Of a stretch of DNA of 64,000 nucleotides, positions 1 to 64,000 are shown piece after piece. Origin of the DNA: Prolixibacter bellariivorans ATCC BAA-1284 (GTDB taxonomy: Bacteria; Bacteroidota; Bacteroidia; Bacteroidales; Prolixibacteraceae). Every line of letters starts with the position of its first letter. Position 1 is the stretch's first letter. A program made the position numbers and the translations under genes. The notes under the pieces were generated by a model that was not told the origin of the DNA, ran no database searches, and worked only from the letters and a program-made list of their open reading frames with translations. Location of the stretch: the NCBI RefSeq assembly GCF_000621705.1, contig NZ_JHXO01000012.1, positions 62,001 through 126,000 on the forward strand. Direction: 5' to 3'.

Positions 1-422
1 CGCTCTACCAAACATTTAAACGCGATCGCAAAAAGGCCCGCATAGCCTTCCGCAACGATGTGGTTACCCTGTCACAGCTCGGGGTGATTAAATCCATCCC
101 CCATAGCTATGTCAGTTGGGTCGATACCATGAAATTCTTCTACAACATCGTTGTAAATAACGAAAACATTGCAGCCAAACTGGCCAGGTTGAAACTCTCA
201 GCCGATGTGGCCACCGCTACCCTTTCCGACATCGACGCCATGGAGAGTGCACGCAAACTATATTACCAGGAAACGGGAGAATCACAGGAAGCAACCCAGG
301 CTAAGGACGCCGCCTTCGTCAAAATCGACGAATGGATGACCGACTTCTTTGACGTAGCCCAAATTGCCTTGGAAGACAAGCCTCAATTACTGGAAGCATT
401 GGGTGTGCTTGTACGTAGTTAG
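1..422 (+). CDS. C-terminal part of a hypothetical protein (5' truncated by window)
   Basis: The frame is open from the first bases of the window, so the true start lies outside it; the in-window GTG at 60 is unlikely to be the start because the upstream residues (LYQTFKRDRKKARIAFRND) fit the same fold. The visible part is about 139 residues, mostly helical, ending EDKPQLLEALGVLVRS. It resembles a recurring Bacteroidota family of cytosolic helical proteins of unknown function that share a QATQ..D segment, a DEWM segment and an EDKPQLLE..G..VRS ending (family recall, not searched). No catalytic motif or membrane segment is visible. A GC-rich hairpin follows the stop, so this looks like the end of a transcription unit. 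Confidence 0.75.
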   Translation, partial: LYQTFKRDRKKARIAFRNDVVTLSQLGVIKSIPHSYVSWVDTMKFFYNIVVNNENIAAKLARLKLSADVATATLSDIDAMESARKLYYQETGESQEATQAKDAAFVKIDEWMTDFFDVAQIALEDKPQLLEALGVLVRS

Positions 423-455
423 CTTTCTCATTTCACACTTTAGCACACCTACATC

Positions 456-493
456 AGGCCGGCCTGGCAACTCCACAACGGGCCGGCTTTTTT
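456..493 (+). terminator. Rho-independent-type terminator
   Basis: GCCGGCC pairs with GGCCGGC across a spacer of about 17 bases and is followed directly by TTTTTT, just after the stop of the first gene. Confidence 0.7.
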
Positions 494-570
494 GAAACCC
501 CGTCACATTTCCTAATTTTACCCTCCGCCGGAATTCAACAACGGATTCCGAAAACAGAAAAGAACAGCTG

Positions 571-1053
571 ATGGAGGTTACCTACCGATTAATATTACCT
601 GAAGACAACGCGCCGCTGGCGGAGATGATTCGGAAAGTTTTCCGGGAATTCAAAATCGATCGCCCGGGAACCGTTTACACCGATCCCACCACCGACCACC
701 TGTACGAACTGTTCCAGGTACCGAAAGCAGAATACTGGATTGCCGAGACCAACGGCGAAATTGTGGGCGGATGCGGCATCTACCCTTCCAATGGCCTGCC
801 GGAAGGATGCGCCGAGCTGGTGAAGTTCTACGTCGCGGCATCGGTACGCGGAACAGGAATTGGCAAGCAATTGATGGCACAATGCATTGATTCGGCCCGC
901 GAGCAGGACTATCAACAACTCTATCTCGAATCACTTCCCGAACTGGAAAAAGCGGTTGGCATGTATGAAAAGGCCGGGTTCCATCGTCTGCAACAGCCGG
1001 TTGGTGATACCGGACACTACGCCTGCACCGTATGGATGCTAAAGGATTTATAA
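571..1053 (+). CDS. GNAT-family N-acetyltransferase
   Basis: A 160-residue single-domain Gcn5-related acetyltransferase, expected to move an acetyl group from acetyl-CoA to an amine; the substrate cannot be told. The acetyl-CoA motif A is seen as KFYVAASVRGTGIGKQLM at about residues 89-106 (pattern R-G-x-G-x-G/K), followed by the C-terminal motif B region ending MYEKAGF around residue 138. The ATG at 571 gives the usual family length. It stands alone between two unrelated genes on the same strand. No signal peptide or membrane segment is present. It may act on a small molecule rather than a protein, given the single compact domain (inference). Confidence 0.85.
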   Translation: MEVTYRLILPEDNAPLAEMIRKVFREFKIDRPGTVYTDPTTDHLYELFQVPKAEYWIAETNGEIVGGCGIYPSNGLPEGCAELVKFYVAASVRGTGIGKQLMAQCIDSAREQDYQQLYLESLPELEKAVGMYEKAGFHRLQQPVGDTGHYACTVWMLKDL

Positions 1054-1184
1054 GCTTTGTTTCCGAAGATTTAAGAGGTATTTTATTGATTATGATAATA
1101 TTTTATTAATTTCAACAGGCTGGAACCCATTTACCCAAGATGGTTATCCATACTGAAAAACTGACCAATAAATATTATCTGACC

Positions 1185-1766
1185 ATGGCTAAAATCAAAT
1201 TAGAATTTGAGAAACTATCGATTCTCCGTCCCAAAGAGCGCTGGCAGCTCTACTTCGTTATTGTAGCAGAACACCCCGAAGATAACGACAAGATGGTGCT
1301 TACTACGACGCCTGAACCATACATCCGGCTCACTCCCCGCCAGAAAAACGTACTCAACTTTGTTCCCGAAGCAAGCGATGATGGCGCCGATGGTTTGTTT
1401 GTTCTCGAAAGGGATATGCCCGAAGATCGACGCATTAAAGTGCGGGTGTATCTACGCCATTGCCGGAAGCATACCCGCAGCGCCGGCGCGATGCTCCAAC
1501 AGGTAAAGGGCCAGTTAGGCAAGCATGCCTTCGACATCGTAGGTGATATGCTGGGTGCCGGTGCATTGCCCTGGTTGGTGATTTCGAAAGAGGCATTGCC
1601 ATTAATTGGCGGCGTTCTGCGAAGCATTAAGGACCGCGATTTCGGTTTTGTGTCGATGGACGAAGAGTTTGACGAGGAATTTGAGACACAAACGGAACTC
1701 GACCGCATGAATAACTTCTCCACCGGCGACGCACGCATCGTATGGAGTTGGTCGGTTGACGAATAA
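1185..1766 (+). CDS. Hypothetical protein, acidic C-terminus
   Basis: I do not recognise this protein. The frame is open from an ATG at 1140, but the ATG at 1185 gives a cleaner N-terminus (MAKIKLEFEKL) and 193 residues. Residues 1-110 look beta-rich with alternating charged positions. A glycine/alanine-rich hydrophobic stretch (about 118-148, containing DMLGAGALPWLVISKEALPLIGG in part) could be a membrane-active or amphipathic helix pair. The C-terminal 40 residues are acidic (DEEFDEEFE). It ends next to a convergent neighbour with a shared hairpin between them. Nothing indicates an enzyme. Confidence 0.65.
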   Translation: MAKIKLEFEKLSILRPKERWQLYFVIVAEHPEDNDKMVLTTTPEPYIRLTPRQKNVLNFVPEASDDGADGLFVLERDMPEDRRIKVRVYLRHCRKHTRSAGAMLQQVKGQLGKHAFDIVGDMLGAGALPWLVISKEALPLIGGVLRSIKDRDFGFVSMDEEFDEEFETQTELDRMNNFSTGDARIVWSWSVDE

Positions 1767-1779
1767 TCCGAAAAAATAA

Positions 1780-1835
1780 AAGCTCAGACTTTGACCGTTC
1801 GTTTCATGCAACGTAAGCGGTCAGAATCTGAGCTT
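1780..1835. terminator. Bidirectional hairpin between convergent genes
   Basis: AGCTCAGA (1781-1788) pairs with TCTGAGCT (1827-1834), with an inner GACCG/CGGTC pairing. It lies between two converging stops, as expected of a shared terminator, although the T-run on the plus strand is weak. Confidence 0.55.
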
Positions 1836-1854
1836 CCGTTATGCTAAAAGCTCG

Positions 1855-3183
1855 TTATCCTTCCTTTTCCACGAAAGTGATACCGTAATTTTCCAGCTCA
1901 TTCAGCACCGGTTCGTAGATTTCTTTCCGGTTGGGAATGTGCACGCCGGTCAGAGCGATTTGCCCGGTCATCACCATTTTGGTAGCAATAGCCAACGGCA
2001 ATCCTACGGTCTTCGACATGGCCGTGTGTACACTATCCTCACCGAGCACAACCATCGATGATGTCATTTTCACCGGGTCGGAATCACCGTTCTTTTTGTA
2101 AAGCAATTTGTGCCACATCACCACCATGTCCTTATCATCGGGCTCCATTTTCCATTTCTCCGAAAGGATATGTTCCAGAATCTGTGCAGGAGTGGCTCGT
2201 TTCAGGCCAATCTTTTTATCACTGAATAGTTCGAGATATTCCAGTTTGTCAATGATATCGGAATCCTGATCGATGTGCATGTAGTGATACAGCTTCAATC
2301 GCACCGCTGCTTCGGCATAATAGAGAAACGAGTTGATGAACTCCTTGTAGGTCATGTTCTCGGTGTTCTCCATAAAATACGTATCGTCCGTAGCTCCCAA
2401 CTGCACAAAAATATCCCACGCACGGCAGTACCCCGGACGGCGCAATGTTCCGCGATAAACAGTAGGCACGCCCTGCAGGTTATACTTATCGATGTACTTC
2501 AACGAATCGCGGTTGGCATAGCCTTCAAACTTTCCGAAGCCTTCAATATCGATTACTTCGGTGCGCCGGAAGAGACGGTTGTACGGAATGTACTTGTATT
2601 TTCCTTCCTGAAGGAATTTGGCTGGTCCGCCCTGCCCTGCTACCACCACGTTACGTGGATTCCAGGTGAACTTGTAGTTCCACGGATTATTGTCCGATTC
2701 GGGTGCAACCAGTCCGCCTGTGAACGATTCAAAATCGGTAATAGCATGACCTTCGTGCTTTACGCGATCAATCAGCCGCATGGCCGACATGTGATCGATG
2801 CCCGGGTCAACACCCATTTCGTTCAGGAAGAGTAAGCCTTTGGCCTTCACTTCCGCATCCAAATCGTTCAGTTCGTCAGACACGTAAGAAGCCGTTAGCA
2901 ATGACTTGCCAAATTTGAGGCAAGCCAGCGCCACCACCTGATGCAGACGGGCAGGTAACATCGATACCACAATATCGGCCTGCTCAATTTCCAGGTCTCG
3001 CTGCTGCTCATCGAACACGTCGAAGACGAGCGCCCGGGTGGGCGGCGATATTTTTTCCTTCACCAGGTTAATATCCTGATCACCGACCGTGATTTCCCAA
3101 CCGTAGGTAGGCGCTTGCTCTTCCAGATACCGGATCAGCGTAGCAGATGAGCGTCCGGCACCAATGATGAATATTTTTTTCAT
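1855..3183 (-). CDS. Saccharopine dehydrogenase (L-glutamate-forming type)
   Basis: About 442 residues. It is expected to oxidise saccharopine to L-glutamate and 2-aminoadipate-6-semialdehyde in the cytosol, the second step of the saccharopine lysine route. The N-terminus MKKIFIIGAGRSS is a Rossmann NAD(P)-binding start (GxGxxS), followed by DVFDEQQRD and SMLPARLHQ, then GVDPGIDHMSAM near residues 145-156, typical of the LYS9-like family. The frame is open 8 codons further upstream, but the Rossmann strand should begin at this ATG. It is the last gene of the nine-gene minus-strand cluster, downstream of lysine-ketoglutarate reductase, which makes its substrate. Reverse use in lysine synthesis is possible in fungi, but this phylum makes lysine from aspartate, so catabolism is favoured (inference). 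Confidence 0.85.
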   Translation of the reverse strand: MKKIFIIGAGRSSATLIRYLEEQAPTYGWEITVGDQDINLVKEKISPPTRALVFDVFDEQQRDLEIEQADIVVSMLPARLHQVVALACLKFGKSLLTASYVSDELNDLDAEVKAKGLLFLNEMGVDPGIDHMSAMRLIDRVKHEGHAITDFESFTGGLVAPESDNNPWNYKFTWNPRNVVVAGQGGPAKFLQEGKYKYIPYNRLFRRTEVIDIEGFGKFEGYANRDSLKYIDKYNLQGVPTVYRGTLRRPGYCRAWDIFVQLGATDDTYFMENTENMTYKEFINSFLYYAEAAVRLKLYHYMHIDQDSDIIDKLEYLELFSDKKIGLKRATPAQILEHILSEKWKMEPDDKDMVVMWHKLLYKKNGDSDPVKMTSSMVVLGEDSVHTAMSKTVGLPLAIATKMVMTGQIALTGVHIPNRKEIYEPVLNELENYGITFVEKEG

Positions 3184-3347
3184 AAAGACAATAGATATTA
3201 GAACCAAGATTTTAGACTCCAGACATTAGAAGAAAGATTCCAGCCTGGTCTCCCTCTTTCACCGAATCGCCCCATCCACTCTACTATTCTCAATTTTCCC
3301 CGAAGCCCCAATAACAATTCAAAATCTAACACTCAAAATTCAACATT

Positions 3348-4553
3348 TCAAGAATTCACCCAATCCTCCAGGTATTTATATCGTTCTGTTAGCTTTCCAT
3401 TCTCGGTAATGGTAGCCCGTTGAACAATACCTTCAGAATCTTCGCCCAGCAAAGACGGCAATACCCGGTTGATAAGGTTTTCGCCAAAATCGACAGAAGC
3501 ATCGCGCGGCAACTCGGTCGGCAGATTATCCACCGACATCACCGTAATATTTTTCGGGTTGGTAAAAGCTACTTCTTCCTGTTCCGTCACCGGATTGTAT
3601 CCGTAGAACGGCTCATCGATGGTGGTAGCCCTTAACGTAGACGGTATAGAACCTTTGATGTCGCAGGTAATATCGGATATCACCCTGATGCGGAAATCCG
3701 GACTGCGCATATCTTCCGGTGTAAACAATACCGGAGCATTGGGGTCCCAGTAGGCAGCCGAAATGAGTAAATCGGTGGTTTTCGCAAACCGGAGGAAATT
3801 ACCTTCGTACGCTGTTGGATTTTTCACAAAATGTCCGAAATCGAAAGCACTGCCATCCTTGCGTTTATTGTAAGCGTCGGGTTCGAGTTGCACATACACC
3901 GGTTCGTCAAAATGTTCGGTAGCTAAATATTCGTCGATACTCACTTTCCGAATGTTGATTTCGTCCAGCATCTCCATCACGCCGTGCGTAACGCGACCAC
4001 CGCCGGTAATGGCAATTTTCAACGGTGGAAGTTCCAGTTTGCGGGCCTCCGACTTCATCTCGGCCAAATCGTGACACTCGTATGCCGGCTTCGGTTCGGG
4101 CAACTCATGACGGATGGTCAGGGCACGCAAGCCTTTGTAGCTTCCTACCAGGCCGGCAAAACGGCCAAAACCAATCACGCGCATGCCATTCGGCTCGGTC
4201 AGCACTTCATAATCGATCAATCGTATACGCTTTCGCAGAATCTCCTGAAGAAGTTTTTTGTTGTACGACTGTTTTTTGATGGTATGAGAAAAAAACAGAT
4301 ACGTTTTATCTTCCATCAAATCGGGGATCGGTACCTCTTTCACTCCCATCAGAATATCGCAATCGCTCAAATCGGAATTCATGGAAATACCGGCATTCAA
4401 ATAGTCGCTATCAGGAAAACACCGGATGGGACTCGGCTGAACCGTTAATTCCACTTGCGGAAAACGCTTTTTAATTTCGAGACATTGTTGGGCAGAAAAG
4501 GGCACACGCCGATCGGGCGGTACTTTACCTTCTTTCAGGATACCTAGCTTCAT
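3348..4553 (-). CDS. Lysine-ketoglutarate reductase (saccharopine-forming)
   Basis: 401 residues of the alanine dehydrogenase/PNT-like saccharopine dehydrogenase fold. It is expected to condense L-lysine with 2-oxoglutarate and reduce the imine to saccharopine. The N-terminus (MKLGILKEGKVPPDRRVPFS) is the family hallmark, with an ERR/DRR substrate-binding segment; GFGRFAGLVGSYKGLRAL at about 147-164 and a nucleotide-binding ITGGGRVTHGV near 184 follow. It stands alone rather than fused to saccharopine dehydrogenase as in the animal and plant bifunctional enzyme; the partner gene lies about 165 bases downstream. The gap of about 264 bases upstream could hold a separate promoter. The C-terminus ends RYKYLEDWVNS. 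Confidence 0.85.
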   Translation of the reverse strand: MKLGILKEGKVPPDRRVPFSAQQCLEIKKRFPQVELTVQPSPIRCFPDSDYLNAGISMNSDLSDCDILMGVKEVPIPDLMEDKTYLFFSHTIKKQSYNKKLLQEILRKRIRLIDYEVLTEPNGMRVIGFGRFAGLVGSYKGLRALTIRHELPEPKPAYECHDLAEMKSEARKLELPPLKIAITGGGRVTHGVMEMLDEINIRKVSIDEYLATEHFDEPVYVQLEPDAYNKRKDGSAFDFGHFVKNPTAYEGNFLRFAKTTDLLISAAYWDPNAPVLFTPEDMRSPDFRIRVISDITCDIKGSIPSTLRATTIDEPFYGYNPVTEQEEVAFTNPKNITVMSVDNLPTELPRDASVDFGENLINRVLPSLLGEDSEGIVQRATITENGKLTERYKYLEDWVNS

Positions 4554-4817
4554 TCGCAGAAAATTTAATCAATTAATAAAAAGTTTGAACCGGAATTGAT
4601 CGGTGCGCACAGGTTCTATCAGCAGATTTTGGGAAATCTCCTTCAAGATAAGAAAATATGCGCTGCTTATCATATTGAAAGTAACTTTCGATACAACTAC
4701 ACACATTTGTAAACCGGCGGCAGTACAGAAAATCAACTGAACCATTCATCTAACTTCCTGCCTGCCGTCCGGTTACGACACCAACGAACTTGTCAAATGT
4801 ATGAACCTGTCAAAATG

Positions 4818-6356
4818 CTACACGTTGAACTCAATCCCCTGAGCCAACGGCAATTCCGAACCATAGTTAATGGTATTGGTTTGTCTGCGCATGTATGCTT
4901 TCCAGGCATCAGATCCGGACTCCCGGCCGCCACCGGTATCCTTTTCCCCACCAAATGCGCCACCAATTTCAGCGCCGGAAGTACCAATATTAATATTGGC
5001 AATTCCGCAATCAGAACCTTCGTTCGACAGGAACCTCTCAGTTTCGAGCAGGTTGGTTGAAAACATGGCTGATGACAGACCTTGCGGAACCGCGTTATGC
5101 AATTCGATGGCCTCATCCAGCGTACTGTATTTAATCACATAGAGCAGCGGAGCGAACGTTTCTTCCTGAACAATTTCGTAATGGTTTTCTACTTCGGCAA
5201 CACATGGCACCACGTAGCATCCCGACGCGCAACTGGCGTCCTTATAAACTTCACCACCAAACAGAATCTTGCCACCTTCAGCTTTTACTTTTTCAATAGC
5301 TTTGAAATAAGTATCCGAAGCCCCTTTGTCAATCAGTGGTCCTACATGATTCTTCTCATCGAGCGGATTACCAATTTTCAATCCTTTGTAAACATTGAGC
5401 AGTTTGTTCTTAAACTCTTCGTAAATACTATCGTGAAGAAGAATGCGACGGGTCGACGTACAGCGCTGACCGGTTGTACCAACAGCACCAAATACGATGG
5501 CCCGAAGCGCCATATCCTGATTGGAAGTCGGGGTAACAATCACCGCATTGTTTCCACCCAGCTCCAAAATAGAACGGCCGAGGCGTTCGCCTACCAAACG
5601 ACCAACTTTTTTACCAACCCGGGTAGAACCTGTGAAGGAGATCAACGGGATATTTTTATCGCTGAACATATCGTCGCCCAGGTATTTCGAGCTGGTAGCA
5701 ACCAAACTCAGTACACCTTCCGGGATATCGTTGCGTTTCAGTACATCTGCTACAATGTTATGAACAGCAATCGCACAAAGCAGTACCTTCGACGAAGGTT
5801 TCCAAACCACAACGTCACCGGCGGCCAATGCAATCATGGCATTCCATGCCCAAACCGCTACCGGGAAGTTAAATGCTGAAACGACACCAACAATACCCAG
5901 CGAATGATACTGGTCGTACATCCGGTGCTCGGCACGCTCGGAGTGCATGGTGAAACCATACAACTGGCGCGACTGGCCAACAGCAAAGTCACAGATGTCA
6001 ATCATCTCCTGGACCTCGCCCAAACCTTCCTGGTAAATTTTTCCCATTTCGTAGGAAACCAAACGGCCCAGCGGCTCTTTGTATTTGCGCAGTTCCAGAC
6101 CAATCTGCCGAACTATCTCACCCCGTTTTGGAGCAGGTACTTTCTTCCATACCTTGAAGGCGCCTTTAGCGGTATCAATCACTTTCCGGTAATCTTCCAG
6201 CGTCGCTTGTTGAATCTCGGCAATCGCCGTCCCATCTGCCGGAGAATACGACGTAAGTTTATCGCCGGTGGTATCAATCCATTTCGTACCGGTGCACAAC
6301 CCCGGATTCACATCTTTGATGCCTAATGTTTTCAGTACATCTTTCATTTCTTGCAT
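4818..6356 (-). CDS. Aldehyde dehydrogenase, ALDH7 (antiquitin) type; 2-aminoadipate semialdehyde dehydrogenase
   Basis: 512 residues, a full-length NAD(P)-dependent aldehyde dehydrogenase. Catalytic elements are the AFNFP asparagine (N163), the general base in LELGGNN (E265) and the nucleophile in GTTGQRCTSTRR (C299). LELGGNN in place of the commoner LELGGK is characteristic of the ALDH7/antiquitin group, which oxidises 2-aminoadipate-6-semialdehyde to 2-aminoadipate. That is exactly the product of the saccharopine enzymes downstream on the same strand. An in-frame ATG three codons later (6347) is an alternative start. About 35 bases separate it from the aconitase-family gene upstream, so it is probably cotranscribed with it, tying the lysine genes to the tricarboxylate genes. 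Confidence 0.87.
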   Translation of the reverse strand: MQEMKDVLKTLGIKDVNPGLCTGTKWIDTTGDKLTSYSPADGTAIAEIQQATLEDYRKVIDTAKGAFKVWKKVPAPKRGEIVRQIGLELRKYKEPLGRLVSYEMGKIYQEGLGEVQEMIDICDFAVGQSRQLYGFTMHSERAEHRMYDQYHSLGIVGVVSAFNFPVAVWAWNAMIALAAGDVVVWKPSSKVLLCAIAVHNIVADVLKRNDIPEGVLSLVATSSKYLGDDMFSDKNIPLISFTGSTRVGKKVGRLVGERLGRSILELGGNNAVIVTPTSNQDMALRAIVFGAVGTTGQRCTSTRRILLHDSIYEEFKNKLLNVYKGLKIGNPLDEKNHVGPLIDKGASDTYFKAIEKVKAEGGKILFGGEVYKDASCASGCYVVPCVAEVENHYEIVQEETFAPLLYVIKYSTLDEAIELHNAVPQGLSSAMFSTNLLETERFLSNEGSDCGIANINIGTSGAEIGGAFGGEKDTGGGRESGSDAWKAYMRRQTNTINYGSELPLAQGIEFNV

Positions 6357-6391
6357 AGTATCTAAATTTATGTTGTTATATTTTCTGATAA

Positions 6392-8179
6392 TTAAATAGT
6401 TGTTTCGCTTTTGCGGAGCCAGTTCACCAGCCCGCCTTTTTCCAAAATTTCCATCAGTTTATCCGGCAAAGGATTGAAATGGAAAATCTTCGTTCCGATG
6501 TATATCACGCCGGATGCCATATCAACTTCCACACTTTCATCTTCCCGGTAGGCATTCACCGCTTCGGGCAACACAATGATAGGAAGTCCCTGGTTGATGG
6601 CCGAACGGAAGAAGATCCGGGAAACCGATTTTACAATGATGGCACGCACACCGGCTTTTACCAATCCTACCGACGGATGTTCGCGCGAGCTGCCGCAACC
6701 GAAATTCTCACCACACACAATGATATCGCCCGGCTTCACATTTTCAGCAAAGCGGTCATCAAAGCCTTTAAATAAATGTGGGACAATCTTCTCAGGCTCC
6801 GAGCTGTTGACTTCGTACGTCAAACTGCCGGCAAACATCTGGTCGGTATTCAGATTATCCACATCCGCATAGTTCCATACACCCTTCTGCCGACGATCAT
6901 CACCGGGCTCAACCACCACGGTAGCCGTCTGCTGCTTGTGATACGGAAACTTATGTTCAGAAGTTGCCTTTTCAGGCGAAGTAATTTCACCGCGCAAAGC
7001 GGAAGCGGCCACCGTTGCCGGCGATGCCAGGTAGATGGAAGCATTCTTGTTTCCCATTCGCCCCAGGAAGTTACGGTTAGCCGTCGAAATCACGTTGATG
7101 CCGTCAGCCGGAATCCCCTGTCCTGTTCCCAGACAAGGTCCGCACGAAGGCGAAAGAACATTTCCGCCTGCTTCCAGGAATATTTCAACCAGGCCTTCCT
7201 TCATAGCCTGCAGGTAGATTTCGCGCGAAGCGGGAGTTATCAGCAACTGGAATCCCTCCGGCACTTTATGCCCTTTCAGGATGGCTGCTGCTGCCCGTAA
7301 ATCCTCGATGCGACCGTTGGTGCAGGTTCCGATTAACGCCTGGGCAACCGGTGTTCCGGCTACTTCATCCACGCTCTTTACATTATCGACGTGATGCGGA
7401 CAAGCCGCTACCGGATACAATTCCGACAGATTGATGGTGTATTCTTTTGCATACCCAGCATCATCATCCGCCCAAATGGCTTTGAACTTGGCTCCGAAAT
7501 ATTCTTCCAGCCTTTCGTCTGCCGGGAAAACGGCGTTCTTGGCGCCCATTTCCGAGGCCAGGTTGGTAATGGTCATCCGGTCGGAAACCGCAAGTGTTTT
7601 CACACCGTCTCCGTGGTATTCGATGGACATATAGTCAGCTCCGGAAGAACCAATCATACCAATGATGTACAGCGCCAAATCCTTCGCATATACATGTTCC
7701 TGTAATTTTCCCGTAAGGGTAATTTTAATGGTTTCAGGAACGCGGAACCAGGTTTCTCCCTGTTTCCACAAACCAGCCGTTTCGGTACGGTCGATGCCCG
7801 CAGCAAATGCGTTGAAGGCTCCTGCTGTGCAGGTATGACTGTCACTTCCCACCACCAACATTCCCGGCCGTGCATGACCAGCCATCAACTGATGGCAGAT
7901 TCCCTGACCAGCATCGTGAAAGCTTGATACGTGTTGATCTTTCGCGAAATTGCGAATTTGCTGGTAGTCATTCGCCAGCTTGGCATTGGTAGGCGGTGCA
8001 TTGTGATCGAGCACCAGCAGTAATTTATTGGGATCGGCAACCCGGTCGCCGCCCATCTTGCGAAATATCTTTTCGATACTCGACGAATTATCGTGCGACA
8101 GGATGATATCCGGCTTGGCAAATACAATGCTTCCAACCGGTGCACCCAAAATCTTTTCAGCAAACGTTTTTCCTGACAT
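6392..8179 (-). CDS. Aconitase-superfamily hydro-lyase, large+small domain fusion (homoaconitase/IPM dehydratase type), copy 2
   Basis: 595 residues carrying a catalytic [4Fe-4S] large domain (about 1-420) and a C-terminal swivel domain (about 440-580, GENFGCGSSREHPS) in one chain. Cluster ligands are visible as C286 in GTCTNGR and C346/C349 in SPSCGPCLG. The DH pair of the active site is kept (LDHNAP near 58-63), as is GSDSHTCTAGAF at 111-122. Length and domain order fit the 3-isopropylmalate dehydratase/homoaconitase branch rather than the ~900-residue TCA aconitases. Only 17 bases separate it from the related copy upstream. Expected reaction: reversible dehydration/hydration of a 2-hydroxy-tricarboxylate; citrate, homocitrate and isopropylmalate series cannot be separated by eye, but the lysine context favours the homo-series (inference). 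Confidence 0.82.
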   Translation of the reverse strand: MSGKTFAEKILGAPVGSIVFAKPDIILSHDNSSSIEKIFRKMGGDRVADPNKLLLVLDHNAPPTNAKLANDYQQIRNFAKDQHVSSFHDAGQGICHQLMAGHARPGMLVVGSDSHTCTAGAFNAFAAGIDRTETAGLWKQGETWFRVPETIKITLTGKLQEHVYAKDLALYIIGMIGSSGADYMSIEYHGDGVKTLAVSDRMTITNLASEMGAKNAVFPADERLEEYFGAKFKAIWADDDAGYAKEYTINLSELYPVAACPHHVDNVKSVDEVAGTPVAQALIGTCTNGRIEDLRAAAAILKGHKVPEGFQLLITPASREIYLQAMKEGLVEIFLEAGGNVLSPSCGPCLGTGQGIPADGINVISTANRNFLGRMGNKNASIYLASPATVAASALRGEITSPEKATSEHKFPYHKQQTATVVVEPGDDRRQKGVWNYADVDNLNTDQMFAGSLTYEVNSSEPEKIVPHLFKGFDDRFAENVKPGDIIVCGENFGCGSSREHPSVGLVKAGVRAIIVKSVSRIFFRSAINQGLPIIVLPEAVNAYREDESVEVDMASGVIYIGTKIFHFNPLPDKLMEILEKGGLVNWLRKSETTI

Positions 8180-8196
8180 ACGCCAAATTTTTAACG

Positions 8197-10008
8197 TTAT
8201 ACATGAAGTAAATCTCCCTTCCGGTAGATTTCCATTTGAACATCCGAGAACGGTTGCATCATGATGCTCTTTCCGGTTTTCCGATTGGTCATCTTTCCGG
8301 TTTCGAATTCAACAGCAACTACATCGCCATTCTGAAGTTCCAGTTCTTCAATCGACTCATAGGTCATAATCGGGAAGCCGGCGTTGATAGCATTACGCTC
8401 GTAAATAGCCCCGAACGATTCAGCCAGAACAGCCTGTACGCCCAACGATTTGAAACAGTCGACCGCCTGTTGACGGGAACTTCCGGCACCAAAGTTTTTG
8501 CCGGTAATGACCATATCACCCGGTTGCGCTTTGGAAGCGAAATCTTCCCAGCCCTTCAGGTTACCAAAGGTATATTTCCCCATCTCCGACAGTTCGGTAA
8601 TCGCCAGGTGTTGATTGTGGAAAATCATGTCGGTATCGATGTTGTCTTCCATGACCAGCCAAACCCGTCCTTCGATTACTGACGGCTTTTCTTTATCACT
8701 ATCATGATGCGTTACCAGTACCGCTTCCTGCTTGCCATGTCCTTCCTGGAACAAGGAAGGTTGTTCGGGCAAGTCATCTTCGGTGGTAATATGACCCGCT
8801 ACCGCAGAAGCAGCAGCCGTAGCCGGCGAAGCCAGATACACATCGCCTTTGCCCTGCTTGCCGGCGAAGTTGCGGTTCCCGGTACTTACGGTTTTCTCAC
8901 CTGGGCCGTTTTGTCCCACCTGACCGGCAGCACATCCGGCGCATCCTGCATTGCTCAGCATGGCACCGGCATCTTTGAAGATGCGAATCAGCCCTTCGTC
9001 CATGCAGGCATTCCAAACCTCATCGGTTGACGGAACAATTTTCAGGACTACACCGGGAGCCACTTTCCGGCCTTTCAGAATCCGGGCAGCAGCCCGCATG
9101 TCTTCCATACGCCCGTTTGTACAACTACCAATAAAGGATGAATCGATTTTGGTTCCCTTCACCTGTTCCACCGGAACCACATCGTGCGGTTTTCCCGGAA
9201 GGGAAATGGCGGGAACAAAAGACTCAATATTCAACCCGAAGGTTTGCGCATATTTGGCGTCTCCATCGGCAAATACCGGTTCAAAATCTCCCCCGGAGCG
9301 TTCTTTTGCATATTGAATCACCTCATCCGATGGCGGGAAAAAGACGGCGATAGCCCCCATTTCCGTTCCCATGGAAGAGATAGTGATGCGCTCGTCCAGC
9401 GTGAGTTTCTCAACCGCTTCACCATAGAGCTCTACCGATTCGCCCAACAAACTGCTGGCGCCAAAATGCTGCAGCAAGTTCAGGACAATATCCTTGGCAT
9501 AAATACCAGCCGGGCGCTTTCCATTGAGGGTAATTTTAACTGATTCCGGCACTTTGAACCAGACGGCTCCCCGTGCCCAGGCCGCTGCAATATCGCGGTC
9601 GCCCATCCCCTGTCCGAAGGCGCCAATAGCACCAAGAATATTGGCGTGCGAATCGGTGGATACGACGGTTGAACCGGGAACAGCCAAACCTTTATCAATC
9701 GCCAGATGCGTTCCAATTCCGGAATTGATGTCGTACACCCGGATATTGAAGTCGCGGGCAAAAAGGCGGCACTTTTGCTGATTGGCAGCATATTTCTGGT
9801 CCGATCCGGTTGGATTGCAGTCGAAGGTGAAGAAAGTCTTCGAGCTGTTATCGACAGCCAGCTGGTTGTCCACCAAATTCTTCACCACATTCGCTCCACC
9901 AAAATCCCGGGCCAGCCGGACATCAATACTGATATCGACAATCTCGCCCGGTTTCACCGACTCTTTCCCCGAATGGGTCGCGATTATTTTTTCAATGATG
10001 GTCATCAT
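8197..10008 (-). CDS. Aconitase-superfamily hydro-lyase fusion, divergent copy 1
   Basis: 603 residues with the same large+swivel fusion layout as its downstream neighbour but clearly divergent in sequence. [4Fe-4S] ligands are present: C296 (GSCTNGR) and C356/C359 (NAGCAGC). The swivel domain at about 440-600 has GKNFGAGSSRQQ instead of the usual GSSRE. At the position where relatives carry an Asp-His pair the sequence reads FDCNPTG, so the His appears replaced by Cys (C64), and the later motif reads STDSHANILGAIGAF. These changes suggest a different substrate or half-reaction from the neighbour. A second in-frame ATG is at 10005. It probably lies in one transcript with the dehydrogenase and citrate-lyase-like genes upstream, despite a gap of about 150 bases. 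Confidence 0.8.
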   Translation of the reverse strand: MMTIIEKIIATHSGKESVKPGEIVDISIDVRLARDFGGANVVKNLVDNQLAVDNSSKTFFTFDCNPTGSDQKYAANQQKCRLFARDFNIRVYDINSGIGTHLAIDKGLAVPGSTVVSTDSHANILGAIGAFGQGMGDRDIAAAWARGAVWFKVPESVKITLNGKRPAGIYAKDIVLNLLQHFGASSLLGESVELYGEAVEKLTLDERITISSMGTEMGAIAVFFPPSDEVIQYAKERSGGDFEPVFADGDAKYAQTFGLNIESFVPAISLPGKPHDVVPVEQVKGTKIDSSFIGSCTNGRMEDMRAAARILKGRKVAPGVVLKIVPSTDEVWNACMDEGLIRIFKDAGAMLSNAGCAGCAAGQVGQNGPGEKTVSTGNRNFAGKQGKGDVYLASPATAAASAVAGHITTEDDLPEQPSLFQEGHGKQEAVLVTHHDSDKEKPSVIEGRVWLVMEDNIDTDMIFHNQHLAITELSEMGKYTFGNLKGWEDFASKAQPGDMVITGKNFGAGSSRQQAVDCFKSLGVQAVLAESFGAIYERNAINAGFPIMTYESIEELELQNGDVVAVEFETGKMTNRKTGKSIMMQPFSDVQMEIYRKGDLLHV

Positions 10009-10161
10009 TTCAATTAGAAATTAAAAATGAGAAATAAACAATTGGAAAGAGCTTTCAAGTTGCCTTGGAAATCTTCTGCTCAACGCCAAAACGTTCAGTG
10101 CAAAATCAATTGATGTATCAACGACCTGATTTTCCTTCATTGCTCATTTTTCATTGTTCAT

Positions 10162-10716
10162 TCATTTACTCATTGCCTTAAAGGGCAGAAACGTCATAAA
10201 ATCGGCATGGTGCACGATGTACGCCTCGGTCGTGCGCTTCACCATGTCGCCTTCACCGGCATGTGCCGCAATGATATGGCAGACTTCAGCCGGAACACCA
10301 CAGGATTCAGCCAGCGAAACTCCCGAAAACGGATGCCTCAGCAGTTTACCATATCTTCCCTTGAAAGAGTTCCCGTTTTCGTCCAGTTCGTATTCCAGAA
10401 GTTTGCCCACATCAGCCAGAATAGCCCCGGCAATCAGGACATCCATATTCACAGGGAGCTCACTCTTGAAGAACTCGTTCATCTTCATGCCACTTTCGCG
10501 GGCAATGTGAACGACCGCCCGCTTGTGGTCCATGAAACTGACTTTCAAATCAGGGCCGCAAAGAAGTGTGAACGGAATCCGGTGCAAATCTTCTGGTGTC
10601 AACACACTTTTCTCCAGTGCCCGACGCCATGTTTCTGCAGTCTTATCGCGGAGTTCTCCATCTTTAATCCAGAGCAGCTCCGGCCAGAGGTCATATACTT
10701 GTTCCAGGTTGCTCAT
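10162..10716 (-). CDS. HD-domain-like protein with degenerate metal motif
   Basis: 184 residues with the helical HD-superfamily layout: H64 (MDHKRAVVH), then GAILADVGKLLEYE at 97-110, HPF at 128-130, IIAAHAGEGD around 148-157 and HHADFMTF at 169-176. In active HD phosphohydrolases the central motif reads HDxGK; here it reads ADVGK, so one metal-binding His (position 101) is Ala while the Asp and other His residues remain. It may therefore be weakly active or a binding/regulatory protein. Its ATG overlaps the stop of the upstream dehydrogenase gene (TAATG), showing translational coupling and operon membership. Why an HD protein sits among tricarboxylate enzymes is unknown. Confidence 0.75.
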   Translation of the reverse strand: MSNLEQVYDLWPELLWIKDGELRDKTAETWRRALEKSVLTPEDLHRIPFTLLCGPDLKVSFMDHKRAVVHIARESGMKMNEFFKSELPVNMDVLIAGAILADVGKLLEYELDENGNSFKGRYGKLLRHPFSGVSLAESCGVPAEVCHIIAAHAGEGDMVKRTTEAYIVHHADFMTFLPFKAMSK

Positions 10717-11906
10717 TACTTCAGTTTTTCAATGATAGCATCGGCCATCTGCTGTGTCGAAGCCGCACCTTTTTCAATCACATCGGGCCGTCCCGCCATC
10801 TTCATCATATCGTACGTGCGGACTTTACCCTCAGCCACCACTTCAGCAATGGCCTCACGGATTTTGATGGCTTTGTCGTTTTCACCGAGATGATCCAACA
10901 TCATACAAGCCGATTCAATCATCGCAATCGGATTGACAATCGACACATCGTAATCGGCATATTTCGGTGCGGAACCGTGCGTCGGTTCAAAAACGGCTAC
11001 TTCGTCACCCATATTGGCGCTGCAGGCAAATCCCAAACCGCCAATCAATCCGGCAAAACCATCCGAAACGATATCGCCGAACATGTTTCCGGCTACGATG
11101 ACTCCATAGTCTTCCGGATTTTTGGTCAACCACATCATCTGCGCATCGATGTTGGTATTCCAGAGCGCTATTCCTGCATATTCCTGCTGAATCTCTTTCG
11201 CCATTTTATACATCATTCCCGATGTTTCGCGAATCACGTTGGGCTTCTCGCAGAGTGTTACCGACTTGTAGCCGTATTTCGCAGCATGAGCAAAGGCGGC
11301 TCGAAGAATACGTTCTGTCGCTTTTTTGGTAAAGATTCGGGTCGAAACCGATAACTCATTCCGGGGAACCGAACCAAAGTTTTTCACAAACTTGGGATGC
11401 GTCATCAATGCATCGTAAACTTTATCGTCCGGATTGCTCCATTCCACACCACCGTAGAGCCCTTCGGTATTCTGACGGAAAATGACCACATCCACTTCCG
11501 GCTCTTCAACGCTGTTTTCTTTGCCGCGACGAATGAAGTTGAGCGGATTTCCTTTGTATGTATGGCACGGACGCATGCAGATGTCGAGATTGAAATGCTG
11601 ACGAAGACCGACAATCGGACTGGAATATACCAGGCCTTTCTCCTTCAACCCGGGCGAAAGTTCGTTAAACGCTTCTTCTTTCGGTTTCGAAGTAATCGCA
11701 CCAAACAATCCCACTTTGTGCTCTTCCAGAAGTTTGATAGTGCGCTCGGGCAGCGGATTTCCTTCTTTGCACCAAAATTCCCAGCCAATATCACCTTCTA
11801 CGTAATCGGCTTCAAATCCGGCTGCTTCCAGTACCCTGATGGCTTCGGGAAGGACTGTCTTTCCAATGCCGTCACCCGGCATCGCTACGATGGTTCTTTT
11901 TGCCAT
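10716..11906 (-). CDS. Isocitrate/homoisocitrate/isopropylmalate-type beta-decarboxylating dehydrogenase
   Basis: 396 residues, a full-length decarboxylating (or reductively carboxylating) dehydrogenase starting MAKRTIVAMPGDGIG. Visible active-site parts: Y151 in NTEGLYGGVEW, K221 in CEKPNVIRE, metal-binding D278 and D282 in GDIVSDG, and substrate arginines in GLRQHFNLDICMRP. The cofactor loop HGSAPKY (K315, Y316) with TYD near 364-366 matches the NADP-specific pattern of E. coli isocitrate dehydrogenase, except that the later Arg is Lys (K369). So NADP is favoured over NAD. The ATG at 11906 is preferred over one seven codons upstream. Substrate could be isocitrate or homoisocitrate; neighbouring lysine genes favour the latter (inference). 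Confidence 0.82.
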   Translation of the reverse strand: MAKRTIVAMPGDGIGKTVLPEAIRVLEAAGFEADYVEGDIGWEFWCKEGNPLPERTIKLLEEHKVGLFGAITSKPKEEAFNELSPGLKEKGLVYSSPIVGLRQHFNLDICMRPCHTYKGNPLNFIRRGKENSVEEPEVDVVIFRQNTEGLYGGVEWSNPDDKVYDALMTHPKFVKNFGSVPRNELSVSTRIFTKKATERILRAAFAHAAKYGYKSVTLCEKPNVIRETSGMMYKMAKEIQQEYAGIALWNTNIDAQMMWLTKNPEDYGVIVAGNMFGDIVSDGFAGLIGGLGFACSANMGDEVAVFEPTHGSAPKYADYDVSIVNPIAMIESACMMLDHLGENDKAIKIREAIAEVVAEGKVRTYDMMKMAGRPDVIEKGAASTQQMADAIIEKLK

Positions 11907-11998
11907 AGTCAATTGATTTTTTGGCACGCCACTGATTTTTGGTGCTCAGAGGCGTTGCGCTCGTTTGTTTTTAAATCGGCTTGGTCACTAATATTGGT

Positions 11999-13570
11999 TC
12001 AATTTTCTGTTTTCTTTTCGTCTACCTGCCGCACCACATCGATCACGGTTCCGTCCACCCATTTGATGGCGGCGATAATCTTATCGGTAAATACCGGTTT
12101 CTTCGGCTTACCGCAAATACGTTCCGCTTCTTCCTTCATCTCTTCGATGGTCCGAATGGGAAGACCGGAATCCTTCGCTTTTTCTATCAAATCTTTCCTT
12201 AGCGGATTGATGGCGATGCCTCGTTCAGTTACAATCACATCGATGAGTTCGCCCGGTCCACACAGCGTGGTCACCTCGTCCACAATCACCGGAATACGGT
12301 CACGGAACAGTGGTATGGGTAAAATGACCGTCTTGGAGAAAAGGCAGTTTTGCCAGCCCCCGAGACCGTGCAGTAATTTACCGTCGGAGTGTGTCACCAC
12401 GTTGGCGTTGAAATTCACATCCACTTCGGTAGCACCGAGGATAACCACATCCACCAAACCGGCGAAGTTTCCTTTGCTGTGGTAGTTGTAACTGGTAAAC
12501 GGACTGGTCCAGGTATGATTCGGATTATCGCGCATGGAGCGAACGCCTTCCAAATCAAAGGTCTGTCCGTCGAGGATGTATTCCACCAAACCCTCTTCCA
12601 GCATTTCAACCAGGTACTTGTTACTTCCGCCGCGGGCAAACCGGGCCTTAATACCTTTCCGGCGCATGATTTCGCCAAAGTAGATCCCGATGGAGAGCGC
12701 GGTTCCTCCGGCTCCGGCCTGAAACGAAAATCCATCGTGAATAATGCCGGTCGCTTCACAGAATTTGGCCGTCATCTCCGCAATCAGCAGGCGGTCTGGG
12801 CTTTTGGTAATCTGCGTGGTTCCGGAGACAATCTTCTCCGGAATACCGATTTTCTCCACCTCAACTGTGTAATCGACATGGTTTCCCTGAATTTGCCACG
12901 GCACACAAGGGAATGGCACCATGTTGTCGGTTACCACAATCACGTTGTTTGCATATTGCGAATCGGCCAGAGCAAAGCCCAACAATCCACTGGATGAAGG
13001 ACCATTCAGCCCATTGGCATTACCAAACGGATCGGCACAGGCGGCACCAATCACGGCAATGTCGATTTTCACTTCACCATCCTGCACTGCCTGGTAGCGT
13101 CCGCCATGCGAGCGAAGCACGGCTGTTTTCTTCATCTTTCCATCCGAACAAAACCGTCCGAGCGGTCCGTTCATACTTCCTTCGATGTGACTGATAGTCC
13201 CATCTTCCAGGTAAGGAATCAAATGTGCATGGCATGGGAAAGACGCCGACGGATACCAGCGAATATCTTTCACGCCCAGCTCCTTCACCACATCAAAAAC
13301 CATGTTGGCAACCAGGTCGCCGTCGCGGAAATGATGATGCGTGGAAATGGTCATGCCATCTTTGAGTCCGGCTTTTATTAACGCCTCTTTCAGTGAGGCA
13401 ACCTGTTTGTTTCCGTCAGCCGGATAATCGGCGTTGGTTGGAATAGCCGATGCGTGTTTTTTTCCTTCCGGGCGATATTTCCCGACGCCCATAAACGGAA
13501 CAACCGGTTCGCCGTTTATTTCTGACGGAACAAGCCGTCCCACTGCATTATATATCAGATCTTCATTCAT
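11999..13570 (-). CDS. citF: Citrate lyase alpha-subunit-like CoA/acyl-carrier transferase (CitF family)
   Basis: About 523 residues matching the CitF family over full length, with STHHHFRDGDLV at about 76-87, IEGSMNGPLGR, an ATGIIHDGFSFQAGAGGT segment and NVVTHSDGKLLHGLGGWQN near 410-430. In citrate lyase this subunit swaps the acetyl group on the acyl carrier protein for the incoming citrate, forming citryl-ACP and releasing acetate. The start codon lies inside the end of the upstream CitD-CitE gene (8-base overlap, ATGAATGA), so the two are translationally coupled and surely work together. The frame is open further upstream but the overlap start fits the family. The substrate may be homocitrate rather than citrate in this context (inference). 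Confidence 0.85.
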   Translation of the reverse strand: MNEDLIYNAVGRLVPSEINGEPVVPFMGVGKYRPEGKKHASAIPTNADYPADGNKQVASLKEALIKAGLKDGMTISTHHHFRDGDLVANMVFDVVKELGVKDIRWYPSASFPCHAHLIPYLEDGTISHIEGSMNGPLGRFCSDGKMKKTAVLRSHGGRYQAVQDGEVKIDIAVIGAACADPFGNANGLNGPSSSGLLGFALADSQYANNVIVVTDNMVPFPCVPWQIQGNHVDYTVEVEKIGIPEKIVSGTTQITKSPDRLLIAEMTAKFCEATGIIHDGFSFQAGAGGTALSIGIYFGEIMRRKGIKARFARGGSNKYLVEMLEEGLVEYILDGQTFDLEGVRSMRDNPNHTWTSPFTSYNYHSKGNFAGLVDVVILGATEVDVNFNANVVTHSDGKLLHGLGGWQNCLFSKTVILPIPLFRDRIPVIVDEVTTLCGPGELIDVIVTERGIAINPLRKDLIEKAKDSGLPIRTIEEMKEEAERICGKPKKPVFTDKIIAAIKWVDGTVIDVVRQVDEKKTEN

Positions 13571-14771
13571 GATTTTCTCTCCAGTTGGTTGACAGTTTAC
13601 CCGATTGAATCGCCAGTTCGATGGTGTGAACAGCGCGTTTGACAACCGGGGCATCAATCATTTTCGAACCAAGGGCAACAACGCCCAGTCCCTTTTCTTG
13701 CGCCTGCTTAAAAGCGATCACAATGCGCTTCGCCTTTTCAATTTCCTGTTCATCCGGACTGAAACCTTCGTTGATGACCGGAACCTGGCGCGGATGAATA
13801 CATCCCATACCAGCAAAACCCAACGCTTTCGATTCGAGCACATTGCTACGCAATGCTTCCATGTCATCAATTTCGGAGAAAACCGAATCAATGGGCTGGA
13901 TACCTGCTGCGCGTGCAGCATTGACAACCGCACTGCGGGCGTAAAAGGATTCGCGTCCTTCGGCTGTTCGCTGAGCTCCTAAATCAGCTGTATAATCCTC
14001 CAGACCAATCGCCAATGCAGCAACATTGGGCAAAGCCGATGCAATTTCATAAGCTTTTACCACTCCCAGAGCACTCTCAATAATTGGCATCAGGTAGATA
14101 TCGGTATTTTCGCGACCCAGTATCTTTTCAATGCGTTCCTCCGCCTGAATGATTTGCTGCGCACTCTCGCACTTGGGAATCAGAATCAGGTTCACCTGCT
14201 CGGGAACAATGGCATCCAAATCTTCCAGTCCGGCCGGCAATTGATTAATCCGAACCATTCGTTCGGCATCACCAAAGTCAACTGCACGCAGGGCATTGCG
14301 AACCAGCAAACGGGCCTCGGCTTTTTTGTCAGGTGCTACCGAATCTTCCAAATCGAGAATGATACCGTCGCTTCCGTAGATGCCGGCATTCAGCATCAGC
14401 TTCGGATTATTTCCCGGTAGGTACAAACGGGTCCGTCGGGTACGATCGCGGCCTGTCCGATGAAGATTTTTTGTTTCAATGGGTAATAAAAAGGATTCAT
14501 CCGTTCCGGTTAACCGGCGGATAGCCGCTTCCAGGCGTGCTGCAATGACAAATGGAAGAGCTCCTTTGTCTTCTATTTCCACCAGTACATTCCGAAGATT
14601 GTAATGGGTCAGCACTTCGTGACAAAGTTCCCGGATGGAGTCGCCAAACAGGCTTTCAACTTTACTTAGTAACCGGATTTCAGTTGCATGATGCTCAGTT
14701 TTAGCAATCTGTACAAAACAGTCTGAGCGTACGCTGTCTCCACGGTTTCCGGCTGTTGCAGTCATGGGCAT
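13563..14771 (-). CDS. citE: CitD-CitE fusion: acyl-carrier domain plus citrate lyase beta-type aldolase
   Basis: 402 residues in two parts. Residues about 7-95 match CitD, the citrate lyase acyl carrier (LFGDSIREL at 41-49, EDKGALP at 67-73). Residues about 112-390 match CitE of the HpcH/HpaI TIM-barrel aldolase family (TRLYLPGNNPKL, LDLEDSVAPDKK at 139-150, GCIHPRQV). CitE cleaves the acyl-ACP to acetyl-ACP and a 2-oxoacid (oxaloacetate from citrate; 2-oxoglutarate if from homocitrate). CitD and CitE are normally separate subunits, so the fusion is unusual. The serine that carries the prosthetic group in E. coli CitD lies two before an Asp (S-G-D); here that place is Arg15, with Ser16 next to it and Ser13 nearby. 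First gene of the cluster; an in-frame ATG also lies at 14765. Confidence 0.83.
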   Translation of the reverse strand: MPMTATAGNRGDSVRSDCFVQIAKTEHHATEIRLLSKVESLFGDSIRELCHEVLTHYNLRNVLVEIEDKGALPFVIAARLEAAIRRLTGTDESFLLPIETKNLHRTGRDRTRRTRLYLPGNNPKLMLNAGIYGSDGIILDLEDSVAPDKKAEARLLVRNALRAVDFGDAERMVRINQLPAGLEDLDAIVPEQVNLILIPKCESAQQIIQAEERIEKILGRENTDIYLMPIIESALGVVKAYEIASALPNVAALAIGLEDYTADLGAQRTAEGRESFYARSAVVNAARAAGIQPIDSVFSEIDDMEALRSNVLESKALGFAGMGCIHPRQVPVINEGFSPDEQEIEKAKRIVIAFKQAQEKGLGVVALGSKMIDAPVVKRAVHTIELAIQSGKLSTNWRENHE

Positions 14772-15210
14772 TTGGGTTAATGATTGACTAATTATTTTCA
14801 GTACCCTTCCTACTGCTTCGTTTCTTCAATTTGGGTGCTAAAATCGACTGAAAAGTTACCCAAATAAATCCCTGAAAATCCTGATAGTTATCAGGGATAA
14901 GCCCATGTTAAAGAGCATACAGAACATTGCCGCAGAACATAAAATATATCCCAAATATGATTAACGCGCACGCATTTTTATACAATGGTATATTCCTTTT
15001 GATGAATGACCCTCCTCTTTCAAAATCACAAGGTTTCGTTTCCGTGCGCTCTGCCGTATGGCCAAACATCGATAGCAAACGGCTATTTCTATAGCTGATG
15101 AACAATAACATCTTTTAGCAATTATTCAGGAATATTAAAGCAACGTTTTCAATGCATTACAACATCTTCGCAGTAGAATTCTTTCAGTATAAACCGAACG
15201 TTAATCATTT
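14772..15210. other. Divergent intergenic region (about 440 bases)
   Basis: Separates the minus-strand citrate-lyase/lysine cluster from a plus-strand secreted-protein gene and must hold both promoters. ATCCCTGA (14868-14875) pairs with TCAGGGAT (14891-14898) across 15 bases, a possible operator or leader hairpin. I could not fix a convincing -33/-7 pair on either strand and see no gene here. Confidence 0.5.
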
Positions 15211-15879
15211 ATGAGATTTTTTCTTGTTGCTGCTATTTTATTTGTCAATACAGGATTATTTGCGCAGGATATGCCCGATTCAACCTTCCGATTCTCCGGC
15301 TTTATTTTCGACAAGGACTCCATTCCTGTTGAAGGTGCCTATGTAATTAACTACCGGACGATGATGGGTATGGCAACAAACCAGGACGGCCATTTTTCGC
15401 TAACCTGCCAACCCGGCGACTCGCTGATGGTTTCGCATATTTCCTACAAAAGAGAAATCATCAAGGTAAATAGTTACAATCCCATGGCTTCACCCAAGGT
15501 TTATTACATGCATTTTGCAGCTCACGAAATGAGTCCCCTGATTGTTCTGCAGAATCCGAACAACATGAAATACTTTGCCAAAAACATCGACCAGATGAAT
15601 AAGCAGATTAAAAAGATGGTGCAAAACATCCGGCCGAACACCAATGGCGGTGCCGTTAATATGTCCACCAATCCGGCATTGGGCGGCGGTGTAGGTATTA
15701 GTTTCAATTTGGCCGATGTAGCGGCCCTCTTCGTGAAGAAAAAAACACCGGATGAGATCCGACGGGAAAAAGCCATTCACGAAGCACACCGCACCATGAT
15801 TCTCGATTCCCTTTTGCGGGTGGGTGTTTACCACGAAGGAATAGTCGATAGCATTATGACCACGCGAAACTGGGATTAA
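15211..15879 (+). CDS. Secreted carboxypeptidase-regulatory-like domain protein
   Basis: 222 residues. A signal peptide (MRFFLVAAILFVNTGLFAQ) is cut around residue 19. Residues about 26-95 form a CarboxypepD_reg-like beta-sandwich (FIFDKDSIPVEGAYVINYRT, then GHFSLTCQPGDSLMVSHISY), the module that starts SusC proteins but here without a barrel. The rest is low in recognisable features, with a Gly/Asn-rich stretch near 148-168 and charged helices at the end. It probably sits in the periplasm or on the outer membrane. It stands divergent from the lysine cluster and about 75 bases before the AhpD-like gene. Function is unknown. Confidence 0.75.
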   Translation: MRFFLVAAILFVNTGLFAQDMPDSTFRFSGFIFDKDSIPVEGAYVINYRTMMGMATNQDGHFSLTCQPGDSLMVSHISYKREIIKVNSYNPMASPKVYYMHFAAHEMSPLIVLQNPNNMKYFAKNIDQMNKQIKKMVQNIRPNTNGGAVNMSTNPALGGGVGISFNLADVAALFVKKKTPDEIRREKAIHEAHRTMILDSLLRVGVYHEGIVDSIMTTRNWD

Positions 15880-15953
15880 TCCAATCGCCGTTTTCATTGT
15901 CTGCTTTCGGTTCTCTTTTGTATTTTTATTAAAACAACCTGAAGAACAGACTT

Positions 15954-16328
15954 ATGAAAACCAACAACGAATCCATCCGCAACATCGTTGCCCAACGGAA
16001 AAAAGCACACAAATTTTACCGCGAAAACTCAAAAGTCTACCAGGCTTTTGTGGAAATGGAACAACGCACCTACCAGGACGGAGCGCTTGAGAAAAAGCAC
16101 AAAGAATTGATAGCGACCGGCATTTCGGTTGTCATTAACTGCGAGTCATGCATGGAATGGCACATCAAACAGGCTATCGATTCAGGCGCCTCACAGGAAG
16201 AAGTTATCGAAGCCATTGAGGTGGGAATTGAAATGAGCGGTGGCCCCGGAACCGTTTCAGCCCGCTTTGCCATGGAGGTGCTGGATTTTTACCTTCACCA
16301 GGAGAATGAACGAATCGATCTTACATAA
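15954..16328 (+). CDS. AhpD-like / carboxymuconolactone decarboxylase family protein
   Basis: 124 residues of the all-helical AhpD/CMD fold. The redox motif is seen as C63-E-S-C66-M-E-W-H70, the CxxCxxxH arrangement of AhpD-like peroxidase partners rather than true carboxymuconolactone decarboxylases, which lack the CxxC. GASQEEVIEAIEVGIEMSGG follows as the conserved helix pair. It is expected to be cytosolic and to act in thiol-dependent peroxide reduction or a related redox step. The ATG at 15954 gives the normal family length. No peroxiredoxin gene is adjacent, so its partner is not identified. Confidence 0.85.
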   Translation: MKTNNESIRNIVAQRKKAHKFYRENSKVYQAFVEMEQRTYQDGALEKKHKELIATGISVVINCESCMEWHIKQAIDSGASQEEVIEAIEVGIEMSGGPGTVSARFAMEVLDFYLHQENERIDLT

Positions 16329-16403
16329 CTTTTTAAAAGTTGTCTCCCAAGATCGGAAATTGCTTAGATTTAGACCTGGAAGTACGAATTTAACCTATTG
16401 CAT

Positions 16404-17531
16404 ATGAAACTGAAGCACCTTTCTACTTTGTATCTGATTGCCTTTTTGCTACTTGGCCTCTTTTCGTGTAAAAACAAACCAACGGCCAAAGAAGACAACT
16501 CCGGCCAAATTGCCGTGATGGCTTATTATGCAGGCGATGCCAATAAAATTGACCAGTATAACCTTGGCGAGGTCACACATGTTATCTACAGCTTCCTTCA
16601 TCTGAAAGGAAATGAGCTGGCCTACGACTCTCCGGAGGATAGTCTTGGTGTAGCGCATTTAGTTGCCTTAAAGGAAAAGTATCCCGATTTGAAAGTCATG
16701 GTTTCGCTTGGTGGCTGGGGCGGTTGTAAAACCTGTTCCGAAGTTTTCTCCACGCCCGAAGGACGCGAAGCATTTGCCCTTTCGGTGAAACGAATTCTGG
16801 ATAACTCCGGCGCTGACGGACTTGACCTCGACTGGGAATATCCCTCCATCGAAGGTTATCCGGGGCATCAATACCTTCCGGAAGACAAAGACAACTTTAC
16901 CGCCCTGGTAACTGCTCTAAGGAAAACACTTGGCAAAAAAGCCATCATCAGTTTTGCCGCAGGCGGTTTCCAGCAATTCCTCGAAAATTCCATTGACTGG
17001 AAAGCGGTGATGCCGGAAGTGAATTACGTGAACCTCATGTCGTATGATTTGGTTAATGGCTACAGCAAAGTAACCGGTCACCACACGCCGCTATATTCGA
17101 ACGCTTCGCAAACCGAATCGACCGATAACGCAGTGAAATACCTCGAGAAAGCGGGTGTTCCCTCCAACAAGATTGTGATTGGCGCCGCATTTTATGCCCG
17201 CGTTTGGAAAGGTGTGAAAAACGTGGATAACGGCTTGTACCAGGCCGGCATTTTCAAACAAGGCGTCGGTTATAACAAGTTCGATTCAATTCTATCGCCC
17301 CGGCAGGGTTTTAAAGCGTATTGGGACAGTGTAGCGCAGGCTCCGTACATGTATAATGCAAAAGACAGTTTGTTTGCTACGTATGACGATCCGAAATCGG
17401 TAGCCCTGAAAACCAAATACACCATCGATAATCATCTGGGTGGTATTATGTTCTGGCAGCTAGCCAACGATAAAATGAAAGACGGTTTGCTGGATGCTAT
17501 CTACAAAGCGAAAGAGACGACCGAAAAATAA
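16404..17531 (+). CDS. GH18 chitinase-type glycoside hydrolase, lipoprotein
   Basis: 375 residues. The N-terminus (MKLKHLSTLYLIAFLLLGLFSC) is a lipoprotein signal with the lipidated Cys near residue 22. A GH18 TIM barrel follows: MVSLGGWGG (SxGG motif, about 99-107), the catalytic DGLDLDWE at 138-145 with acid/base E145, and MSYDL near 212. GH18 enzymes cut beta-1,4-GlcNAc bonds with help from the substrate N-acetyl group, so chitin or chito-oligosaccharides are likely. C108 and C111 lie just after the SxGG motif. An upstream in-frame TTG (16398) is less likely than the ATG. It may act with the GlcNAc utilisation locus 14 kb away, though it is not linked to it. Confidence 0.88.
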   Translation: MKLKHLSTLYLIAFLLLGLFSCKNKPTAKEDNSGQIAVMAYYAGDANKIDQYNLGEVTHVIYSFLHLKGNELAYDSPEDSLGVAHLVALKEKYPDLKVMVSLGGWGGCKTCSEVFSTPEGREAFALSVKRILDNSGADGLDLDWEYPSIEGYPGHQYLPEDKDNFTALVTALRKTLGKKAIISFAAGGFQQFLENSIDWKAVMPEVNYVNLMSYDLVNGYSKVTGHHTPLYSNASQTESTDNAVKYLEKAGVPSNKIVIGAAFYARVWKGVKNVDNGLYQAGIFKQGVGYNKFDSILSPRQGFKAYWDSVAQAPYMYNAKDSLFATYDDPKSVALKTKYTIDNHLGGIMFWQLANDKMKDGLLDAIYKAKETTEK

Positions 17532-17554
17532 CGCTGAATTTAATTATACAAAAA

Positions 17555-17588
17555 GGAGACTGTCCAATTAGGGCGGTCTCTTTTTTTT
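17555..17588 (+). terminator. Rho-independent terminator after the chitinase gene
   Basis: GGAGACTGTCC pairs with GGCGGTCTC around an AATTAG loop (one mismatch) and runs into TTTTTTTT. Confidence 0.85.
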
Positions 17589-17677
17589 GGGACACTATGC
17601 CATAAAACAGGGCCGGCGGAATATCTCGTTTTCCTATAAAATCGGTATATTCATTATCAAACCAACCGAACCGATAC

Positions 17678-18349
17678 ATGTCCGACCATTACCGCCAACA
17701 ATACCGTATTCCTTCGGCCCGGGCCAATTGGTGGGATTACCGCAATGAGGCGGCCTATTTTATCACCATCTGTACTGCGGGAAAAACACATTATTTCGGA
17801 ACTGTCCGGAATAGGAATATGTATTTGTCGAAATTGGGAGAGATTGCCAAACACGAATGGTTACGCACACCCATGATGCGCCGTGATATGCATATCACAT
17901 TAGATGAATATATCATCATGCCCAATCATTTTCATGCAATTATCGTTATTGGGGAGAATTCGTTCAATTCCCTGTTAAAACAACAACAGGGCGATCGTAG
18001 AGACGCAATGCCTTGCGTCTCCCGCAACGAACGACACAACAAAAGAGACGCAAAGCATTGCGTCTCTACAACGTTCCAATCAGCGTCGGCACAAAACGAC
18101 GAAGGGGGTGCCAACCGATTTGGACCGCAACAAAAAAATCTGCCTTCCATTATCCGCGGATTCAAATCATCGGTGACACGGCGCGCACGACAAACACAAC
18201 CGGACTTTGCCTGGCAACCGCGTTATTACGACCATATCATCCGCGATAACAACGATTGGATGCGTATCCGTGAATACATTCAAAACAACCCGGCACAATG
18301 GGGACAAACCGATGATGATGACCACAACGAAACACCACCGCGTGTTTGA
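17678..18349 (+). CDS. REP-associated tyrosine transposase (RAYT, Y1/HUH family) carrying REP insertions
   Basis: 223 residues. It is a single-strand DNA transposase/nuclease of the IS200-like Y1 family that handles REP palindromes. Seen: YFITICT at 27-33, the HUH motif in MPNHFHAIIV (H84, H86) and the catalytic Tyr region WQPRYYDHIIR (Y183/Y184). Between HUH and Tyr, residues about 105-131 are encoded by two copies of the local REP palindrome inserted in frame (GDRRDAMPCVS and KRDAKHCVS). RAYTs are usually stable single-copy genes that mobilise nearby REPs, and more than ten similar palindromes lie in the next 8.5 kb. A chitinase terminator precedes it. Whether the insertion-bearing linker keeps activity is unknown. 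Confidence 0.85.
   Translation: MSDHYRQQYRIPSARANWWDYRNEAAYFITICTAGKTHYFGTVRNRNMYLSKLGEIAKHEWLRTPMMRRDMHITLDEYIIMPNHFHAIIVIGENSFNSLLKQQQGDRRDAMPCVSRNERHNKRDAKHCVSTTFQSASAQNDEGGANRFGPQQKNLPSIIRGFKSSVTRRARQTQPDFAWQPRYYDHIIRDNNDWMRIREYIQNNPAQWGQTDDDDHNETPPRV
17996..18022. repeat. REP palindrome, type A, inside the RAYT coding region
   Basis: Arms GAGACGCAA / TTGCGTCTC with a TGCC loop, preceded by GATCGTA. It is read in frame as part of the transposase linker. Confidence 0.85.
18044..18067. repeat. REP palindrome, type A, second copy inside the RAYT gene
   Basis: Arms AGAGACGCAA / TTGCGTCTCT with an AGCA loop, again without breaking the reading frame. Confidence 0.85.
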
Positions 18350-18377
18350 TTAACCCGTTGGCCATGAACAACGCGAT

Positions 18378-18407
18378 CGTAGAGACGTAGCAATGCTACG
18401 TCTCTAC
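18378..18407. repeat. REP palindrome, type B
   Basis: Arms GTAGAGACGTAG / CTACGTCTCTAC with a CAATG loop, preceded by GCGATC. It lies 28 bases after the RAYT stop, the usual REP position near its transposase. Confidence 0.85.
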
Positions 18408-18436
18408 CACCCCATCAATATAACGTTGTAACAACA

Positions 18437-18463
18437 AAAAAGCCCCGCAACAACGGGGCTTTT
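18437..18463. terminator. Bidirectional terminator
   Basis: AGCCCCG pairs with CGGGGCT around CAACAA. An A-run precedes it and a T-run follows, so it can serve the converging genes on both sides. Confidence 0.85.
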
Positions 18464-18471
18464 CTTTGGGG

Positions 18472-19392
18472 CTAATTTTTGGCGAGGGTAATGGTGAGTT
18501 TGGTTGTTTCGCCGGAATTGACGGCGACATCCAACAATTGTTCGGCGTAACCGTACTTCGATACCTTCATCTGGTAATTCCCGGGCGTCATTGATTTGAT
18601 CCGGAAACCACCCTTTTCGGCGCTCTTCTTCGTCACCGGTGCATGGCCATTCACCGGCAACAGCATCAGTTCGATGTTAGCTCCCGTTACCGGTACCAGG
18701 GTTTCCGCCTCAACCACTTCGCCTTTCACCGACACAATCTCGGTGCGCGTATCGAGCACCATCCGGGCTCCGCGATACCCTACATAAAAATCAGGTTCCG
18801 CCTGCCGAATCATATCCACCAACGTATCGATCTGCTTCAGCGCCTCGTCGGTTTCGTCGAACAACCGGTCACACTCCGACGACTGGTCCTGTCGTTCATT
18901 CACCACCGTCCGTTTCACCGGGATAGCTTTGGCAAATGCTTCGATAGCGTCGTTCAACGCAGTTTGCGTTTCGGCTGTGATACCAAACGGCGCCAACTGC
19001 TCCAGCAACGGCTCTGCGAGGTTATACAAATTCCGCGAACTGTCACGGACTGTTGCATCTGCTCCCCTCTTCAGGGTGCTTTCGGTGAAATACGCCTCCT
19101 TCAGCAACGTCGGTAGTTGGTTCTGACGGGCGTACGCCACCAACCGGGTCGACGTATCATACGCCAGTGTTCCCACCTGCTGCTTCAGCACATTCTTCTC
19201 GTCGGAAATACCGGTGATATTCCCCGATTGATTCGCTGAAAAGGCTAACAACCTCGGAATGTTCTCACTCAACGTGGTTTTGTACGTCGAATAATTCGGC
19301 AGGCCCGATACCTTGCCCTCATTAGCCGTCAGGTAATCATTCGTTACCTGGTACGACTTCAGTTTAGATAATTTTCTTTGATTCATAATCAT
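18472..19392 (-). CDS. Hypothetical helical protein with C-terminal carboxypeptidase-regulatory-like domain
   Basis: 306 residues. Residues 1-205 are predicted helical, without signal peptide or membrane segment, and contain a QDQSSECDRLFDETDEAL stretch. Residues about 220-305 form a carboxypeptidase-regulatory-like or PEGA-like beta-sandwich (VSVKGEVVEAETLVPVTGAN, then GGFRIKSMTPGNYQMKVSKYG, then INSGETTKLT-like ending). This layout occurs in Bacteroidota proteins of unknown role. The two in-frame ATGs at the start (19392 and 19386) cannot be separated. It converges on the RAYT across a strong terminator. It may be a structural or surface-linked protein despite lacking an obvious export signal (inference). 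Confidence 0.75.
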   Translation of the reverse strand: MIMNQRKLSKLKSYQVTNDYLTANEGKVSGLPNYSTYKTTLSENIPRLLAFSANQSGNITGISDEKNVLKQQVGTLAYDTSTRLVAYARQNQLPTLLKEAYFTESTLKRGADATVRDSSRNLYNLAEPLLEQLAPFGITAETQTALNDAIEAFAKAIPVKRTVVNERQDQSSECDRLFDETDEALKQIDTLVDMIRQAEPDFYVGYRGARMVLDTRTEIVSVKGEVVEAETLVPVTGANIELMLLPVNGHAPVTKKSAEKGGFRIKSMTPGNYQMKVSKYGYAEQLLDVAVNSGETTKLTITLAKN

Positions 19393-19860
19393 CCAAGTTA
19401 AATCGAGTTAATAAATAATTGTATAATAGATGACAAACATCTATCCATCCGTCAAGCCGATACGACACAGCATACCCTGACACACATACCTCTTCCATCT
19501 CTTAATTACGCTGTATTTAAGTCATTTATCGGGAGAAAATCCGTCCGAAGGAACGGATCTTTGTCTTCTTAAACGGCAAGCTAAAAAGGTTTATTGTCTG
19601 CTGATTTTCAAAAACCTTATCCATATCCAAAATAGTAACCCGAAATTTAGCTTTTCATTCGTCCCTATCCCCCAAAAACAAAGGGATAAAAGCTATCACA
19701 CTTTTGTAAATATTTTTTCAATATTTTTTTCAAAAACAATACAAGAACTCAACAACAGCTAGTTACATCGAATGAAAAACAGACAATATTTATTAAAACA
19801 AACACCAACACCATTCATAAAACTGCCTTACACAGCCTATCCAAATCAAAACGGCCATGG
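19393..19860. other. AT-rich intergenic stretch
   Basis: About 470 bases with no convincing gene on either strand. It contains A/T-rich runs around 19705-19735 that may belong to the promoter of the minus-strand gene to the left, but no clear TAnnTTTG box was fixed. Confidence 0.4.
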
Positions 19861-20052
19861 ATACGCACGGTTCCCCCTCTTATTCATAAACCAAAATCCA
19901 TTTCATTATTTGTGGCGGGATATAAATCGGCGGTGGTAACACAATTTGATAACCTGATTGACAAACAAAAATTACCGGCTAACAAATTCAACAAACAGGC
20001 AATTGATGAAATGTTTGACCGGAAGACCCGGATGAGTTTGATTGAACCATGA
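19861..20052 (+). pseudogene. Probable RAYT/Y1 transposase remnant
   Basis: An open stretch of about 63 codons with no good start reads in part FVAGYKSAVVTQFDNLIDKQ followed by KLPANKFNKQ. The GYKSAVTTQ...LIDKQ..P..KFNK pattern is known from the middle of one RAYT subgroup, just before the catalytic-Tyr segment. Here the HUH part and the YHDHIIR part are both missing, and the frame ends in a hairpin. I therefore call it a truncated transposase gene. The assignment rests on pattern recall of a short segment. Confidence 0.5.
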
Positions 20053-20090
20053 AATTGGCTGCTTGCCGAAAGCAGCCTATTTCATGGTTC
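20044..20090. repeat. Long near-perfect hairpin
   Basis: GAACCATGAAAT (20044-20055) pairs with ATTTCATGGTTC (20079-20090) and GGCTGCT (20057-20063) with AGCAGCC (20071-20077), with one T:T mismatch and a 7-base loop. It holds the stop codon of the transposase remnant and could be a terminator or the end structure of a lost mobile element. Confidence 0.8.
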
Positions 20091-20110
20091 GAATACCAAT
20101 TTATGACAAA

Positions 20111-20776
20111 TTAATTCTTGTCATAAATCCTCAGAGGAATATCTTTAAAAGTGCCTTCTGCTTTTCCTGACGAATCCCCGTTTAAGTTAGTGCCGGGAAA
20201 CGAAAATGATCCGGAAACTCTCGCTTCCGTATAGCCGGTTTCTCCATCCGCCTGACCGTCATGATGCGTACCAATTTCAATCTTTTGCAGTGTCAGGGTA
20301 CCACCACCGGAAGAACGCACATCTTTAGTACCCCAAAGCGGATCACCCGAGTCAAAATTTGCCGTCACGACCCCGGAAGCAACTTTGTCGCAATTATCGG
20401 TATGTGTTCCTGATTGACAATCTAATAACACGCCGTAATCAATCATCGGATAGGTTCCTTCATGCAGGTCTCCATCTGTGATCATCTCCAGGACAATCAT
20501 GTTTTCATGCCCCTGGGGTACGTCTTCGTTCATTCCTTGAAGGGTTAACGAATTGTGCTTCTCGGTTCCCGGTTTATATTCGAATACGGCTTCGTTCTGA
20601 TCGGAAACACAGGTTACATCTTCACCGCGTGCGGTAAATTTAATTTCTCCATAATTATCCTCCCCATAAGAAGTTGGAGAAGAATTCTTTGAACAACTGG
20701 TCTGAAAGAAAGGGATTGCAACGATCGAAGAAAACAATAAAACTTTTCCAATTTTAATTTCTGAACCTAACATCAT
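20111..20776 (-). CDS. Hypothetical lipoprotein
   Basis: 221 residues. The N-terminal hydrophobic segment ends FFQTSC, giving a lipobox Cys near residue 28, so the product should be anchored in the inner or outer membrane. The mature part is rich in Gly, Asp and Thr with predicted beta-strands (GEIKFTARGEDVTC, GGGTLTLQKIEIG, ARVSGSFSFPGT). It has Cys residues at about 57, 119 and 129 that could form a disulfide. The closing SGKAEGTFKDIPLRIYDKN looks like the last strands of a beta-sandwich. No family is recognised. Flanked by the long hairpin downstream and by REP-rich sequence upstream; it appears to be a single-gene unit. Confidence 0.75.
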   Translation of the reverse strand: MMLGSEIKIGKVLLFSSIVAIPFFQTSCSKNSSPTSYGEDNYGEIKFTARGEDVTCVSDQNEAVFEYKPGTEKHNSLTLQGMNEDVPQGHENMIVLEMITDGDLHEGTYPMIDYGVLLDCQSGTHTDNCDKVASGVVTANFDSGDPLWGTKDVRSSGGGTLTLQKIEIGTHHDGQADGETGYTEARVSGSFSFPGTNLNGDSSGKAEGTFKDIPLRIYDKN

Positions 20777-21000
20777 GTCACTTCTAGCTTTTTGATTAAG
20801 AATTAATTATTATTAAAAATAGGTTTTCCTTGTCGTCAATGAACTCAAACAGTTTGACGTTATTGCTATGGATAAGGTTGCCTGGATAGAAAAATTTTCT
20901 TCAAAGATTTTTATTTGGCAGAGAGATAAAAAAGGTTGCTACAATATTGCAACCTCTAAAATGACAAAATTGATTTGGCAGCAACTCCGAACAACGCGCC

Positions 21001-21028
21001 CGTAGAGACGCAATGCTTTGCCTCTCCT
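21001..21028. repeat. REP palindrome, type A, degenerate
   Basis: CGTAGAGACGCAATGC is intact but the right arm is altered (TTTGCCTCTCC). The following bases match the composite repeat seen ahead of the genes at 22.5 and 23.7 kb. Confidence 0.7.
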
Positions 21029-21120
21029 CTGTTTGAATCATCATTATGCAAATGAAAAACCACCGCCCCAATCTGCGTAATCTGGTGAATCTGCGTAATG
21101 CCGGCCATGAACGATGCGAT

Positions 21121-21150
21121 CGTAGAGACGTAGCAATGCTACGTCTCTAC
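21121..21150. repeat. REP palindrome, type B
   Basis: Identical arms to the type B copy next to the RAYT, preceded by the same GATGCGAT. Confidence 0.85.
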
Positions 21151-21222
21151 CAACAGCGCAGCCATTTCAATCCCAGTTCTGAAAAACATGAAATGCCCGC
21201 GACAGGGATTCATTCATTTTGT

Positions 21223-21230
21223 TAAATTTG
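21223..21230 (+). promoter_or_regulatory. -7 promoter box TAAATTTG
   Basis: Exact match to the Bacteroidota TAnnTTTG box, 42 bases before the ATG of the next gene. The surrounding 50 bases recur almost unchanged before the gene at 22481. Confidence 0.65.
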
Positions 21231-21271
21231 AAAACATATGCTTTGTAAGGACCACAGACAACCCCAATATA

Positions 21272-21817
21272 ATGAGTAAAAAATACCGAAAACAAAAAGA
21301 ACCGCCCTTCTGGTTGGTAATTACTATTGTACTTTTCCTGCTTGCCGGGATACTTACATCTGTTATTGGAATAAAGAAAATTGAGAACTACGACCACCCC
21401 TATCTATTTGGATTCATATTTGGAGGAATTGGAGCTATTCTGGGAATCATAACCGCTTTAAAATTGAAGCCCTTCATTGCAGTAAACAGAAGACTAAAAA
21501 ACCAATATTTGCCAACAATAATGTTTATAGCTGTCGGTTATTTTGGTATTGTTCTGTTGATGGGTTCATTGCTTAACCAACATCTATCGGTCGTCGAGCA
21601 TCGCGGCCGTTACCAGGTAGTCAACAAAATAAGAAGAGAGGCTCACTTCAGAAGCCCGGAGGTTAATTCCCTGTATGTAAATATCAATGGAACTACACGG
21701 CGACTACAATGCAAACACGAGTATTTCAACCAGATACATATCGGTCAGAAAATTGATTTGTGGATGTATAAAAGCAAACTAGGATTCGATTATATCAAGT
21801 TGCCTTTCGACCATTAA
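21272..21817 (+). CDS. Membrane protein of unknown function
   Basis: 181 residues. The ATG at 21272 (MSKKYRKQKEPPFW) is preferred to the upstream ATG because the -7 box lies between them. Three membrane segments are visible: about residues 15-34 (LVITIVLFLLAGILTSVIG), 44-64 (GFIFGGIGAILGIITAL) and 80-101 (IMFIAVGYFGIVLLMGSLL). A soluble C-terminal domain of about 80 residues follows, with RRLQCKHEYFNQIHIGQKID and a positive inside-type pattern. No family is recognised. It lies among REP elements as a single gene with its own promoter, and its base composition is more AT-rich than the metabolic genes to the left. Confidence 0.75.
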   Translation: MSKKYRKQKEPPFWLVITIVLFLLAGILTSVIGIKKIENYDHPYLFGFIFGGIGAILGIITALKLKPFIAVNRRLKNQYLPTIMFIAVGYFGIVLLMGSLLNQHLSVVEHRGRYQVVNKIRREAHFRSPEVNSLYVNINGTTRRLQCKHEYFNQIHIGQKIDLWMYKSKLGFDYIKLPFDH

Positions 21818-21949
21818 TCCTGAACTCAAACAATCCCCAACCCTATTCCCGAACCACGATGACGCAGATGATTGGATTACCCGGATGAAGAAGCACACAC
21901 AAGCGGCACCATCCCTAAACGATTCGGCAGCACCGCCGAACAGCGCGCT

Positions 21950-21975
21950 CGTAGAGACGCAATGCTTGCGTCTCC
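21950..21975. repeat. REP palindrome, type A
   Basis: GTAGAGACGCAATGCTTGCGTCTCC: arms GAGACGCAA / TTGCGTCTC overlapping in a tight loop. Confidence 0.8.
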
Positions 21976-22021
21976 AGCAACGACCATTCAATTATTCCCG
22001 GCCTCGAACATGGAAATATTT

Positions 22022-22046
22022 GAGACGCGATGAATCGCGTCTCTAC
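22022..22046. repeat. REP palindrome, variant C
   Basis: Arms GAGACGCGAT / ATCGCGTCTC with a GA loop. Both arms carry compensating changes relative to type A, so the hairpin is kept while the sequence differs. Confidence 0.8.
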
Positions 22047-22320
22047 CAACAGCGCAGCCATTTCAATCCAACAACAACGTAACACGGTAATTTCCATTCA
22101 AACAATCCCAAACCAATTCCCGAACCACGATTACACAGATGATTGGATTACCCGGATGAAGAAACACACATAAGCGGCACCATTCCCATTAATTTGCAGC
22201 ACTCCCGAACAAAGAGCTCGTAGAGACGCAATGCCTTGCGTCTCTTTGTTTTAATCATCATGACGCAAATGAAAAACCACCGCCCCCAATCTGCGTAATC
22301 AGCGTAATACCGGTTTTGAT
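22041..22320 (+). repeat. About 280-bp direct repeat, left copy
   Basis: From CTCTACCAACAGCGCAGCC onward this matches the copy starting at 23254, almost base for base over the first 100 bases and with scattered changes after. It contains a type A REP. The two copies flank the gene at 22481-23050. Confidence 0.75.
22219..22245. repeat. REP palindrome, type A
   Basis: Arms AGAGACGCAA / TTGCGTCTCT with a TGCC loop, inside the left direct repeat. Confidence 0.85.
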
Positions 22321-22348
22321 AATTAATGCCGGCCATGAACGATGCGAT

Positions 22349-22378
22349 CGTAGAGACGTAGCAATGCTACGTCTCTAC
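22349..22378. repeat. REP palindrome, type B
   Basis: Same arms and preceding GATGCGAT as the copy at 21121; the sequence stays alike up to the -7 box of the next gene. Confidence 0.85.
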
Positions 22379-22450
22379 CAACAGCGCCACCATTCCAAAC
22401 CACATTCTGAAAAACATGTAATGCCCGCGACAAGGATTCATTCATTTTGT

Positions 22451-22458
22451 TAAATTTG
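22451..22458 (+). promoter_or_regulatory. -7 promoter box TAAATTTG
   Basis: Second occurrence of the CATTCATTTTGTTAAATTTG segment, here 23-29 bases before the candidate start codons of the following gene. Confidence 0.65.
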
Positions 22459-22480
22459 ATAACAATCAACCTACTAAGAC

Positions 22481-23050
22481 ATGGGCATGACCTTATCCAA
22501 TAAAACCCTCATATTAATTCTCCTATCTGTACTTCCGGTGTCACTGTTGGGACAAACAACCTTGCAATACAGAAACGAAGAAGTTAAAGTCATTAATCAG
22601 TTATTATACCAAATCATTGACGGAGAGAGAATACAGAGCTTCAATAAGACAGACAGTACTTTAGTGATTTATTTCAACACCACATTACAATCCGGACTTG
22701 ACAAAGAGCCATTGCTCAATGACAATTATAAATCGAACGCATTAATTAAAAAATTAAATGGCGTAGGATTACCGCCAAGACAGATTACGACATCCAAAAT
22801 TGAGAGAATAAAAGGACTTGAAATCATATTCGAAGAAAATCCGAATGATACTGATCTGAATTATTCTTCAAACAGGATTATTGGCACGCTTGATATTTCC
22901 AGAATCAGTTTTAACAAAGAACTGACCAAAGGATATTTCTACTACAGTGTTTATTGTGGAGAAGATTGTGGCTGGGGAGGTTTGTTGGAAATTGAAAAGA
23001 AAAATGAAACCTGGGAGATTACAAAATATCTATACTCATGGGTTTCATAA
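22481..23050 (+). CDS. Secreted hypothetical protein
   Basis: 189 residues, with an ATG two codons later (22487) as the alternative start. A signal peptide is clear (NKTLILILLSVLPVSLLGQ, cut near residue 25). The mature part contains DISRISFNKELTKGYFYYSVYC, GEDCGWGG and a C-terminal KKNETWEITKYLYSWVS. The ISFNKxxTKxxFYYSxYCGxxCG pattern followed by a Lys/Trp tail is one I recall from a Bacteroidota secreted family of unknown function, with two conserved Cys (about 160 and 164). The gene lies between two about 280-bp direct repeats and behind a promoter segment shared with the gene at 21272, so it could be gained or lost by recombination. Confidence 0.75.
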   Translation: MGMTLSNKTLILILLSVLPVSLLGQTTLQYRNEEVKVINQLLYQIIDGERIQSFNKTDSTLVIYFNTTLQSGLDKEPLLNDNYKSNALIKKLNGVGLPPRQITTSKIERIKGLEIIFEENPNDTDLNYSSNRIIGTLDISRISFNKELTKGYFYYSVYCGEDCGWGGLLEIEKKNETWEITKYLYSWVS

Positions 23051-23230
23051 AATATGAATCATCACGCATCAGCGGAGACGCAACACATCACGTCTACCCC
23101 TGTCTGAACCACAATTACGCAGATGATTGGATTACCCGGATGAAGAAACACACACAAGCGGCACCATCCCCAAATGATTTGGCAGAAGCTCCGAATATGG
23201 CGATTGTATGCCGGACATGAACAATGCGAT

Positions 23231-23260
23231 CGTAGAGACGTAGCATTGCTACGTCTCTAC
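23231..23260. repeat. REP palindrome, type B
   Basis: As other type B copies but with a CATTG loop. It lies at the left edge of the right direct repeat. Confidence 0.85.
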
Positions 23261-23533
23261 CAACAGCGCAGCCATTCCAATCCAACAACAACGTAACACG
23301 GTAATTTCCATTCAAACAATCCCAAACCAATTCCCGAACCACGATAACGCAGATTCATGGATTACCCGGATAAAGAAACACACATAAGCGGCACCACCCC
23401 AATGATTTTACAGCATCTCCGAACAAAGCTCCCGTAGAGACGCAATGCCTTGCGTCTCTCTTGTTTGAATCATCATGACGTAAATGAAAAACCACTGCCC
23501 TCAATCTGCGTAATCTGGTTAATCAGCGTAATC
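23254..23533 (+). repeat. About 280-bp direct repeat, right copy
   Basis: Partner of the repeat at 22041. Spacing between copies is 1213 bases, which covers one complete gene with its promoter. Confidence 0.75.
23433..23459. repeat. REP palindrome, type A
   Basis: Arms AGAGACGCAA / TTGCGTCTCT with a TGCC loop, matching the copy at 22219 inside the left direct repeat. Confidence 0.85.
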
Positions 23534-23620
23534 CCGGTTCAGACAATTTTCCCATCCTGCCCTTTCTTATGTTGTTGATAAAAAATTGAAATGCAAGAAG
23601 AAAGGATAAATCCAGTTTGT

Positions 23621-23628
23621 TAAATTTA
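23621..23628 (+). promoter_or_regulatory. Probable -7 box TAAATTTA
   Basis: GTTTGTTAAATTTA resembles the boxes before the two preceding genes but has A in place of the last G. It lies 31 bases before the next ATG. Confidence 0.5.
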
Positions 23629-23659
23629 GGACACGATAAAAGATCAAGTTCATAAAAAT

Positions 23660-24406
23660 ATGCGACTACTAAATAAAGAAGAGAAGGAACTATGTAAACG
23701 TATCCTCGAAGGAGATGGAAATAATAATTTCATTGGCAATTTATTATATAGTAAACTTTCTGGAGTAACAATTTCAGTTACACGAGAGACACAGGAAGTC
23801 AAAGTTCTAATTGACAGAAAAAGCGATGATCCATCAGAAGTGTTAAAAAATGACATGCCGAGAATAAAAGAGATAACAGTGTTGTTGTTAAACGTTGTTA
23901 ACTTAATAAAGCTCTTAGAGAAAGAGAATTATATAATGCTTTTACAAGTAAGTTCAACACCTTCTAATAAAACTACAACTTTCGGACAAGGAATAGCTGA
24001 TTCTGTAAAAACATGCATGGAATTTCCTGATCCCGCAATATCAGAATTATTAATTGAATATGTTGACAAAGAAATTTTTGTAACTGAAGAGTTTCGACAA
24101 TTTTGTGCAAATAAGTATATATCAAGAGACGAACAAAGATTTCGCAAACAGATCTCCAAGACGAACTTCGCATTGAGCCTTACAATTATCGCGCTATTCA
24201 TAAATACATCATTAAGTGTATTCCCCTTATTAACAGGAAAAGAAAAAAATAGACGAGTACAAACTGATAGTTTGAAACTTGAATTAGAACAAATTAAATC
24301 ACTCATTGAAAATTTCAAAAAGCAAAGCAATCAAAATGCAGTAAAACTATCAGAAGAACTAACAAAACTGGATGCAACACGAACAAACTATAAAGCAAAA
24401 GAGTAG
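23660..24406 (+). CDS. Single-pass membrane protein with C-terminal coiled coil
   Basis: 248 residues, not recognised. Residues 1-165 look like a soluble mixed alpha/beta domain, with KEEKELCKRILEGDG at the start and a Lys/Glu-rich surface. A membrane helix spans about 169-191 (ALSLTIIALFINTSLSVFPLL), followed by a coiled coil (SLKLELEQIKSLIENFKKQ, then LSEELTKLD). The gene is markedly more AT-rich than the metabolic genes in the window, suggesting acquisition. The next gene begins 49 bases downstream on the same strand, so the two may be cotranscribed. A soluble sensor domain plus membrane helix is a layout seen in defence or signalling proteins, but no motif proves it. Confidence 0.7.
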   Translation: MRLLNKEEKELCKRILEGDGNNNFIGNLLYSKLSGVTISVTRETQEVKVLIDRKSDDPSEVLKNDMPRIKEITVLLLNVVNLIKLLEKENYIMLLQVSSTPSNKTTTFGQGIADSVKTCMEFPDPAISELLIEYVDKEIFVTEEFRQFCANKYISRDEQRFRKQISKTNFALSLTIIALFINTSLSVFPLLTGKEKNRRVQTDSLKLELEQIKSLIENFKKQSNQNAVKLSEELTKLDATRTNYKAKE

Positions 24407-24455
24407 TAGTTGAGCCAATTGAATAATTAATCAAAATCTTCAAACAAAAATCAAG

Positions 24456-24980
24456 ATGTCAATACCTCAAGATGATTTCTATTCCATTTTCCAAGGGGAA
24501 GGAGACTTCTACGATGAAATACACTCCTTAGATCAAGAAAAATTTAATGAATGGGTTTCTAACAGCTTTGAAAAAATTGCAACTATAAGTTCATTTAATG
24601 AAGTTGCTCCATCAGAGAATACCATCAATGAATTCAGAGAAAGAGGCTATATTCACAAAGAGTCCCAATGTCACTATTCAGCCAAAGCAATTAGTTTACT
24701 AAATCCTGAATTTGAATATTGGACAGGATTTATTAACAGGGACGACTACTTGTATCCAATCGTTACACATAGCTTCAATCTATACAAAGGAAAAGTAATC
24801 GATCTAGCAAGAGTCGATAAGCATTTAAAACCTCTTGATATTGAAAGTACATCCCTACCTCATGTCTATTACGGAATTAAAATTCCCCATGATTTTGTCA
24901 AAAAATACGAGAAGGAAACATTCAATGAGTTTTCGATGGAACCTTTATTAGTTGACTGGTACAAAGCAAATAACGACTAG
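24456..24980 (+). CDS. Possible papain/transglutaminase-like fold protein
   Basis: 174 residues, cytosolic, AT-rich. The order C72 (ESQCHYSAKAISL), H105 (IVTHSFNLYKGKVIDLARVD) and D116 fits a Cys-His-Asp triad of small transglutaminase/papain-like families, whose members often read C..NA, then HaW....G.viD, then YyGi. The later HVYYGIKIPHDFV matches that last strand. So a cysteine peptidase-like or acyl-transferring enzyme is possible, though the His is followed by Ser rather than the usual Ala/Trp. It is followed by three tandem mini-genes with a conserved C-terminus, which makes a processing role worth testing. The assignment is pattern-based and unproven. Confidence 0.6.
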   Translation: MSIPQDDFYSIFQGEGDFYDEIHSLDQEKFNEWVSNSFEKIATISSFNEVAPSENTINEFRERGYIHKESQCHYSAKAISLLNPEFEYWTGFINRDDYLYPIVTHSFNLYKGKVIDLARVDKHLKPLDIESTSLPHVYYGIKIPHDFVKKYEKETFNEFSMEPLLVDWYKANND

Positions 24981-25040
24981 CAAATTTTGCATTTTGCATT
25001 AATAAATATAAATTACATTCTAATCCTAAAAGAAAATATT

Positions 25041-25145
25041 ATGGAAAATACTCAACCCAACCCTAGGCCAAAGACAATAGAGCCCACAATGCCTGAACCA
25101 AAAACAGGTTCTCCTAATGATTCTGGCTCTCGACCCAAAAAATAA
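25041..25145 (+). CDS. Mini-gene 1 of three, 34-residue peptide ending GSPNDSGSRPKK
   Basis: A 34-residue peptide rich in Pro, Lys, Thr and Ser with no hydrophobic segment, hence probably disordered. The last 12 residues are shared by all three tandem mini-genes, while the first part varies. It begins 60 bases after the putative papain-like gene and is preceded by an A-rich leader as usual for translation starts in this phylum. Codons in the shared tail differ mainly at silent positions between copies, which supports real translation. Function unknown. Confidence 0.75.
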   Translation: MENTQPNPRPKTIEPTMPEPKTGSPNDSGSRPKK

Positions 25146-25168
25146 AAATTCAATTAAAATCTTTAATC

Positions 25169-25288
25169 ATGACTAAATTATATACTTCGTCCAAACCACA
25201 AGTCTCCAGACCGAATACGAAGCCTAGTACAGGCTCTCCATCAACCAAAGGCAGTCCTAATGATTCAGGTTCCAGGCCCAGAAAATAA
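25169..25288 (+). CDS. Mini-gene 2 of three, 39-residue peptide ending GSPNDSGSRPRK
   Basis: A 39-residue peptide of the same kind (start MTKLYTSSKPQVSRPN), 23 bases after the first. It carries an extra TGSPSTK copy of the motif start just before the conserved tail. Serine codons in the tail switch between TCN and AGY relative to the first copy, a two-base change kept silent. Confidence 0.75.
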   Translation: MTKLYTSSKPQVSRPNTKPSTGSPSTKGSPNDSGSRPRK

Positions 25289-25315
25289 AAACCATTTACG
25301 TTTAAACTTAAGAAA

Positions 25316-25420
25316 ATGACTAAGCCAAAATCATCCCCAAAACCCAGACCAATATCTAAACCAAGTAAAATCCAAACGAATGGCAGTCCTAACGACAGTG
25401 GTTCACGACCTAAAAGGTAA
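25316..25420 (+). CDS. Mini-gene 3 of three, 34-residue peptide ending GSPNDSGSRPKR
   Basis: A 34-residue peptide (start MTKPKSSPKPRPIS), 27 bases after the second. Its last codons overlap by 11 bases the stop end of the convergent membrane-protein gene. The tail again keeps the residues GSPNDSGSRP while changing codons. Confidence 0.75.
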   Translation: MTKPKSSPKPRPISKPSKIQTNGSPNDSGSRPKR

Positions 25421-25874
25421 CAAAATTGTATATAACAAGTATAACAATGCCTACTAACATTAAGCCAATGGAAACTTTGTTAGATAGAGAGGTCCAAAAA
25501 CTATAGATACGAGATTTTCGATCCAACACTTCTAATTCATTGTTATCGTCTTTGTTTTCTTCAATTTGGTTAATTACTGCTCTTGAATATCGTGCTTCAT
25601 ATCCATTTGCAAGAAACCCCCAGTACTGCGAAAAAATATTAACGATAATAGCACATACAGCTAAAATTGCACTAAGCTTTAATAGGATTGTAGGTGTTCC
25701 AGTAATCTTCGAACCTTCACTGTTTATGAATCGTAATATCTCAAAGACAATATAAATACATGCTCCAGAAATTGAAATTATCAAAAGGTCAATTCTACGA
25801 GTAGAATAAAATTCTTTCTCTTTGGCATTCGCGTAGTGTTGCTCCCAAGCTTTTATTTTCTTTTTCTTTGACAT
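25410..25874 (-). CDS. Small membrane protein, three predicted helices
   Basis: 154 residues. A basic N-terminus (MSKKKKIKAWEQHYANAKEKE) is followed by helices at about 29-48 (LLIISISGACIYIVFEIL), 63-88 (LLKLSAILAVCAIIVNIFSQYW) and 135-153 (SIGLMLVGIVILVIYNFV). The segment between helices 2 and 3 is charged and likely cytosolic. The general plan of a charged helix followed by two close helices resembles SLATT-type effector proteins, but there is no linked nucleotidyltransferase or SLOG gene, so I only note the likeness. It converges on the mini-gene array. AT-rich like the genes to its left. Confidence 0.7.
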   Translation of the reverse strand: MSKKKKIKAWEQHYANAKEKEFYSTRRIDLLIISISGACIYIVFEILRFINSEGSKITGTPTILLKLSAILAVCAIIVNIFSQYWGFLANGYEARYSRAVINQIEENKDDNNELEVLDRKSRIYSFWTSLSNKVSIGLMLVGIVILVIYNFVTF

Positions 25875-26066
25875 TATTATGGGCTTAATTAGTTTGCAAT
25901 GATAAAGCTATAAAAAAGAAACCAAGTTGAACGAGCACCCATCTATGTAATCTGGTTAATCTGCATAATCCCGGTTCAGACAAGGGATGCCGGCCTCCAA
26001 TAATGCGAGCGACGAGACGCAGGCATTGCAACCGGTATGGTCAATGACCATGAAGGAGGCAGGAAA

Positions 26067-26090
26067 AGAGACGCAAGCATGGCGTCTCTA
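26067..26090. repeat. REP palindrome, type A variant
   Basis: AGAGACGCAAGCATGGCGTCTCT; the last REP before the 21-bp array, preceded by a diverged copy of the composite repeat from 25940. Confidence 0.7.
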
Positions 26091-26097
26091 CGGCGGA

Positions 26098-26559
26098 CAA
26101 ATATCGCCCGTCTCCGGTCATACAAGCGTCGTCTCCGGTCATACAAGCGTCGTCTCCGGTCATACAAGCGTCGTTAATTGCCATACAACGACCGTTAATT
26201 GTCAAACAAGCGTCGTTAATTGCCATAAATCGACTGTCAAATGCCATACAAGCATCGTTAAATGCCATAAATCGACCGTCTCCGGTCATACAAGCGTCGT
26301 TAAATGCCATAATTCGACCGTTAATTGCTAAACAAGCGTCGTTAATTGCCATAAATCGACCGTTAATTGCCATACAAGCGTCGTTAAATGCAATACAACG
26401 ACCGTTAATTGCCATACAAGCGTCGTTAATTGCTATAAATCGACCGTCAATTGTCATACAAGCGTCGTTAAATGCAATACAACGACCGTCTCCGGACAAA
26501 TATTGACCGTCAAATGCCATACAACGGATGTTAATTGATAAAAACGGGCCGTCACCGGG
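26098..26559. repeat. Tandem array of 22 units, each exactly 21 bp
   Basis: Consensus CATACAAGCGTCGTTAATTGC. All 22 units are 21 bases with no indel, although base identity varies. Each unit joins a first block (ACAAGCGTCG, AAATCGACCG or ACAACGACCG after CAT) to a second block (TTAATTGC, TTAAATGC, TCTCCGGT or TCAAATGC). First blocks alternate, giving a 42-bp higher period. 21 divides by 3, so long frames are open on both strands (7-residue repeats), but neither has a credible start and context. 21 bp also equals two helical turns. Confidence 0.9.
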
Positions 26560-26851
26560 GCAAAAGGCGGTGGTTATGATTATCTCCGGACCGGAATTTT
26601 CCTTACAACAAGTTTCCGGAGGCATCCGGGCGAAAAAATCGTGGAAGAATGTATGGGAAAAGTGTAACAAAACAACCTCTCCGGCTGTCTAACGGGGTAA
26701 CAGGCGGGTAATGAAGCGGCCAGCGGGCCAACAGCTTTTTTCAACTTCTACCTGTTAAATGTTAAAACAAATTGAGTACTTTAGTTCCGGTGAAAGTCGC
26801 GCCTTTGGCGGCTGCCAACCGGTAAACAGGGTATATCATAACGACGCAGGT

Positions 26852-28588
26852 ATGACAACATTACTCTTTAACCTTACATGGTTAAAGCATTTTCTCGCGA
26901 TATTCTTCTTAACCTTTGTTCACGAGGATGCTGCCATACTGGCGGCCGGGTTTTCGCGTGTCGAACATCACGTACCGCTCGTGTTGGTGTATACCGCCGT
27001 TTTCACGGGAATTGTCGCCGGCGATGTATTCATTTACCTGCTAGGACATTTTGCCCAAAAGAACGCCTGGCTGCGCCGCAAAATCATTGGCCCCAAGGTA
27101 GAACGCCTCCACAACTGGATCGATTCGAACCTGACGAAGGTGCTCATCATGTGCCGCCTCACACCGGGCCTCCTCTTCCCCACTTTTGTGGCCTGCGGCT
27201 GGTTTAAAATCCCGCTGGGACGGTTTACCTTGTTGTCGGTTATTACCGGTGGCGTGTACACGTCCATCGCCCTCACGCTGGTGATTGTCTTCGGCGATTT
27301 GGTGCTGGTTCACCTGAACTACTGGGCATGGATACTGGTCGCCATCATTGTTATCGTATTCGCCTCTACCAGTCTGCTGAAACCGAAGTTCGCCAAAGTA
27401 ACCGAACAGGCGCTTAACGACAGCGAGACTCCCTCATTTTTGAAAATGCTGAAAACTTATAAGCCCGGACGGAAAAACAGGCATACCGGGATGCCTTCCC
27501 CCGAAGGATTGAAAAAGCTCGTTTCGTTAGCCGAACGCCTTCCCAACGGATTATTTTATCTCCCGGTAGGTTTACGCTGGTTATTCCTGTCGGCACGCTA
27601 CCGCTCACTGACCCTGCCCACGGTGTCGAACCCGATGATTGAAACCGGTGGTTTCTGGGGCGAGTCGAAAAGCGATATCATGCAGCAGGTGGGCGACGAG
27701 CACCAGCAATGGGTGGCCGAGTTCGTTACCTTCGAACGAAACGGCAAGGGCGTGGAGTCCGACTTGCAGACCGCGCTTTCGCTGATGGAAGAAAAAGGGC
27801 TGGAGTTTCCGGTGGTGGCCAAACCCGACGTGGGCTGGCAGGGCTACGGCGTGCGCCTCATCGAAGAGCACAAACACCTGCTCCATTACCTGAATGAATA
27901 CCCTACCGGGGAAAAGCTGTTGCTGCAGCGCCCGGTGCAACACGACGGCGAAGCGGGTATCTTCTATGTCCGCTATCCCGGCGAAGAACACGGGCGGGTG
28001 ATATCGGTGACGTTGCGCTATTTCCCGTATGTGTATGGCGACGGAACTTCGACTTTGCAGGAGCTTATCAGGAATAATCCGCGCATGAAAACCCGCGCCG
28101 AATATTACCTGGGCGGGAAAACCGAGCACATGAGCCTCGAGAAGCAGTACCTCGACATGGTACCGGCCGAGGGCGAGCTGATTCGGTTGTCGTTTATCGG
28201 TAGCATCCGCGTAGGCGGTCTCTACCGCGATGCGAGTCATCTGATTACACCGGAGCTGAGCGAACGCATTGACGCGATCGCGCAAAGCATGCCGGAGTTT
28301 TACTTTGGCCGCTTCGATATGCGCTTCGAGTCGACCGAACAGCTGCAACAGGGCGAAGGATTCTCCATCATCGAAATCAACGGTGCCGGCTCGGAAGCCA
28401 TCAGCGCCTGGGACCCCGAGGTTTCCATTTTCAAACTGTACAAGGCGCTGTTCAAATCGCAGAGCCTGCTTTTCAAAGTCGGCGACCTGAACCGTTCGCG
28501 CGGGTACAAACCCATGACGGTTATCGATTTCCTGAAAGCCGCCAAAAAACAGAATAAACTGATTGATCAGTATCCGCCGGCGGGATAG
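26852..28588 (+). CDS. DedA-family membrane protein fused to an ATP-grasp domain
   Basis: 578 residues. The first about 195 are a DedA/SNARE-associated membrane domain with four to five hydrophobic helices, a cytosolic HFAQKNAWLRRK loop and MCRLTPGLLFPTFVACGW, the family's R-x-x-P-G core. Residues about 265-565 are an ATP-grasp ligase-like domain: FPVVAKPDVGWQGYGV is the ATP-binding strand pair, and FSIIEINGAGSEA carries the metal-binding Glu and Asn. DedA proteins move or flip polyprenyl phosphates or phospholipids; ATP-grasp enzymes join a carboxylate to an amine. A membrane-bound ligase acting on a lipid-linked substrate is suggested. The ATG at 26852 is preferred over an upstream one at 26759 because the first membrane helix starts there. 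A terminator follows. Confidence 0.82.
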   Translation: MTTLLFNLTWLKHFLAIFFLTFVHEDAAILAAGFSRVEHHVPLVLVYTAVFTGIVAGDVFIYLLGHFAQKNAWLRRKIIGPKVERLHNWIDSNLTKVLIMCRLTPGLLFPTFVACGWFKIPLGRFTLLSVITGGVYTSIALTLVIVFGDLVLVHLNYWAWILVAIIVIVFASTSLLKPKFAKVTEQALNDSETPSFLKMLKTYKPGRKNRHTGMPSPEGLKKLVSLAERLPNGLFYLPVGLRWLFLSARYRSLTLPTVSNPMIETGGFWGESKSDIMQQVGDEHQQWVAEFVTFERNGKGVESDLQTALSLMEEKGLEFPVVAKPDVGWQGYGVRLIEEHKHLLHYLNEYPTGEKLLLQRPVQHDGEAGIFYVRYPGEEHGRVISVTLRYFPYVYGDGTSTLQELIRNNPRMKTRAEYYLGGKTEHMSLEKQYLDMVPAEGELIRLSFIGSIRVGGLYRDASHLITPELSERIDAIAQSMPEFYFGRFDMRFESTEQLQQGEGFSIIEINGAGSEAISAWDPEVSIFKLYKALFKSQSLLFKVGDLNRSRGYKPMTVIDFLKAAKKQNKLIDQYPPAG

Positions 28589-28630
28589 GAAAACACTATT
28601 TTGCATCGAATAACTGCAATAATGATATGA

Positions 28631-28658
28631 AGAGGTCAGAACATGACCTCTTTTTTTA
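28631..28658 (+). terminator. Rho-independent terminator
   Basis: AGAGGTCA pairs with TGACCTCT around GAACA, followed by a T-run. Confidence 0.9.
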
Positions 28659-28729
28659 TTTCTATTTCGATGTAGTACGGGGAACCAATAGTGTAGCGGT
28701 CAGGATATGCCTCGGTATTCACCCCTCTG

Positions 28730-28743
28730 TCCCCTAAAGGGGA
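28730..28743. repeat. Short palindrome TCCCCTAAAGGGGA
   Basis: Member of a second family of intergenic palindromes with CCCCT/AGGGG arms. Others are at 28858, 30315 and 32164. Confidence 0.65.
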
Positions 28744-28857
28744 TTTGGAGCCGCTGCAAATGGCGAGCGAATCCATATAAAGGAACGGCATTCTTTTCCC
28801 AGATGAGTGATGAGGCTTCTTATTTTATTCGAACCCTGCCACAATGAATGGATAAAG

Positions 28858-28871
28858 TCCCCTTTAGGGGA
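28858..28871. repeat. Short palindrome TCCCCTTTAGGGGA
   Basis: Same arms as the copy at 28730. The following 65 bases (from GATTAGGGGTGTTGGAAAG) recur with changes at 29610-29655 upstream of the second lipoprotein gene. Confidence 0.65.
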
Positions 28872-29003
28872 TTAGGGGTGTTGGAAAGACGATAAACGAA
28901 CGCTAACCAATATCGGGTGAAAAACACGTTATACAACATATTCTGCCCCACAAGAAAATTTCTAAAATTTTCATTTCTCTTCGTTAACCGGATAAATATT
29001 TAT

Positions 29004-29011
29004 TATATTTG
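29004..29011 (+). promoter_or_regulatory. -7 promoter box TATATTTG
   Basis: Matches TAnnTTTG and is embedded in CCGGATAAATATTTATTA, also found before the paralogue. It leaves a leader of about 144 bases before the ATG. Confidence 0.65.
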
Positions 29012-29155
29012 ACATAAGCGCGTAGCCGGCAACGGATTGTCGTTCTCCCGGCCGCCGACCAAACTAAACAAACAGCGATATAATTTTCCTCGCATTTTAC
29101 AACAATACAGGATAATCATATTGCTATATTCCATTAACACTAAAACACAAACAAA

Positions 29156-29500
29156 ATGACCAACAAAAGAACCTTTAAAATGATGCTGCTTTTCGTAGCT
29201 ATCCTGTTTACGTTTAGCAGTTGTAAAAAAAATGAAGTCGTTCTGCGAACCGGCACATTACAAGTAACCTTTGTCAGAGACGCGAGCTCCTTACCCAATC
29301 TCAACTATTACGTTTCTCCATCGGACAATGCAACATATGCGATATCCGGACTTGATATCAATTTTGAAAAACGCATTCTTACCATAAAAAAACTGAATCC
29401 GGGAAATTATTATTTAGTATATGACACCCCTTACGAGACACAAAGAGTGTTGTTTCAAATCCACTCGGGTGAAACAACGGAACTTACTCGGGAACTATAA
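29156..29500 (+). CDS. Small lipoprotein, tandem copy 1
   Basis: 114 residues. Signal segment MTNKRTFKMMLLFVAILFTF is followed by a lipobox ending SSC (Cys about 23). The mature domain (about 35-114) looks like one small beta-sandwich with KKLNPGNYYLVYDTP and FQIHSGETTELTREL, a pattern like prealbumin-type or carboxypeptidase-regulatory-like modules. It is about half identical to the neighbour 400 bases on, and the promoter region is duplicated with it. No partner genes are adjacent. Function unknown; surface exposure is possible. Confidence 0.75.
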   Translation: MTNKRTFKMMLLFVAILFTFSSCKKNEVVLRTGTLQVTFVRDASSLPNLNYYVSPSDNATYAISGLDINFEKRILTIKKLNPGNYYLVYDTPYETQRVLFQIHSGETTELTREL

Positions 29501-29737
29501 TTCAGTCGCTTACAAACCAATGGTATTGTTTCTCATTTGCTCATCAACTCACTAAACAGATTATACGAAGTCCCCTTTAGAGTCTCGAATATGTAAATAC
29601 ATCAGGATAGGGGTGTTGGAAAGCCGATGAACGAACGCTAACTACTATCGGGTGAAAACACATTCGCAACAGATACTGCCTTTACAACACAATTCTTAAA
29701 ATTTCCTTAGCCATTCCTTATCCGGATAAATATTTAT

Positions 29738-29745
29738 TACATTTG
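29738..29745 (+). promoter_or_regulatory. -7 promoter box TACATTTG
   Basis: Counterpart of the box at 29004, again behind CCGGATAAATATTTATTA, about 152 bases before the ATG. Box conservation within a diverging duplicate supports function. Confidence 0.65.
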
Positions 29746-29897
29746 GGATGACCGCATTACCGGTAGTCGATCATGATTGCCAGGCAGCGAACCAAATTGA
29801 TTTACGAACGATACCTTTTTCCGGCTATTCCTGTGTAACAGGAAATACAGCGGACAATCGTATTGTCATGTTCAATCAACATTAAAACAGTGATACA

Positions 29898-30254
29898 ATG
29901 ACCAACAAAAGAATGATGAAAATGATGCTGATTCTCGTAGCCATCCTGGTTACTTTCAGCAGTTGTCAAAAGAACGAAGTAGCCCTGAGAACCGGTACTT
30001 TAAAAGCGACCTTTACCGTCGGGACAGGCTCTCTGCAGAGTTTCGATTACTACATCACCTTGTCGGACAATAATTCGCCCCAGATAGAAGGGCTCGATGC
30101 CAGGATGGATCAAGGGGTTCTCACGGTCAAAAACCTGAACCCCGGAAATTATTACCTGGAGTATAGCTACCCGAACGGGTCGTCTTACCAATCGGGCAAG
30201 ATATTATTCCAAATCCATTCCGGCCAGACCACCGAAATAAAGAAGCAATTCTAA
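29898..30254 (+). CDS. Small lipoprotein, tandem copy 2
   Basis: 118 residues, paralogue of the preceding gene: MTNKRMMKMMLILVAILVTF with the lipobox SSC, then NEVALRTGTLKATF and KNLNPGNYYLEYSYPNG, ending FQIHSGQTTEIKKQF. Compared with copy 1 it has four extra residues in the loop before the last strands. Strong conservation of the N-terminal export signal, the NPGNYYL strand and the FQIHSG strand shows both are under selection. A 15-bp perfect hairpin lies 60 bases after the stop. Confidence 0.75.
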   Translation: MTNKRMMKMMLILVAILVTFSSCQKNEVALRTGTLKATFTVGTGSLQSFDYYITLSDNNSPQIEGLDARMDQGVLTVKNLNPGNYYLEYSYPNGSSYQSGKILFQIHSGQTTEIKKQF

Positions 30255-30314
30255 ACACATTATAAACCAGCGGATAGCAAATGGTTGTGGCGTAAGGATA
30301 TGTCGTGACTTTTT

Positions 30315-30350
30315 AAACCCCTAAATCCCCTTTATGGGATTTAGGGGTTT
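30315..30350. terminator. 15-bp perfect hairpin, terminator or REP-like element
   Basis: AAACCCCTAAATCCC pairs with GGGATTTAGGGGTTT around CTTTAT, lying between converging genes. It is A-flanked on one side and T-flanked on the other, so it can work on both strands. Confidence 0.75.
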
Positions 30351-30451
30351 GTTGCAAAAGACAAACACACACCACCCAATATACTACAACGGTAAAGCCG
30401 GGGAGATTCCCCAGCTCTGCGCGCTTTGCATTTTATATCGTTGAATATTTC

Positions 30452-32062
30452 CTATTCTTCGCCTTTGTGGTAATCGATACCTTCCAGCTGCCAGCGTTGT
30501 TCCATGTTGTGCAGGGCGCCAAGGAAGCGTTGATAGTTTTTATCGGCCAGCGGTGTCCAGCCTACTTCGGCGTAAGCGGCTAACCGGGGAAATACCTTCA
30601 GGTCCATCGACTTGGTGGTAGGAATCCATTCGCTCCACATCTGGCAACCGAAGCCTAATATCTTCGAATCGTACTTCGGGTCGAGTCCTTCGGGAATGGG
30701 ATTGAAGGAATAGGCTTTCGACAGCGGAATGGTTTTGTAATTGTAATCGAGATAGGTCATCCGGTGGTAGGCATTCACCACATCGTAGCCGTTCGAAACC
30801 GCTTTGTTGATCAAATCGAGACTTCCTTTCCAGAACTCGATGATAGCTGATTTGGCTAATGTCTGTTTTACCTGCGTATCGGCCGGATCCAGCCACTCGT
30901 GCACGTTATCACCGAGGATTTCGTTCCATCCCATCATGCGATGGCCGGTACTGTCGACGAACTGCGAGATGCGGTTGGTGAACCAGATCTGCAAATCGGC
31001 GGGAGACGTCAGCCCCTCCTTCTTCATCAACGCCTGCATGGCTTTCGATTTCTTCCACGCATCGTACATCACCTCATCGCCCCCAATATGGACCACCTTA
31101 CCGGGAAACAGGTTGAAAACTTCAGTGAGCACATCTTCCAAAAATTGAATAACACGCGGATCGGCAATGTTGAATGAGTCAGGCAGCTTGCCAAAGGTCA
31201 CCGGCACTTCGGTTGTAGTACCCAGCGTACTCAGCCACGGATAAGCCGCGATGGCTGCCGAAGCATGTCCGGGCATTTCAATCTCCGGAACAATGTTGAT
31301 GTGCCGTGCAGTGGCATACGCGATGATATCCTTGATTTGCTCCTGCGTATAGAAACCGCTGTGTGGCTTCCCTTCGCGTTTATCGCTGTGACGGGCAGCC
31401 TGCGTATCTTTCCGGTAGCTTCCCACCGACGTCAGTTTCGGGTACTTTTTGATTTCGATGCGCCATCCCTGGTCATCTGTCAGGTGCCAGTGGAAGACAT
31501 TCATCTTCATCAGCGCCATCTGGTCGAGCATACTTTTCACCACATCCACACCTTTGAAATGGCGCGATACATCAAGCATAAATCCCCGCCATGCGAAACG
31601 CGGTTTGTCGGCAATGGCCACCACCGGAACGGCAGCGCTTTTTCCCTTGCCGGGATGGAACTCAAATGCCGGTGGCAACAGCTGCCGCAGCGACTGAATG
31701 CCGTAAAATACGCCGGCACGGGTCGCCGCCTCGATGACAATCCGCTTGGATTCCACTGTCAGCAAGTAACCTTCGTCGCCCAGCGAGTCTTTCAGGGTTG
31801 CATTCAATTTCAGCTCGATGCCTTTGCCCTTCGCTTTGATGTGCGGTTTTTCGCCAAAGGCTTTCGCCAGGATACCGGCGAGGTAACTGGCTTCAGGACG
31901 GGTTGCCTCACCCGAAACAATGGCCGTCTTCTCCGTAAGGGTAAACGAACCGTTGCCGGGCACCACGCTCACCGGACGCGGAATGATGTTGATCTCCGCC
32001 TGCGCGGAAACAGCGATTCCCGCCAGGAGGAAAAAAGCCAGTATGAGTTTCATTGTTTTCAT
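30452..32062 (-). CDS. GH20 beta-N-acetylhexosaminidase, two-domain type
   Basis: 536 residues. Signal peptide MKTMKLILAFFLLAGIAVSAQA. Residues about 24-150 form the N-terminal GH20b domain (NIIPRPVSVVPGNGSFTL). The catalytic barrel starts at FAWRGFMLDVSRHF (about 156) and contains HWHLTDDQGWRIEI (191-204) and HIGGDE, with the catalytic pair D329-E330. It should remove terminal beta-GlcNAc or GalNAc in the periplasm or at the surface. Full family length. It is the most distal gene of the GlcNAc locus on this strand. A gap of about 200 bases with a palindrome separates it from the NagX gene, so it may have its own promoter. Confidence 0.92.
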   Translation of the reverse strand: MKTMKLILAFFLLAGIAVSAQAEINIIPRPVSVVPGNGSFTLTEKTAIVSGEATRPEASYLAGILAKAFGEKPHIKAKGKGIELKLNATLKDSLGDEGYLLTVESKRIVIEAATRAGVFYGIQSLRQLLPPAFEFHPGKGKSAAVPVVAIADKPRFAWRGFMLDVSRHFKGVDVVKSMLDQMALMKMNVFHWHLTDDQGWRIEIKKYPKLTSVGSYRKDTQAARHSDKREGKPHSGFYTQEQIKDIIAYATARHINIVPEIEMPGHASAAIAAYPWLSTLGTTTEVPVTFGKLPDSFNIADPRVIQFLEDVLTEVFNLFPGKVVHIGGDEVMYDAWKKSKAMQALMKKEGLTSPADLQIWFTNRISQFVDSTGHRMMGWNEILGDNVHEWLDPADTQVKQTLAKSAIIEFWKGSLDLINKAVSNGYDVVNAYHRMTYLDYNYKTIPLSKAYSFNPIPEGLDPKYDSKILGFGCQMWSEWIPTTKSMDLKVFPRLAAYAEVGWTPLADKNYQRFLGALHNMEQRWQLEGIDYHKGEE

Positions 32063-32163
32063 AACCTTTTTGTTTTTTATGAGTTGATGGGGAAGAGAAA
32101 TAAAAATTATCCGGTTAGTTCATCAATAGGGCACTTGTTCTTCTACCAAATCACCCCACCAAA

Positions 32164-32181
32164 CCTCCCCTGAAGGGGAGG
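32164..32181. repeat. Palindrome CCTCCCCTGAAGGGGAGG
   Basis: 18-base palindrome with an 8-bp stem and GA loop, followed by CTTAAGG. It belongs to the CCCCT/AGGGG family seen at 28.7-30.3 kb. Confidence 0.7.
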
Positions 32182-32259
32182 CTTAAGGCAACTGTAGGTG
32201 TTGAACACGTTGCATGAATCACTGCTTACTGCTAACCAAACATCTCTTTTCTTTTTCCT

Positions 32260-33390
32260 TTATACTTTCAGGAATATCTTTTTTCGGTACAAAAAATACA
32301 GGAACGCCCACACGCAGGCTACGTACCCGACGGCACCAATAAGCCCCGCGATGTGATGGGGTGTGAGATGCATCAATCCGCCGAAGAAGAAGTTACGCAT
32401 GTTGCCGAAATCGATGATTTTATACTGCACCAAATAAATGGTGATGGGATTCAAGCCGATGACGACAAAGAAGAACGCCCACTTTTTGAAGCCCCACGCG
32501 TCGATGATGAGGTAAAACACGCCCAACAGGATGAGACTCCATCCGCCGGCATAGAGTATGAACGAACTGGTCCACAATTTCTTGATAATGGGAAACCACA
32601 GTCCCCATAATTCACCCAATCCCAGCGAAACAATGCCGGCACCAATCAGGATGAGTCCTTTCCGCAACTTGCTCAAACGAACATCGTCCGAAATAAGCAG
32701 CCGCCCTGCAAACATACCCAGCAACGCTGTGCTAATAGAAGGGATGGTACTCAAAACACCTTCGGCCTCCATCTCCTTCATGTATAACGTACCCGGAATC
32801 AGCAAGCGATCGATAAAGCCATCGAGGTTGCCTTCCGGTGTGAGCACGCCGGCACCGAATCCCGGAACGGGAATGTACAGCATCATGAGGCAATAGGACA
32901 GCAACAGGCCCCAGAACCAGATGATCTGCGTGCGCAGGTTCGTGTTCAGATAGATAATGGCGGCAAAGAACCAGGCAATCCCGATGCGCCCCAGCACACT
33001 CGCCAGACGAAAATGCTCCGCGTCGAGATTGAGGATGCGGTTGTACAGCATCCCGAGGACAATCAACCACATCATCCGTTTAAACGCGTGTTTGTATATA
33101 CTCGCTTTCGAATCACCGCGGGCCAGCCGTTTCCCAAAGGAGAAAGGCATGGAAACACCTGCCAGAAACAGGAAAAGTGGGAATATCAAATCGTAGAACT
33201 GGAATCCCTCCCACTTCACATGGTCCATCTGCCCGTGTAAATAACGGAACAGCGGCCATCCCGTGAGAGTTGCCAGGGCATGTATGACCCGCTGTCCACC
33301 GGTAATCCAAAACATATCGAATCCGCGGAGTGCATCGAGCGACAACAGGCGCTGCCGCTTCGGTGTACCGTTCATCTCTTTCATGTGCAT
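32260..33390 (-). CDS. nagX: NagX-like membrane acyltransferase (heparan-alpha-glucosaminide N-acetyltransferase family)
   Basis: 376 residues with about ten membrane helices. The N-terminus RLLSLDALRGFDMFWITGG and the following FQFYDLIFPLFLFLAGVSMPFS are hallmarks of the DUF5009/HGSNAT-like family, in which a membrane-crossing acetyl transfer acts on glucosamine. NagX genes accompany GlcNAc catabolism in several bacteria. Here the gene lies between two hydrolases of the locus, 19 bases after the GH16-like gene. Possible starts are ATGs at 33390, 33384 and 33375. A role in handling the amino sugar or chito-oligosaccharide at the inner membrane is inferred; the exact reaction in bacteria is not settled. 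Confidence 0.82.
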   Translation of the reverse strand: MHMKEMNGTPKRQRLLSLDALRGFDMFWITGGQRVIHALATLTGWPLFRYLHGQMDHVKWEGFQFYDLIFPLFLFLAGVSMPFSFGKRLARGDSKASIYKHAFKRMMWLIVLGMLYNRILNLDAEHFRLASVLGRIGIAWFFAAIIYLNTNLRTQIIWFWGLLLSYCLMMLYIPVPGFGAGVLTPEGNLDGFIDRLLIPGTLYMKEMEAEGVLSTIPSISTALLGMFAGRLLISDDVRLSKLRKGLILIGAGIVSLGLGELWGLWFPIIKKLWTSSFILYAGGWSLILLGVFYLIIDAWGFKKWAFFFVVIGLNPITIYLVQYKIIDFGNMRNFFFGGLMHLTPHHIAGLIGAVGYVACVWAFLYFLYRKKIFLKV

Positions 33391-33408
33391 AGCGTTTACC
33401 GGTTGGAT

Positions 33409-34161
33409 TTACTTCCGGAATTCGAAGCCGGAGAGGACCATTTCCACCTCTTTGCCATCCGTCGGGGGATTTCCGCGGTACAGCCACAGGTTGATCTTCG
33501 CCGCCTCTTTACCGGGCTTAGGATTATCGACGCCGGTATAGGTCCACTGCGCCATCAGCTGATTCGCCGGAGGGTTATCGCCCACGTTTCCCTGATAACT
33601 GGCAAACACCACACTGTCGGGCTGCCAGTTAAACCAATGCGTCGACTGTTCCCCCGTTTGATCCAGAAAATAGCGGTAATGATTTCCCGGGTTCCACCCC
33701 GGCTGAATGACGAACTGCGAATCTTCGGTAGTATCCTTGGCCCACTTCGAGAACTCGATGTCGATTTCGGAAGTATCATTGGCATACGTGAACAATCCGC
33801 CCACCACATTCTTGTCGAAACCATCCACCCGGCTGGCTACATGAAAGATGTACGTTCCGTAACCATGCGATTCCAGCAGGGAAATCTTGGCACAGTTCCA
33901 ACGTCCGTCGCGGTGGGTAATTTTCAGGTGCAAATTCCCGCCGTCATCAAGCCAAACGTTCTCTTTGGAATCGGAAAAATAGTTGGGACCCGGTCCCTGT
34001 CTGTTGTCTTTGCTGTTCCCTACCCTCCAGTCGTAACCGGAGAAGTGGATGATGCGCGTACCATCGACCACCCGGTCGTTATTTACCGTCTTTTTGGTTT
34101 TGTTCCCGCATCCGGCAAGAAACAGGACAGCTATGACCAGAAAAATCCAGTTAGTCTTCAT
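33409..34161 (-). CDS. GH16-like lipoprotein, copy 1
   Basis: 250 residues. MKTNWIFLVIAVLFLAGC gives a lipobox with Cys18. The mature part has the concanavalin-like GH16 layout: VWLDDGGNLHLKITHRDGRW (about 69-88) and the catalytic signature SEIDIEFSKW at 131-140 (E132, D134, E136). GH16 enzymes cut beta-1,3/1,4-linked glycans such as laminarin, agar or carrageenan; the substrate here is unknown but the locus points to a GlcNAc-containing chain. An ATG three codons upstream (34170) is equally possible. Either start overlaps the end of nagA, indicating coupling. A paralogue lies at 42782-43513. Confidence 0.8.
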   Translation of the reverse strand: MKTNWIFLVIAVLFLAGCGNKTKKTVNNDRVVDGTRIIHFSGYDWRVGNSKDNRQGPGPNYFSDSKENVWLDDGGNLHLKITHRDGRWNCAKISLLESHGYGTYIFHVASRVDGFDKNVVGGLFTYANDTSEIDIEFSKWAKDTTEDSQFVIQPGWNPGNHYRYFLDQTGEQSTHWFNWQPDSVVFASYQGNVGDNPPANQLMAQWTYTGVDNPKPGKEAAKINLWLYRGNPPTDGKEVEMVLSGFEFRK

Positions 34162-35344
34162 CTTTTTCATTTTTTGTTTGGTTAAACACGACCTTCCCGG
34201 CCCGGATGGTCTGTACAATCTCTATCCCCTTTTCGGTCTGTTCGAACAGTACCAGGTTAGCGGGCAAACCCTTGCGGAAAGGTATTTGCGGTTCTCCGTT
34301 CAACAGCTCCATCGGCTTGAGCGAGGCTTTGTTCCAGGCTGCTTCCGGCGAAAGCAACCCCTTTCCAGCCATCTGATTAACGCACCACAGCAGCGATTGC
34401 GCCGAACCGGCCAGCAATTTGGGCTGATCGGCCATGCAAAGGCGGCCTTCCGGGCTGAGGATCACATCTCCGCCGATATGACTATGGTAGTTACCCGGCG
34501 GCAAACCGGCAAAATGTGTACAATCACTTATCAGAATGGAGTTTTCGGGCTTTACCTTGAAAACAACCTTGAGAAAGGATTCAGGCAGGTGAAAACCGTC
34601 GCCAATCACGGTGGTCCACAACGTATCCTGCGCCAACTGCTCCCAAATGTAGTTGGGATGGCGCGGCAACATCAGGTGTGCAGCGTTCCCGAGGTGGGTA
34701 GACAACCGGGCTCCGGCGGCAACCGCTCCGGCAATCTGCTCCGGCGTAGCAGCCGTATGACCAACGGACACCACAACACCGCTTTCACTGCAACGGGTGA
34801 TGAACTCTTCCGACCCTTCCCATTCAGGCGAAAGCGTAATGATTTTAATTCGTCCTTCAGCGGCTTCCTGCCATCGCAGAAACAAGTCCCAGTCGGGTTT
34901 TCGCACCAATTCCGGGTCATGTGCCCCGCGGGCGCCTTCCTCTTTCGAGAGAAACGGTCCTTCGAGATGAATACCGCCAATCGCATCGTTCACTTCCGGG
35001 TAAGCGTGGCAGGCCGATATAATTACTTTCAGCGCTTCAGAAATCGCTTCGGGTGTATTCGTGATCAATGTCGGGAAGAAGGTCGTTACGCCTTGCTCTG
35101 CCAACAACTGAACGGCGCGATATACATCGGACGCCAGCAACGGAGCGGTATTAAAATCGACACCGCCGTAACCGTTCACCTGCAAGTCCACCAAGCCGGG
35201 TGCGATAAAAGGATGCTTCCCCTTTCCTTCCGGAAGTTGAATCACTTCGGCTATCTTTCCGTCACGGATACCGATGTGCACCAGTTTTCCGCTCCGGTAA
35301 TCGAGGCCTTCGAGGTACATGTGGTTGTCGTTTGATTGGTTCAT
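34151..35344 (-). CDS. nagA: N-acetylglucosamine-6-phosphate deacetylase
   Basis: 397 residues of the amidohydrolase family. It removes acetate from GlcNAc-6-phosphate to give glucosamine-6-phosphate for NagB. Seen: FIAPGLVDLQVNGYGGVDFN (about 49-68), GIHLEGPFLS (metal-binding Glu), the HTAATPEQI histidine, LSTHLGNAAH, and ILISDCTHFAGLPPG with the catalytic Asp. Length and motif order are those of NagA. The first metal site has QVNG rather than HxH, as usual for this branch. It lies between the sodium-symporter gene (53 bases) and the GH16-like gene (overlap). Cytosolic. Confidence 0.93.
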   Translation of the reverse strand: MNQSNDNHMYLEGLDYRSGKLVHIGIRDGKIAEVIQLPEGKGKHPFIAPGLVDLQVNGYGGVDFNTAPLLASDVYRAVQLLAEQGVTTFFPTLITNTPEAISEALKVIISACHAYPEVNDAIGGIHLEGPFLSKEEGARGAHDPELVRKPDWDLFLRWQEAAEGRIKIITLSPEWEGSEEFITRCSESGVVVSVGHTAATPEQIAGAVAAGARLSTHLGNAAHLMLPRHPNYIWEQLAQDTLWTTVIGDGFHLPESFLKVVFKVKPENSILISDCTHFAGLPPGNYHSHIGGDVILSPEGRLCMADQPKLLAGSAQSLLWCVNQMAGKGLLSPEAAWNKASLKPMELLNGEPQIPFRKGLPANLVLFEQTEKGIEIVQTIRAGKVVFNQTKNEKDED

Positions 35345-35397
35345 GGTATTATCGTTCGCTACACAGCTGTTTTATCTATCCATTCAATATCACCTGT

Positions 35398-36873
35398 TTA
35401 TTTCGTTTCGTCATTCAATGCCGATAACAGTTCATCTGCCTTCGCTGACTCGTCACCGGGAACCAGAAATCCGGTTACCACATACAATACCAACGAGGTA
35501 AGCATGGGCGTCGCGACTTCTCCCGCCAATGAGAAATCAGGCAGCAATTTCGTGACCACAAAAGCCAGCAATCCACCTAAAATCGACACAATGGCCGCGG
35601 TACTTCCGCTCCGTTTGAACACGGGCAGCAATCCCAAAATCATCGGGATGGCAATCGGTCCTAACAACGAAGCGAACCAGGAAACAATCAGTCCGAATAC
35701 CCCGCCAAAATGCCGCGCGTTCATCGCTACAATGATCGTAAACAAGGTAAACGAAAAGGTCGTAATTCGCGCCATAATTAGCGACTGCTTCGGTGTGAAT
35801 TTCCGGACACGATGAAAGACCACCGGCAAAATATCGCGGGTAATCACCGCCGACACGGTATTGGAATCCGACGAGGTCATCGACAACGTGTTGGCAAACA
35901 TCGAAGCGAGCACCAGCCCGAGCAAACCGGCCGGTAAGAATTTAATCGCCATCATGCCATAGGACAATGTCGGGTCGACCATATCCTTAAAAAAGAGTGG
36001 TGCCGCAAACATCGGAAACAACAGAATCAACGGCCACACAAAATAGAGGACCGACGACAAAATACCGGCTTTCCGGGCCTCGCCTCCCGACGAAGAGGAG
36101 ATGAAACGGGTCGCCAGGTTCCAGGTTCCACCGCTATAGCTGAAGAAATCGATGACCAGCATCGCCAACGCGAACGCCGGCGTGTAGGGATCGTTGAACA
36201 AATGTGAGTTCGCTTCGGGCAACCGGTGCCATAGGGTAAACACGCCGGAAAACCCGTCGCCCAGTTTCCCGAGAATCATCACAAACATGGTGAGTCCGGC
36301 CACCAGCTGAATCATGAACTGGGCAAAGTCGTTCCACACATCGGCCCACAAACCGCCAATCGTTATATAAACCAACGAGACGCCGCCCGCCAGCAAAATC
36401 CCCACCGTGAGCGAAGTGCCGGTAAATACATTCAATAATACAGCGATCGCAGCTAGCTTCCCTCCCACATCGAATACCTTGATAATGGCACCGCTCCAGG
36501 CGATGATTTGCTGCGTTGTCAGGTTATACCGGGCCAGCAGGTACTCCGTCGGCGACTGAATGCCGGTCTTGATGCGTAACTTTGCCCAACGAGGCGCCAC
36601 CCACATGGCAGCCATCAACGTTGCCAAACCGACACCGCATGCCCACCAGATATACAAGGTAAAACCGTGCGTATAGGCAATTCCGGCGTAAGCCACAAAC
36701 ACCGCCCCGCTGTAACCTGACACGTGATGCGAAACACCCGACAGCCACCAGGGCAGTTTACCGCCGGCCGTGAAGAAATCAGCCGAATTTTTCACCTTCC
36801 GGTAAGCGGTGAGGCCGATGACCACCAACACTAAAAAATACATCGCCAAAACGATCCAGTCAATCAATTGCAT
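35398..36873 (-). CDS. Sodium:solute symporter (SSS family)
   Basis: 491 residues with about 13 membrane helices starting MQLIDWIVLAMYFLVLVVIG. Typical SSS marks are FFTAGGKLPWWLSGVSHHVSG (about 34-54) and SMTSSDSNTVSAVITRDI (about 328-345). It should bring a sugar across the inner membrane with Na+. Its place between the esterase and nagA genes points to GlcNAc or a small GlcNAc oligosaccharide as cargo. No PTS or sugar kinase gene is in the locus, so the kinase needed before NagA must lie elsewhere. Confidence 0.88.
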   Translation of the reverse strand: MQLIDWIVLAMYFLVLVVIGLTAYRKVKNSADFFTAGGKLPWWLSGVSHHVSGYSGAVFVAYAGIAYTHGFTLYIWWACGVGLATLMAAMWVAPRWAKLRIKTGIQSPTEYLLARYNLTTQQIIAWSGAIIKVFDVGGKLAAIAVLLNVFTGTSLTVGILLAGGVSLVYITIGGLWADVWNDFAQFMIQLVAGLTMFVMILGKLGDGFSGVFTLWHRLPEANSHLFNDPYTPAFALAMLVIDFFSYSGGTWNLATRFISSSSGGEARKAGILSSVLYFVWPLILLFPMFAAPLFFKDMVDPTLSYGMMAIKFLPAGLLGLVLASMFANTLSMTSSDSNTVSAVITRDILPVVFHRVRKFTPKQSLIMARITTFSFTLFTIIVAMNARHFGGVFGLIVSWFASLLGPIAIPMILGLLPVFKRSGSTAAIVSILGGLLAFVVTKLLPDFSLAGEVATPMLTSLVLYVVTGFLVPGDESAKADELLSALNDETK

Positions 36874-36930
36874 GGGTTAGCCTTTCTGTCTTTATGCTGT
36901 TATGCTTGTTTTTAACTATCGTGAATGAGA

Positions 36931-37785
36931 TTATTTCTTCTCCTGCTTCAGAGAAGTAACCTGAATGAATTTATCGGCGTAGCGTTTTCCCAATATCCGT
37001 TGCGACTTGTTATTGAAATGGATATAATCGGGGTTGCAGGTCAAATCGCTCGTAGGAACCACGTAGCAATTCTTCAAATCATTCGGTACGGTCTTGATAA
37101 TTTCGTTAATCTCCGCCCATCTTTTCGCCCGCAAGGGTGGACGCGTATACGATCCCAGCTCTCCCATGATGATGGGCAGGGAATCATTGCCGATAAATGT
37201 GCGGAAACGGGTCAGCACCGTCTCCACTTTCTTTTTGTATACCGGTATTTTGGCCGGGAAGGCATCGCTTTCGCCCTGGTGCCAGAGTATTCCCTTAACT
37301 TCTCCGTATTTCATCGCCGTTCCGGTCTTATCCCTGAAATTGCTCCAGAGATGGACGCCATTGAATATGGAATCATCCATCCAGTATTGAATGGAACTGC
37401 CCCCCACTGCGGTTGGAACCAGCCCAATGGTGATGGAATCACCCACATGTTTCAGTAATTCGCGTGCAAACGAAAGACCGGAATCCATTCCCGTTACCTT
37501 AGGCTGATACCGATGCAATGGTTCTTTTGCCACCACCCATTTATCCTGAAGGTTCATCGCTAAAATGCGCGAATTCGGAACGGTATCCTGCGGTTCCACG
37601 ACGCCACGTCCCGCCATGTTCGACTGACCGGCCATGATAAAGATCCAAAAGTTCTTCTTCGCAGGCATTTCCCGGGGATACACTACCTTTTTCGGGAAGT
37701 TCGCCCGCCTGTCCTGTGCCATTCCATTCATCCATAAGGCCATTCCGGCCAACAGCAATACCAGGTATCTCTTCATATTTAACAA
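36931..37785 (-). CDS. SASA-type carbohydrate esterase (sialate O-acetylesterase-like)
   Basis: 284 residues with a signal peptide (MKRYLVLLLAGMALWMNGMAQ). The SGNH-like GQSNM motif holds the nucleophile S55; GILWHQGESDA gives the second block and DYIHFNNKSQRILG the Asp-His pair. These enzymes remove O-acetyl groups from sugars in the periplasm. This suggests the target polysaccharide or its oligosaccharides are O-acetylated (inference). The stop of the upstream GH20 gene is only 7 bases before it, so the two are cotranscribed. An ATG at 37776 is an alternative start. Confidence 0.85.
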   Translation of the reverse strand: MLNMKRYLVLLLAGMALWMNGMAQDRRANFPKKVVYPREMPAKKNFWIFIMAGQSNMAGRGVVEPQDTVPNSRILAMNLQDKWVVAKEPLHRYQPKVTGMDSGLSFARELLKHVGDSITIGLVPTAVGGSSIQYWMDDSIFNGVHLWSNFRDKTGTAMKYGEVKGILWHQGESDAFPAKIPVYKKKVETVLTRFRTFIGNDSLPIIMGELGSYTRPPLRAKRWAEINEIIKTVPNDLKNCYVVPTSDLTCNPDYIHFNNKSQRILGKRYADKFIQVTSLKQEKK

Positions 37786-37792
37786 TTTATCG

Positions 37793-39394
37793 TTACCGTA
37801 CGTTTGCTACGGCTTCGTATATGTTTTTTAGTTTTTCGTTCCGGATATGATTCTGTTGTTTGATTTCATCGGGATACAGAAAACCTTTGTTCAGCTCGGC
37901 AAAGCGGGCATTCAGGTCTTTCGATTCATCCAACAGCTTCTTCAGCCTCGGCAATATCACTTTTCCCATCTCCCGGTTGTAATTGTCGGATTCATAAACC
38001 GATTCTACCTGTTTAAAGGCGAGATAAAAGTCCCGCAAATCGAGCATCAGCCGCAAATGAGCAAACTCTTTTTGATGATCGTTCGGAGTCAGCGTTGCCA
38101 TCATTGCTTTGGCCGCGTCAACACTCTTCTTGACGGAGTCAAGCTTCGCCACATCTTCCGGTGTATCCACTTTCACCACATTCGGGGAGACGATCAGTAT
38201 TTTCCAGAGCTTCTCTCCTTCTGCAGCCGTCAAACCAAAGCGGTCCTGCGCATACTGCACCACGAACTTTTCCGGATTGAGTGGTTCAGCCTGCTTCAAC
38301 GACTGTGCATAGGCCGCAACCAGGATGCGGAAACCGGATAACGGATAGACATTGCGAATCGCATGCATGTCGATCACTTCGTAATTCGTGTCCCAGGTAA
38401 AACCATATACGCCCGAAGTGGACCACGAGGTCATGACCATTCCCTGGTAACCGGCTTTGCGGGCATAGGGAATGAAATCGCGCTGATTGTTGAAGTGCTT
38501 TTCCCAATCGGTGGTGTACCAGTTATCGGGATGACTGCGAATGGCCGGCGAACCCCAGAACGTGAGCCCCTGGTCGAGTAACTTGCCAATATCACCGAAG
38601 TGATTGATTTTCCACCCATAGTTCCAATCTACATACACAGTTTGTTTGGGCAGCTGTTTGACGGCTTCAGGGTATTTCAAAACAATATCGGACCAGAGGA
38701 CCGGGATTTTGCCCATTCCTACTACAATCTTGCACATCTCCGCAATGTAATCGGCGAAAAGCTTGCCAGTTCCTTCTTCCGCCGCTTTCGCTGAACAGAC
38801 AGGACAATGCCCCAACAAACGGGTTTCGTCGCCACCAATGTGAATGTATTTCGACTTGTGCAGAGACGCCATGTCTGAAAACAGATCGGTGAACAGCTTC
38901 TTGTCACCTTCTATCTGCGACGGGCATACCTGCGAAATATCCTTTCGTGATTCCCTCAGCTCACTGTATCGCGCATGCCGTAAAATGTATTCCACATGCC
39001 CGAAACACTGCTGCAACGGGATGACATCGATACCCAAACTGTCGCAATAGGCAACAAACGACTTGACCTGCTCACGCGTGTAAGCGTATTTGTTGGAAAT
39101 CGTCGCGTGCTTCTCATACGGATAGGAAGCCTCCCATTCCATCACCAGGGTGTTGATGCCCATCCCGGCCAACTCTTTGGCGAAAGCCTTTAAAGCAGGC
39201 ATGGTCATCACTTCAATTCGCAAATCGATATGAAATCCCCTTATCGGGAACGGTTTAACAGCTTCCGTTTTCGCCTTATCGGCAGGTTTTTGCGTTTCCG
39301 CGAAAGCGAACGCCCCGGGAAAGAATAGAATAATGATGGTCAGCCATGCAAAGAGTGCAGCTGCAGACATTGATTTTTGTTTCAAGCATTTCAT
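37793..39394 (-). CDS. GH20-type beta-hexosaminidase, single-domain form
   Basis: 533 residues with a signal peptide (about 1-31, ending AFAFA). The catalytic barrel begins directly at PIRGFHIDLRIEVMTM (about 50), without the usual N-terminal GH20b domain. KYIHIGGDE at 182-190 carries the catalytic D189-E190 pair. GGDE is followed by CPVC (197-200), a possible disulfide or metal pair. The last about 130 residues are helical. It resembles the HexD-like or non-canonical GH20 branch; substrate and linkage may differ from the other GH20 of the locus. Its gene starts 67 bases after the lyase gene. Confidence 0.85.
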   Translation of the reverse strand: MKCLKQKSMSAAALFAWLTIIILFFPGAFAFAETQKPADKAKTEAVKPFPIRGFHIDLRIEVMTMPALKAFAKELAGMGINTLVMEWEASYPYEKHATISNKYAYTREQVKSFVAYCDSLGIDVIPLQQCFGHVEYILRHARYSELRESRKDISQVCPSQIEGDKKLFTDLFSDMASLHKSKYIHIGGDETRLLGHCPVCSAKAAEEGTGKLFADYIAEMCKIVVGMGKIPVLWSDIVLKYPEAVKQLPKQTVYVDWNYGWKINHFGDIGKLLDQGLTFWGSPAIRSHPDNWYTTDWEKHFNNQRDFIPYARKAGYQGMVMTSWSTSGVYGFTWDTNYEVIDMHAIRNVYPLSGFRILVAAYAQSLKQAEPLNPEKFVVQYAQDRFGLTAAEGEKLWKILIVSPNVVKVDTPEDVAKLDSVKKSVDAAKAMMATLTPNDHQKEFAHLRLMLDLRDFYLAFKQVESVYESDNYNREMGKVILPRLKKLLDESKDLNARFAELNKGFLYPDEIKQQNHIRNEKLKNIYEAVANVR

Positions 39395-39461
39395 CAGTCG
39401 TTGTTTAGTTTCGAATTTTTATGTTTTGGTATTTATCGTTTTCATCAGTGTTTCACGTCGC

Positions 39462-41417
39462 TTAAAAGACAGCCATCCAATCAGACGTTTGATGTCCTTT
39501 GTAGCTAATGGACGAAGCGCCCGATTTCCGGAACAAAATGGTGTCTTTTTCGTCCGAAGGACCTTCAACTGTCAACGCCACGCCATCGGCCAGCAGTTCC
39601 TGTGTCACTTTCCACTCAGATGCATTCTCCTTTACCGGAGCGACCAGCAATACTGAGTGAGTATCAGCACCGGAAGTGGAATATGAAACCACCGGAGCCA
39701 GCCTATCCGTTCCTTCCAGGTTGACATATCCTTTGCCTACGCTCAGATCATCGTACGATTCTGCATTCGCCGGAATGATAGCCATCGGATGGTCGGTTTT
39801 CAGCAACACGCTTTTCCGGGCACCATGGGTTTCCACTTCCACCGGCAACAAATGAAGCAGTAACTCGTAGTTATGTTTTTCCGATGATTTGAAATGATCG
39901 TGAATCAACATGTATTTATTCCGGACAAAGGCCAAATTACGCGTCCATTGTACGTTCGAATTAGTTGGATCGCTGGCCGGGGAAACCATTCTCACTAACT
40001 TATAGTCAGGCTTTTCCTCCCAATCGGTAATCCGGTTATCTGTTTGCCGCTTTCCGGCCCACTGCCGGTCACTTGAAGTCGCAGCATCCTGTTTTCCATC
40101 AATCAGTACGGTGTTATGTGCTCTCGAAGTACGGTACCATTTTACGATCAACGGATTATCGTAGTTGCTGCAGCCGCTGTCAATCAGTACCGGCTCTTTA
40201 CCGTACCAAAGCACAAAGCCCAGTCGCCCGGCATGGTCGTGCGAACCAATTGTCCTGGCCGGATTAGCCAGCAAATACCAGGGCGTTAAACCGGAACCAT
40301 TCGCACGCATTACCCCGATTTGCGTTTCGGGAAGATAATAGGAACCCGGCTTTTTATCCGCGCTCACTTTTTCATTCAGAATTTCACGAATGATGGTCTC
40401 GGTTGGATTTACCGGCATCGGGTAAGAATCATTTACCGGCGGCATAGTGCCATCGGGCTGCGCTACCTCGAAAAGATAGTCGGCCATCTTGTGCAGAAGC
40501 GGCAGTATATTTTTAGGAGGCGTCACGCCATTGTCGCGACACAATAAATACGTATCTCTGAAAATGGACGCTTCGAACGGATAGTATCCAAACATCTGCT
40601 CCACATTCCCGCCATCGGGATAGAAGGCAAAATTGATGTGGTGTTCCAGAATTCGCAGCGCACCGGTTCTCAGCTCTTCGGCTTGTGACAACTCGGGAAA
40701 TAAAGTTCCCAGGTAAATCATTGCCAAAGCTCCGTGCGCCTGGTGATTGAATTCATTGAGCTTCTGTTGACCAAAACCTTCAGCCAAAACAAGGGCATGC
40801 TCCTTCAGCGTATCTTTTATCAATTGCTTATCGGCTATTGACAGGCCTTTCTCCCCCAGGTAATAACACCACGAAAGATGAATGGAACGCCAGGCCACCT
40901 GCATGTCGTACCAGTTGTATTTCGAAGTCGGATGTTCGGTTACCCGCGGATTATCATGTACCCACACGCGAATCAACTTCATCATGTCCTCCAGGTAACT
41001 CTCATCTCCCGACAGGTAATAAAGCCGGGCAAAAGACGGCAGGTAGTAAAAGCGGTTGAGCCACACACTTTTCTCCAGCTCCGTCTTTTCCAGCTTTCCC
41101 CAACCAATGGGATCCCCATATACTCGCTGCAGCAGCCCGTTCCGGATGGCCTTCACGATAACGTGATCATCCTCCGAGTCAATCAACTGCATTTGAATGA
41201 ATTTTCCTCCCTGATCTTTCGGCAGGTAATCGCCAAAATTGTATTTCTTCACGTATGGGTAGAACGGGAATTGCGCTTCCGGCTGTTTATCCTTATCACC
41301 ATTTGCCTTTCGGCTGAAAGCATTGACGGAAGAATTTCCGAATGCCATACTTCCCAACGTGACACCTGCTGTTGCAGCTGTCACATTTTTGATAAATCGT
41401 CTTCGCCTGTTATCCAT
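39462..41417 (-). CDS. Heparinase II/III-like polysaccharide lyase
   Basis: 651 residues. The N-terminus MDNRRRRFIKNVTAATAG looks like a Tat signal (RRxFIK). An alpha-toroid domain (about 100-370, with YNWYDMQVAWRSIHLSWCYY) precedes the beta-sandwich Hepar_II_III domain, where SHDHAGRLGFVLWYGKEPVL near 392-411 and YRTSRAHNTVLIDG hold the conserved His residues. Members cleave uronate-containing chains by beta-elimination. The locus lacks GH88/GH105 unsaturated-uronidase and sulfatase genes, so classical heparin or chondroitin breakdown is unlikely here. It may act on a GlcNAc/uronate exopolysaccharide, or on another linkage (inference). Confidence 0.83.
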   Translation of the reverse strand: MDNRRRRFIKNVTAATAGVTLGSMAFGNSSVNAFSRKANGDKDKQPEAQFPFYPYVKKYNFGDYLPKDQGGKFIQMQLIDSEDDHVIVKAIRNGLLQRVYGDPIGWGKLEKTELEKSVWLNRFYYLPSFARLYYLSGDESYLEDMMKLIRVWVHDNPRVTEHPTSKYNWYDMQVAWRSIHLSWCYYLGEKGLSIADKQLIKDTLKEHALVLAEGFGQQKLNEFNHQAHGALAMIYLGTLFPELSQAEELRTGALRILEHHINFAFYPDGGNVEQMFGYYPFEASIFRDTYLLCRDNGVTPPKNILPLLHKMADYLFEVAQPDGTMPPVNDSYPMPVNPTETIIREILNEKVSADKKPGSYYLPETQIGVMRANGSGLTPWYLLANPARTIGSHDHAGRLGFVLWYGKEPVLIDSGCSNYDNPLIVKWYRTSRAHNTVLIDGKQDAATSSDRQWAGKRQTDNRITDWEEKPDYKLVRMVSPASDPTNSNVQWTRNLAFVRNKYMLIHDHFKSSEKHNYELLLHLLPVEVETHGARKSVLLKTDHPMAIIPANAESYDDLSVGKGYVNLEGTDRLAPVVSYSTSGADTHSVLLVAPVKENASEWKVTQELLADGVALTVEGPSDEKDTILFRKSGASSISYKGHQTSDWMAVF

Positions 41418-41540
41418 ACGACGGATTGAGTCAGTTAAAGCGAACGGATTGGACCCGGCCGCGTATTTATAATTGTATCAGGTTAGTACCTCGTTAGTGG
41501 CTGACAAAGTGAAAACGATTCACTTTCAGCAACTGAATTA

Positions 41541-42296
41541 TCAGTTGTACTGCTGGCCTCCAAACGAATCTTCATCGAAGTAAAACTTACAATGGGTATG
41601 CGTTCGGAGAATCGAAGCAGGACATTCTTCGGTGATCGGACCATTCAGGGTATCATACACCGCCTGACGTTTGGTTTTTCCCGGAACCACACAAAACAAA
41701 TAATCCGCCCGCATCAATGCCGGAATGGTTAATGTTATCGCCTCGGTGGGCACCTCTTCCAATGTGGGGAAACAGCCGTCGTTGACCTGCTGATTCCGGC
41801 AAGCCCAATCGAGTGTCACCCGTTTCACCAGCTTCAAATCGTTGAAATCGGCTACCGGCGGGTCGTTAAAGGCGATGTGTCCGTTCTCGCCAATGCCCAG
41901 GCAAACGATATCGATGGGCGCCTCACTCAGCAACTTCGAATAGCGGGTAATGGTCTCCTCCGGATTGTTTCCATCAAGTAGATGTACTTCCCGAAAGGGT
42001 ACCTGCTGAAATATCTTTTCGTTCAAAAAGCCGGCAAACGAGCGCGAGTCTGTCGAATCCAGCCCAATATATTCATCCATGTGAAAAGCGGTTATCCGCT
42101 GCCAGTCAACTTTTGTAGAGCGAACCAGCGAAGCCAGCGCTTCGTTTTGCGACGGAGCAGCAGCAAATACCATGCGAATGGATTCCTTCTTCTCCAACAA
42201 GGCAACAATTTGCTTCTCTACATCAGCCCCGGCAGCCTGCCCCATCTCTTCCCGTGAAGGATAAACATGCATGTCCAGGTGTTCAAATTTCTTCAT
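41541..42296 (-). CDS. nagB: Glucosamine-6-phosphate deaminase
   Basis: 251 residues. It converts glucosamine-6-phosphate to fructose-6-phosphate and ammonia, linking the locus to glycolysis. Motifs: ITAFHMDEYIGL (about 68-79; Asp of the active site), CLGIGENGHIAFNDP (about 131-145; catalytic Asp/His region) and TLTIPALMRADYLFCVVPG. The length matches the shorter NagB form that lacks the allosteric C-terminal extension of the E. coli enzyme. It leads the lower part of the locus after a gap of 485 bases, so a promoter probably lies upstream. Confidence 0.92.
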   Translation of the reverse strand: MKKFEHLDMHVYPSREEMGQAAGADVEKQIVALLEKKESIRMVFAAAPSQNEALASLVRSTKVDWQRITAFHMDEYIGLDSTDSRSFAGFLNEKIFQQVPFREVHLLDGNNPEETITRYSKLLSEAPIDIVCLGIGENGHIAFNDPPVADFNDLKLVKRVTLDWACRNQQVNDGCFPTLEEVPTEAITLTIPALMRADYLFCVVPGKTKRQAVYDTLNGPITEECPASILRTHTHCKFYFDEDSFGGQQYN

Positions 42297-42781
42297 ATTG
42301 AAAAATCAAAAGATTTAACTTTTACAGGAATTATCTTCAATGAAAACCAAATTAGTGCGGTCATACCATAGCAAGAGCATTTCCCATGTTTTATCACCAA
42401 CCGGTAAGCTACAATGATTGATGATTTAATATACTTTAAATAAAGCTGTTAGTCAACATCATCGGTATCAAGCCCTAACAATTGGTAAAAAAAGTACCGG
42501 GAAAGACCTTCTGTCTTTCAAATGTTTATGCTACTGTTAACCTCAATAAACAGTATGACATAAGCAGGAAAAAAAGCTACCATCCAACAAGCTAACTGTC
42601 AATATGTATACAATGGGTGCAACAGATACTTCCCCGGGTACTTTTAAACCTCTGTTTAACTGGCTCTATGCGAAAGATTCCATATCAGAGTTTACTCGTC
42701 GAGACAGACCACGTCCTTCGTCTTATAAATCACACCGTTGACAGGTGCCGGATTCGAAGTAACCGTGATTGTCTACCTTCA
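42297..42781. other. Intergenic region between nagB and the GH16-like gene
   Basis: About 485 bases. It probably carries a promoter for the nagB-to-nagX part of the locus. On the minus strand just after the upstream stop there is a 25-codon open stretch (reading in part TSNPAPVNGVIYKTKD) without a start, perhaps a coding remnant. No clear -7 box was fixed. Confidence 0.4.
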
Positions 42782-43513
42782 TTACAATATCTTAAAATCA
42801 CTCACAATCAATTCATTGTTTTGATTGTCGCTGGGATACTTGCCGCGGAATAACCAAAGGTTGATTTTTAATCTCAGGTTCTGAGATGTTGGAATATCTT
42901 CTCCGGTATAAGTCCAGGTTTTCACCACATCTTCTTCCGGGGGCGTTAAGCTTTCTCCGAGATACGAGCCAAATTTGATTGAATCTTTCTGCCAATCGAA
43001 AAAATGCGTTGAGTAATCGTCTTTCAACGGCAGATTGAATCTCACTTTGTTACCTGCAGTTGAAGAGGGCTGAACGGCAAACTGACAATTATCGTTATTC
43101 GCGTCTCCCCATTTAGAAACTTCAATATCGATTTCCTGCACATCAGTCTCGTACGCAAATAAACCGGCGACTACATTTTTATCTAGTTCATCTACGCGAC
43201 TATCCAGGAAAAAAACATATTTATGGTAACCATAGGTATTCCAAAGCGAGACTTTTGCACAATACCATTTTCCGTCACGTTGAGTTATTTTTAAATGCAT
43301 CCGCCCCTGATCGTCGACCCAAACATTGTCTTCGGAATTGGAAAAATAGTTTGGCCCAGGTCCCACGGTATTATCGTTCGAGTCTTCAACGACCCAATCG
43401 TATCCCGCAAATGAGATTATCCTTGCTCCTTGTTGGACAGGTAAATCACCGGATGTTTCCTTTTTGCACGAAACAAATGCAAACAGAAATATAAGTAGCA
43501 TGTACTTTACCAT
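42782..43513 (-). CDS. GH16-like lipoprotein, copy 2
   Basis: 243 residues. MVKYMLLIFLFAFVSC gives a lipobox with Cys16. It parallels copy 1 along its length: SFAGYDWVVEDSNDN, GPGPNYFSNSEDNVW, LKITQRDGKWYCAKVSL and the catalytic QEIDIEVSKW at 126-135 (E127, D129, E131). Identity to copy 1 is roughly half by eye. It follows the SusD/FAS1 genes closely (62 bases) and so belongs to the upper, sigma/SusCD-led part. It is likely an outer-membrane, surface-exposed endo-acting enzyme that makes oligosaccharides for SusCD import (inference). Confidence 0.8.
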   Translation of the reverse strand: MVKYMLLIFLFAFVSCKKETSGDLPVQQGARIISFAGYDWVVEDSNDNTVGPGPNYFSNSEDNVWVDDQGRMHLKITQRDGKWYCAKVSLWNTYGYHKYVFFLDSRVDELDKNVVAGLFAYETDVQEIDIEVSKWGDANNDNCQFAVQPSSTAGNKVRFNLPLKDDYSTHFFDWQKDSIKFGSYLGESLTPPEEDVVKTWTYTGEDIPTSQNLRLKINLWLFRGKYPSDNQNNELIVSDFKIL

Positions 43514-43575
43514 GTTACAAGAACTTAGGATTAGACTACAAGAACTTTTCAGCCCCTGTAGTCTAATTTTATTAA

Positions 43576-45048
43576 TTATTGAACAGTAATCGCGACATCG
43601 AACGGATTAATGCTACCTCCATCCCTATCTTCTACAGATACGGTAAAGCTATCATCAGCCGAACTGGTACCGGAATGCACATACACAATGTTGCCGGTGT
43701 CAATGTCTAATTGAGTGAACTTACTACCGTCGGTCAATGTTTGTGTTCCCATTATCAACCACCCGTTTAAAGGAGCAGACTCCAGTGTATAGATAATGTC
43801 GGCCGGAGCGGCTCCACTCATCTCAAGTTCGGCGCTTTTAAGAACAGCAGAACCTCCGTTTTCAACTGAAAAACCGGTATTAGTTCCCATTGCCAGGTTA
43901 CTGTTACCCGAAGAGAAAACAGCAATCAGCATCGGCGGTACATCCTTGGGATTTTCTTTCGAAATGAGATCATTGGTTTCGTTTCCTCCCGGCTCACCAT
44001 CAATTTTAATTGCAATTTTTCCAGGATTCTGCAGTTTTCCGGCCACATAATCGGAGCAATCCCAACTAAACACTGAAACCTTGCTTGTTATCAGATGCGA
44101 TATCTCATTCGGATCGGAATCGGGAGCATTGTTCCAGGTCATCGAAGTCTCAGACCATGTTGTATCCGGAACATTGTACAAGCTCAAACGCAATCCTTTT
44201 CCATGTGTGAAGTTCACACCCACATCGACGAAAGCCTGTCTTAAATTGCCGGTTTTAGTAATGTCCTTCAAATCGAACATCAGGAACGTTCTTCGGTCGT
44301 AATCTCCGGAACCATCCACATCTTTCACTTTAAGAAGAATATCAGAACCATAATTGACATCTTTACTTGCTCCGCCATTTATATAAGTATCCTGGATAGC
44401 GTAAATTGTATCGGTTTCCAGCGATGGATTTGTAATATCAGTCGTTCCGGTTACTGCCGAATAATAAACAAGAGCAGGAGAAATATCGATGACTCCGTTC
44501 GTGGGTTCCAGGTTGGAAGTTACAATCGTCCAACTCTGGTTTGTTCCCTGATTGATCACCCCCTGATAGTTGTTATTCCGGGATAAATACATTTGTTGAC
44601 CGTTTTCTGTCTCAAAAGCAACCGGAAAACTAACGGTATAAAATGTACTATCCGTAAACAGTATTTTCTGAGGAATGATATGATACAACAAGATATTTTT
44701 CAATATCGGTACCGGAATATCGCTAATACTACTATAATTATTGGCAGCCAGATAATCTCTGAATGCACCGTTACGAGGCGCGATAAATGTTTTTTTATCT
44801 GCTCCGGAATACATATCCTCCAATCCGGCAGCTGTAATAGCATCCTTCAAGAATGACAGGGAATCTTGTTGCTGAATATATTCCCAGGCTGTCATGTTTA
44901 AGCTCGGATTCGTATTGCTGTGCTGATACTCAAAGTCTGGTTGAATTTCGCAACGTGTAAGAACCAGCATGAGCAAACTTGAAGCCACCATTATTCTAAC
45001 CAGGTAAGCCCCATAGAAATATATCTTATTTTTTTTCATTATACTCAT
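43576..45048 (-). CDS. Surface lipoprotein with FAS1, DNRLRE-like and cadherin-like modules
   Basis: 490 residues (ATG at 45039 also possible). A lipobox ends VLTRC near residue 33. Residues about 50-185 form a fasciclin (FAS1) domain (FLKDAITAAGLEDMYSG, TFIAPRNGAFRDYL, LLYHIIP). Residues about 215-375 look like a DNRLRE beta-sandwich (DTYINGGASKDVNYGSDILL, TWSETSMTWNNAP). Residues about 385-490 are a cadherin/CSPG-like repeat ending VSVEDRDGGSINPFDVAITVQ. It has the position of SusE/F-type glycan-binding lipoproteins, right after SusD. Role: probably surface glycan or adhesive binding (inference). No catalytic motif is seen. Confidence 0.8.
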   Translation of the reverse strand: MSIMKKNKIYFYGAYLVRIMVASSLLMLVLTRCEIQPDFEYQHSNTNPSLNMTAWEYIQQQDSLSFLKDAITAAGLEDMYSGADKKTFIAPRNGAFRDYLAANNYSSISDIPVPILKNILLYHIIPQKILFTDSTFYTVSFPVAFETENGQQMYLSRNNNYQGVINQGTNQSWTIVTSNLEPTNGVIDISPALVYYSAVTGTTDITNPSLETDTIYAIQDTYINGGASKDVNYGSDILLKVKDVDGSGDYDRRTFLMFDLKDITKTGNLRQAFVDVGVNFTHGKGLRLSLYNVPDTTWSETSMTWNNAPDSDPNEISHLITSKVSVFSWDCSDYVAGKLQNPGKIAIKIDGEPGGNETNDLISKENPKDVPPMLIAVFSSGNSNLAMGTNTGFSVENGGSAVLKSAELEMSGAAPADIIYTLESAPLNGWLIMGTQTLTDGSKFTQLDIDTGNIVYVHSGTSSADDSFTVSVEDRDGGSINPFDVAITVQ

Positions 45049-45085
45049 TTTTAACTTAATGAACTGTATTTTACCTAACGAAGAC

Positions 45086-46474
45086 CTACTTGTAATAGTC
45101 GTTTTGTTCCATATTCGGATTCTTATTCAAAACGTTTGTACTGATAGGCCAAACCAGGTTTCCTTCGTCACTCAACCCATTTAAAGGCTGCATGGTAGAA
45201 ATAGCTCGTCCGGTTCTGACAAGATCGAACCAACGATGACCTTCAAAACATAGTTCGACTGATCTTTCGTGCAAAATGGCAGACTCCAAGTCACCATATT
45301 TGTCGGCAGCTTCCTGTTCCGTATTAAAAGCTGGCAATCCGGCCCTGGTCCGAATTTTATTCAACAGATTCAGGGCTTCATTGATATTTTCAACTCCTCC
45401 AAGTTGTGCTAATGCCTCAGCGCGAAGCAACATGATATCAGCCAGCCTGATAAGAACAATATCCTGATGTGACTTAGAAGGATCTTCATCGTTCACTCCT
45501 TTACCCAGAAATTTCCAAATTGCTTTCGGATCGGAAAGGGTTGTATCGTAAACATAAGGAATACGCCGATCACCCGATTCGTAAGAAGCTTTAAATTTTT
45601 CGGAAGGAGTATAAATGGCATATGAGCCAAGTGCATAAAGAACACGCAGCAGATTCGTTTGCTCATCGTTATAGCCAACTTCAAAAATGCTTTCCTTTGA
45701 ATAACCGTCAGTAAAAATCTTGCCCCAGTCATCCATACTCGAGACCAATGAATACAGAGGGTTATTCAGCACCAGCTGAGATGAAGCAACTGCTTCGCTA
45801 TATTTGTGTCTCCACATATAAACCTCGGTAAGCAAGGCGTTCGCCGTTCCCTGCGTAACCATAATCCGGTCCTTTTCGTTATTAAATTTTTCAACGCAAT
45901 TGGTAGCGGCATACGTCAGATCTTGTTCAATCTGATCAAGAACCTGTTCCTTATCCGTTTTTGTCACGAAAATATCCTGAGCAGTAGAAGTATAAGGTTC
46001 GGTGATTAACGGGACGTCACCCCATACGCGAACCAGATAGAAGTATGCGAGTGCACGTAAAGCCTTCGCCTGACCGACTAATTGAGCACCACCACTTGGA
46101 TCGTCTTTGTATACATCGGGAATGTATTTGATGGCATAGTTTGCCCGACTAATCATTCTGTATAACGCAGACCAATCAGCAGAGCTAGCGGACTCACTCA
46201 GGTTATTCTGCATCAAAATCAATCCTTCTCCGGATTGGTCAGTTTGCACGTTGTCGGCCCGTCCTTCGCCCCAGTAAGCGAAATCAACTCTAAAAACGGA
46301 TTGGGCTGCGTTGTAGATTCCATAGACTCCCGCCTGTGCATCACTTTTTGTTTTATAAAATCCCTCAGCAGAAAAACTACTAACCGGGCTTTTATCGAGT
46401 ATATTATCTGTACAGGCTACCACCTGGACCAGAAGAATAATTACGACAGTTAATTTGATATATTTCATTTTCAT
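45086..46474 (-). CDS. susD: SusD/RagB-family glycan-binding lipoprotein
   Basis: 462 residues; ATGs at 46474 and 46468 are both possible. Lipobox Cys near residue 21 (LLVQVVAC). TPR-like helices (WSALYRMISRANYAIKYIPD, GQAKALRALAYFYLVRVWGD) and the C-terminal RHWFDLVRTGR-type segment (FEGHRWFDLVRTGRAI) are typical of SusD. It covers the mouth of its SusC partner and hands over oligosaccharides. It starts 11 bases after the SusC stop. Confidence 0.93.
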   Translation of the reverse strand: MKMKYIKLTVVIILLVQVVACTDNILDKSPVSSFSAEGFYKTKSDAQAGVYGIYNAAQSVFRVDFAYWGEGRADNVQTDQSGEGLILMQNNLSESASSADWSALYRMISRANYAIKYIPDVYKDDPSGGAQLVGQAKALRALAYFYLVRVWGDVPLITEPYTSTAQDIFVTKTDKEQVLDQIEQDLTYAATNCVEKFNNEKDRIMVTQGTANALLTEVYMWRHKYSEAVASSQLVLNNPLYSLVSSMDDWGKIFTDGYSKESIFEVGYNDEQTNLLRVLYALGSYAIYTPSEKFKASYESGDRRIPYVYDTTLSDPKAIWKFLGKGVNDEDPSKSHQDIVLIRLADIMLLRAEALAQLGGVENINEALNLLNKIRTRAGLPAFNTEQEAADKYGDLESAILHERSVELCFEGHRWFDLVRTGRAISTMQPLNGLSDEGNLVWPISTNVLNKNPNMEQNDYYK

Positions 46475-46485
46475 TGCCTCCGGAA

Positions 46486-49400
46486 TTAAAATTTAACATT
46501 TAAACCCATAATAAATGTGCGGCTCTGTGGGTAAGCTCCATCATCGATGCCTAACCGCAAACCACTATATGAGCTCACTTCCGGGTCGTATCCGGTATAA
46601 TGCGTCCATGTCACCAGGTTTTGTCCGGTTACATAAAGACGTAATCCACTAATTTTCAACTTATCGGTAATCGCGTTAGGAAAATCGTAAGCCAGGTTAA
46701 CATTTTTCAAACGGATATAGGAGCCATCCTCGATCCAACGATCAGACACCCGGTTGGTATTTCTCATTGGGTCGCCACGGGTCGGTTTCGGGTAATTGGT
46801 TACATCACCCTGTTCTCTCCAGCGGTTCAGCGCATCGGTCGAAACATTGTTGTATGAATTCACCCAGTTCCTCATAAAATTCAGGTTACTGTAGATATCA
46901 TTTCCATAAGAGAACTGGAAGAAAACATTCAAACTAAAATTCTTATAGCTTAACTCGTTGTTCAGACCACCCGTGAATTTAGGTTGCGCGTCTCCGATAA
47001 TTTGCCTGTCGCTATCGTCGATGATGTGATCACCATTTAAATCTTCCCAAATTACATCGCCTCCTTTAAATTCTTTTCCGTTAGACGATCCCATTCTTAC
47101 ATGATCAACATTGTCTTCATCCCTGGAATAAACGCCCATCGATTTCCATCCGTAGAAAACACCGATGGGTTCGCCTTCCTTCAGAATATGGTATGAACCA
47201 TTTTGAATAAAACCATTCGTCAATATATCCTCGGGAAGACTGACAACTTTGTTTCGGTTAAAACTGATATTGAAACTGGTGTTCCATTTAAAGGCTTTCA
47301 CAAAGTTGTAGGTTGTCAGCGATAGCTCCAGACCCTTGTTCTGAATTTCACCAATGTTCTTGGTGATGTAGTTAAAACCGGTCGTTTCCGGAATAGGAAC
47401 AGCAAACAAAAGGTTGGATGTATTTTTAACATACACATCGCCTATGAATGATACCCGGTTATTCAGCATCGTCAAATCCATACCGGCGTCATACTGCGTA
47501 GTAGTCTCCCAGTGCAGAGCCGAGTTAGGCATCACAGTTGGTGACGCACCGGAATTATCCAGATAATTGGTTCCAATGGCAAATTCTCCCTGCGAAGTAT
47601 AGTTTCCGATGGCTTCGTTACCGGTTTGTCCAACACTGAAACGCAGTTTACCATCGTCAAAGAAATTCAGATCCTTTACAAAAGGCTCATCTGAAAAACG
47701 CCATGCGGCAGAAGCTGATGGAAAATAACCGAAACGGTTGTCTTTACCAAAACGGGAAGAACCGTCGGCTCTGAAGTTTGCTTCGAAAAGATATTTACTT
47801 TTATAGTCATAGGTCAAACGACCGAAATAGGAAGCCAGACTGTGTCCATAGGTTACGTTGACTGCCTGGTTGGAAATGGTACCAGCACCATTGAGTGTAT
47901 GAATGTTATCACTGGCAAAGTACATTCCGTCCAGACCGGTCACTTCGGTTTTCCATTCCTGCGTACTAAATCCGGCCATGGCCGAAAGGTGATGTACATC
48001 GTTGAACGACTTGGTGTAGGTCAGGTAGTCGTCGTTTGCCCAGGTCAGGTTATTGGTAGAGCGAACAGCTCCGCGGTTATACCCTGCCCGATAATCGACG
48101 GTTGTCGGATAGAACTCGTCCTCTTTCATGTTAATGAAATCGAGACTCAAATTAGCCCGGAATTTCAGGCCCTTTAGAAGCTCGTATTCCAGGTATTGGT
48201 TACCAATGATACGATTTGTCGTATTCAGGTGCGTAACCTCTTCGGCCAATGCCACCGGGTTACGTTTTCCGAAGAAATAATTAATGGGTGAACCATCGGG
48301 GAAAGTCAGCGAATATGTCGGAGGCCGGACCAAAATAGCGACCACCAGACTATTGTTCCCGGTACCGCCAGCATTAATACGATTGTTAACACCGTGCGTA
48401 TACGAAACGCTCTGGCCGATTTTCATTTTATCGGAAACCGTGAAATCGGTATTCAACCTAGAAGTGATTCGTTTGTAATTCGAAGCCAGGAAAATACCAT
48501 CCTGATCCAATACTGATGTACTGAAGGCATATTTCGAATTTTTGCTTCCTCCGGCAACCGAAAAATCTACCTGGCTTTGTTTGGCAGTACGATACATTAC
48601 ATTTTGCCAGTCAACATCGCCGTTGTTGCGAGGGCTGAGCGAATCGACTACCGTCCAGCTTGGTTCGGTCGGAGTCGTTGCCCCGTTATAGTAGTCCAGG
48701 TTACGATATGCATCGGTAACGACCTGACGCCATTGAGTCGCATTCAACACACTGAGGAAGCGGGTAATTTTACTGTATCCCATAGAAGCATTAATACTTA
48801 CTTTCGCTTTACCTGCTTGTCCGCGCTTGGTAGTAATCAAAATTACACCGTTAGCAGCACGGGCACCGTAGATTGAAGTGGAAGCGGCATCTTTTAACAC
48901 TTCTATTGACTGAATATCAGATGGATTGATATCAGCCAGCGGATTTAATCCGTGTGAATTCCATCCGTTTAACTGAGATAACGAATTGGTCTCAACGGGA
49001 ACTCCGTCGATAACATAGAGCGGACTGTTTCCTGAATTCAGGGAAGACTGTCCGCGAACAGTTACAGTGATTCCATCACCGGGGGCACCGGAATTAGAAA
49101 CCACCTGAACACCAGCTGCGCGTCCCTGCAAAGCCGACATCACATCTTTTACTTTTGAATTCTCGACCGACCCCATATTCACCGATACAATCGAACCGGT
49201 CAGGTCGCGCTTTTTCTGAATACCATATCCAACCGCCACAATCTCGTTCAGCGATACAGCCGAATCCTCCAACACAACATTCAGCATGTTCTTCCCGGTG
49301 ATGTCCACCTCTTTGGTCTTCATCCCCACAAAGGAGAATTGCAGCATCCTGGTTTTTGAAGGCACATTGATACTGAAATTCCCGTTTGTATCGGTTATCG

Positions 49401-49878
49401 TACCGGTAGTGGTTCCAACCACCCGAACGTTGACACCTGGTATGGGCTCTCCGTTACTGTCGAGCACGACACCAGACACCTTCCTTTCCTGGGGCTGGGT
49501 AGACTGTTGTGGAGGAGCTTCTCTCTCCCTGAGAATCACCTGGTGATCCCGAATATCATAAGCAACGCCGGTCTCAGCACAGATTTGCTCCAAAACATCA
49601 TAGATATTTTTATTTTCAATGTTCAGAGAATACTTTTTGGAGTAATCGAACAAATCGTCCTTGTAAATAAATACGTAGTCAGTTGATTGTTCCACGGCTT
49701 TGAGAACTTCCCGTATATTAGCATTTCTGAAATTGAATGTCAGATTGCTTTCCTGCGAAAAGCTTTTTCCGAAAGCCACAACTACAAGAAAAGTTAGTAG
49801 TAAGGTTAATTTCATCTTTCGAAAAGTTGTACGATTACTTTTCAAGCATAAGATATGCTCTAATCGCGTTTTTTTCAT
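46486..49878 (-). CDS. susC: SusC-family TonB-dependent outer-membrane receptor with STN domain
   Basis: About 1130 residues. A long N-terminal leader is followed by an STN domain (LTFNFRNANIREVLKAVEQS, about 45-115), which signals to FecR, then the carboxypeptidase-regulatory module (VSGVVLDSNGEPIPGVNVRV), the TonB-box/plug (SVENSKVKDVMSALQGRAAG) and the barrel ending in NVKF. The STN domain and the adjacent FecR and ECF genes make a classic trans-envelope switch. ATG 49878 (MKKTRLEH) is preferred to one four codons upstream. It should import oligosaccharides from the polysaccharide cut by the GH16, lyase and GH20 enzymes. Confidence 0.94.
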   Translation of the reverse strand: MKKTRLEHILCLKSNRTTFRKMKLTLLLTFLVVVAFGKSFSQESNLTFNFRNANIREVLKAVEQSTDYVFIYKDDLFDYSKKYSLNIENKNIYDVLEQICAETGVAYDIRDHQVILREREAPPQQSTQPQERKVSGVVLDSNGEPIPGVNVRVVGTTTGTITDTNGNFSINVPSKTRMLQFSFVGMKTKEVDITGKNMLNVVLEDSAVSLNEIVAVGYGIQKKRDLTGSIVSVNMGSVENSKVKDVMSALQGRAAGVQVVSNSGAPGDGITVTVRGQSSLNSGNSPLYVIDGVPVETNSLSQLNGWNSHGLNPLADINPSDIQSIEVLKDAASTSIYGARAANGVILITTKRGQAGKAKVSINASMGYSKITRFLSVLNATQWRQVVTDAYRNLDYYNGATTPTEPSWTVVDSLSPRNNGDVDWQNVMYRTAKQSQVDFSVAGGSKNSKYAFSTSVLDQDGIFLASNYKRITSRLNTDFTVSDKMKIGQSVSYTHGVNNRINAGGTGNNSLVVAILVRPPTYSLTFPDGSPINYFFGKRNPVALAEEVTHLNTTNRIIGNQYLEYELLKGLKFRANLSLDFINMKEDEFYPTTVDYRAGYNRGAVRSTNNLTWANDDYLTYTKSFNDVHHLSAMAGFSTQEWKTEVTGLDGMYFASDNIHTLNGAGTISNQAVNVTYGHSLASYFGRLTYDYKSKYLFEANFRADGSSRFGKDNRFGYFPSASAAWRFSDEPFVKDLNFFDDGKLRFSVGQTGNEAIGNYTSQGEFAIGTNYLDNSGASPTVMPNSALHWETTTQYDAGMDLTMLNNRVSFIGDVYVKNTSNLLFAVPIPETTGFNYITKNIGEIQNKGLELSLTTYNFVKAFKWNTSFNISFNRNKVVSLPEDILTNGFIQNGSYHILKEGEPIGVFYGWKSMGVYSRDEDNVDHVRMGSSNGKEFKGGDVIWEDLNGDHIIDDSDRQIIGDAQPKFTGGLNNELSYKNFSLNVFFQFSYGNDIYSNLNFMRNWVNSYNNVSTDALNRWREQGDVTNYPKPTRGDPMRNTNRVSDRWIEDGSYIRLKNVNLAYDFPNAITDKLKISGLRLYVTGQNLVTWTHYTGYDPEVSSYSGLRLGIDDGAYPQSRTFIMGLNVKF

Positions 49879-49920
49879 AATTTTGTACAATTAGTAGGTT
49901 ATACACAAAATTTGCTAATC

Positions 49921-49955
49921 TTAGGCTGGATGAGGATGCCGCCTCACCAGCCTAA
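49921..49955. terminator. Two-tier perfect hairpin at the FecR stop
   Basis: TTAGGCTGG/CCAGCCTAA and TGAGG/CCTCA pair with one unpaired A, spanning the FecR stop codon. It probably ends or attenuates transcription between the regulator genes and susC. Confidence 0.75.
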
Positions 49956-51154
49956 TTTTTCATTATCTCATAATTATCTTTTCCTATTTGAACTATTTTC
50001 ACCGAAGCGGTTTGTGACAACACATCCATCACTTCGTTTTTCTTTTCCGTTAACATCAGCTTTCCGGAAATCTTTAGCATGCCGACCATCGGATCCTGAA
50101 AGGAGATACGGATATTATAAAAACGTTCGAGTTTTCGGGTTACCCGATTGAAGTCTGAACTGGCAAACTTCAGCATACCATCTTTCCAAAGGATATAATT
50201 CTCCACATCCACTTGCCTAACTTTTGTTTCCTCATTATCGCGATTGTATGCCGCCATTTGGTTTGGCACTAAATCAATTGACTTATCAAACAACCCGGCG
50301 TTGTTTTGCCGAATGCGAACTTTTCCTTCGGCCAGTGTTGTTTCATATACATTATCCGAAGGATAGGCCGACACATTAAAATGAGTTCCTAAAACTTCTA
50401 TATTGATATCGGTAGTCTGTACAATAAACGGATGTTTCGCATCCTTATGTACCTCGAAATATGCCTCGCCGACGAGGAATACTTCCCTGTGCTTTCCTTC
50501 AAAAACATCGGGATAAATGAGGCGGCTCCCAGCGTTCAGGTAAATCTTCGTTCCGTCGGATAACAGCATCTCTGACGTTTTTCCGTAAGGAACGATAAGC
50601 TGGTTCATCTCATTCTCTTTGCTGCCGGGCGTATCTTCCGATGAGGCCACCTGAATGGAATCGTTAATCACCAGTTTCTTGTCGCCGGCCGGGTAAGCAA
50701 AAGTCGATTTGTCTTCCGCCAATTTGATGTGTTGCCCATTAGGACGAATGAGTGTTGTCATCTGCCCTGAAGGCTGGCCGGAAATTTCCTGGGAAAGGAA
50801 GCGTTGATCCCTGTTGTCCTTCTTGTAAAAAAGTAATGCACCGATGGAGAAGAACAGCAAAGCTACTGCCGCGTAACGCGAAACAACAGCAACCAGTTTA
50901 ATTGTCCGGTGGCCCGATTGTCTCCGCTCTATTTCTTTGAGAATACCAGAGAAAAGCATAATCTTCTGACTTTCGGAAAGATCGCTATCGATGGTGCGAA
51001 ACTTTCCAACCACTTTTCGGGCCAGTCGAAGATTGGATTTTTCTTCAGGATGCTCTCGAAGGTAATTCTCCCAATAGCGTTCGATGCCTTCATCGGGATG
51101 AAATACCCAATCGATAAAGCGTTTATCTTCTAAAAACTGACCAATCTTGTCCAT
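49952..51154 (-). CDS. FecR-family anti-sigma factor
   Basis: 400 residues. A cytosolic N-terminal part (about 1-88) holds the sigma-binding region. A single membrane helix lies at about 91-109 (AAVALLFFSIGALLFYK). The periplasmic FecR domain contains IVPYGKTSEMLLSDGTKIYL (about 188-207) and GEAYFEVHKDAKHPF. A DUF4974/STN-like C-terminal domain (FNRVTRKLERFYNIRISF) ends the protein. It holds the ECF factor inactive until SusC-STN signals that substrate is present. It lies between the sigma and susC genes in the canonical order. Confidence 0.92.
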   Translation of the reverse strand: MDKIGQFLEDKRFIDWVFHPDEGIERYWENYLREHPEEKSNLRLARKVVGKFRTIDSDLSESQKIMLFSGILKEIERRQSGHRTIKLVAVVSRYAAVALLFFSIGALLFYKKDNRDQRFLSQEISGQPSGQMTTLIRPNGQHIKLAEDKSTFAYPAGDKKLVINDSIQVASSEDTPGSKENEMNQLIVPYGKTSEMLLSDGTKIYLNAGSRLIYPDVFEGKHREVFLVGEAYFEVHKDAKHPFIVQTTDINIEVLGTHFNVSAYPSDNVYETTLAEGKVRIRQNNAGLFDKSIDLVPNQMAAYNRDNEETKVRQVDVENYILWKDGMLKFASSDFNRVTRKLERFYNIRISFQDPMVGMLKISGKLMLTEKKNEVMDVLSQTASVKIVQIGKDNYEIMKN

Positions 51155-51479
51155 TAACTTTTATGCTTTTAATAGAAGGGACAGACAACTTCATTTTATG
51201 GACAGGATTTTTTAACTTTTTTTTAAGAAAACGAGTACTTTTTTCACAAACAAACCACAAAGCACTGATTATATGCACATTTCAAAACCACCCAAAATGA
51301 GAAAATAATTCAGAAATGTCATAGAGTATTTCAATTACCCCCAATGAAAAGCATTCAGCTTAGGAAAAAATGAAGACTATTATGGAAAGCACCACGCAAA
51401 ATCGCCAGCAGAACAACATGAAAATTGAAAAAGATATAGCATACCCCCTTCGAAACATTGAGTTAACATGTCTGTAGAT
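51155..51479. other. Intergenic region between ECF sigma and FecR genes
   Basis: About 325 AT-rich bases. Such spacing between sigma and FecR is longer than usual. Long A/T runs at 51205-51245 precede the FecR start. No gene was recognised; a FecR promoter is likely but was not fixed. Confidence 0.4.
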
Positions 51480-52100
51480 TCAGACCCGGCTGGAAGATGC
51501 ATTGGTGTTATAGGAGAGCAAAAACAGCAAAAGTAAATCGGGATAATCGATGCTTTCGCGAACCGACTTAATGGCTCGGTAGACCTGCTTTCGGACTGAT
51601 TCAATGGAAATTCCCAGCATCGAAGAAATTTCAGCATATTCGAGACTCAAGTTGAACCTCAGATAAATAATCTCTTTTTGTTTGGCAGGCAGATCGGTAA
51701 TAATCTTTTTCACCTTTTCCAACACCATGTTACTGGCTTCTTCTTCCATGTACTGCTCCTCAAAGCTGTATTGTACATCGAACATGTCTACATCGTTAAT
51801 CTGGCGTTTTTCCAGTCGCCGATGCTTTTGCAGTTTTCGTATCAGTACCCTTTTCAAGGCGACAATCAGATAGAGTCGCAGGTTCCTGGTGATGTTGGAT
51901 TTCTTACGCTTGTCGTACAGATCGAGAAAAACTTCCTGGATGGAATCTTTGACCATGCCTTCATCCGGACTCAGCTTACTTCCATAGCGATATAAATCGT
52001 CGATAAAAAGATTATAAAGTTCAGCAAAAGCTTCTTTATCATCCTCTTGGACAATTTGCTCCCATAAAATATGAATCCTTTCCATTCCGGACAGAGACAT
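51480..52100 (-). CDS. ECF-type RNA polymerase sigma factor
   Basis: 206 residues. Region 2 is seen as FAELYNLFIDDLYRYG with DSIQEVFLDLYDKR (about 20-70), and region 4 as LPAKQKEIIYLRFNLSLEYAEI with SIESVRKQVYRAIKSVRE (about 138-182). No region 1 or 3, as expected. It should direct transcription of the downstream FecR/SusCD operon. The C-terminus LLLLFLLSYN is the usual hydrophobic end of the Bacteroidota ECF group tied to FecR. First gene of the locus. Confidence 0.92.
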   Translation of the reverse strand: MSLSGMERIHILWEQIVQEDDKEAFAELYNLFIDDLYRYGSKLSPDEGMVKDSIQEVFLDLYDKRKKSNITRNLRLYLIVALKRVLIRKLQKHRRLEKRQINDVDMFDVQYSFEEQYMEEEASNMVLEKVKKIITDLPAKQKEIIYLRFNLSLEYAEISSMLGISIESVRKQVYRAIKSVRESIDYPDLLLLFLLSYNTNASSSRV

Positions 52101-52381
52101 GCTGTAAATACCAAATTAGTTTTCCCTTTTCCACAGTAAAGAACGCTAAATTGTTACAATTAAACAATGGTTCACATACTGACAGCCATTATCTTCAATG
52201 CCATTTATAAAGAATACGTCGGAAAAAATCTGAACAAAAGATATGAAATATCCAGCTCATTTTCAAACACTTTGCAGCCACTAAAATTCCTGTTGAAAAC
52301 GATGAAATGAGAGGTGTCGGAATCCCGATTTTAAAAAGAACGCAACTATCCCATCTGCTAAATCAAAACCATTCTATCGGC

Positions 52382-53242
52382 TTACTTAAAGTTTTGTATC
52401 ATTTCATACTGCTTTCCGCCTAACGGGAAACCGCAAACTTCGAGGAAAGCATTTAGTGATTCGGCGTCGGATGCCGTGTTAACGACTTTTGCCTGTTCAG
52501 TGGTTATTTTCTCCAGCAAAGACTTCAATAGTGCTGTTCCAATGCCTATTCTCCGGTGTCTTTTGTCAACGGAAAGCCACGAAATATCGCCGGTTTCAAA
52601 TTCCGATATTCCATATCCTACCGGAATGCCTTCGTGACAACAGGTCACGCAATAGAACGTTTCCGGATTTCGATGGAAGGCTTCTATCGTATTCTGCCAC
52701 GAAGGATGAAAATCGGCAAACGATTCAGCGATGTCGTCGGCTGGCAACGAAGTTTCCTGCAATGAAAAACCTTCCAGAAGCGCTTTCGGCGGAAGCGTTA
52801 GCTGCGATTGGCTTTGACGGTAGTAATGAAACGAACGGGTAACCTCGAAACCAAGCCGTTTGTAAAGCGATATGGCTTTATCATTGTTTTGCAGCACTTC
52901 GAGGAGATACTGCTTAATACCCGCTTCCCGGAGAGCCGGCAGCGATTCATTAAACAACCGGGTAACCAGTCCCTGCCCACGATAAGACTTCGCTGTTCCG
53001 GTCCCGGTATCATAAGCCGTTGGAAGTCCCTGGAACGTTCCGGTTCCATTCAGGATAAACGAAACCAGCCGGTCGCCATCAAAAGCACCAACCGACAAAG
53101 AGGCATCAAAACCCCGCCGTACCAGCATTAATCTCAACTCTTCTTTTGAAATGGAGATTTCGTAATCGGCAAATGCCGAATGAAAAGCGTTAAACAGCTC
53201 ATCGAATGCCACCTGCTCCAATGAGCGAAAAGTAATTTCCAT
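52382..53242 (-). CDS. Tandem-domain GNAT acetyltransferase
   Basis: 286 residues with two GNAT folds. Domain 1 has AKSYRGQGLVTRLFNE (acetyl-CoA loop, about 87-102), and domain 2 has VDKRHRRIGIGTALLKSL (about 228-245) with the R-x-x-G-x-G/A pattern. Both look competent for acetyl-CoA binding. The substrate is unknown. It lies next to the ECF gene but on an independent unit, with about 280 bases between. Not part of the polysaccharide locus by function, as far as can be told. Confidence 0.85.
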   Translation of the reverse strand: MEITFRSLEQVAFDELFNAFHSAFADYEISISKEELRLMLVRRGFDASLSVGAFDGDRLVSFILNGTGTFQGLPTAYDTGTGTAKSYRGQGLVTRLFNESLPALREAGIKQYLLEVLQNNDKAISLYKRLGFEVTRSFHYYRQSQSQLTLPPKALLEGFSLQETSLPADDIAESFADFHPSWQNTIEAFHRNPETFYCVTCCHEGIPVGYGISEFETGDISWLSVDKRHRRIGIGTALLKSLLEKITTEQAKVVNTASDAESLNAFLEVCGFPLGGKQYEMIQNFK

Positions 53243-53439
53243 GGTATTCCGTTGAAATTTATCCCTAATTCCTTCTTCAGACTATGACAAACAAAGATAG
53301 CCGGGTGGAAAATAAACACAATAAATTTTGTGGCTAACTGAGGAGCGAACTGTTAAAAAATGGCCTTTTTTAAGGATATTATGCTATTTCATGACTTGCA
53401 GCTCTTCCATTCTTGATCTAAATTCCTTAGCTTTAGGAT

Positions 53440-53889
53440 ATGAAGGAATTCTCCCCCCATAACAGCCACCAGCAGGAAAAGCGGGTCGCTAACGAAGAAC
53501 TGGATAATTTCCGGTTGATATCGAGGCACCACTCTCTGAAACTTCTGAAGCAGACAGAACGGGAGCGGCAGATAATTCTGCAGTGTACTATCCTTCCCGG
53601 AACTCTTTCGGGTGTCATTGGTCCGGTGCGCATCTGGCCAACAACCTATCTCATCGACCGAGAGAATAATTATCGTAGTCAATTAATAGCCGCCTGGAAT
53701 ATTTCACTGTATCCCGATTGGCATCAGGTTTCTTTCGAGAAAAAGATACACCGGATTACGCTTGTATTTTCAGCGCTTCACCAGAATTGTAAACAATTTG
53801 ATTTGGTAGAAGATATTCCGGAAAAAGGCGCATTTGTGATTAGAAACATCACCCGCAACCAATTGGGTATTTACGAAGTACATATTTAG
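53440..53889 (+). CDS. Hypothetical protein
   Basis: 149 residues, unrecognised. It is mixed alpha/beta with no signal peptide or membrane helix. It contains QIILQCTILPGTLSGVIGPV (about 45-64), a WPTTYLIDRENNYRSQLI segment and a C-terminal RNQLGIYEVHI strand. The middle part, with Tyr/Trp-rich WNISLYPDW, reads like a small beta-barrel. It starts 16 bases before the arylamine acetyltransferase gene and is probably cotranscribed with it. No function can be given. Confidence 0.7.
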   Translation: MKEFSPHNSHQQEKRVANEELDNFRLISRHHSLKLLKQTERERQIILQCTILPGTLSGVIGPVRIWPTTYLIDRENNYRSQLIAAWNISLYPDWHQVSFEKKIHRITLVFSALHQNCKQFDLVEDIPEKGAFVIRNITRNQLGIYEVHI

Positions 53890-53905
53890 GTTAACCAAAA
53901 GAGGA

Positions 53906-54667
53906 ATGATCGATACAGAAGCTTATCTCCATCGCATTGGTCTAAATAATCAAGCATCTGTTTCCTTTCAATCACTAACGCAATTACAAAAGGCACACTT
54001 ACTCCATATTCCATTCGAAAATCTGGACATCCACCAAAACGTTCCAATTCAACTCAACATTGATCGCATCTACAACAAAGTAGTAAATCAACATCGCGGG
54101 GGATTCTGTTACGAGCTGAACGGGTTGTTTTATGAGCTCTTAAAAACATTGGACTTTGAGGTACGACGGATCTCCGCCCGCGTTTATCATGATGGTGAAT
54201 ATGCTCCCGAGTATGACCACCTCGCTATAGTTGCCACCATCGACGGAAAAGAATACCTGACCGATGTCGGTTTCGGCGAGTTCACTTTTTCGCCTCTGCA
54301 GCTCGACACGACGGAACCGCAACACGATGAGAGAGGCACCTTCCGGGTTGACCGCTACGAAAAAATTTACTACCGGGTAAGCAGACAAGAGAAAGAGGAC
54401 TGGAAGCCCGTTTACATTTTTGAAAACAAGCACCGGAAATTCCAGGAGTTTGCAACTATGTGCCATTATCACCAAACGAGCCCGGAGTCACATTTCAAGC
54501 AAAAGCGAATGATTACCCTTCCCACCAATGGTGGCCGCATTACCTTAACAGATGACCTACTCAAAATCAGTCGAAACCAGGAAACGACGAAAGAAAAACC
54601 AGTGACCTGTAAAGAGGATTTCGACACGCTTCTTTTCACGTATTTCGGCCTGCATATGGGTAAGTAG
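53906..54667 (+). CDS. nat: Arylamine N-acetyltransferase
   Basis: 253 residues. Members move acetyl from acetyl-CoA to arylamines or hydrazines through a Cys-His-Asp triad. Seen: RGGFCYELNGLFYELL with C68, EYDHLAIVATI with H105 and YLTDVGFGEFTFSPLQL with D120. N-terminal helix set IPFENLDIHQNVPI (about 35-48) is typical. The C-terminal cap region is complete. Likely detoxification or a biosynthetic acyl transfer. It follows the hypothetical gene closely and precedes a gap of about 300 bases. Confidence 0.92.
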   Translation: MIDTEAYLHRIGLNNQASVSFQSLTQLQKAHLLHIPFENLDIHQNVPIQLNIDRIYNKVVNQHRGGFCYELNGLFYELLKTLDFEVRRISARVYHDGEYAPEYDHLAIVATIDGKEYLTDVGFGEFTFSPLQLDTTEPQHDERGTFRVDRYEKIYYRVSRQEKEDWKPVYIFENKHRKFQEFATMCHYHQTSPESHFKQKRMITLPTNGGRITLTDDLLKISRNQETTKEKPVTCKEDFDTLLFTYFGLHMGK

Positions 54668-54974
54668 CCCTTTCGTCAGCCCAAAAAAAGAATTCCGGAA
54701 TAAAGCGTATGTGATAAACCATTCCCTTGCTGACAATTACCACATCGGGCGAAAAGAAATTGCTGTTGACCAATGAACGAAATTCAACCATTGTTGTTTT
54801 CAGAATGGAAAATGCTCAGTCAATTCTTGTAACTATAGTACGATTGAGTCGAATATTAAGTGAAGAAATTGGTTATAGAGGTGAAAAAATTGGGAGAGCG
54901 TGATATAAATCTCTTTTATTAAGATTAAATCTTTATAATTTTCACGTCGAAAGAAAAATACTAAGCAAGCTCAT
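54668..54974. other. Intergenic region before the E1 gene
   Basis: About 307 AT-rich bases with no gene seen. It must carry the promoter for the E1 gene; TATAAATCTCTTTT near 54912 and AATCTTTATAATTTTC near 54936 are candidate AT-rich boxes without a clear TAnnTTTG match. Confidence 0.4.
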
Positions 54975-57413
54975 ATGTCAACATTAGAAATCCCTTACGG
55001 GAAAGTTCTTAAAAATTTGTCCAAAGAAGATATCCTGAATGACTACAAGCTGGCGCACATCAGCCGGCAGATCAGTCTTATCGGACGCAAGGAGGTGTTA
55101 AGGGGTAACGCCGACTTCGGAATCTTTGGCGATGGAAAAGAGATCGCTCAGTTGGCAGCCGCCCATTTTTTTAGAGAGGGCGACTGGCGTTCAGGCTATT
55201 ATCGCGACCAGACCTTTATGCTGGCGACCGGGATGACCACTCCCGAAGAACTATTTGCACAATTGTATGGCGACACGGATGCAAAAGCCAATCCGGGCAA
55301 CGCAGGCCGGTCGATGGTGAACCATTATGGTACACCCAACGTAACACCCGACGGCCAGTGGCTCAACCTGGTCGAACAAAAAAACACTTCTTCCGACATT
55401 GCTCCCACTGCCGGTCAGATGCCTCGAATGGTTGGACTGGCGTATGCATCGAAACTTTACCGGAACAACAAAGATTTACACGAGTACACCCAGTTTTCCG
55501 ATTTAGGCAATGAAGTGGTTTTTGGCACCATTGGCGATGCCAGTTCGGCCGAAGGTCACTTTTGGGAAACCGTCAACGCATCGGCGGTATTGCAAATTCC
55601 GTTGGCACTTTCGGTGTGGGACGATGGTTATGGTATTTCCGTTCCCGGAAAATATCAAATTACCAAAGCCAACATATCAGAAGTACTAAGTGGTTTCGAA
55701 AAGAAAAACGACAACGAAAACGGTATTCTCATATATCGGGCGAAAGGTTGGGATTATGCCCGATTACTGGAAATGTATGGCGAAGGCATTGCCCGTTGCC
55801 GGGAAAAGCATATTCCGGTTCTTTTCCATGTCAATGAGATGACTCAGCCCATGGGACACTCTTCATCGGGGTCGCACGAACGCTACAAGCCGAAAGAGCG
55901 ACTGGAATGGGAAGCCGAATTCGATGCTATTCTAAAGATGAAAGAATGGCTGTTGGTCGAAGGTATTGCCACGGAGAAAGAGCTGAAAGCTTTGGAAAAA
56001 GAGGCGGAAGACATTGCCAGGAAGGCGAAAGACAAAGCCTGGAAAAATATTAGAACACCTGTACAAAAAGAACGCGACGAGCTGGTTCAAATAGTGGAAG
56101 GCCGTTCCTGCAGCTGTGTGGATACCCGAAGCGATGAAGTGGATGCCATTGCTGCTTCACTGAAAAAAATCAAGTATCCCATCCGAAAGGATACAGTCAG
56201 CTCGGCCCGGAGAATCATGCGCAATGTTTGCCGCACCTGTCCGGCCAAGCGAAGCCTTCAACATCAACTGTCCAACTGGCTGAAAGAACAGGGCGTCAAA
56301 AACCACGAACGTTACAGCAGCAAACTATACAGCGAAACAGAATTCGCAGCGGTGAAAGCCACTGCCGTTCCGCCGGTTTTTACCGCGAAATCGGAAACCA
56401 TTCCCGGCCGTGAAATACTGCTGAGAAACTTTGACAAGCTGTTTGCCAAATACCCGTTACTGGTCACCTTTGGTGAAGATACCGGTGCACTGGGAGATGT
56501 CAATAAAGGACTGGAAGGCATGCAAGCCAAATATGGCGAACTCCGGGTAACCGATACCGGTATCCGTGAAACAACCATCCTTGGCCAGGGAATTGGTCTC
56601 GCTTTGCGCGGAATGCGTCCCATTGTCGAGATTCAGTACTTTGATTATATCATGTATGCGCTTCAGACACTAAGCGACGACCTCGCCACACTACACTGGA
56701 GAACTGCCGGCGCCCAAAAAGCACCGGTCATTATCCGTACCCGTGGTCACCGGTTGATTGGTATCTGGCATTCCGGTTCACCGCTCAGCATGATCATCAA
56801 CTCGCTACGGGGCATCCATGTTTGCGTTCCCCGCGATATGACACAGGCAGCTGGTATGTATAATACCTTACTGGAATCGGATGATCCGGCGTTGGTAGTT
56901 GAGTCGCTAAACGGTTACCGTATCCGGGAGAAATGTCCGGAAAATCTGGGCGAGTTCAAAGTACCGCTCGGTATTCCCGAAATCATGCACGAAGGTACAG
57001 ACGTAACGCTGGTTACTTATGGTTCCTGCGTGCGCATTGCACAGGAAGCTGTTAAGCAACTGGATGAATTTGGCATCAGCGTGGAACTGATCGATGTGCA
57101 AACGCTCTTGCCATTCGATACAACCAGCATCATTGGGAAATCGTTATCCAAAACAAACCGTATCATCTTCTTCGACGAGGACGTACCGGGAGGAACAACG
57201 GCCTTCATGATGCAGCAGGTAATGGAAAAACAGCAGGGATACTTCCAGCTTGATTCAGCTCCGAAGACCATCACAGCCCAATCGCACCGTCCGGCCTATA
57301 CAACCGATGGAGATTACTTTTCCAATCCGAATGCCGAAGATGTGTTCGATGCCGTTTATGAAATGATAAGTGAAACCAATCCAAAACAGTTTCCTCCCAT
57401 TTATCCCGAATAA
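54975..57413 (+). CDS. 2-oxoacid dehydrogenase E1, fused alpha and beta subunits (branched-chain type)
   Basis: 812 residues. The alpha part (about 1-330) holds the thiamine-diphosphate motif GTIGDASSAEGHFWETVNAS and MTQPMGHSSSGSHERY. A linker follows (about 330-470), with CSC and CRTC segments. The beta part (about 475-800) begins EILLRNFDKLFAKYPLLVTFGED and includes GDVNKGLEGMQAKYG and FFDEDVPGGTTAFMM. It decarboxylates a branched-chain 2-oxoacid and passes the acyl group to an E2, which is not in the window. Fused E1 of this size is common in Bacteroidota. The linker cysteines might bind metal or form a disulfide (inference). A 105-bp hairpin repeat follows the stop. Confidence 0.9.
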   Translation: MSTLEIPYGKVLKNLSKEDILNDYKLAHISRQISLIGRKEVLRGNADFGIFGDGKEIAQLAAAHFFREGDWRSGYYRDQTFMLATGMTTPEELFAQLYGDTDAKANPGNAGRSMVNHYGTPNVTPDGQWLNLVEQKNTSSDIAPTAGQMPRMVGLAYASKLYRNNKDLHEYTQFSDLGNEVVFGTIGDASSAEGHFWETVNASAVLQIPLALSVWDDGYGISVPGKYQITKANISEVLSGFEKKNDNENGILIYRAKGWDYARLLEMYGEGIARCREKHIPVLFHVNEMTQPMGHSSSGSHERYKPKERLEWEAEFDAILKMKEWLLVEGIATEKELKALEKEAEDIARKAKDKAWKNIRTPVQKERDELVQIVEGRSCSCVDTRSDEVDAIAASLKKIKYPIRKDTVSSARRIMRNVCRTCPAKRSLQHQLSNWLKEQGVKNHERYSSKLYSETEFAAVKATAVPPVFTAKSETIPGREILLRNFDKLFAKYPLLVTFGEDTGALGDVNKGLEGMQAKYGELRVTDTGIRETTILGQGIGLALRGMRPIVEIQYFDYIMYALQTLSDDLATLHWRTAGAQKAPVIIRTRGHRLIGIWHSGSPLSMIINSLRGIHVCVPRDMTQAAGMYNTLLESDDPALVVESLNGYRIREKCPENLGEFKVPLGIPEIMHEGTDVTLVTYGSCVRIAQEAVKQLDEFGISVELIDVQTLLPFDTTSIIGKSLSKTNRIIFFDEDVPGGTTAFMMQQVMEKQQGYFQLDSAPKTITAQSHRPAYTTDGDYFSNPNAEDVFDAVYEMISETNPKQFPPIYPE

Positions 57414-57429
57414 AGAGAGCGGCTTTTCG

Positions 57430-57534
57430 ATAACGATACAACACAAACCTGGCAGGTTTTTGAAACCTGCCAGGTTACCTTTTTAATAGCCAGGTATCAA
57501 AATTTGGCATTTTGCTACTTTTTCATCGCCCTGC
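57430..57534 (+). repeat. 105-bp dispersed hairpin repeat, copy 1
   Basis: ATAACGATACAACAC...CCCTGC. It contains AACCTGGCAGGTTT / AAACCTGCCAGGTT around TTG with a T-run after it, so it should stop transcription of the E1 gene. The same 105-base module with scattered changes is at 63341. Confidence 0.85.
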
Positions 57535-57664
57535 AGAACAAGAAGGATTGATAACCATAGTTAATCGATATATAACAATAACCACATATGATAGATAAAA
57601 ATCCTTCATACATTTATCTCTACTTATAAAATATCATTCAAAAAAAATTGAACTTTTTTAAAAT

Positions 57665-57672
57665 TATCTTTG
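57665..57672 (+). promoter_or_regulatory. -7 promoter box TATCTTTG
   Basis: Matches TAnnTTTG, with TTG at 57648 upstream at a slightly short spacing. It would give a leader of about 270 bases to the lipoprotein gene, including the pseudoknot-like element. Confidence 0.5.
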
Positions 57673-57830
57673 CCTTTTCGTCAGTAACGTCTACTTTAGT
57701 ACGGCCAATTTTGGATAAAGAGTTTCAACCAAGAATAGATACTTTCAGAAAAGAAATAAAACAAAGAGCTGATAAAGGGTTGAATATGTTATACCATTAG
57801 TATTGCGTATTGTTATTTCTATTATAAAAA

Positions 57831-57875
57831 TAAGGGCAAAAAGTAACCCAGCCCTTATATAAAGAACCGGGTTAC
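57831..57875 (+). ncRNA. H-type pseudoknot candidate in the leader of a lipoprotein gene
   Basis: TAAGGGC (57831-57837) pairs with GCCCTTA (57851-57857), and GTAACCC (57843-57849) inside that loop pairs with GGGTTAC (57869-57875). Both stems are 7 bp, with loops of 5, 1 and 11 bases, as in a compact H-type pseudoknot. It may be a riboswitch or regulatory RNA, or two alternative hairpins. No known riboswitch class was recognised. Confidence 0.45.
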
Positions 57876-57895
57876 AACAGTTGTTTTAATAATCT

Positions 57896-57923
57896 GGAGT
57901 AGGAAGCAGCAACTTCCTACTCC
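57896..57923. promoter_or_regulatory. 11-bp perfect hairpin just before the lipoprotein gene
   Basis: GGAGTAGGAAG pairs with CTTCCTACTCC around CAGCAA, ending 20 bases before the ATG and followed by ATTAAAAA. It could be a terminator of an upstream RNA or a translation-control hairpin. Confidence 0.6.
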
Positions 57924-57943
57924 ATTAAAAACTTTACAAAGAA

Positions 57944-59053
57944 ATGAAAAAAATTGTTTTATTGTGCATGGCAGCTGCACTATCGACCTTTTTCGCTGGT
58001 TGCCAGAAGGATGAAATAAACGGTCAACTCACCGACAATGTCCAACAGAAAAGCGCTACGGTGCCCAATGTGTACTCAGAAAATGGCTATCTGGTATTCA
58101 AAAACATTGAAACACTGGATAGTATCGCACAAGTAATGAATCAGGAAGATTCTACATCACAAGTATCGTGGGAAGAATACATGCACTTTGAATCTGCAAG
58201 GACATACCGCGCCAAGCTGAATGATGAAATTTTCAGTACCGATGATTACTCCGTGTTTTTAAAAAAGGCAAATGAGGCGGCCTCGGAAGGTTACTTTAAT
58301 AAAAAAGATTCATGCATGGATTATCCTTTTTCAAACTACAGTTGGGCATCTGTTCTCAACAAAGATGGCATTGTGAAAGTTGGAGATATTCTCTATGCTT
58401 TTAGCAAAAAGGGAGGGATAGCAATGTCCAAAGGAACTCCCGAACTTATTTCTCTGGCTCGAAAAGGTGGAGCATTACCAACGGGAATTGAATATACTCA
58501 ATTTGGAAATTCTTTGAAATCGGCAACAATAAATGACTACCGAACAATAAATGATTATGGAAAATATTTTAAAACGGAAAAAAGAAATCGCAAGTATAAA
58601 TTATCAGTTTATTTAAGCTACGATGTCATTAAAGTCAAAAGACGTGTTTATATTCCTGATGTCCACGATTTCAAGGATGTCATGTTACCTGATGGAGTAA
58701 AGTATGAAATATATTGCCACCAACAGAAGAAAGGGACTTTCGGATGGAGAGATTATCAGACTCATTTGTCTTACAAAGACTTTGCAGTAAAAATAGGAGG
58801 GAATAGTATACCGGAAATAAATTTTACTTATCCAGCAGTAAATTATTCTGATTCAAATCCCAGTTTAAAACAGCCTTCAAATGCTTTATCTAATCACTTT
58901 ATTTTGTTATATGATGCTAAATATCCTTTCAAGATAGTTAGTGATAATCCGCCGGCAGCACCTAAACCTCCGACAGTAAGACTAATTGATTTTAAAATCT
59001 GGACAAGGAAAACGGGGAATGAATCGGATCCGATTCATTTTGTTGTTCAATAA
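57944..59053 (+). CDS. Hypothetical lipoprotein
   Basis: 369 residues. MKKIVLLCMAAALSTFFAGC gives a lipobox (Cys20). The mature part has an alpha-helical segment (about 55-115), a central region with KVGDILYAFSKKGGIAMS (about 146-163) and a C-terminal beta-rich half (about 210-369) containing KLSVYLSYDVIKVKRRVYIP. Proteins of this layout (GDILYAFSKKGI core) are common Bacteroidota lipoproteins of unknown role. It lies upstream of the TonB receptor gene by 75 bases on the same strand; cotranscription is possible. A structured leader precedes it. Confidence 0.75.
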   Translation: MKKIVLLCMAAALSTFFAGCQKDEINGQLTDNVQQKSATVPNVYSENGYLVFKNIETLDSIAQVMNQEDSTSQVSWEEYMHFESARTYRAKLNDEIFSTDDYSVFLKKANEAASEGYFNKKDSCMDYPFSNYSWASVLNKDGIVKVGDILYAFSKKGGIAMSKGTPELISLARKGGALPTGIEYTQFGNSLKSATINDYRTINDYGKYFKTEKRNRKYKLSVYLSYDVIKVKRRVYIPDVHDFKDVMLPDGVKYEIYCHQQKKGTFGWRDYQTHLSYKDFAVKIGGNSIPEINFTYPAVNYSDSNPSLKQPSNALSNHFILLYDAKYPFKIVSDNPPAAPKPPTVRLIDFKIWTRKTGNESDPIHFVVQ

Positions 59054-59128
59054 GTAACATCGACTGAAATATGAAATACCGGGGCGCCTATTTCAATTTG
59101 TCCCGGTATTCTCTTCAGGTTTTATCAT

Positions 59129-61531
59129 ATGAGCCATCTTCGCAACATTCTGCTAATTCTACTTTTCTTTTACCGACAAGTCGATGCCCAGGAATATGCA
59201 ACCATTTCAGGCTATGTCCGCGATTCTACAGCTTCCGAAAATTTAAACAGTGCCACCATCTACGATCAGAATTCACAACAAGGTACCCTAAGCAACACCT
59301 ATGGATTTTATTCGCTAACGGTTCCAGCCGGAAAAGTCAATCTCATCGTTTCCTATGTGGGATACCAGCCAAAGCATTTGAAGTTGATCGTACGAAAAGA
59401 TACGACCCTTAATTTCCGGCTTAGTAGTCGAAACCAAATACAGCAGGTTCAGGTTTCGGTAAAAAAGAAAGATGCAGTAACATCGTTGCCGGGACACCAG
59501 CACATCACCATGCAATCCATTGAGGCACTGCCCGGATTTCTTGGCGAACAGGATGTATTAAAAAGCCTTACCATACTGCCAGGTGTACAACAAGGGCACG
59601 AAGGAAGTGCCGGTATATTTGTGCGCGGCGGAAGTCCTGACCAGAATCTTATTTTGTTAGACGGAGTTCCTGTATTCAATGCATCTCATCTGTTCGGCTT
59701 TGTTTCTGTTTTCACGCCCGAGGCACTACAGAGTGTCGACTTTTATAAGGGGGGCTTCCCTGCCCGCTACGGAGGTCGCTTGTCGTCGGTAGTTGATGTA
59801 CGGATGAAAGAGGGCAATAAAAATAAGCCGGAAACCAACCTGACGTTCGGCATTATTTCGTCGAAATTCACACACGAAGGTCCCATAACGAAAGGAAAAT
59901 CATCGTATCTAATCTCTGCGCGAAGAACGCTGCTCGATTTACTGGTAACCAGCGCAGCCAAAATAAATAAACTGTCGTCCAGTGATGGCGCTACTGTACC
60001 AGGACTAAATTTTTATGACTTCAACCTGAAACTCAATTTCGATCTAAACAGAAAAAACAGGCTTTACGTCAGCTTTTATACCGGAGGTGACCGTCTATTT
60101 TCGAGGTTTTTCATGAATGATTCCTATACAGGCCAAGAGAACCACGAAATCACATCCAAACAAACAACTAACGTAAATCTACACTGGGGGAACAAAATAG
60201 GAGCGATTAGGTGGAACAGTCAAATTGGAGACAAATTGTTCCTCAACACCACGCTCTCTTCGGGCTTATTTCAATATACCATCCACAATAATTACAAGCA
60301 GGTACGAACAGAGGCAAATGAAAGGACAAAACAACAAACCGATATCAAGTACAATACACTTGTTAACAATAACAAACTTCAGTTTCTTTTCGACTGGTAC
60401 CTAACCAATCAACATAAGATACAATTTGGCAGCAACGCTGAGGTCAACTGGTTTGTCCCCGGCAAACAGGAAATATCGAGGAATGGGGAAACTCCCTTCA
60501 AAAGAGGAAACGGATGGACCTCAAACAAGGCACTGGCCCTGTTTGCAGACGACCATTGGACGCCGGGTGAAAAACTAACGATTTACGGAGGACTGAGATA
60601 CGACTTCTATTTATTGCAGGGAGAATGGTTTACCTATTTGCAGCCCCGCGTAAGCCTTTGTTTTGCCCCATCGCCAAAGTACAGTATAAACCTGTCGTAC
60701 GATGAAATGGCACAGCCCATACACTTGCTCACGAATAGCAGTATCGGGCTCCCCTCCGACATATGGGTACCTGCCATCAAAAATGTACCGCCTGAATATT
60801 CCAGGCAGATTGCCATGGGAATAAAAACCGCCATAAGCAGCAACCTGAATTACTCTTTCGACTCATACTACAAAACAATGAAAGGGGTAATTAACTATAA
60901 GGCCGGATACAGCTTTATGGACATTTACAAAGACTGGGGAAACCTGGTTGAAACCGGTACCGGAAGAGCATGGGGTTTCGAGCAAACACTGAACTATGAA
61001 AACCGCCGCTTGAAATGGTGGCTGAACTATACCCTTTCGTGGAATAACCGAAGATTTGCTTCCATCAACGATGGCAAACCCTTTCCGTTCAAATTCGACC
61101 GCCGGCACGATATCAATCTTGGCCTTGTTCTTAAATTATCGAAGGAAACCGAACTATCAGCTATATGGACTTTTCAATCGGGACAGGCTGCCACCGTACC
61201 TCAGATGGATTATCAGGCTGCTGGCCCAACTGACTATACAACTACCGATTTTATCACCGGTAAAGACATTGAAGATCCAGACCGTATTCAATACATCGAT
61301 AATTACAACGGAAACAGACTTCCCGCTTTTCACCACCTCGATATCGGGTTCACATTTAAAAAACAACGAGCATCGTACGAACGCGAATGGAAAATTGGGG
61401 TATACAATGTATATGCTCGTCAAAATCCGTATATGTATTATCCGTACACCAATGCCAGAGGCTACCTGAAATACAGGCAAATCAGTATTTTCCCGTTTGT
61501 TCCATCCATCAGTTACCACATCCATTTTTAA
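59129..61531 (+). CDS. TonB-dependent outer-membrane receptor with carboxypeptidase-regulatory domain
   Basis: 800 residues. Signal peptide about 1-20 (ILLILLFFYRQVDA). The carboxypeptidase-regulatory-like domain is at about 24-110 (ATISGYVRDSTASENLNSAT). The plug follows: LPGFLGEQDVLKSLTILPGV, then GIFVRGGSPDQNLILLDGVP and GGFPARYGGRLSSVVDVRM. The barrel ends in VPSISYHIHF. It is of the shorter receptor kind that pairs with DUF4249 lipoproteins rather than SusD. The substrate (metal chelate, peptide or other) is not known. The DUF4249 gene starts 4 bases after its stop. Confidence 0.9.
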   Translation: MSHLRNILLILLFFYRQVDAQEYATISGYVRDSTASENLNSATIYDQNSQQGTLSNTYGFYSLTVPAGKVNLIVSYVGYQPKHLKLIVRKDTTLNFRLSSRNQIQQVQVSVKKKDAVTSLPGHQHITMQSIEALPGFLGEQDVLKSLTILPGVQQGHEGSAGIFVRGGSPDQNLILLDGVPVFNASHLFGFVSVFTPEALQSVDFYKGGFPARYGGRLSSVVDVRMKEGNKNKPETNLTFGIISSKFTHEGPITKGKSSYLISARRTLLDLLVTSAAKINKLSSSDGATVPGLNFYDFNLKLNFDLNRKNRLYVSFYTGGDRLFSRFFMNDSYTGQENHEITSKQTTNVNLHWGNKIGAIRWNSQIGDKLFLNTTLSSGLFQYTIHNNYKQVRTEANERTKQQTDIKYNTLVNNNKLQFLFDWYLTNQHKIQFGSNAEVNWFVPGKQEISRNGETPFKRGNGWTSNKALALFADDHWTPGEKLTIYGGLRYDFYLLQGEWFTYLQPRVSLCFAPSPKYSINLSYDEMAQPIHLLTNSSIGLPSDIWVPAIKNVPPEYSRQIAMGIKTAISSNLNYSFDSYYKTMKGVINYKAGYSFMDIYKDWGNLVETGTGRAWGFEQTLNYENRRLKWWLNYTLSWNNRRFASINDGKPFPFKFDRRHDINLGLVLKLSKETELSAIWTFQSGQAATVPQMDYQAAGPTDYTTTDFITGKDIEDPDRIQYIDNYNGNRLPAFHHLDIGFTFKKQRASYEREWKIGVYNVYARQNPYMYYPYTNARGYLKYRQISIFPFVPSISYHIHF

Positions 61532-61535
61532 TCTC

Positions 61536-62663
61536 ATGAAAACCTGTAGTACGCATATCAAAATCACATCAATTATCGCGATCGTCATCCCCCTGTTGTT
61601 TTCATGTACCCGCGATATGGACGTACACATAAAAAACGTCGAAAAAAAAATTGTTGTACAGGGATTGTTCTCTGATGAGGAAGGCTGGGACATCGTACTG
61701 CTTACAACGAAGGATATGACCCAAAATATTGATACCTATGTGAAAAATGCCACTGTAGAAATAGCATCGGGGACCGATCCAATCATTCGCTTACATTATA
61801 CAAAATTTGGCCATTATCAATCGGAACAAAAACCGGTTGCCGGGAAAGCGTACACACTAAAGATCGATACACCAGGATATGACGAAATAAGCGCTCAAAG
61901 CAGTATCCCGGTTCCGGTAAAAGCAAAAGTGGACGATTTTAAAATTAACTGGCTCACCTACATGTATCCGAATGACCTGCTGGATTACGATGTATTCCCC
62001 CTTACGGTCCGTTTTGAAAAGCCGGTACCCGATGCGAATATCATCTTCCGCGCTGAAATATTTAATCCGGAATCAGGTTATAACCGTTATCTTCTTCCGT
62101 CTTCAGCTGTAAAAGAACTGGAACAACAGGGTATTCCTTCACTTGCAGCAACCCGCCTTGAGCAGCTTGCTGACCAATGGCAAACGGATCCAGGTATATA
62201 TGAAAAATGCTTTGACGGCACAGAAACATATACAGAAGAAACTAAGCACTACAATATGCTTATGGAGAAGCTACAGAAAAAGACCGTCAAGCAAAGAGAA
62301 TACGCCGCATTTGAACCAACCATGTGCTTTGCCGATGACAACTGGATAAGTAATATTTCATACGACACCTATTCGGTTTTTGGTCAGGGACAGCAAGTTG
62401 AAAAAGCGAGTTTGTTTTATGCCGATCCGAATCTCAAATACGATATGCAATACAATTCCGGACCGAAACCCGGCAAAGAATACTGGCTCGAAGTAACGCA
62501 GGGCAATGCAGACTACTATGAATACTATCGCACCTATATTTTGCAAATAAGTCAACGACTCAATCCTTATTCCGGGCCTGTTGAAGTTTATTCTAACATT
62601 AAAAACGGTGTGGGTATTTTTGCCGGCTATCACCGCCAGATGATTCACATATTAACGTACTAA
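61536..62663 (+). CDS. DUF4249-family lipoprotein
   Basis: 375 residues. The N-terminal signal (MKTCSTHIKITSIIAIVIPL, then LFSC) gives a lipobox near Cys24. The mature start IVVQGLFSDEEGWDIVLLTT is the mark of DUF4249 proteins, which pair with TonB receptors of the kind encoded just upstream. The frame is open further upstream but this ATG lies 4 bases after the receptor stop and fits the signal. Likely an outer-membrane partner of the receptor. It contains Cys222- and Cys275-type residues that might pair. The outer-membrane protein gene follows after 10 bases. Confidence 0.85.
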   Translation: MKTCSTHIKITSIIAIVIPLLFSCTRDMDVHIKNVEKKIVVQGLFSDEEGWDIVLLTTKDMTQNIDTYVKNATVEIASGTDPIIRLHYTKFGHYQSEQKPVAGKAYTLKIDTPGYDEISAQSSIPVPVKAKVDDFKINWLTYMYPNDLLDYDVFPLTVRFEKPVPDANIIFRAEIFNPESGYNRYLLPSSAVKELEQQGIPSLAATRLEQLADQWQTDPGIYEKCFDGTETYTEETKHYNMLMEKLQKKTVKQREYAAFEPTMCFADDNWISNISYDTYSVFGQGQQVEKASLFYADPNLKYDMQYNSGPKPGKEYWLEVTQGNADYYEYYRTYILQISQRLNPYSGPVEVYSNIKNGVGIFAGYHRQMIHILTY

Positions 62664-62673
62664 TATTATTATC

Positions 62674-63270
62674 ATGAAACGATTAGCAATTACATCAGTT
62701 TTCCTTTTGATTAGTCTTGTCTCCTTTTCGCAGTCAAAATTCCGGGCGGGAATATACGTCGAAGGAAGTCATTTCTTCCCTGAGGGAACATCCATCAAAA
62801 ATAATGGTTTTTCAACCGGAGGAAGAGCCTATGCCTCCTATCCCATAGGGAAATTGCTCTCCGCTTCGCTCGGCGTTGGTTACAGGTACAAAAGCAACAA
62901 AACGACTCGAGTGATAGTGGATGAATCCAACTATTCTACAAATACCTATGGCTATAAAACCGTCGAGGAAACGTATCCGCAACATTACCTTGTTGTCCCG
63001 TTGAAAGTTAAATTTACACCTGCTCATAAGTTCTTTCTGGAAGGGGGAATCGAAACATCATGGTTACTCAATTATGATTATATTAACGACAAACCGGAGT
63101 TCAACTGGCTACTGGGAGCCGGCTATCATTTAAACCAACGGCTAGATGCCTCACTCAGCTATATCTATGGTTTCAAAGACCAGGGAATGGGCAACAAAAA
63201 TGAATATGGCCAAACCTACAGGAATAGGATGCTAACGTTGTCACTTTCGTACTCGATTTTTGGAAATTGA
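62674..63270 (+). CDS. Outer-membrane beta-barrel (porin-like) protein
   Basis: 198 residues. MKRLAITSVFLLISLVSFSQ is a signal peptide (cut near 20). The rest alternates aromatic strands as in small OmpA/W-like barrels: KFRAGIYVEGSHFFPEG, LSASLGVGYRYKSNK, FLEGGIETSWLLNYDYIN and RLDASLSYIYGFKDQ, ending LTLSLSYSIFGN. Probably eight strands. Third gene of the receptor/DUF4249 operon; its function there is unknown. The 105-bp hairpin repeat follows its stop. Confidence 0.82.
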   Translation: MKRLAITSVFLLISLVSFSQSKFRAGIYVEGSHFFPEGTSIKNNGFSTGGRAYASYPIGKLLSASLGVGYRYKSNKTTRVIVDESNYSTNTYGYKTVEETYPQHYLVVPLKVKFTPAHKFFLEGGIETSWLLNYDYINDKPEFNWLLGAGYHLNQRLDASLSYIYGFKDQGMGNKNEYGQTYRNRMLTLSLSYSIFGN

Positions 63271-63340
63271 AAATAACGGTAAGATGTTCATCCATCTTTC
63301 TCGTCTCACCTTTATCCAGCGTAGAGAAAAACATTTTTCT

Positions 63341-63445
63341 ATAACGATACAACACTAACCTGGCAGGTTTCAAAAGCCTGTCAGGTTAACTTTTTAGTAG
63401 CCAAACATCAATATTTGACATTTTGCTACTTTTCCGTCGCCCTGC
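63341..63445 (+). repeat. 105-bp dispersed hairpin repeat, copy 2
   Basis: Same length and order as copy 1 at 57430. The stem is imperfect (AACCTGGCAGGTTT with GCCTGTCAGGTT). It lies after the receptor operon and its last bases (CCCTGC) begin the tandem array that follows. Confidence 0.85.
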
Positions 63446-63667
63446 CGTTCAATTTATTCGCCCTGCTCAACTTATATGTTCCCTGTTCAGTTATTTGTTT
63501 CCCTGTCGAATAATATGTCAGTCCTGTTCAACTTTTGGTGGTCCTGTTCGCTTTTTATCCGTCCCTGTATCCTTTCTGGTAGTCCCTGTATCCTTTCTGG
63601 TAGTCATTGTATCCTTTCTGGTAGTCATTGTAGCTTTTTTTGCAGTCCTTGTAGCTCAGAAAGTCTT
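63440..63667. repeat. Tandem array of eleven 20-22-bp units
   Basis: Units begin CCCTGT, CCTGT or CATTGT: the best copies read CCCTGTATCCTTTCTGGTAGT (21 bases, repeated twice exactly and once with CATT). Earlier units keep only CCCTG and the length. It starts at the end of the 105-bp repeat. An open frame crosses it (VSFLVV-type repeats) but lacks a credible gene context. Confidence 0.85.
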
Positions 63668-63918
63668 CCTGCCCAACAGGAACACCCCAAAAGGCAACCG
63701 GATAGACGAAAAACGAAACAGGAACACTGAGTGCGATAAAAGGATTGCTTTCCGGGAAACCGGAAGATAAAGAATCGGTACGGGAGATATTGAAAGAGAT
63801 AAGAAAACAGGTTGAAACCGGAACGTTCCAACCTGTCTAATCTAAACCTGATGATTATAAATTATAATCACCAACTGAATACCGAAGTCTTATCAGACTT
63901 CCACTAAAACACATTCTT

Positions 63919-64000
63919 TTATTTCATGACCGAAAAACGGTAGATACACTCATGCTGATAGGTTTGACCCGGCTTTAATGTTGTAGTCGGGAACTGTGGT
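63919..64000 (-). CDS. galM: C-terminal end of an aldose 1-epimerase (galactose mutarotase), truncated by window
   Basis: The last 26 codons of a minus-strand gene that enters from the right edge. They read PQFPTTTLKPGQTYQHECIY followed by RFSVMK and a stop. The PQFP...LKPGxTY...T/C-Y-F pattern is the characteristic end of Bacteroidota aldose 1-epimerases, which interconvert alpha and beta sugar anomers. The call depends on this short stretch only. Confidence 0.75.
   Translation of the reverse strand, partial: PQFPTTTLKPGQTYQHECIYRFSVMK

Follow-up and report, generated by a model that had tools for sequence, protein, structure and literature searches.

A lysine gene cluster of Prolixibacter bellariivorans predicted to degrade lysine through a partly reversed homocitrate pathway

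Why do genes for lysine breakdown stand in one row with relatives of citrate lyase, aconitase and isocitrate dehydrogenase? This question is raised by a locus in the window, the whole stretch of 64,000 nucleotides that we analysed from Prolixibacter bellariivorans ATCC BAA-1284 (NZ_JHXO01000012.1, positions 62,001 to 126,000). As the first-pass annotation had described, the open reading frames and their profile matches give nine co-directional genes on the minus strand, from 1855 to 14771:

13563..14771, minus strand: CitD-CitE fusion (CitDE), predicted homocitryl carrier/lyase; Pfam ACP 69 bits, HpcH_HpaI 189 bits
11999..13657, minus strand: CitF-type acyl transferase subunit; TIGR01584 527 bits, cut-off 501
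10716..11927, minus strand: isocitrate/homoisocitrate dehydrogenase family, predicted reductive carboxylation of 2-oxoadipate; Iso_dh 268 bits
10162..10716, minus strand: HD-domain protein; PF01966 37 bits
8197..10008, minus strand: ACN1, fused LeuC+LeuD/HacAB-type hydro-lyase, predicted homocitrate/homoaconitate step; PRK00402 420 bits, 4kp1 8e-79
6392..8179, minus strand: ACN2, fused LeuC+LeuD/HacAB-type hydro-lyase, predicted homoaconitate/homoisocitrate step; PRK00402 499, hacA_fam 488, TIGR00139 333 bits
4818..6356, minus strand: ALDH7-type L-piperidine-6-carboxylate (aminoadipate semialdehyde) dehydrogenase; NF050084 789 bits, cut-off 730
3348..4553, minus strand: lysine-ketoglutarate reductase (LKR); AlaDh_PNT_N, best solved structure 8dda (LKR part of AASS), 6e-45
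1855..3207, minus strand: saccharopine dehydrogenase, glutamate-forming (SDH); Sacchrp_dh_C 258 bits, best solved structure 5l78 (SDH part of AASS), 3e-63

The gaps between adjacent genes run from -95 to 264 bp. The -95 bp at the CitDE/CitF junction arises because a TTG start is used for CitF; an internal ATG near 13570, likely the true start, would leave a short overlap. The HD-domain gene is the usual neighbour of the dehydrogenase gene. Its predicted structure (pLDDT 90) has YhaM as the sole fold match below E 0.001 (E 2.5e-5), a match that suggests no role for the protein.

Judging from the sequences, we think it probable that lysine passes through 2-oxoadipate, homoisocitrate and homocitrate to acetate and 2-oxoglutarate, and that the nine genes form an operon for lysine catabolism, probably by fermentation. 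As assigned by family, LKR, SDH and the ALDH7-type enzyme would convert lysine to 2-aminoadipate, and a transaminase encoded outside the operon would give 2-oxoadipate. We infer the tricarboxylate steps that follow, their substrates and their direction. Working in the carboxylating direction, the dehydrogenase would make homoisocitrate from 2-oxoadipate, CO2 and NAD(P)H; ACN2 would take it to homoaconitate and ACN1 to homocitrate, which the CitF/CitDE lyase would split into acetate and 2-oxoglutarate. The latter could return to LKR and the transaminase or be oxidised further. Such a reversed homocitrate route had been proposed in the first-pass annotation. It stands as the best-supported reading, on the strength of gene linkage, separate citrate enzymes and a sister-class homoaconitase; what does not stand is a simple textbook lyase at its end, in view of the CitD serine and CitG (below).

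The family identities earlier given to the three enzymes of the lysine arm agree with the NF050084 score, the AASS structure matches and the Pfam domains. Among the further solved structures matched by LKR and SDH are saccharopine dehydrogenases of both kinds, lysine-forming and glutamate-forming. In the window's genome, LKR is present in a single copy at E 1e-6, and the ALDH7-type dehydrogenase at E 1e-150. No aminoadipate transaminase is found among the nine genes.

Examining the ACN1 loci of 80 relatives, we find all nine genes in identical order in eight. At least one lysine gene is present in 15 of the 80, and 14 of those 15 carry CitF or CitDE. In five Cloacimonadota loci (L080, L085, L089, L119 and L291) an SDH-LKR pair lies on the CitDE side, its identity confirmed by Pfam for L085 and L089, while L088, a cut locus, has LKR alone on that side. 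In a sister-class genome (G384), ALDH7-SDH-LKR follows CitF after about 4 kb and is read from the other strand. Lysine genes are thus joined to the module in related genomes, both in the 15 loci and in the arrangements of other groups, and the order kept among relatives together with the differing arrangements elsewhere rules out chance adjacency of the nine genes.

The association extends beyond neighbouring genes. LKR occurs in 16 of 18 module genomes that lack local linkage, compared to 3 of 21 controls (Fisher p 3e-6), and CitF in 13 of 14 genomes with none in the fetched locus, compared to 4 of the 295 genomes of the class, one of them being that of the window. LKR is missing from G592, G660, G662 and 7 of the 16 sister-class genomes that have the dehydrogenase. 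ALDH7 is missing from G592, G172, G277, G159 and G660, from 5 of 6 Cloacimonadota and 2 of 3 Delongbacteria, and from eight other module genomes (G664, G665, G668, G670, G671 and G673-G675). We rejected co-occurrence of ALDH7 with the module as a class-level argument: ALDH7 is present in every one of the 21 controls taken from the class outside the order, and it is lacking in G172, G277 and G159, which have the module. At closer range, none of nine genomes of the order without the operon has ALDH7, and all ten sister-class genomes with the dehydrogenase do. The core module in some genomes without LKR or ALDH7 leaves room for citrate or dual use. Some module neighbourhoods resemble central metabolism: 2-oxoacid:ferredoxin oxidoreductase lies nearby in L070, L075 and L134, malic enzyme in L070 and L291, and fumarase with SucCD (the latter recognised by eye) in L107.

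The two hydro-lyases had been described as two aconitases. By profile scores they are not classical aconitases; both are fused LeuC+LeuD or HacA+HacB-type proteins, for which PRK00402 and hacA_fam outscore the aconitate hydratase model PRK07229. Both exceed the PRK00402 subfamily cut-off, and ACN2 also exceeds that of hacA_fam. The solved relatives of ACN1 rank in the same way, with the isopropylmalate/citramalate isomerase large subunit at 269 bits, the homoaconitase large subunit at 226 and aconitase at 98. Neither protein reaches the TIGR00139 homoaconitase cut-off of 530 (ACN2 333 bits, ACN1 235 bits). In the sister class, the hydro-lyase of the cluster is a TIGR00139 fungal-type homoaconitase in 14 of 14 cases (E 1e-100 or better; the first member scores 860 bits), and ACN2 is more similar to these proteins (309-343 bits) than ACN1 is (237-260 bits). 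According to PMC3556520, fungal homoaconitases catalyse only the homoaconitate/homoisocitrate step; one would therefore expect the sister class to need a further dehydratase. The homoaconitase there usually adjoins a 477-aa protein, of MmgE/PrpD type in the tested case.

The lyase shows a more unusual picture. The operon encodes all three citrate lyase subunit families (CitF, CitE and CitD, by profile matches), as first annotated; its CitF and the gamma-subunit model PRK13253 pass their cut-offs, and CitDE scores below both the TIGR citE and citD cut-offs. The predicted structure of CitDE (pLDDT 86) adopts the malyl-CoA lyase/CLYBL fold. The operon CitF is the only CitF of the window's genome, and operon-type CitF proteins form a clade separate from canonical CitF. 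In canonical CitD the prosthetic group is attached to the serine of the ESxD motif, Ser14 in Klebsiella. Aligned with canonical CitD, the protein here has Arg in that column, followed by Ser-Asp-Cys. Of the 35 module rows, two that are short at the N terminus were not counted; the other 33 all have a basic residue in this column, Arg in 30 and Lys in three, whereas the three canonical rows all have Ser. CitG, the triphosphoribosyl-dephospho-CoA synthase (PF01874), had been noted as missing from the window and is in fact absent from the whole genome; among the 80 genomes it occurs in four, each time beside a second CitF. Given the Arg/Lys column and the genome without CitG, this lyase probably works without the usual triphosphoribosyl-dephospho-CoA at the position of the canonical serine. 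Its chemistry is thus not simply that of the textbook citrate lyase. CoA thioesters, or an invariant cysteine of the module's CitD domain, may replace the prosthetic group.

The tricarboxylate enzymes might instead act on C6 compounds, from 2-oxoglutarate through isocitrate and citrate to acetate and oxaloacetate, or partly in the oxidative direction. The reason for the attached lysine genes would then be the use of 2-oxoglutarate by LKR and the release of glutamate by SDH. A CitF above the citrate lyase cut-off, the central-metabolic neighbours listed above and the module genomes without LKR agree with such a scheme. So do 15 of 35 genomes in which Iso_dh has only one match; this falls in the score class of the module and could be the isocitrate dehydrogenase there. 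However, the window's genome encodes a canonical aconitase (1170 bits), an NADP-IDH (733 bits) and a citrate synthase, all separate from the operon, and a second Iso_dh directly adjoins citrate synthase in 9 of the 35 genomes (G646, G648, G653 as a fragment, G665, G666, G667, G669, G671 and G672). Moreover, 4 of 10 lysine-operon genomes encode CitF a second time, in a locus that also has CitE, CitG and a CitC-like gene. The C6 scheme also gives the operon no way to dispose of 2-aminoadipate, and the co-occurrence of LKR with the module and the fungal-type homoaconitase of the sister class count against it. A plain TCA or citrate fermentation cluster is thereby weakened; we keep it as a rival that we regard as unlikely. 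The sister-class homoaconitase, the separate citrate enzymes and the CitG-linked lyase of four relatives support homocitrate, at the level of sequence, independently of the lysine linkage.

The dehydrogenase bears on a third possibility, that the same enzymes serve both C6 and C7 substrates, citrate where lysine genes are absent and homocitrate where lysine is degraded. Its best NCBIfam models are those of AksF homoisocitrate dehydrogenase, at 269 and 268 bits against cut-offs of 500 and 540, and the model of bifunctional isocitrate-homoisocitrate dehydrogenases (NF040855) matches weakly. The best solved match is a putative isocitrate dehydrogenase (6lky). A pocket motif, YxSPI, is present in 60 of 61 aligned rows, the remaining row being LeuB of the same genome; 6lky has SVN there, and the Asn of this SxN motif is absent from SPI. 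The difference points weakly to homoisocitrate use. SPI alone is no marker of it, because three distant rows (about 50%) share SPI and LKR is absent from the tested genomes of that subgroup. The motif is identical with and without lysine linkage, which would suit dual use, as would the bifunctional model and the genomes whose sole Iso_dh is of the module type. The citrate steps duplicated elsewhere in the window's genome and the homoaconitase-type enzyme of the sister class argue against it, and we hold dual use to be improbable as well.

A biosynthetic operon, making lysine from acetate or acetyl-ACP and 2-oxoglutarate through homocitrate and aminoadipate as in fungi, is very improbable: the sister-class homoaconitase and the matches of LKR and SDH to both kinds of saccharopine dehydrogenase, which in fungi run towards lysine, fit it, but the ALDH7-type dehydrogenase is oxidative, the operon has no carboxylate reductase, and a citrate-lyase-type enzyme sits in the place of homocitrate synthase. 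No homocitrate synthase is found in the operon, and one synthase beside LeuB in the window's genome reaches no homocitrate synthase cut-off.

Conversion of lysine to acetate and 2-oxoglutarate by a partly reversed lysine-making pathway is apparently undescribed. The open-access literature searched gave no paper on a homocitrate lyase, though absence there is no proof of absence in print, and none on Cloacimonas with saccharopine; lysine breakdown via homocitrate was not among the matches listed. Passages of PMC5317091 on the subject concern biosynthesis. If our preferred reading is true, it would add a route of lysine degradation that takes up CO2, needs no oxygen and ends in acetate and 2-oxoglutarate, and it predicts a new activity, homocitrate lyase. 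Annotators would have reason to avoid the labels citrate lyase, aconitase and isocitrate dehydrogenase for the module genes. The lost cofactor site raises the question of citrate-lyase-type catalysis without the usual prosthetic group. The lineages that carry the module are common in anoxic sediments and digesters. More tentatively, and with somewhat less than even confidence, we suggest that Bacteroidota, Cloacimonadota and Delongbacteria have a full lysine fermentation that reverses the homocitrate half of the aminoadipate pathway and closes with a dedicated homocitrate lyase, a relative of citrate lyase that has given up triphosphoribosyl-dephospho-CoA for CoA thioesters or a thioester on the invariant cysteine of its carrier domain.

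The predicted route borrows from several known systems. With alpha-aminoadipate lysine biosynthesis of fungi and Thermus it would share the intermediates from homocitrate to 2-oxoadipate, the sister-class homoaconitase and a dehydrogenase nearest to homoisocitrate dehydrogenase models. Unlike that pathway, it would run in reverse from lysine, oxidise aminoadipate semialdehyde rather than form it, and end with a citrate-lyase-type cleavage where the known pathway opens with homocitrate synthase. Saccharopine-dependent lysine degradation has the first three enzymes in common with the operon. There 2-oxoadipate is decarboxylated to glutaryl-CoA or, in pseudomonads, converted to 2-hydroxyglutarate, whereas the operon is proposed to carboxylate 2-oxoadipate and cleave the product to acetate and 2-oxoglutarate. 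Citrate lyase (CitDEF with CitC, CitX and CitG) supplies the CitD, CitE and CitF families; the operon differs in its CitD-CitE fusion, separate CitF clade, Arg/Lys at the modified serine and lack of CitG in the genome, and in four genomes it coexists with a CitG-linked citrate lyase locus. The reductive citric acid half-cycle, from 2-oxoglutarate to citrate, formally uses the same reactions on acids shorter by one carbon, whereas the operon is a second gene set with lysine genes and homoaconitase-type enzymes. Anaerobic lysine fermentation via lysine 2,3-aminomutase also starts from lysine and has acetate among its products; the operon would share this substrate and product with it but no enzymes.

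ORF calling bore out the nine co-directional genes described in the first-pass annotation, and family scans backed each name. They are arranged as follows.

1855-14771, minus strand: CitD-CitE fusion (CitDE), CitF, dehydrogenase, HD-domain protein (HD), hydro-lyase ACN1, hydro-lyase ACN2, ALDH7-type dehydrogenase (ALDH7), lysine-ketoglutarate reductase (LKR) and saccharopine dehydrogenase (SDH)

ALDH7 scored above the equivalog cut-off for piperideine-6-carboxylate dehydrogenase, and CitF above that for the citrate lyase alpha subunit. The top solved-structure matches for LKR and SDH were the two parts of AASS. The annotation had named two aconitases; two hydro-lyase genes are indeed there, but family scan and solved relatives make them fused isopropylmalate/homoaconitate-type proteins, not classical aconitases. 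Near the operon, we noticed by eye a GH18 chitinase-like ORF (window 16398-17531) and a REP-type (Y1) transposase-like ORF (17678-18349). In the proposed route, lysine would pass through 2-oxoadipate, homoisocitrate and homocitrate to acetate and 2-oxoglutarate; alternatively, the tricarboxylate module (all but LKR, SDH and ALDH7) would act on citrate.

We checked the whole 5.15 Mb genome (G000, the window lying on contig C10) for these enzymes. PF00180 gave three matches: LeuB, the operon dehydrogenase and an NADP isocitrate dehydrogenase of eukaryotic type (733 bits; cut-off 335). PF00330 matched LeuC, a mitochondrial-type aconitase (1170 bits; cut-off 825), ACN1 and ACN2, the last in two pieces. 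Genome searches found a single citrate synthase and a single CitF. Thus, the canonical aconitase, NADP isocitrate dehydrogenase and citrate synthase outside the operon cover the citrate-to-2-oxoglutarate steps elsewhere in this genome. The only LKR (at E 1e-6) and the only ALDH7-type enzyme (at E 1e-150) are the operon copies. The annotation had seen no CitC/X/G-type maturation genes in the window; for CitG this extends to the entire genome (PF01874 search).

Using an ACN1 alignment to search the GTDB species genomes, we found at least 479 relatives and kept the best 80 loci. Eight of these (L074, L082, L083, L092, L093, L094, L102, L134) carried the complete nine-gene set in identical order, 15 had one or more lysine genes (60% query coverage), accompanied in 14 cases by CitF or CitDE, and 22 carried CitF; the linkage counts are lower bounds because contig ends cut many loci. 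In Cloacimonadota, SDH-LKR lie on the CitDE side instead (L080, L085, L089, L119 and, from a fifth genome, L291), and L088 showed LKR only before the locus end. The LKR/SDH of L080, L085, L088, L089 and L119 are divergent (29-37% to the window's), with Pfam support for both families in L085 and L089. In G384, from a sister class of the same phylum (Ignavibacteria, we believe), ALDH7-SDH-LKR lie about 4 kb past CitF on the opposite strand; in two more sister-class genomes (L286, L290), ALDH7 adjoins LKR on a different contig from the dehydrogenase. The linkage that the first-pass annotation wanted checked thus recurs in other genomes, in the 15 loci and in the Cloacimonadota and G384 arrangements. 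Downstream of the module, L085 (15793-16920; 375 aa, Pfam) and L089 (21145-21795; by eye, cut at the locus end) encode a further saccharopine-dehydrogenase-family protein, possibly lysine 6-dehydrogenase.

CitF was present in 41 of 42 genomes (initially 35) hand-picked from the loci and previous matches; a fairer figure is 13 of the 14 genomes without CitF at the fetched locus (G664-G677; G667 the miss). A class sample held it in 4 of 295 genomes, including the window's. LKR was found in all 10 lysine-operon genomes, in 6/6 Cloacimonadota genomes, in G172, G277 and G159 (3/3), and in 16 of the 18 module genomes that showed no local linkage (G659-G676; misses G660 and G662), counting G667 as positive on a partial match at a contig edge; G592 had none (0/1). 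Among 16 sister-class genomes selected for a 67-74% identical dehydrogenase, with CitF status checked in part of them, nine had LKR, the linked G384 included. As controls, LKR occurred in 0/12 dehydrogenase-negative genomes of the phylum, 0/5 same-order genomes and 3/4 other class members. It was also not found in five genomes with just the distant 50% dehydrogenase, kept outside the control count. Fisher tests gave p 3e-6 for the unlinked module genomes (16/18 vs 3/21 controls), 2e-5 for the wider set (28/38 vs 3/21) and 0.003 for the sister class (9/16 vs 0/12), with few controls and genomes that are not phylogenetically independent.

The top NCBIfam models for the dehydrogenase were two AksF models, of methanogen homoisocitrate dehydrogenases (269 and 268 bits); isocitrate dehydrogenase PRK08997 followed with 224 bits, and all were below cut-off. 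Among solved structures, homoisocitrate dehydrogenase (179 bits) came slightly behind 6lky, a putative NAD isocitrate dehydrogenase (190 bits), so whole-sequence similarity leaves the substrate undecided. All rows but one (60 of 61) have YxSPI as substrate loop, the genome's own LeuB being the exception; 6lky has YRSVN. The loop is alike in lysine-linked and unlinked module rows, suggesting one substrate; SPI also occurs in three distant rows, so the motif alone cannot name it. In 9 of the 35 genomes, another Iso_dh gene directly adjoins citrate synthase, suggesting that there the citrate cycle uses an enzyme other than the module dehydrogenase. A second, ~50% identical dehydrogenase subgroup made up 16 of 53 matches (G443, G424, G435, G610, G305 and other genomes); its three aligned members read YRSPIVRMRQ.

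Four lysine-operon genomes (G645, G647, G649, G651) carry a second CitF (596-605 bits) beside CitE, a ~465 aa CitG-containing protein and a CitC-like protein; CitC scored over cut-off in the one locus scanned, the other three being CitC-like by resemblance. CitD accompanies three of the four, and the fourth locus starts within CitE. CitG was found in these four genomes only, and not in the other 38 of 42 module genomes. Module CitFs form a clade separate from the second CitFs (support 100/98); L300 adds one more divergent CitF on a very long branch. In L088 (2579-5826), a tandem pair of CitF genes comes from separate regions of the tree. The CitD column that in canonical proteins has a serine, presumably the modified one, contains Arg or Lys in 33/33 aligned module rows (two with short N-termini omitted), followed by Ser in 32/33, then Asp and Cys in 33/33. 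The predicted CitDE model has the malyl-CoA lyase/CLYBL fold, whose family acts on CoA thioesters, and would fit a CoA-based mechanism.

Several observations speak against homocitrate. Only one Iso_dh match, of the module's score class, was found in 15 of 35 genomes. A search for the PF00285 family found no citrate synthase of this type in 13 of 42 genomes and only a weak partial match in 3 more. In the lysine-operon genomes G645, G647 and G651, the Iso_dh family search gave, besides the module's, only a match with a LeuB-type score. ALDH7 was not found in many module genomes, which leaves the semialdehyde step there without explanation. G592, in which neither LKR nor ALDH7 was found and whose module dehydrogenase is more distant (51%), may carry a citrate-type module. 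Some module neighborhoods hold 2-oxoacid:ferredoxin oxidoreductase, malic enzyme, fumarase or SucCD; such neighbors suit both readings, because 2-oxoglutarate is the product of one and the substrate of the other. VorB-type oxidoreductase genes adjoin the module in L070 and L134 (named) and L075 (by similarity), joined in L070 by a malic enzyme-phosphotransacetylase fusion. As a side observation, the sole citrate-synthase-family match of three Cloacimonadota genomes (G655, G656, G658) lies within a 616 aa open frame, which from its size may be an ATP-citrate lyase subunit. On balance, the reversed homocitrate route for lysine is the most economical account of the linkage, the co-occurrence, the duplicated central enzymes and the sister-class homoaconitase, and it is probably correct. 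If true, it would be a variant pathway for which a new enzyme activity is predicted.

That homoaconitase emerged from 20 regions fetched around dehydrogenase matches, 15 of them sister-class with a 67-74% identical dehydrogenase. Dehydrogenase, HD and a ~660-aa hydro-lyase occur together in 13 of the 15 (L063 has the dehydrogenase alone; for L065 the ORF caller listed none), CitDE in 11, and a 477-aa protein in 11 (cut in L072), which is MmgE/PrpD in L057, the case tested by Pfam. In L058, L060, L072 and L288, the dehydrogenase and HD genes are separated by a gene for a 543-544 aa protein that resembles, by eye, a CstA carbon-starvation transporter. The homoaconitase model TIGR00139 matched the hydro-lyase in 14/14 (the 13 plus L288), the first scoring 860 bits (cut-off 530). 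ACN2 resembles these homoaconitases more (309-343 bits) than ACN1 does (237-260 bits). Thr-Tyr follows the small-domain NTD motif in 32/32 ACN2 and 14/14 homoaconitases among rows where the motif was found (it was not in 6/38 ACN2 and 16/81 ACN1 rows). Fungal homoaconitases perform the homoaconitate/homoisocitrate half only, the homocitrate half belonging to another enzyme (PMC3556520). The sister-class homoaconitase and PrpD-type dehydratase would be the counterpart of ACN2 and ACN1, the two hydro-lyases predicted for these steps in the window.
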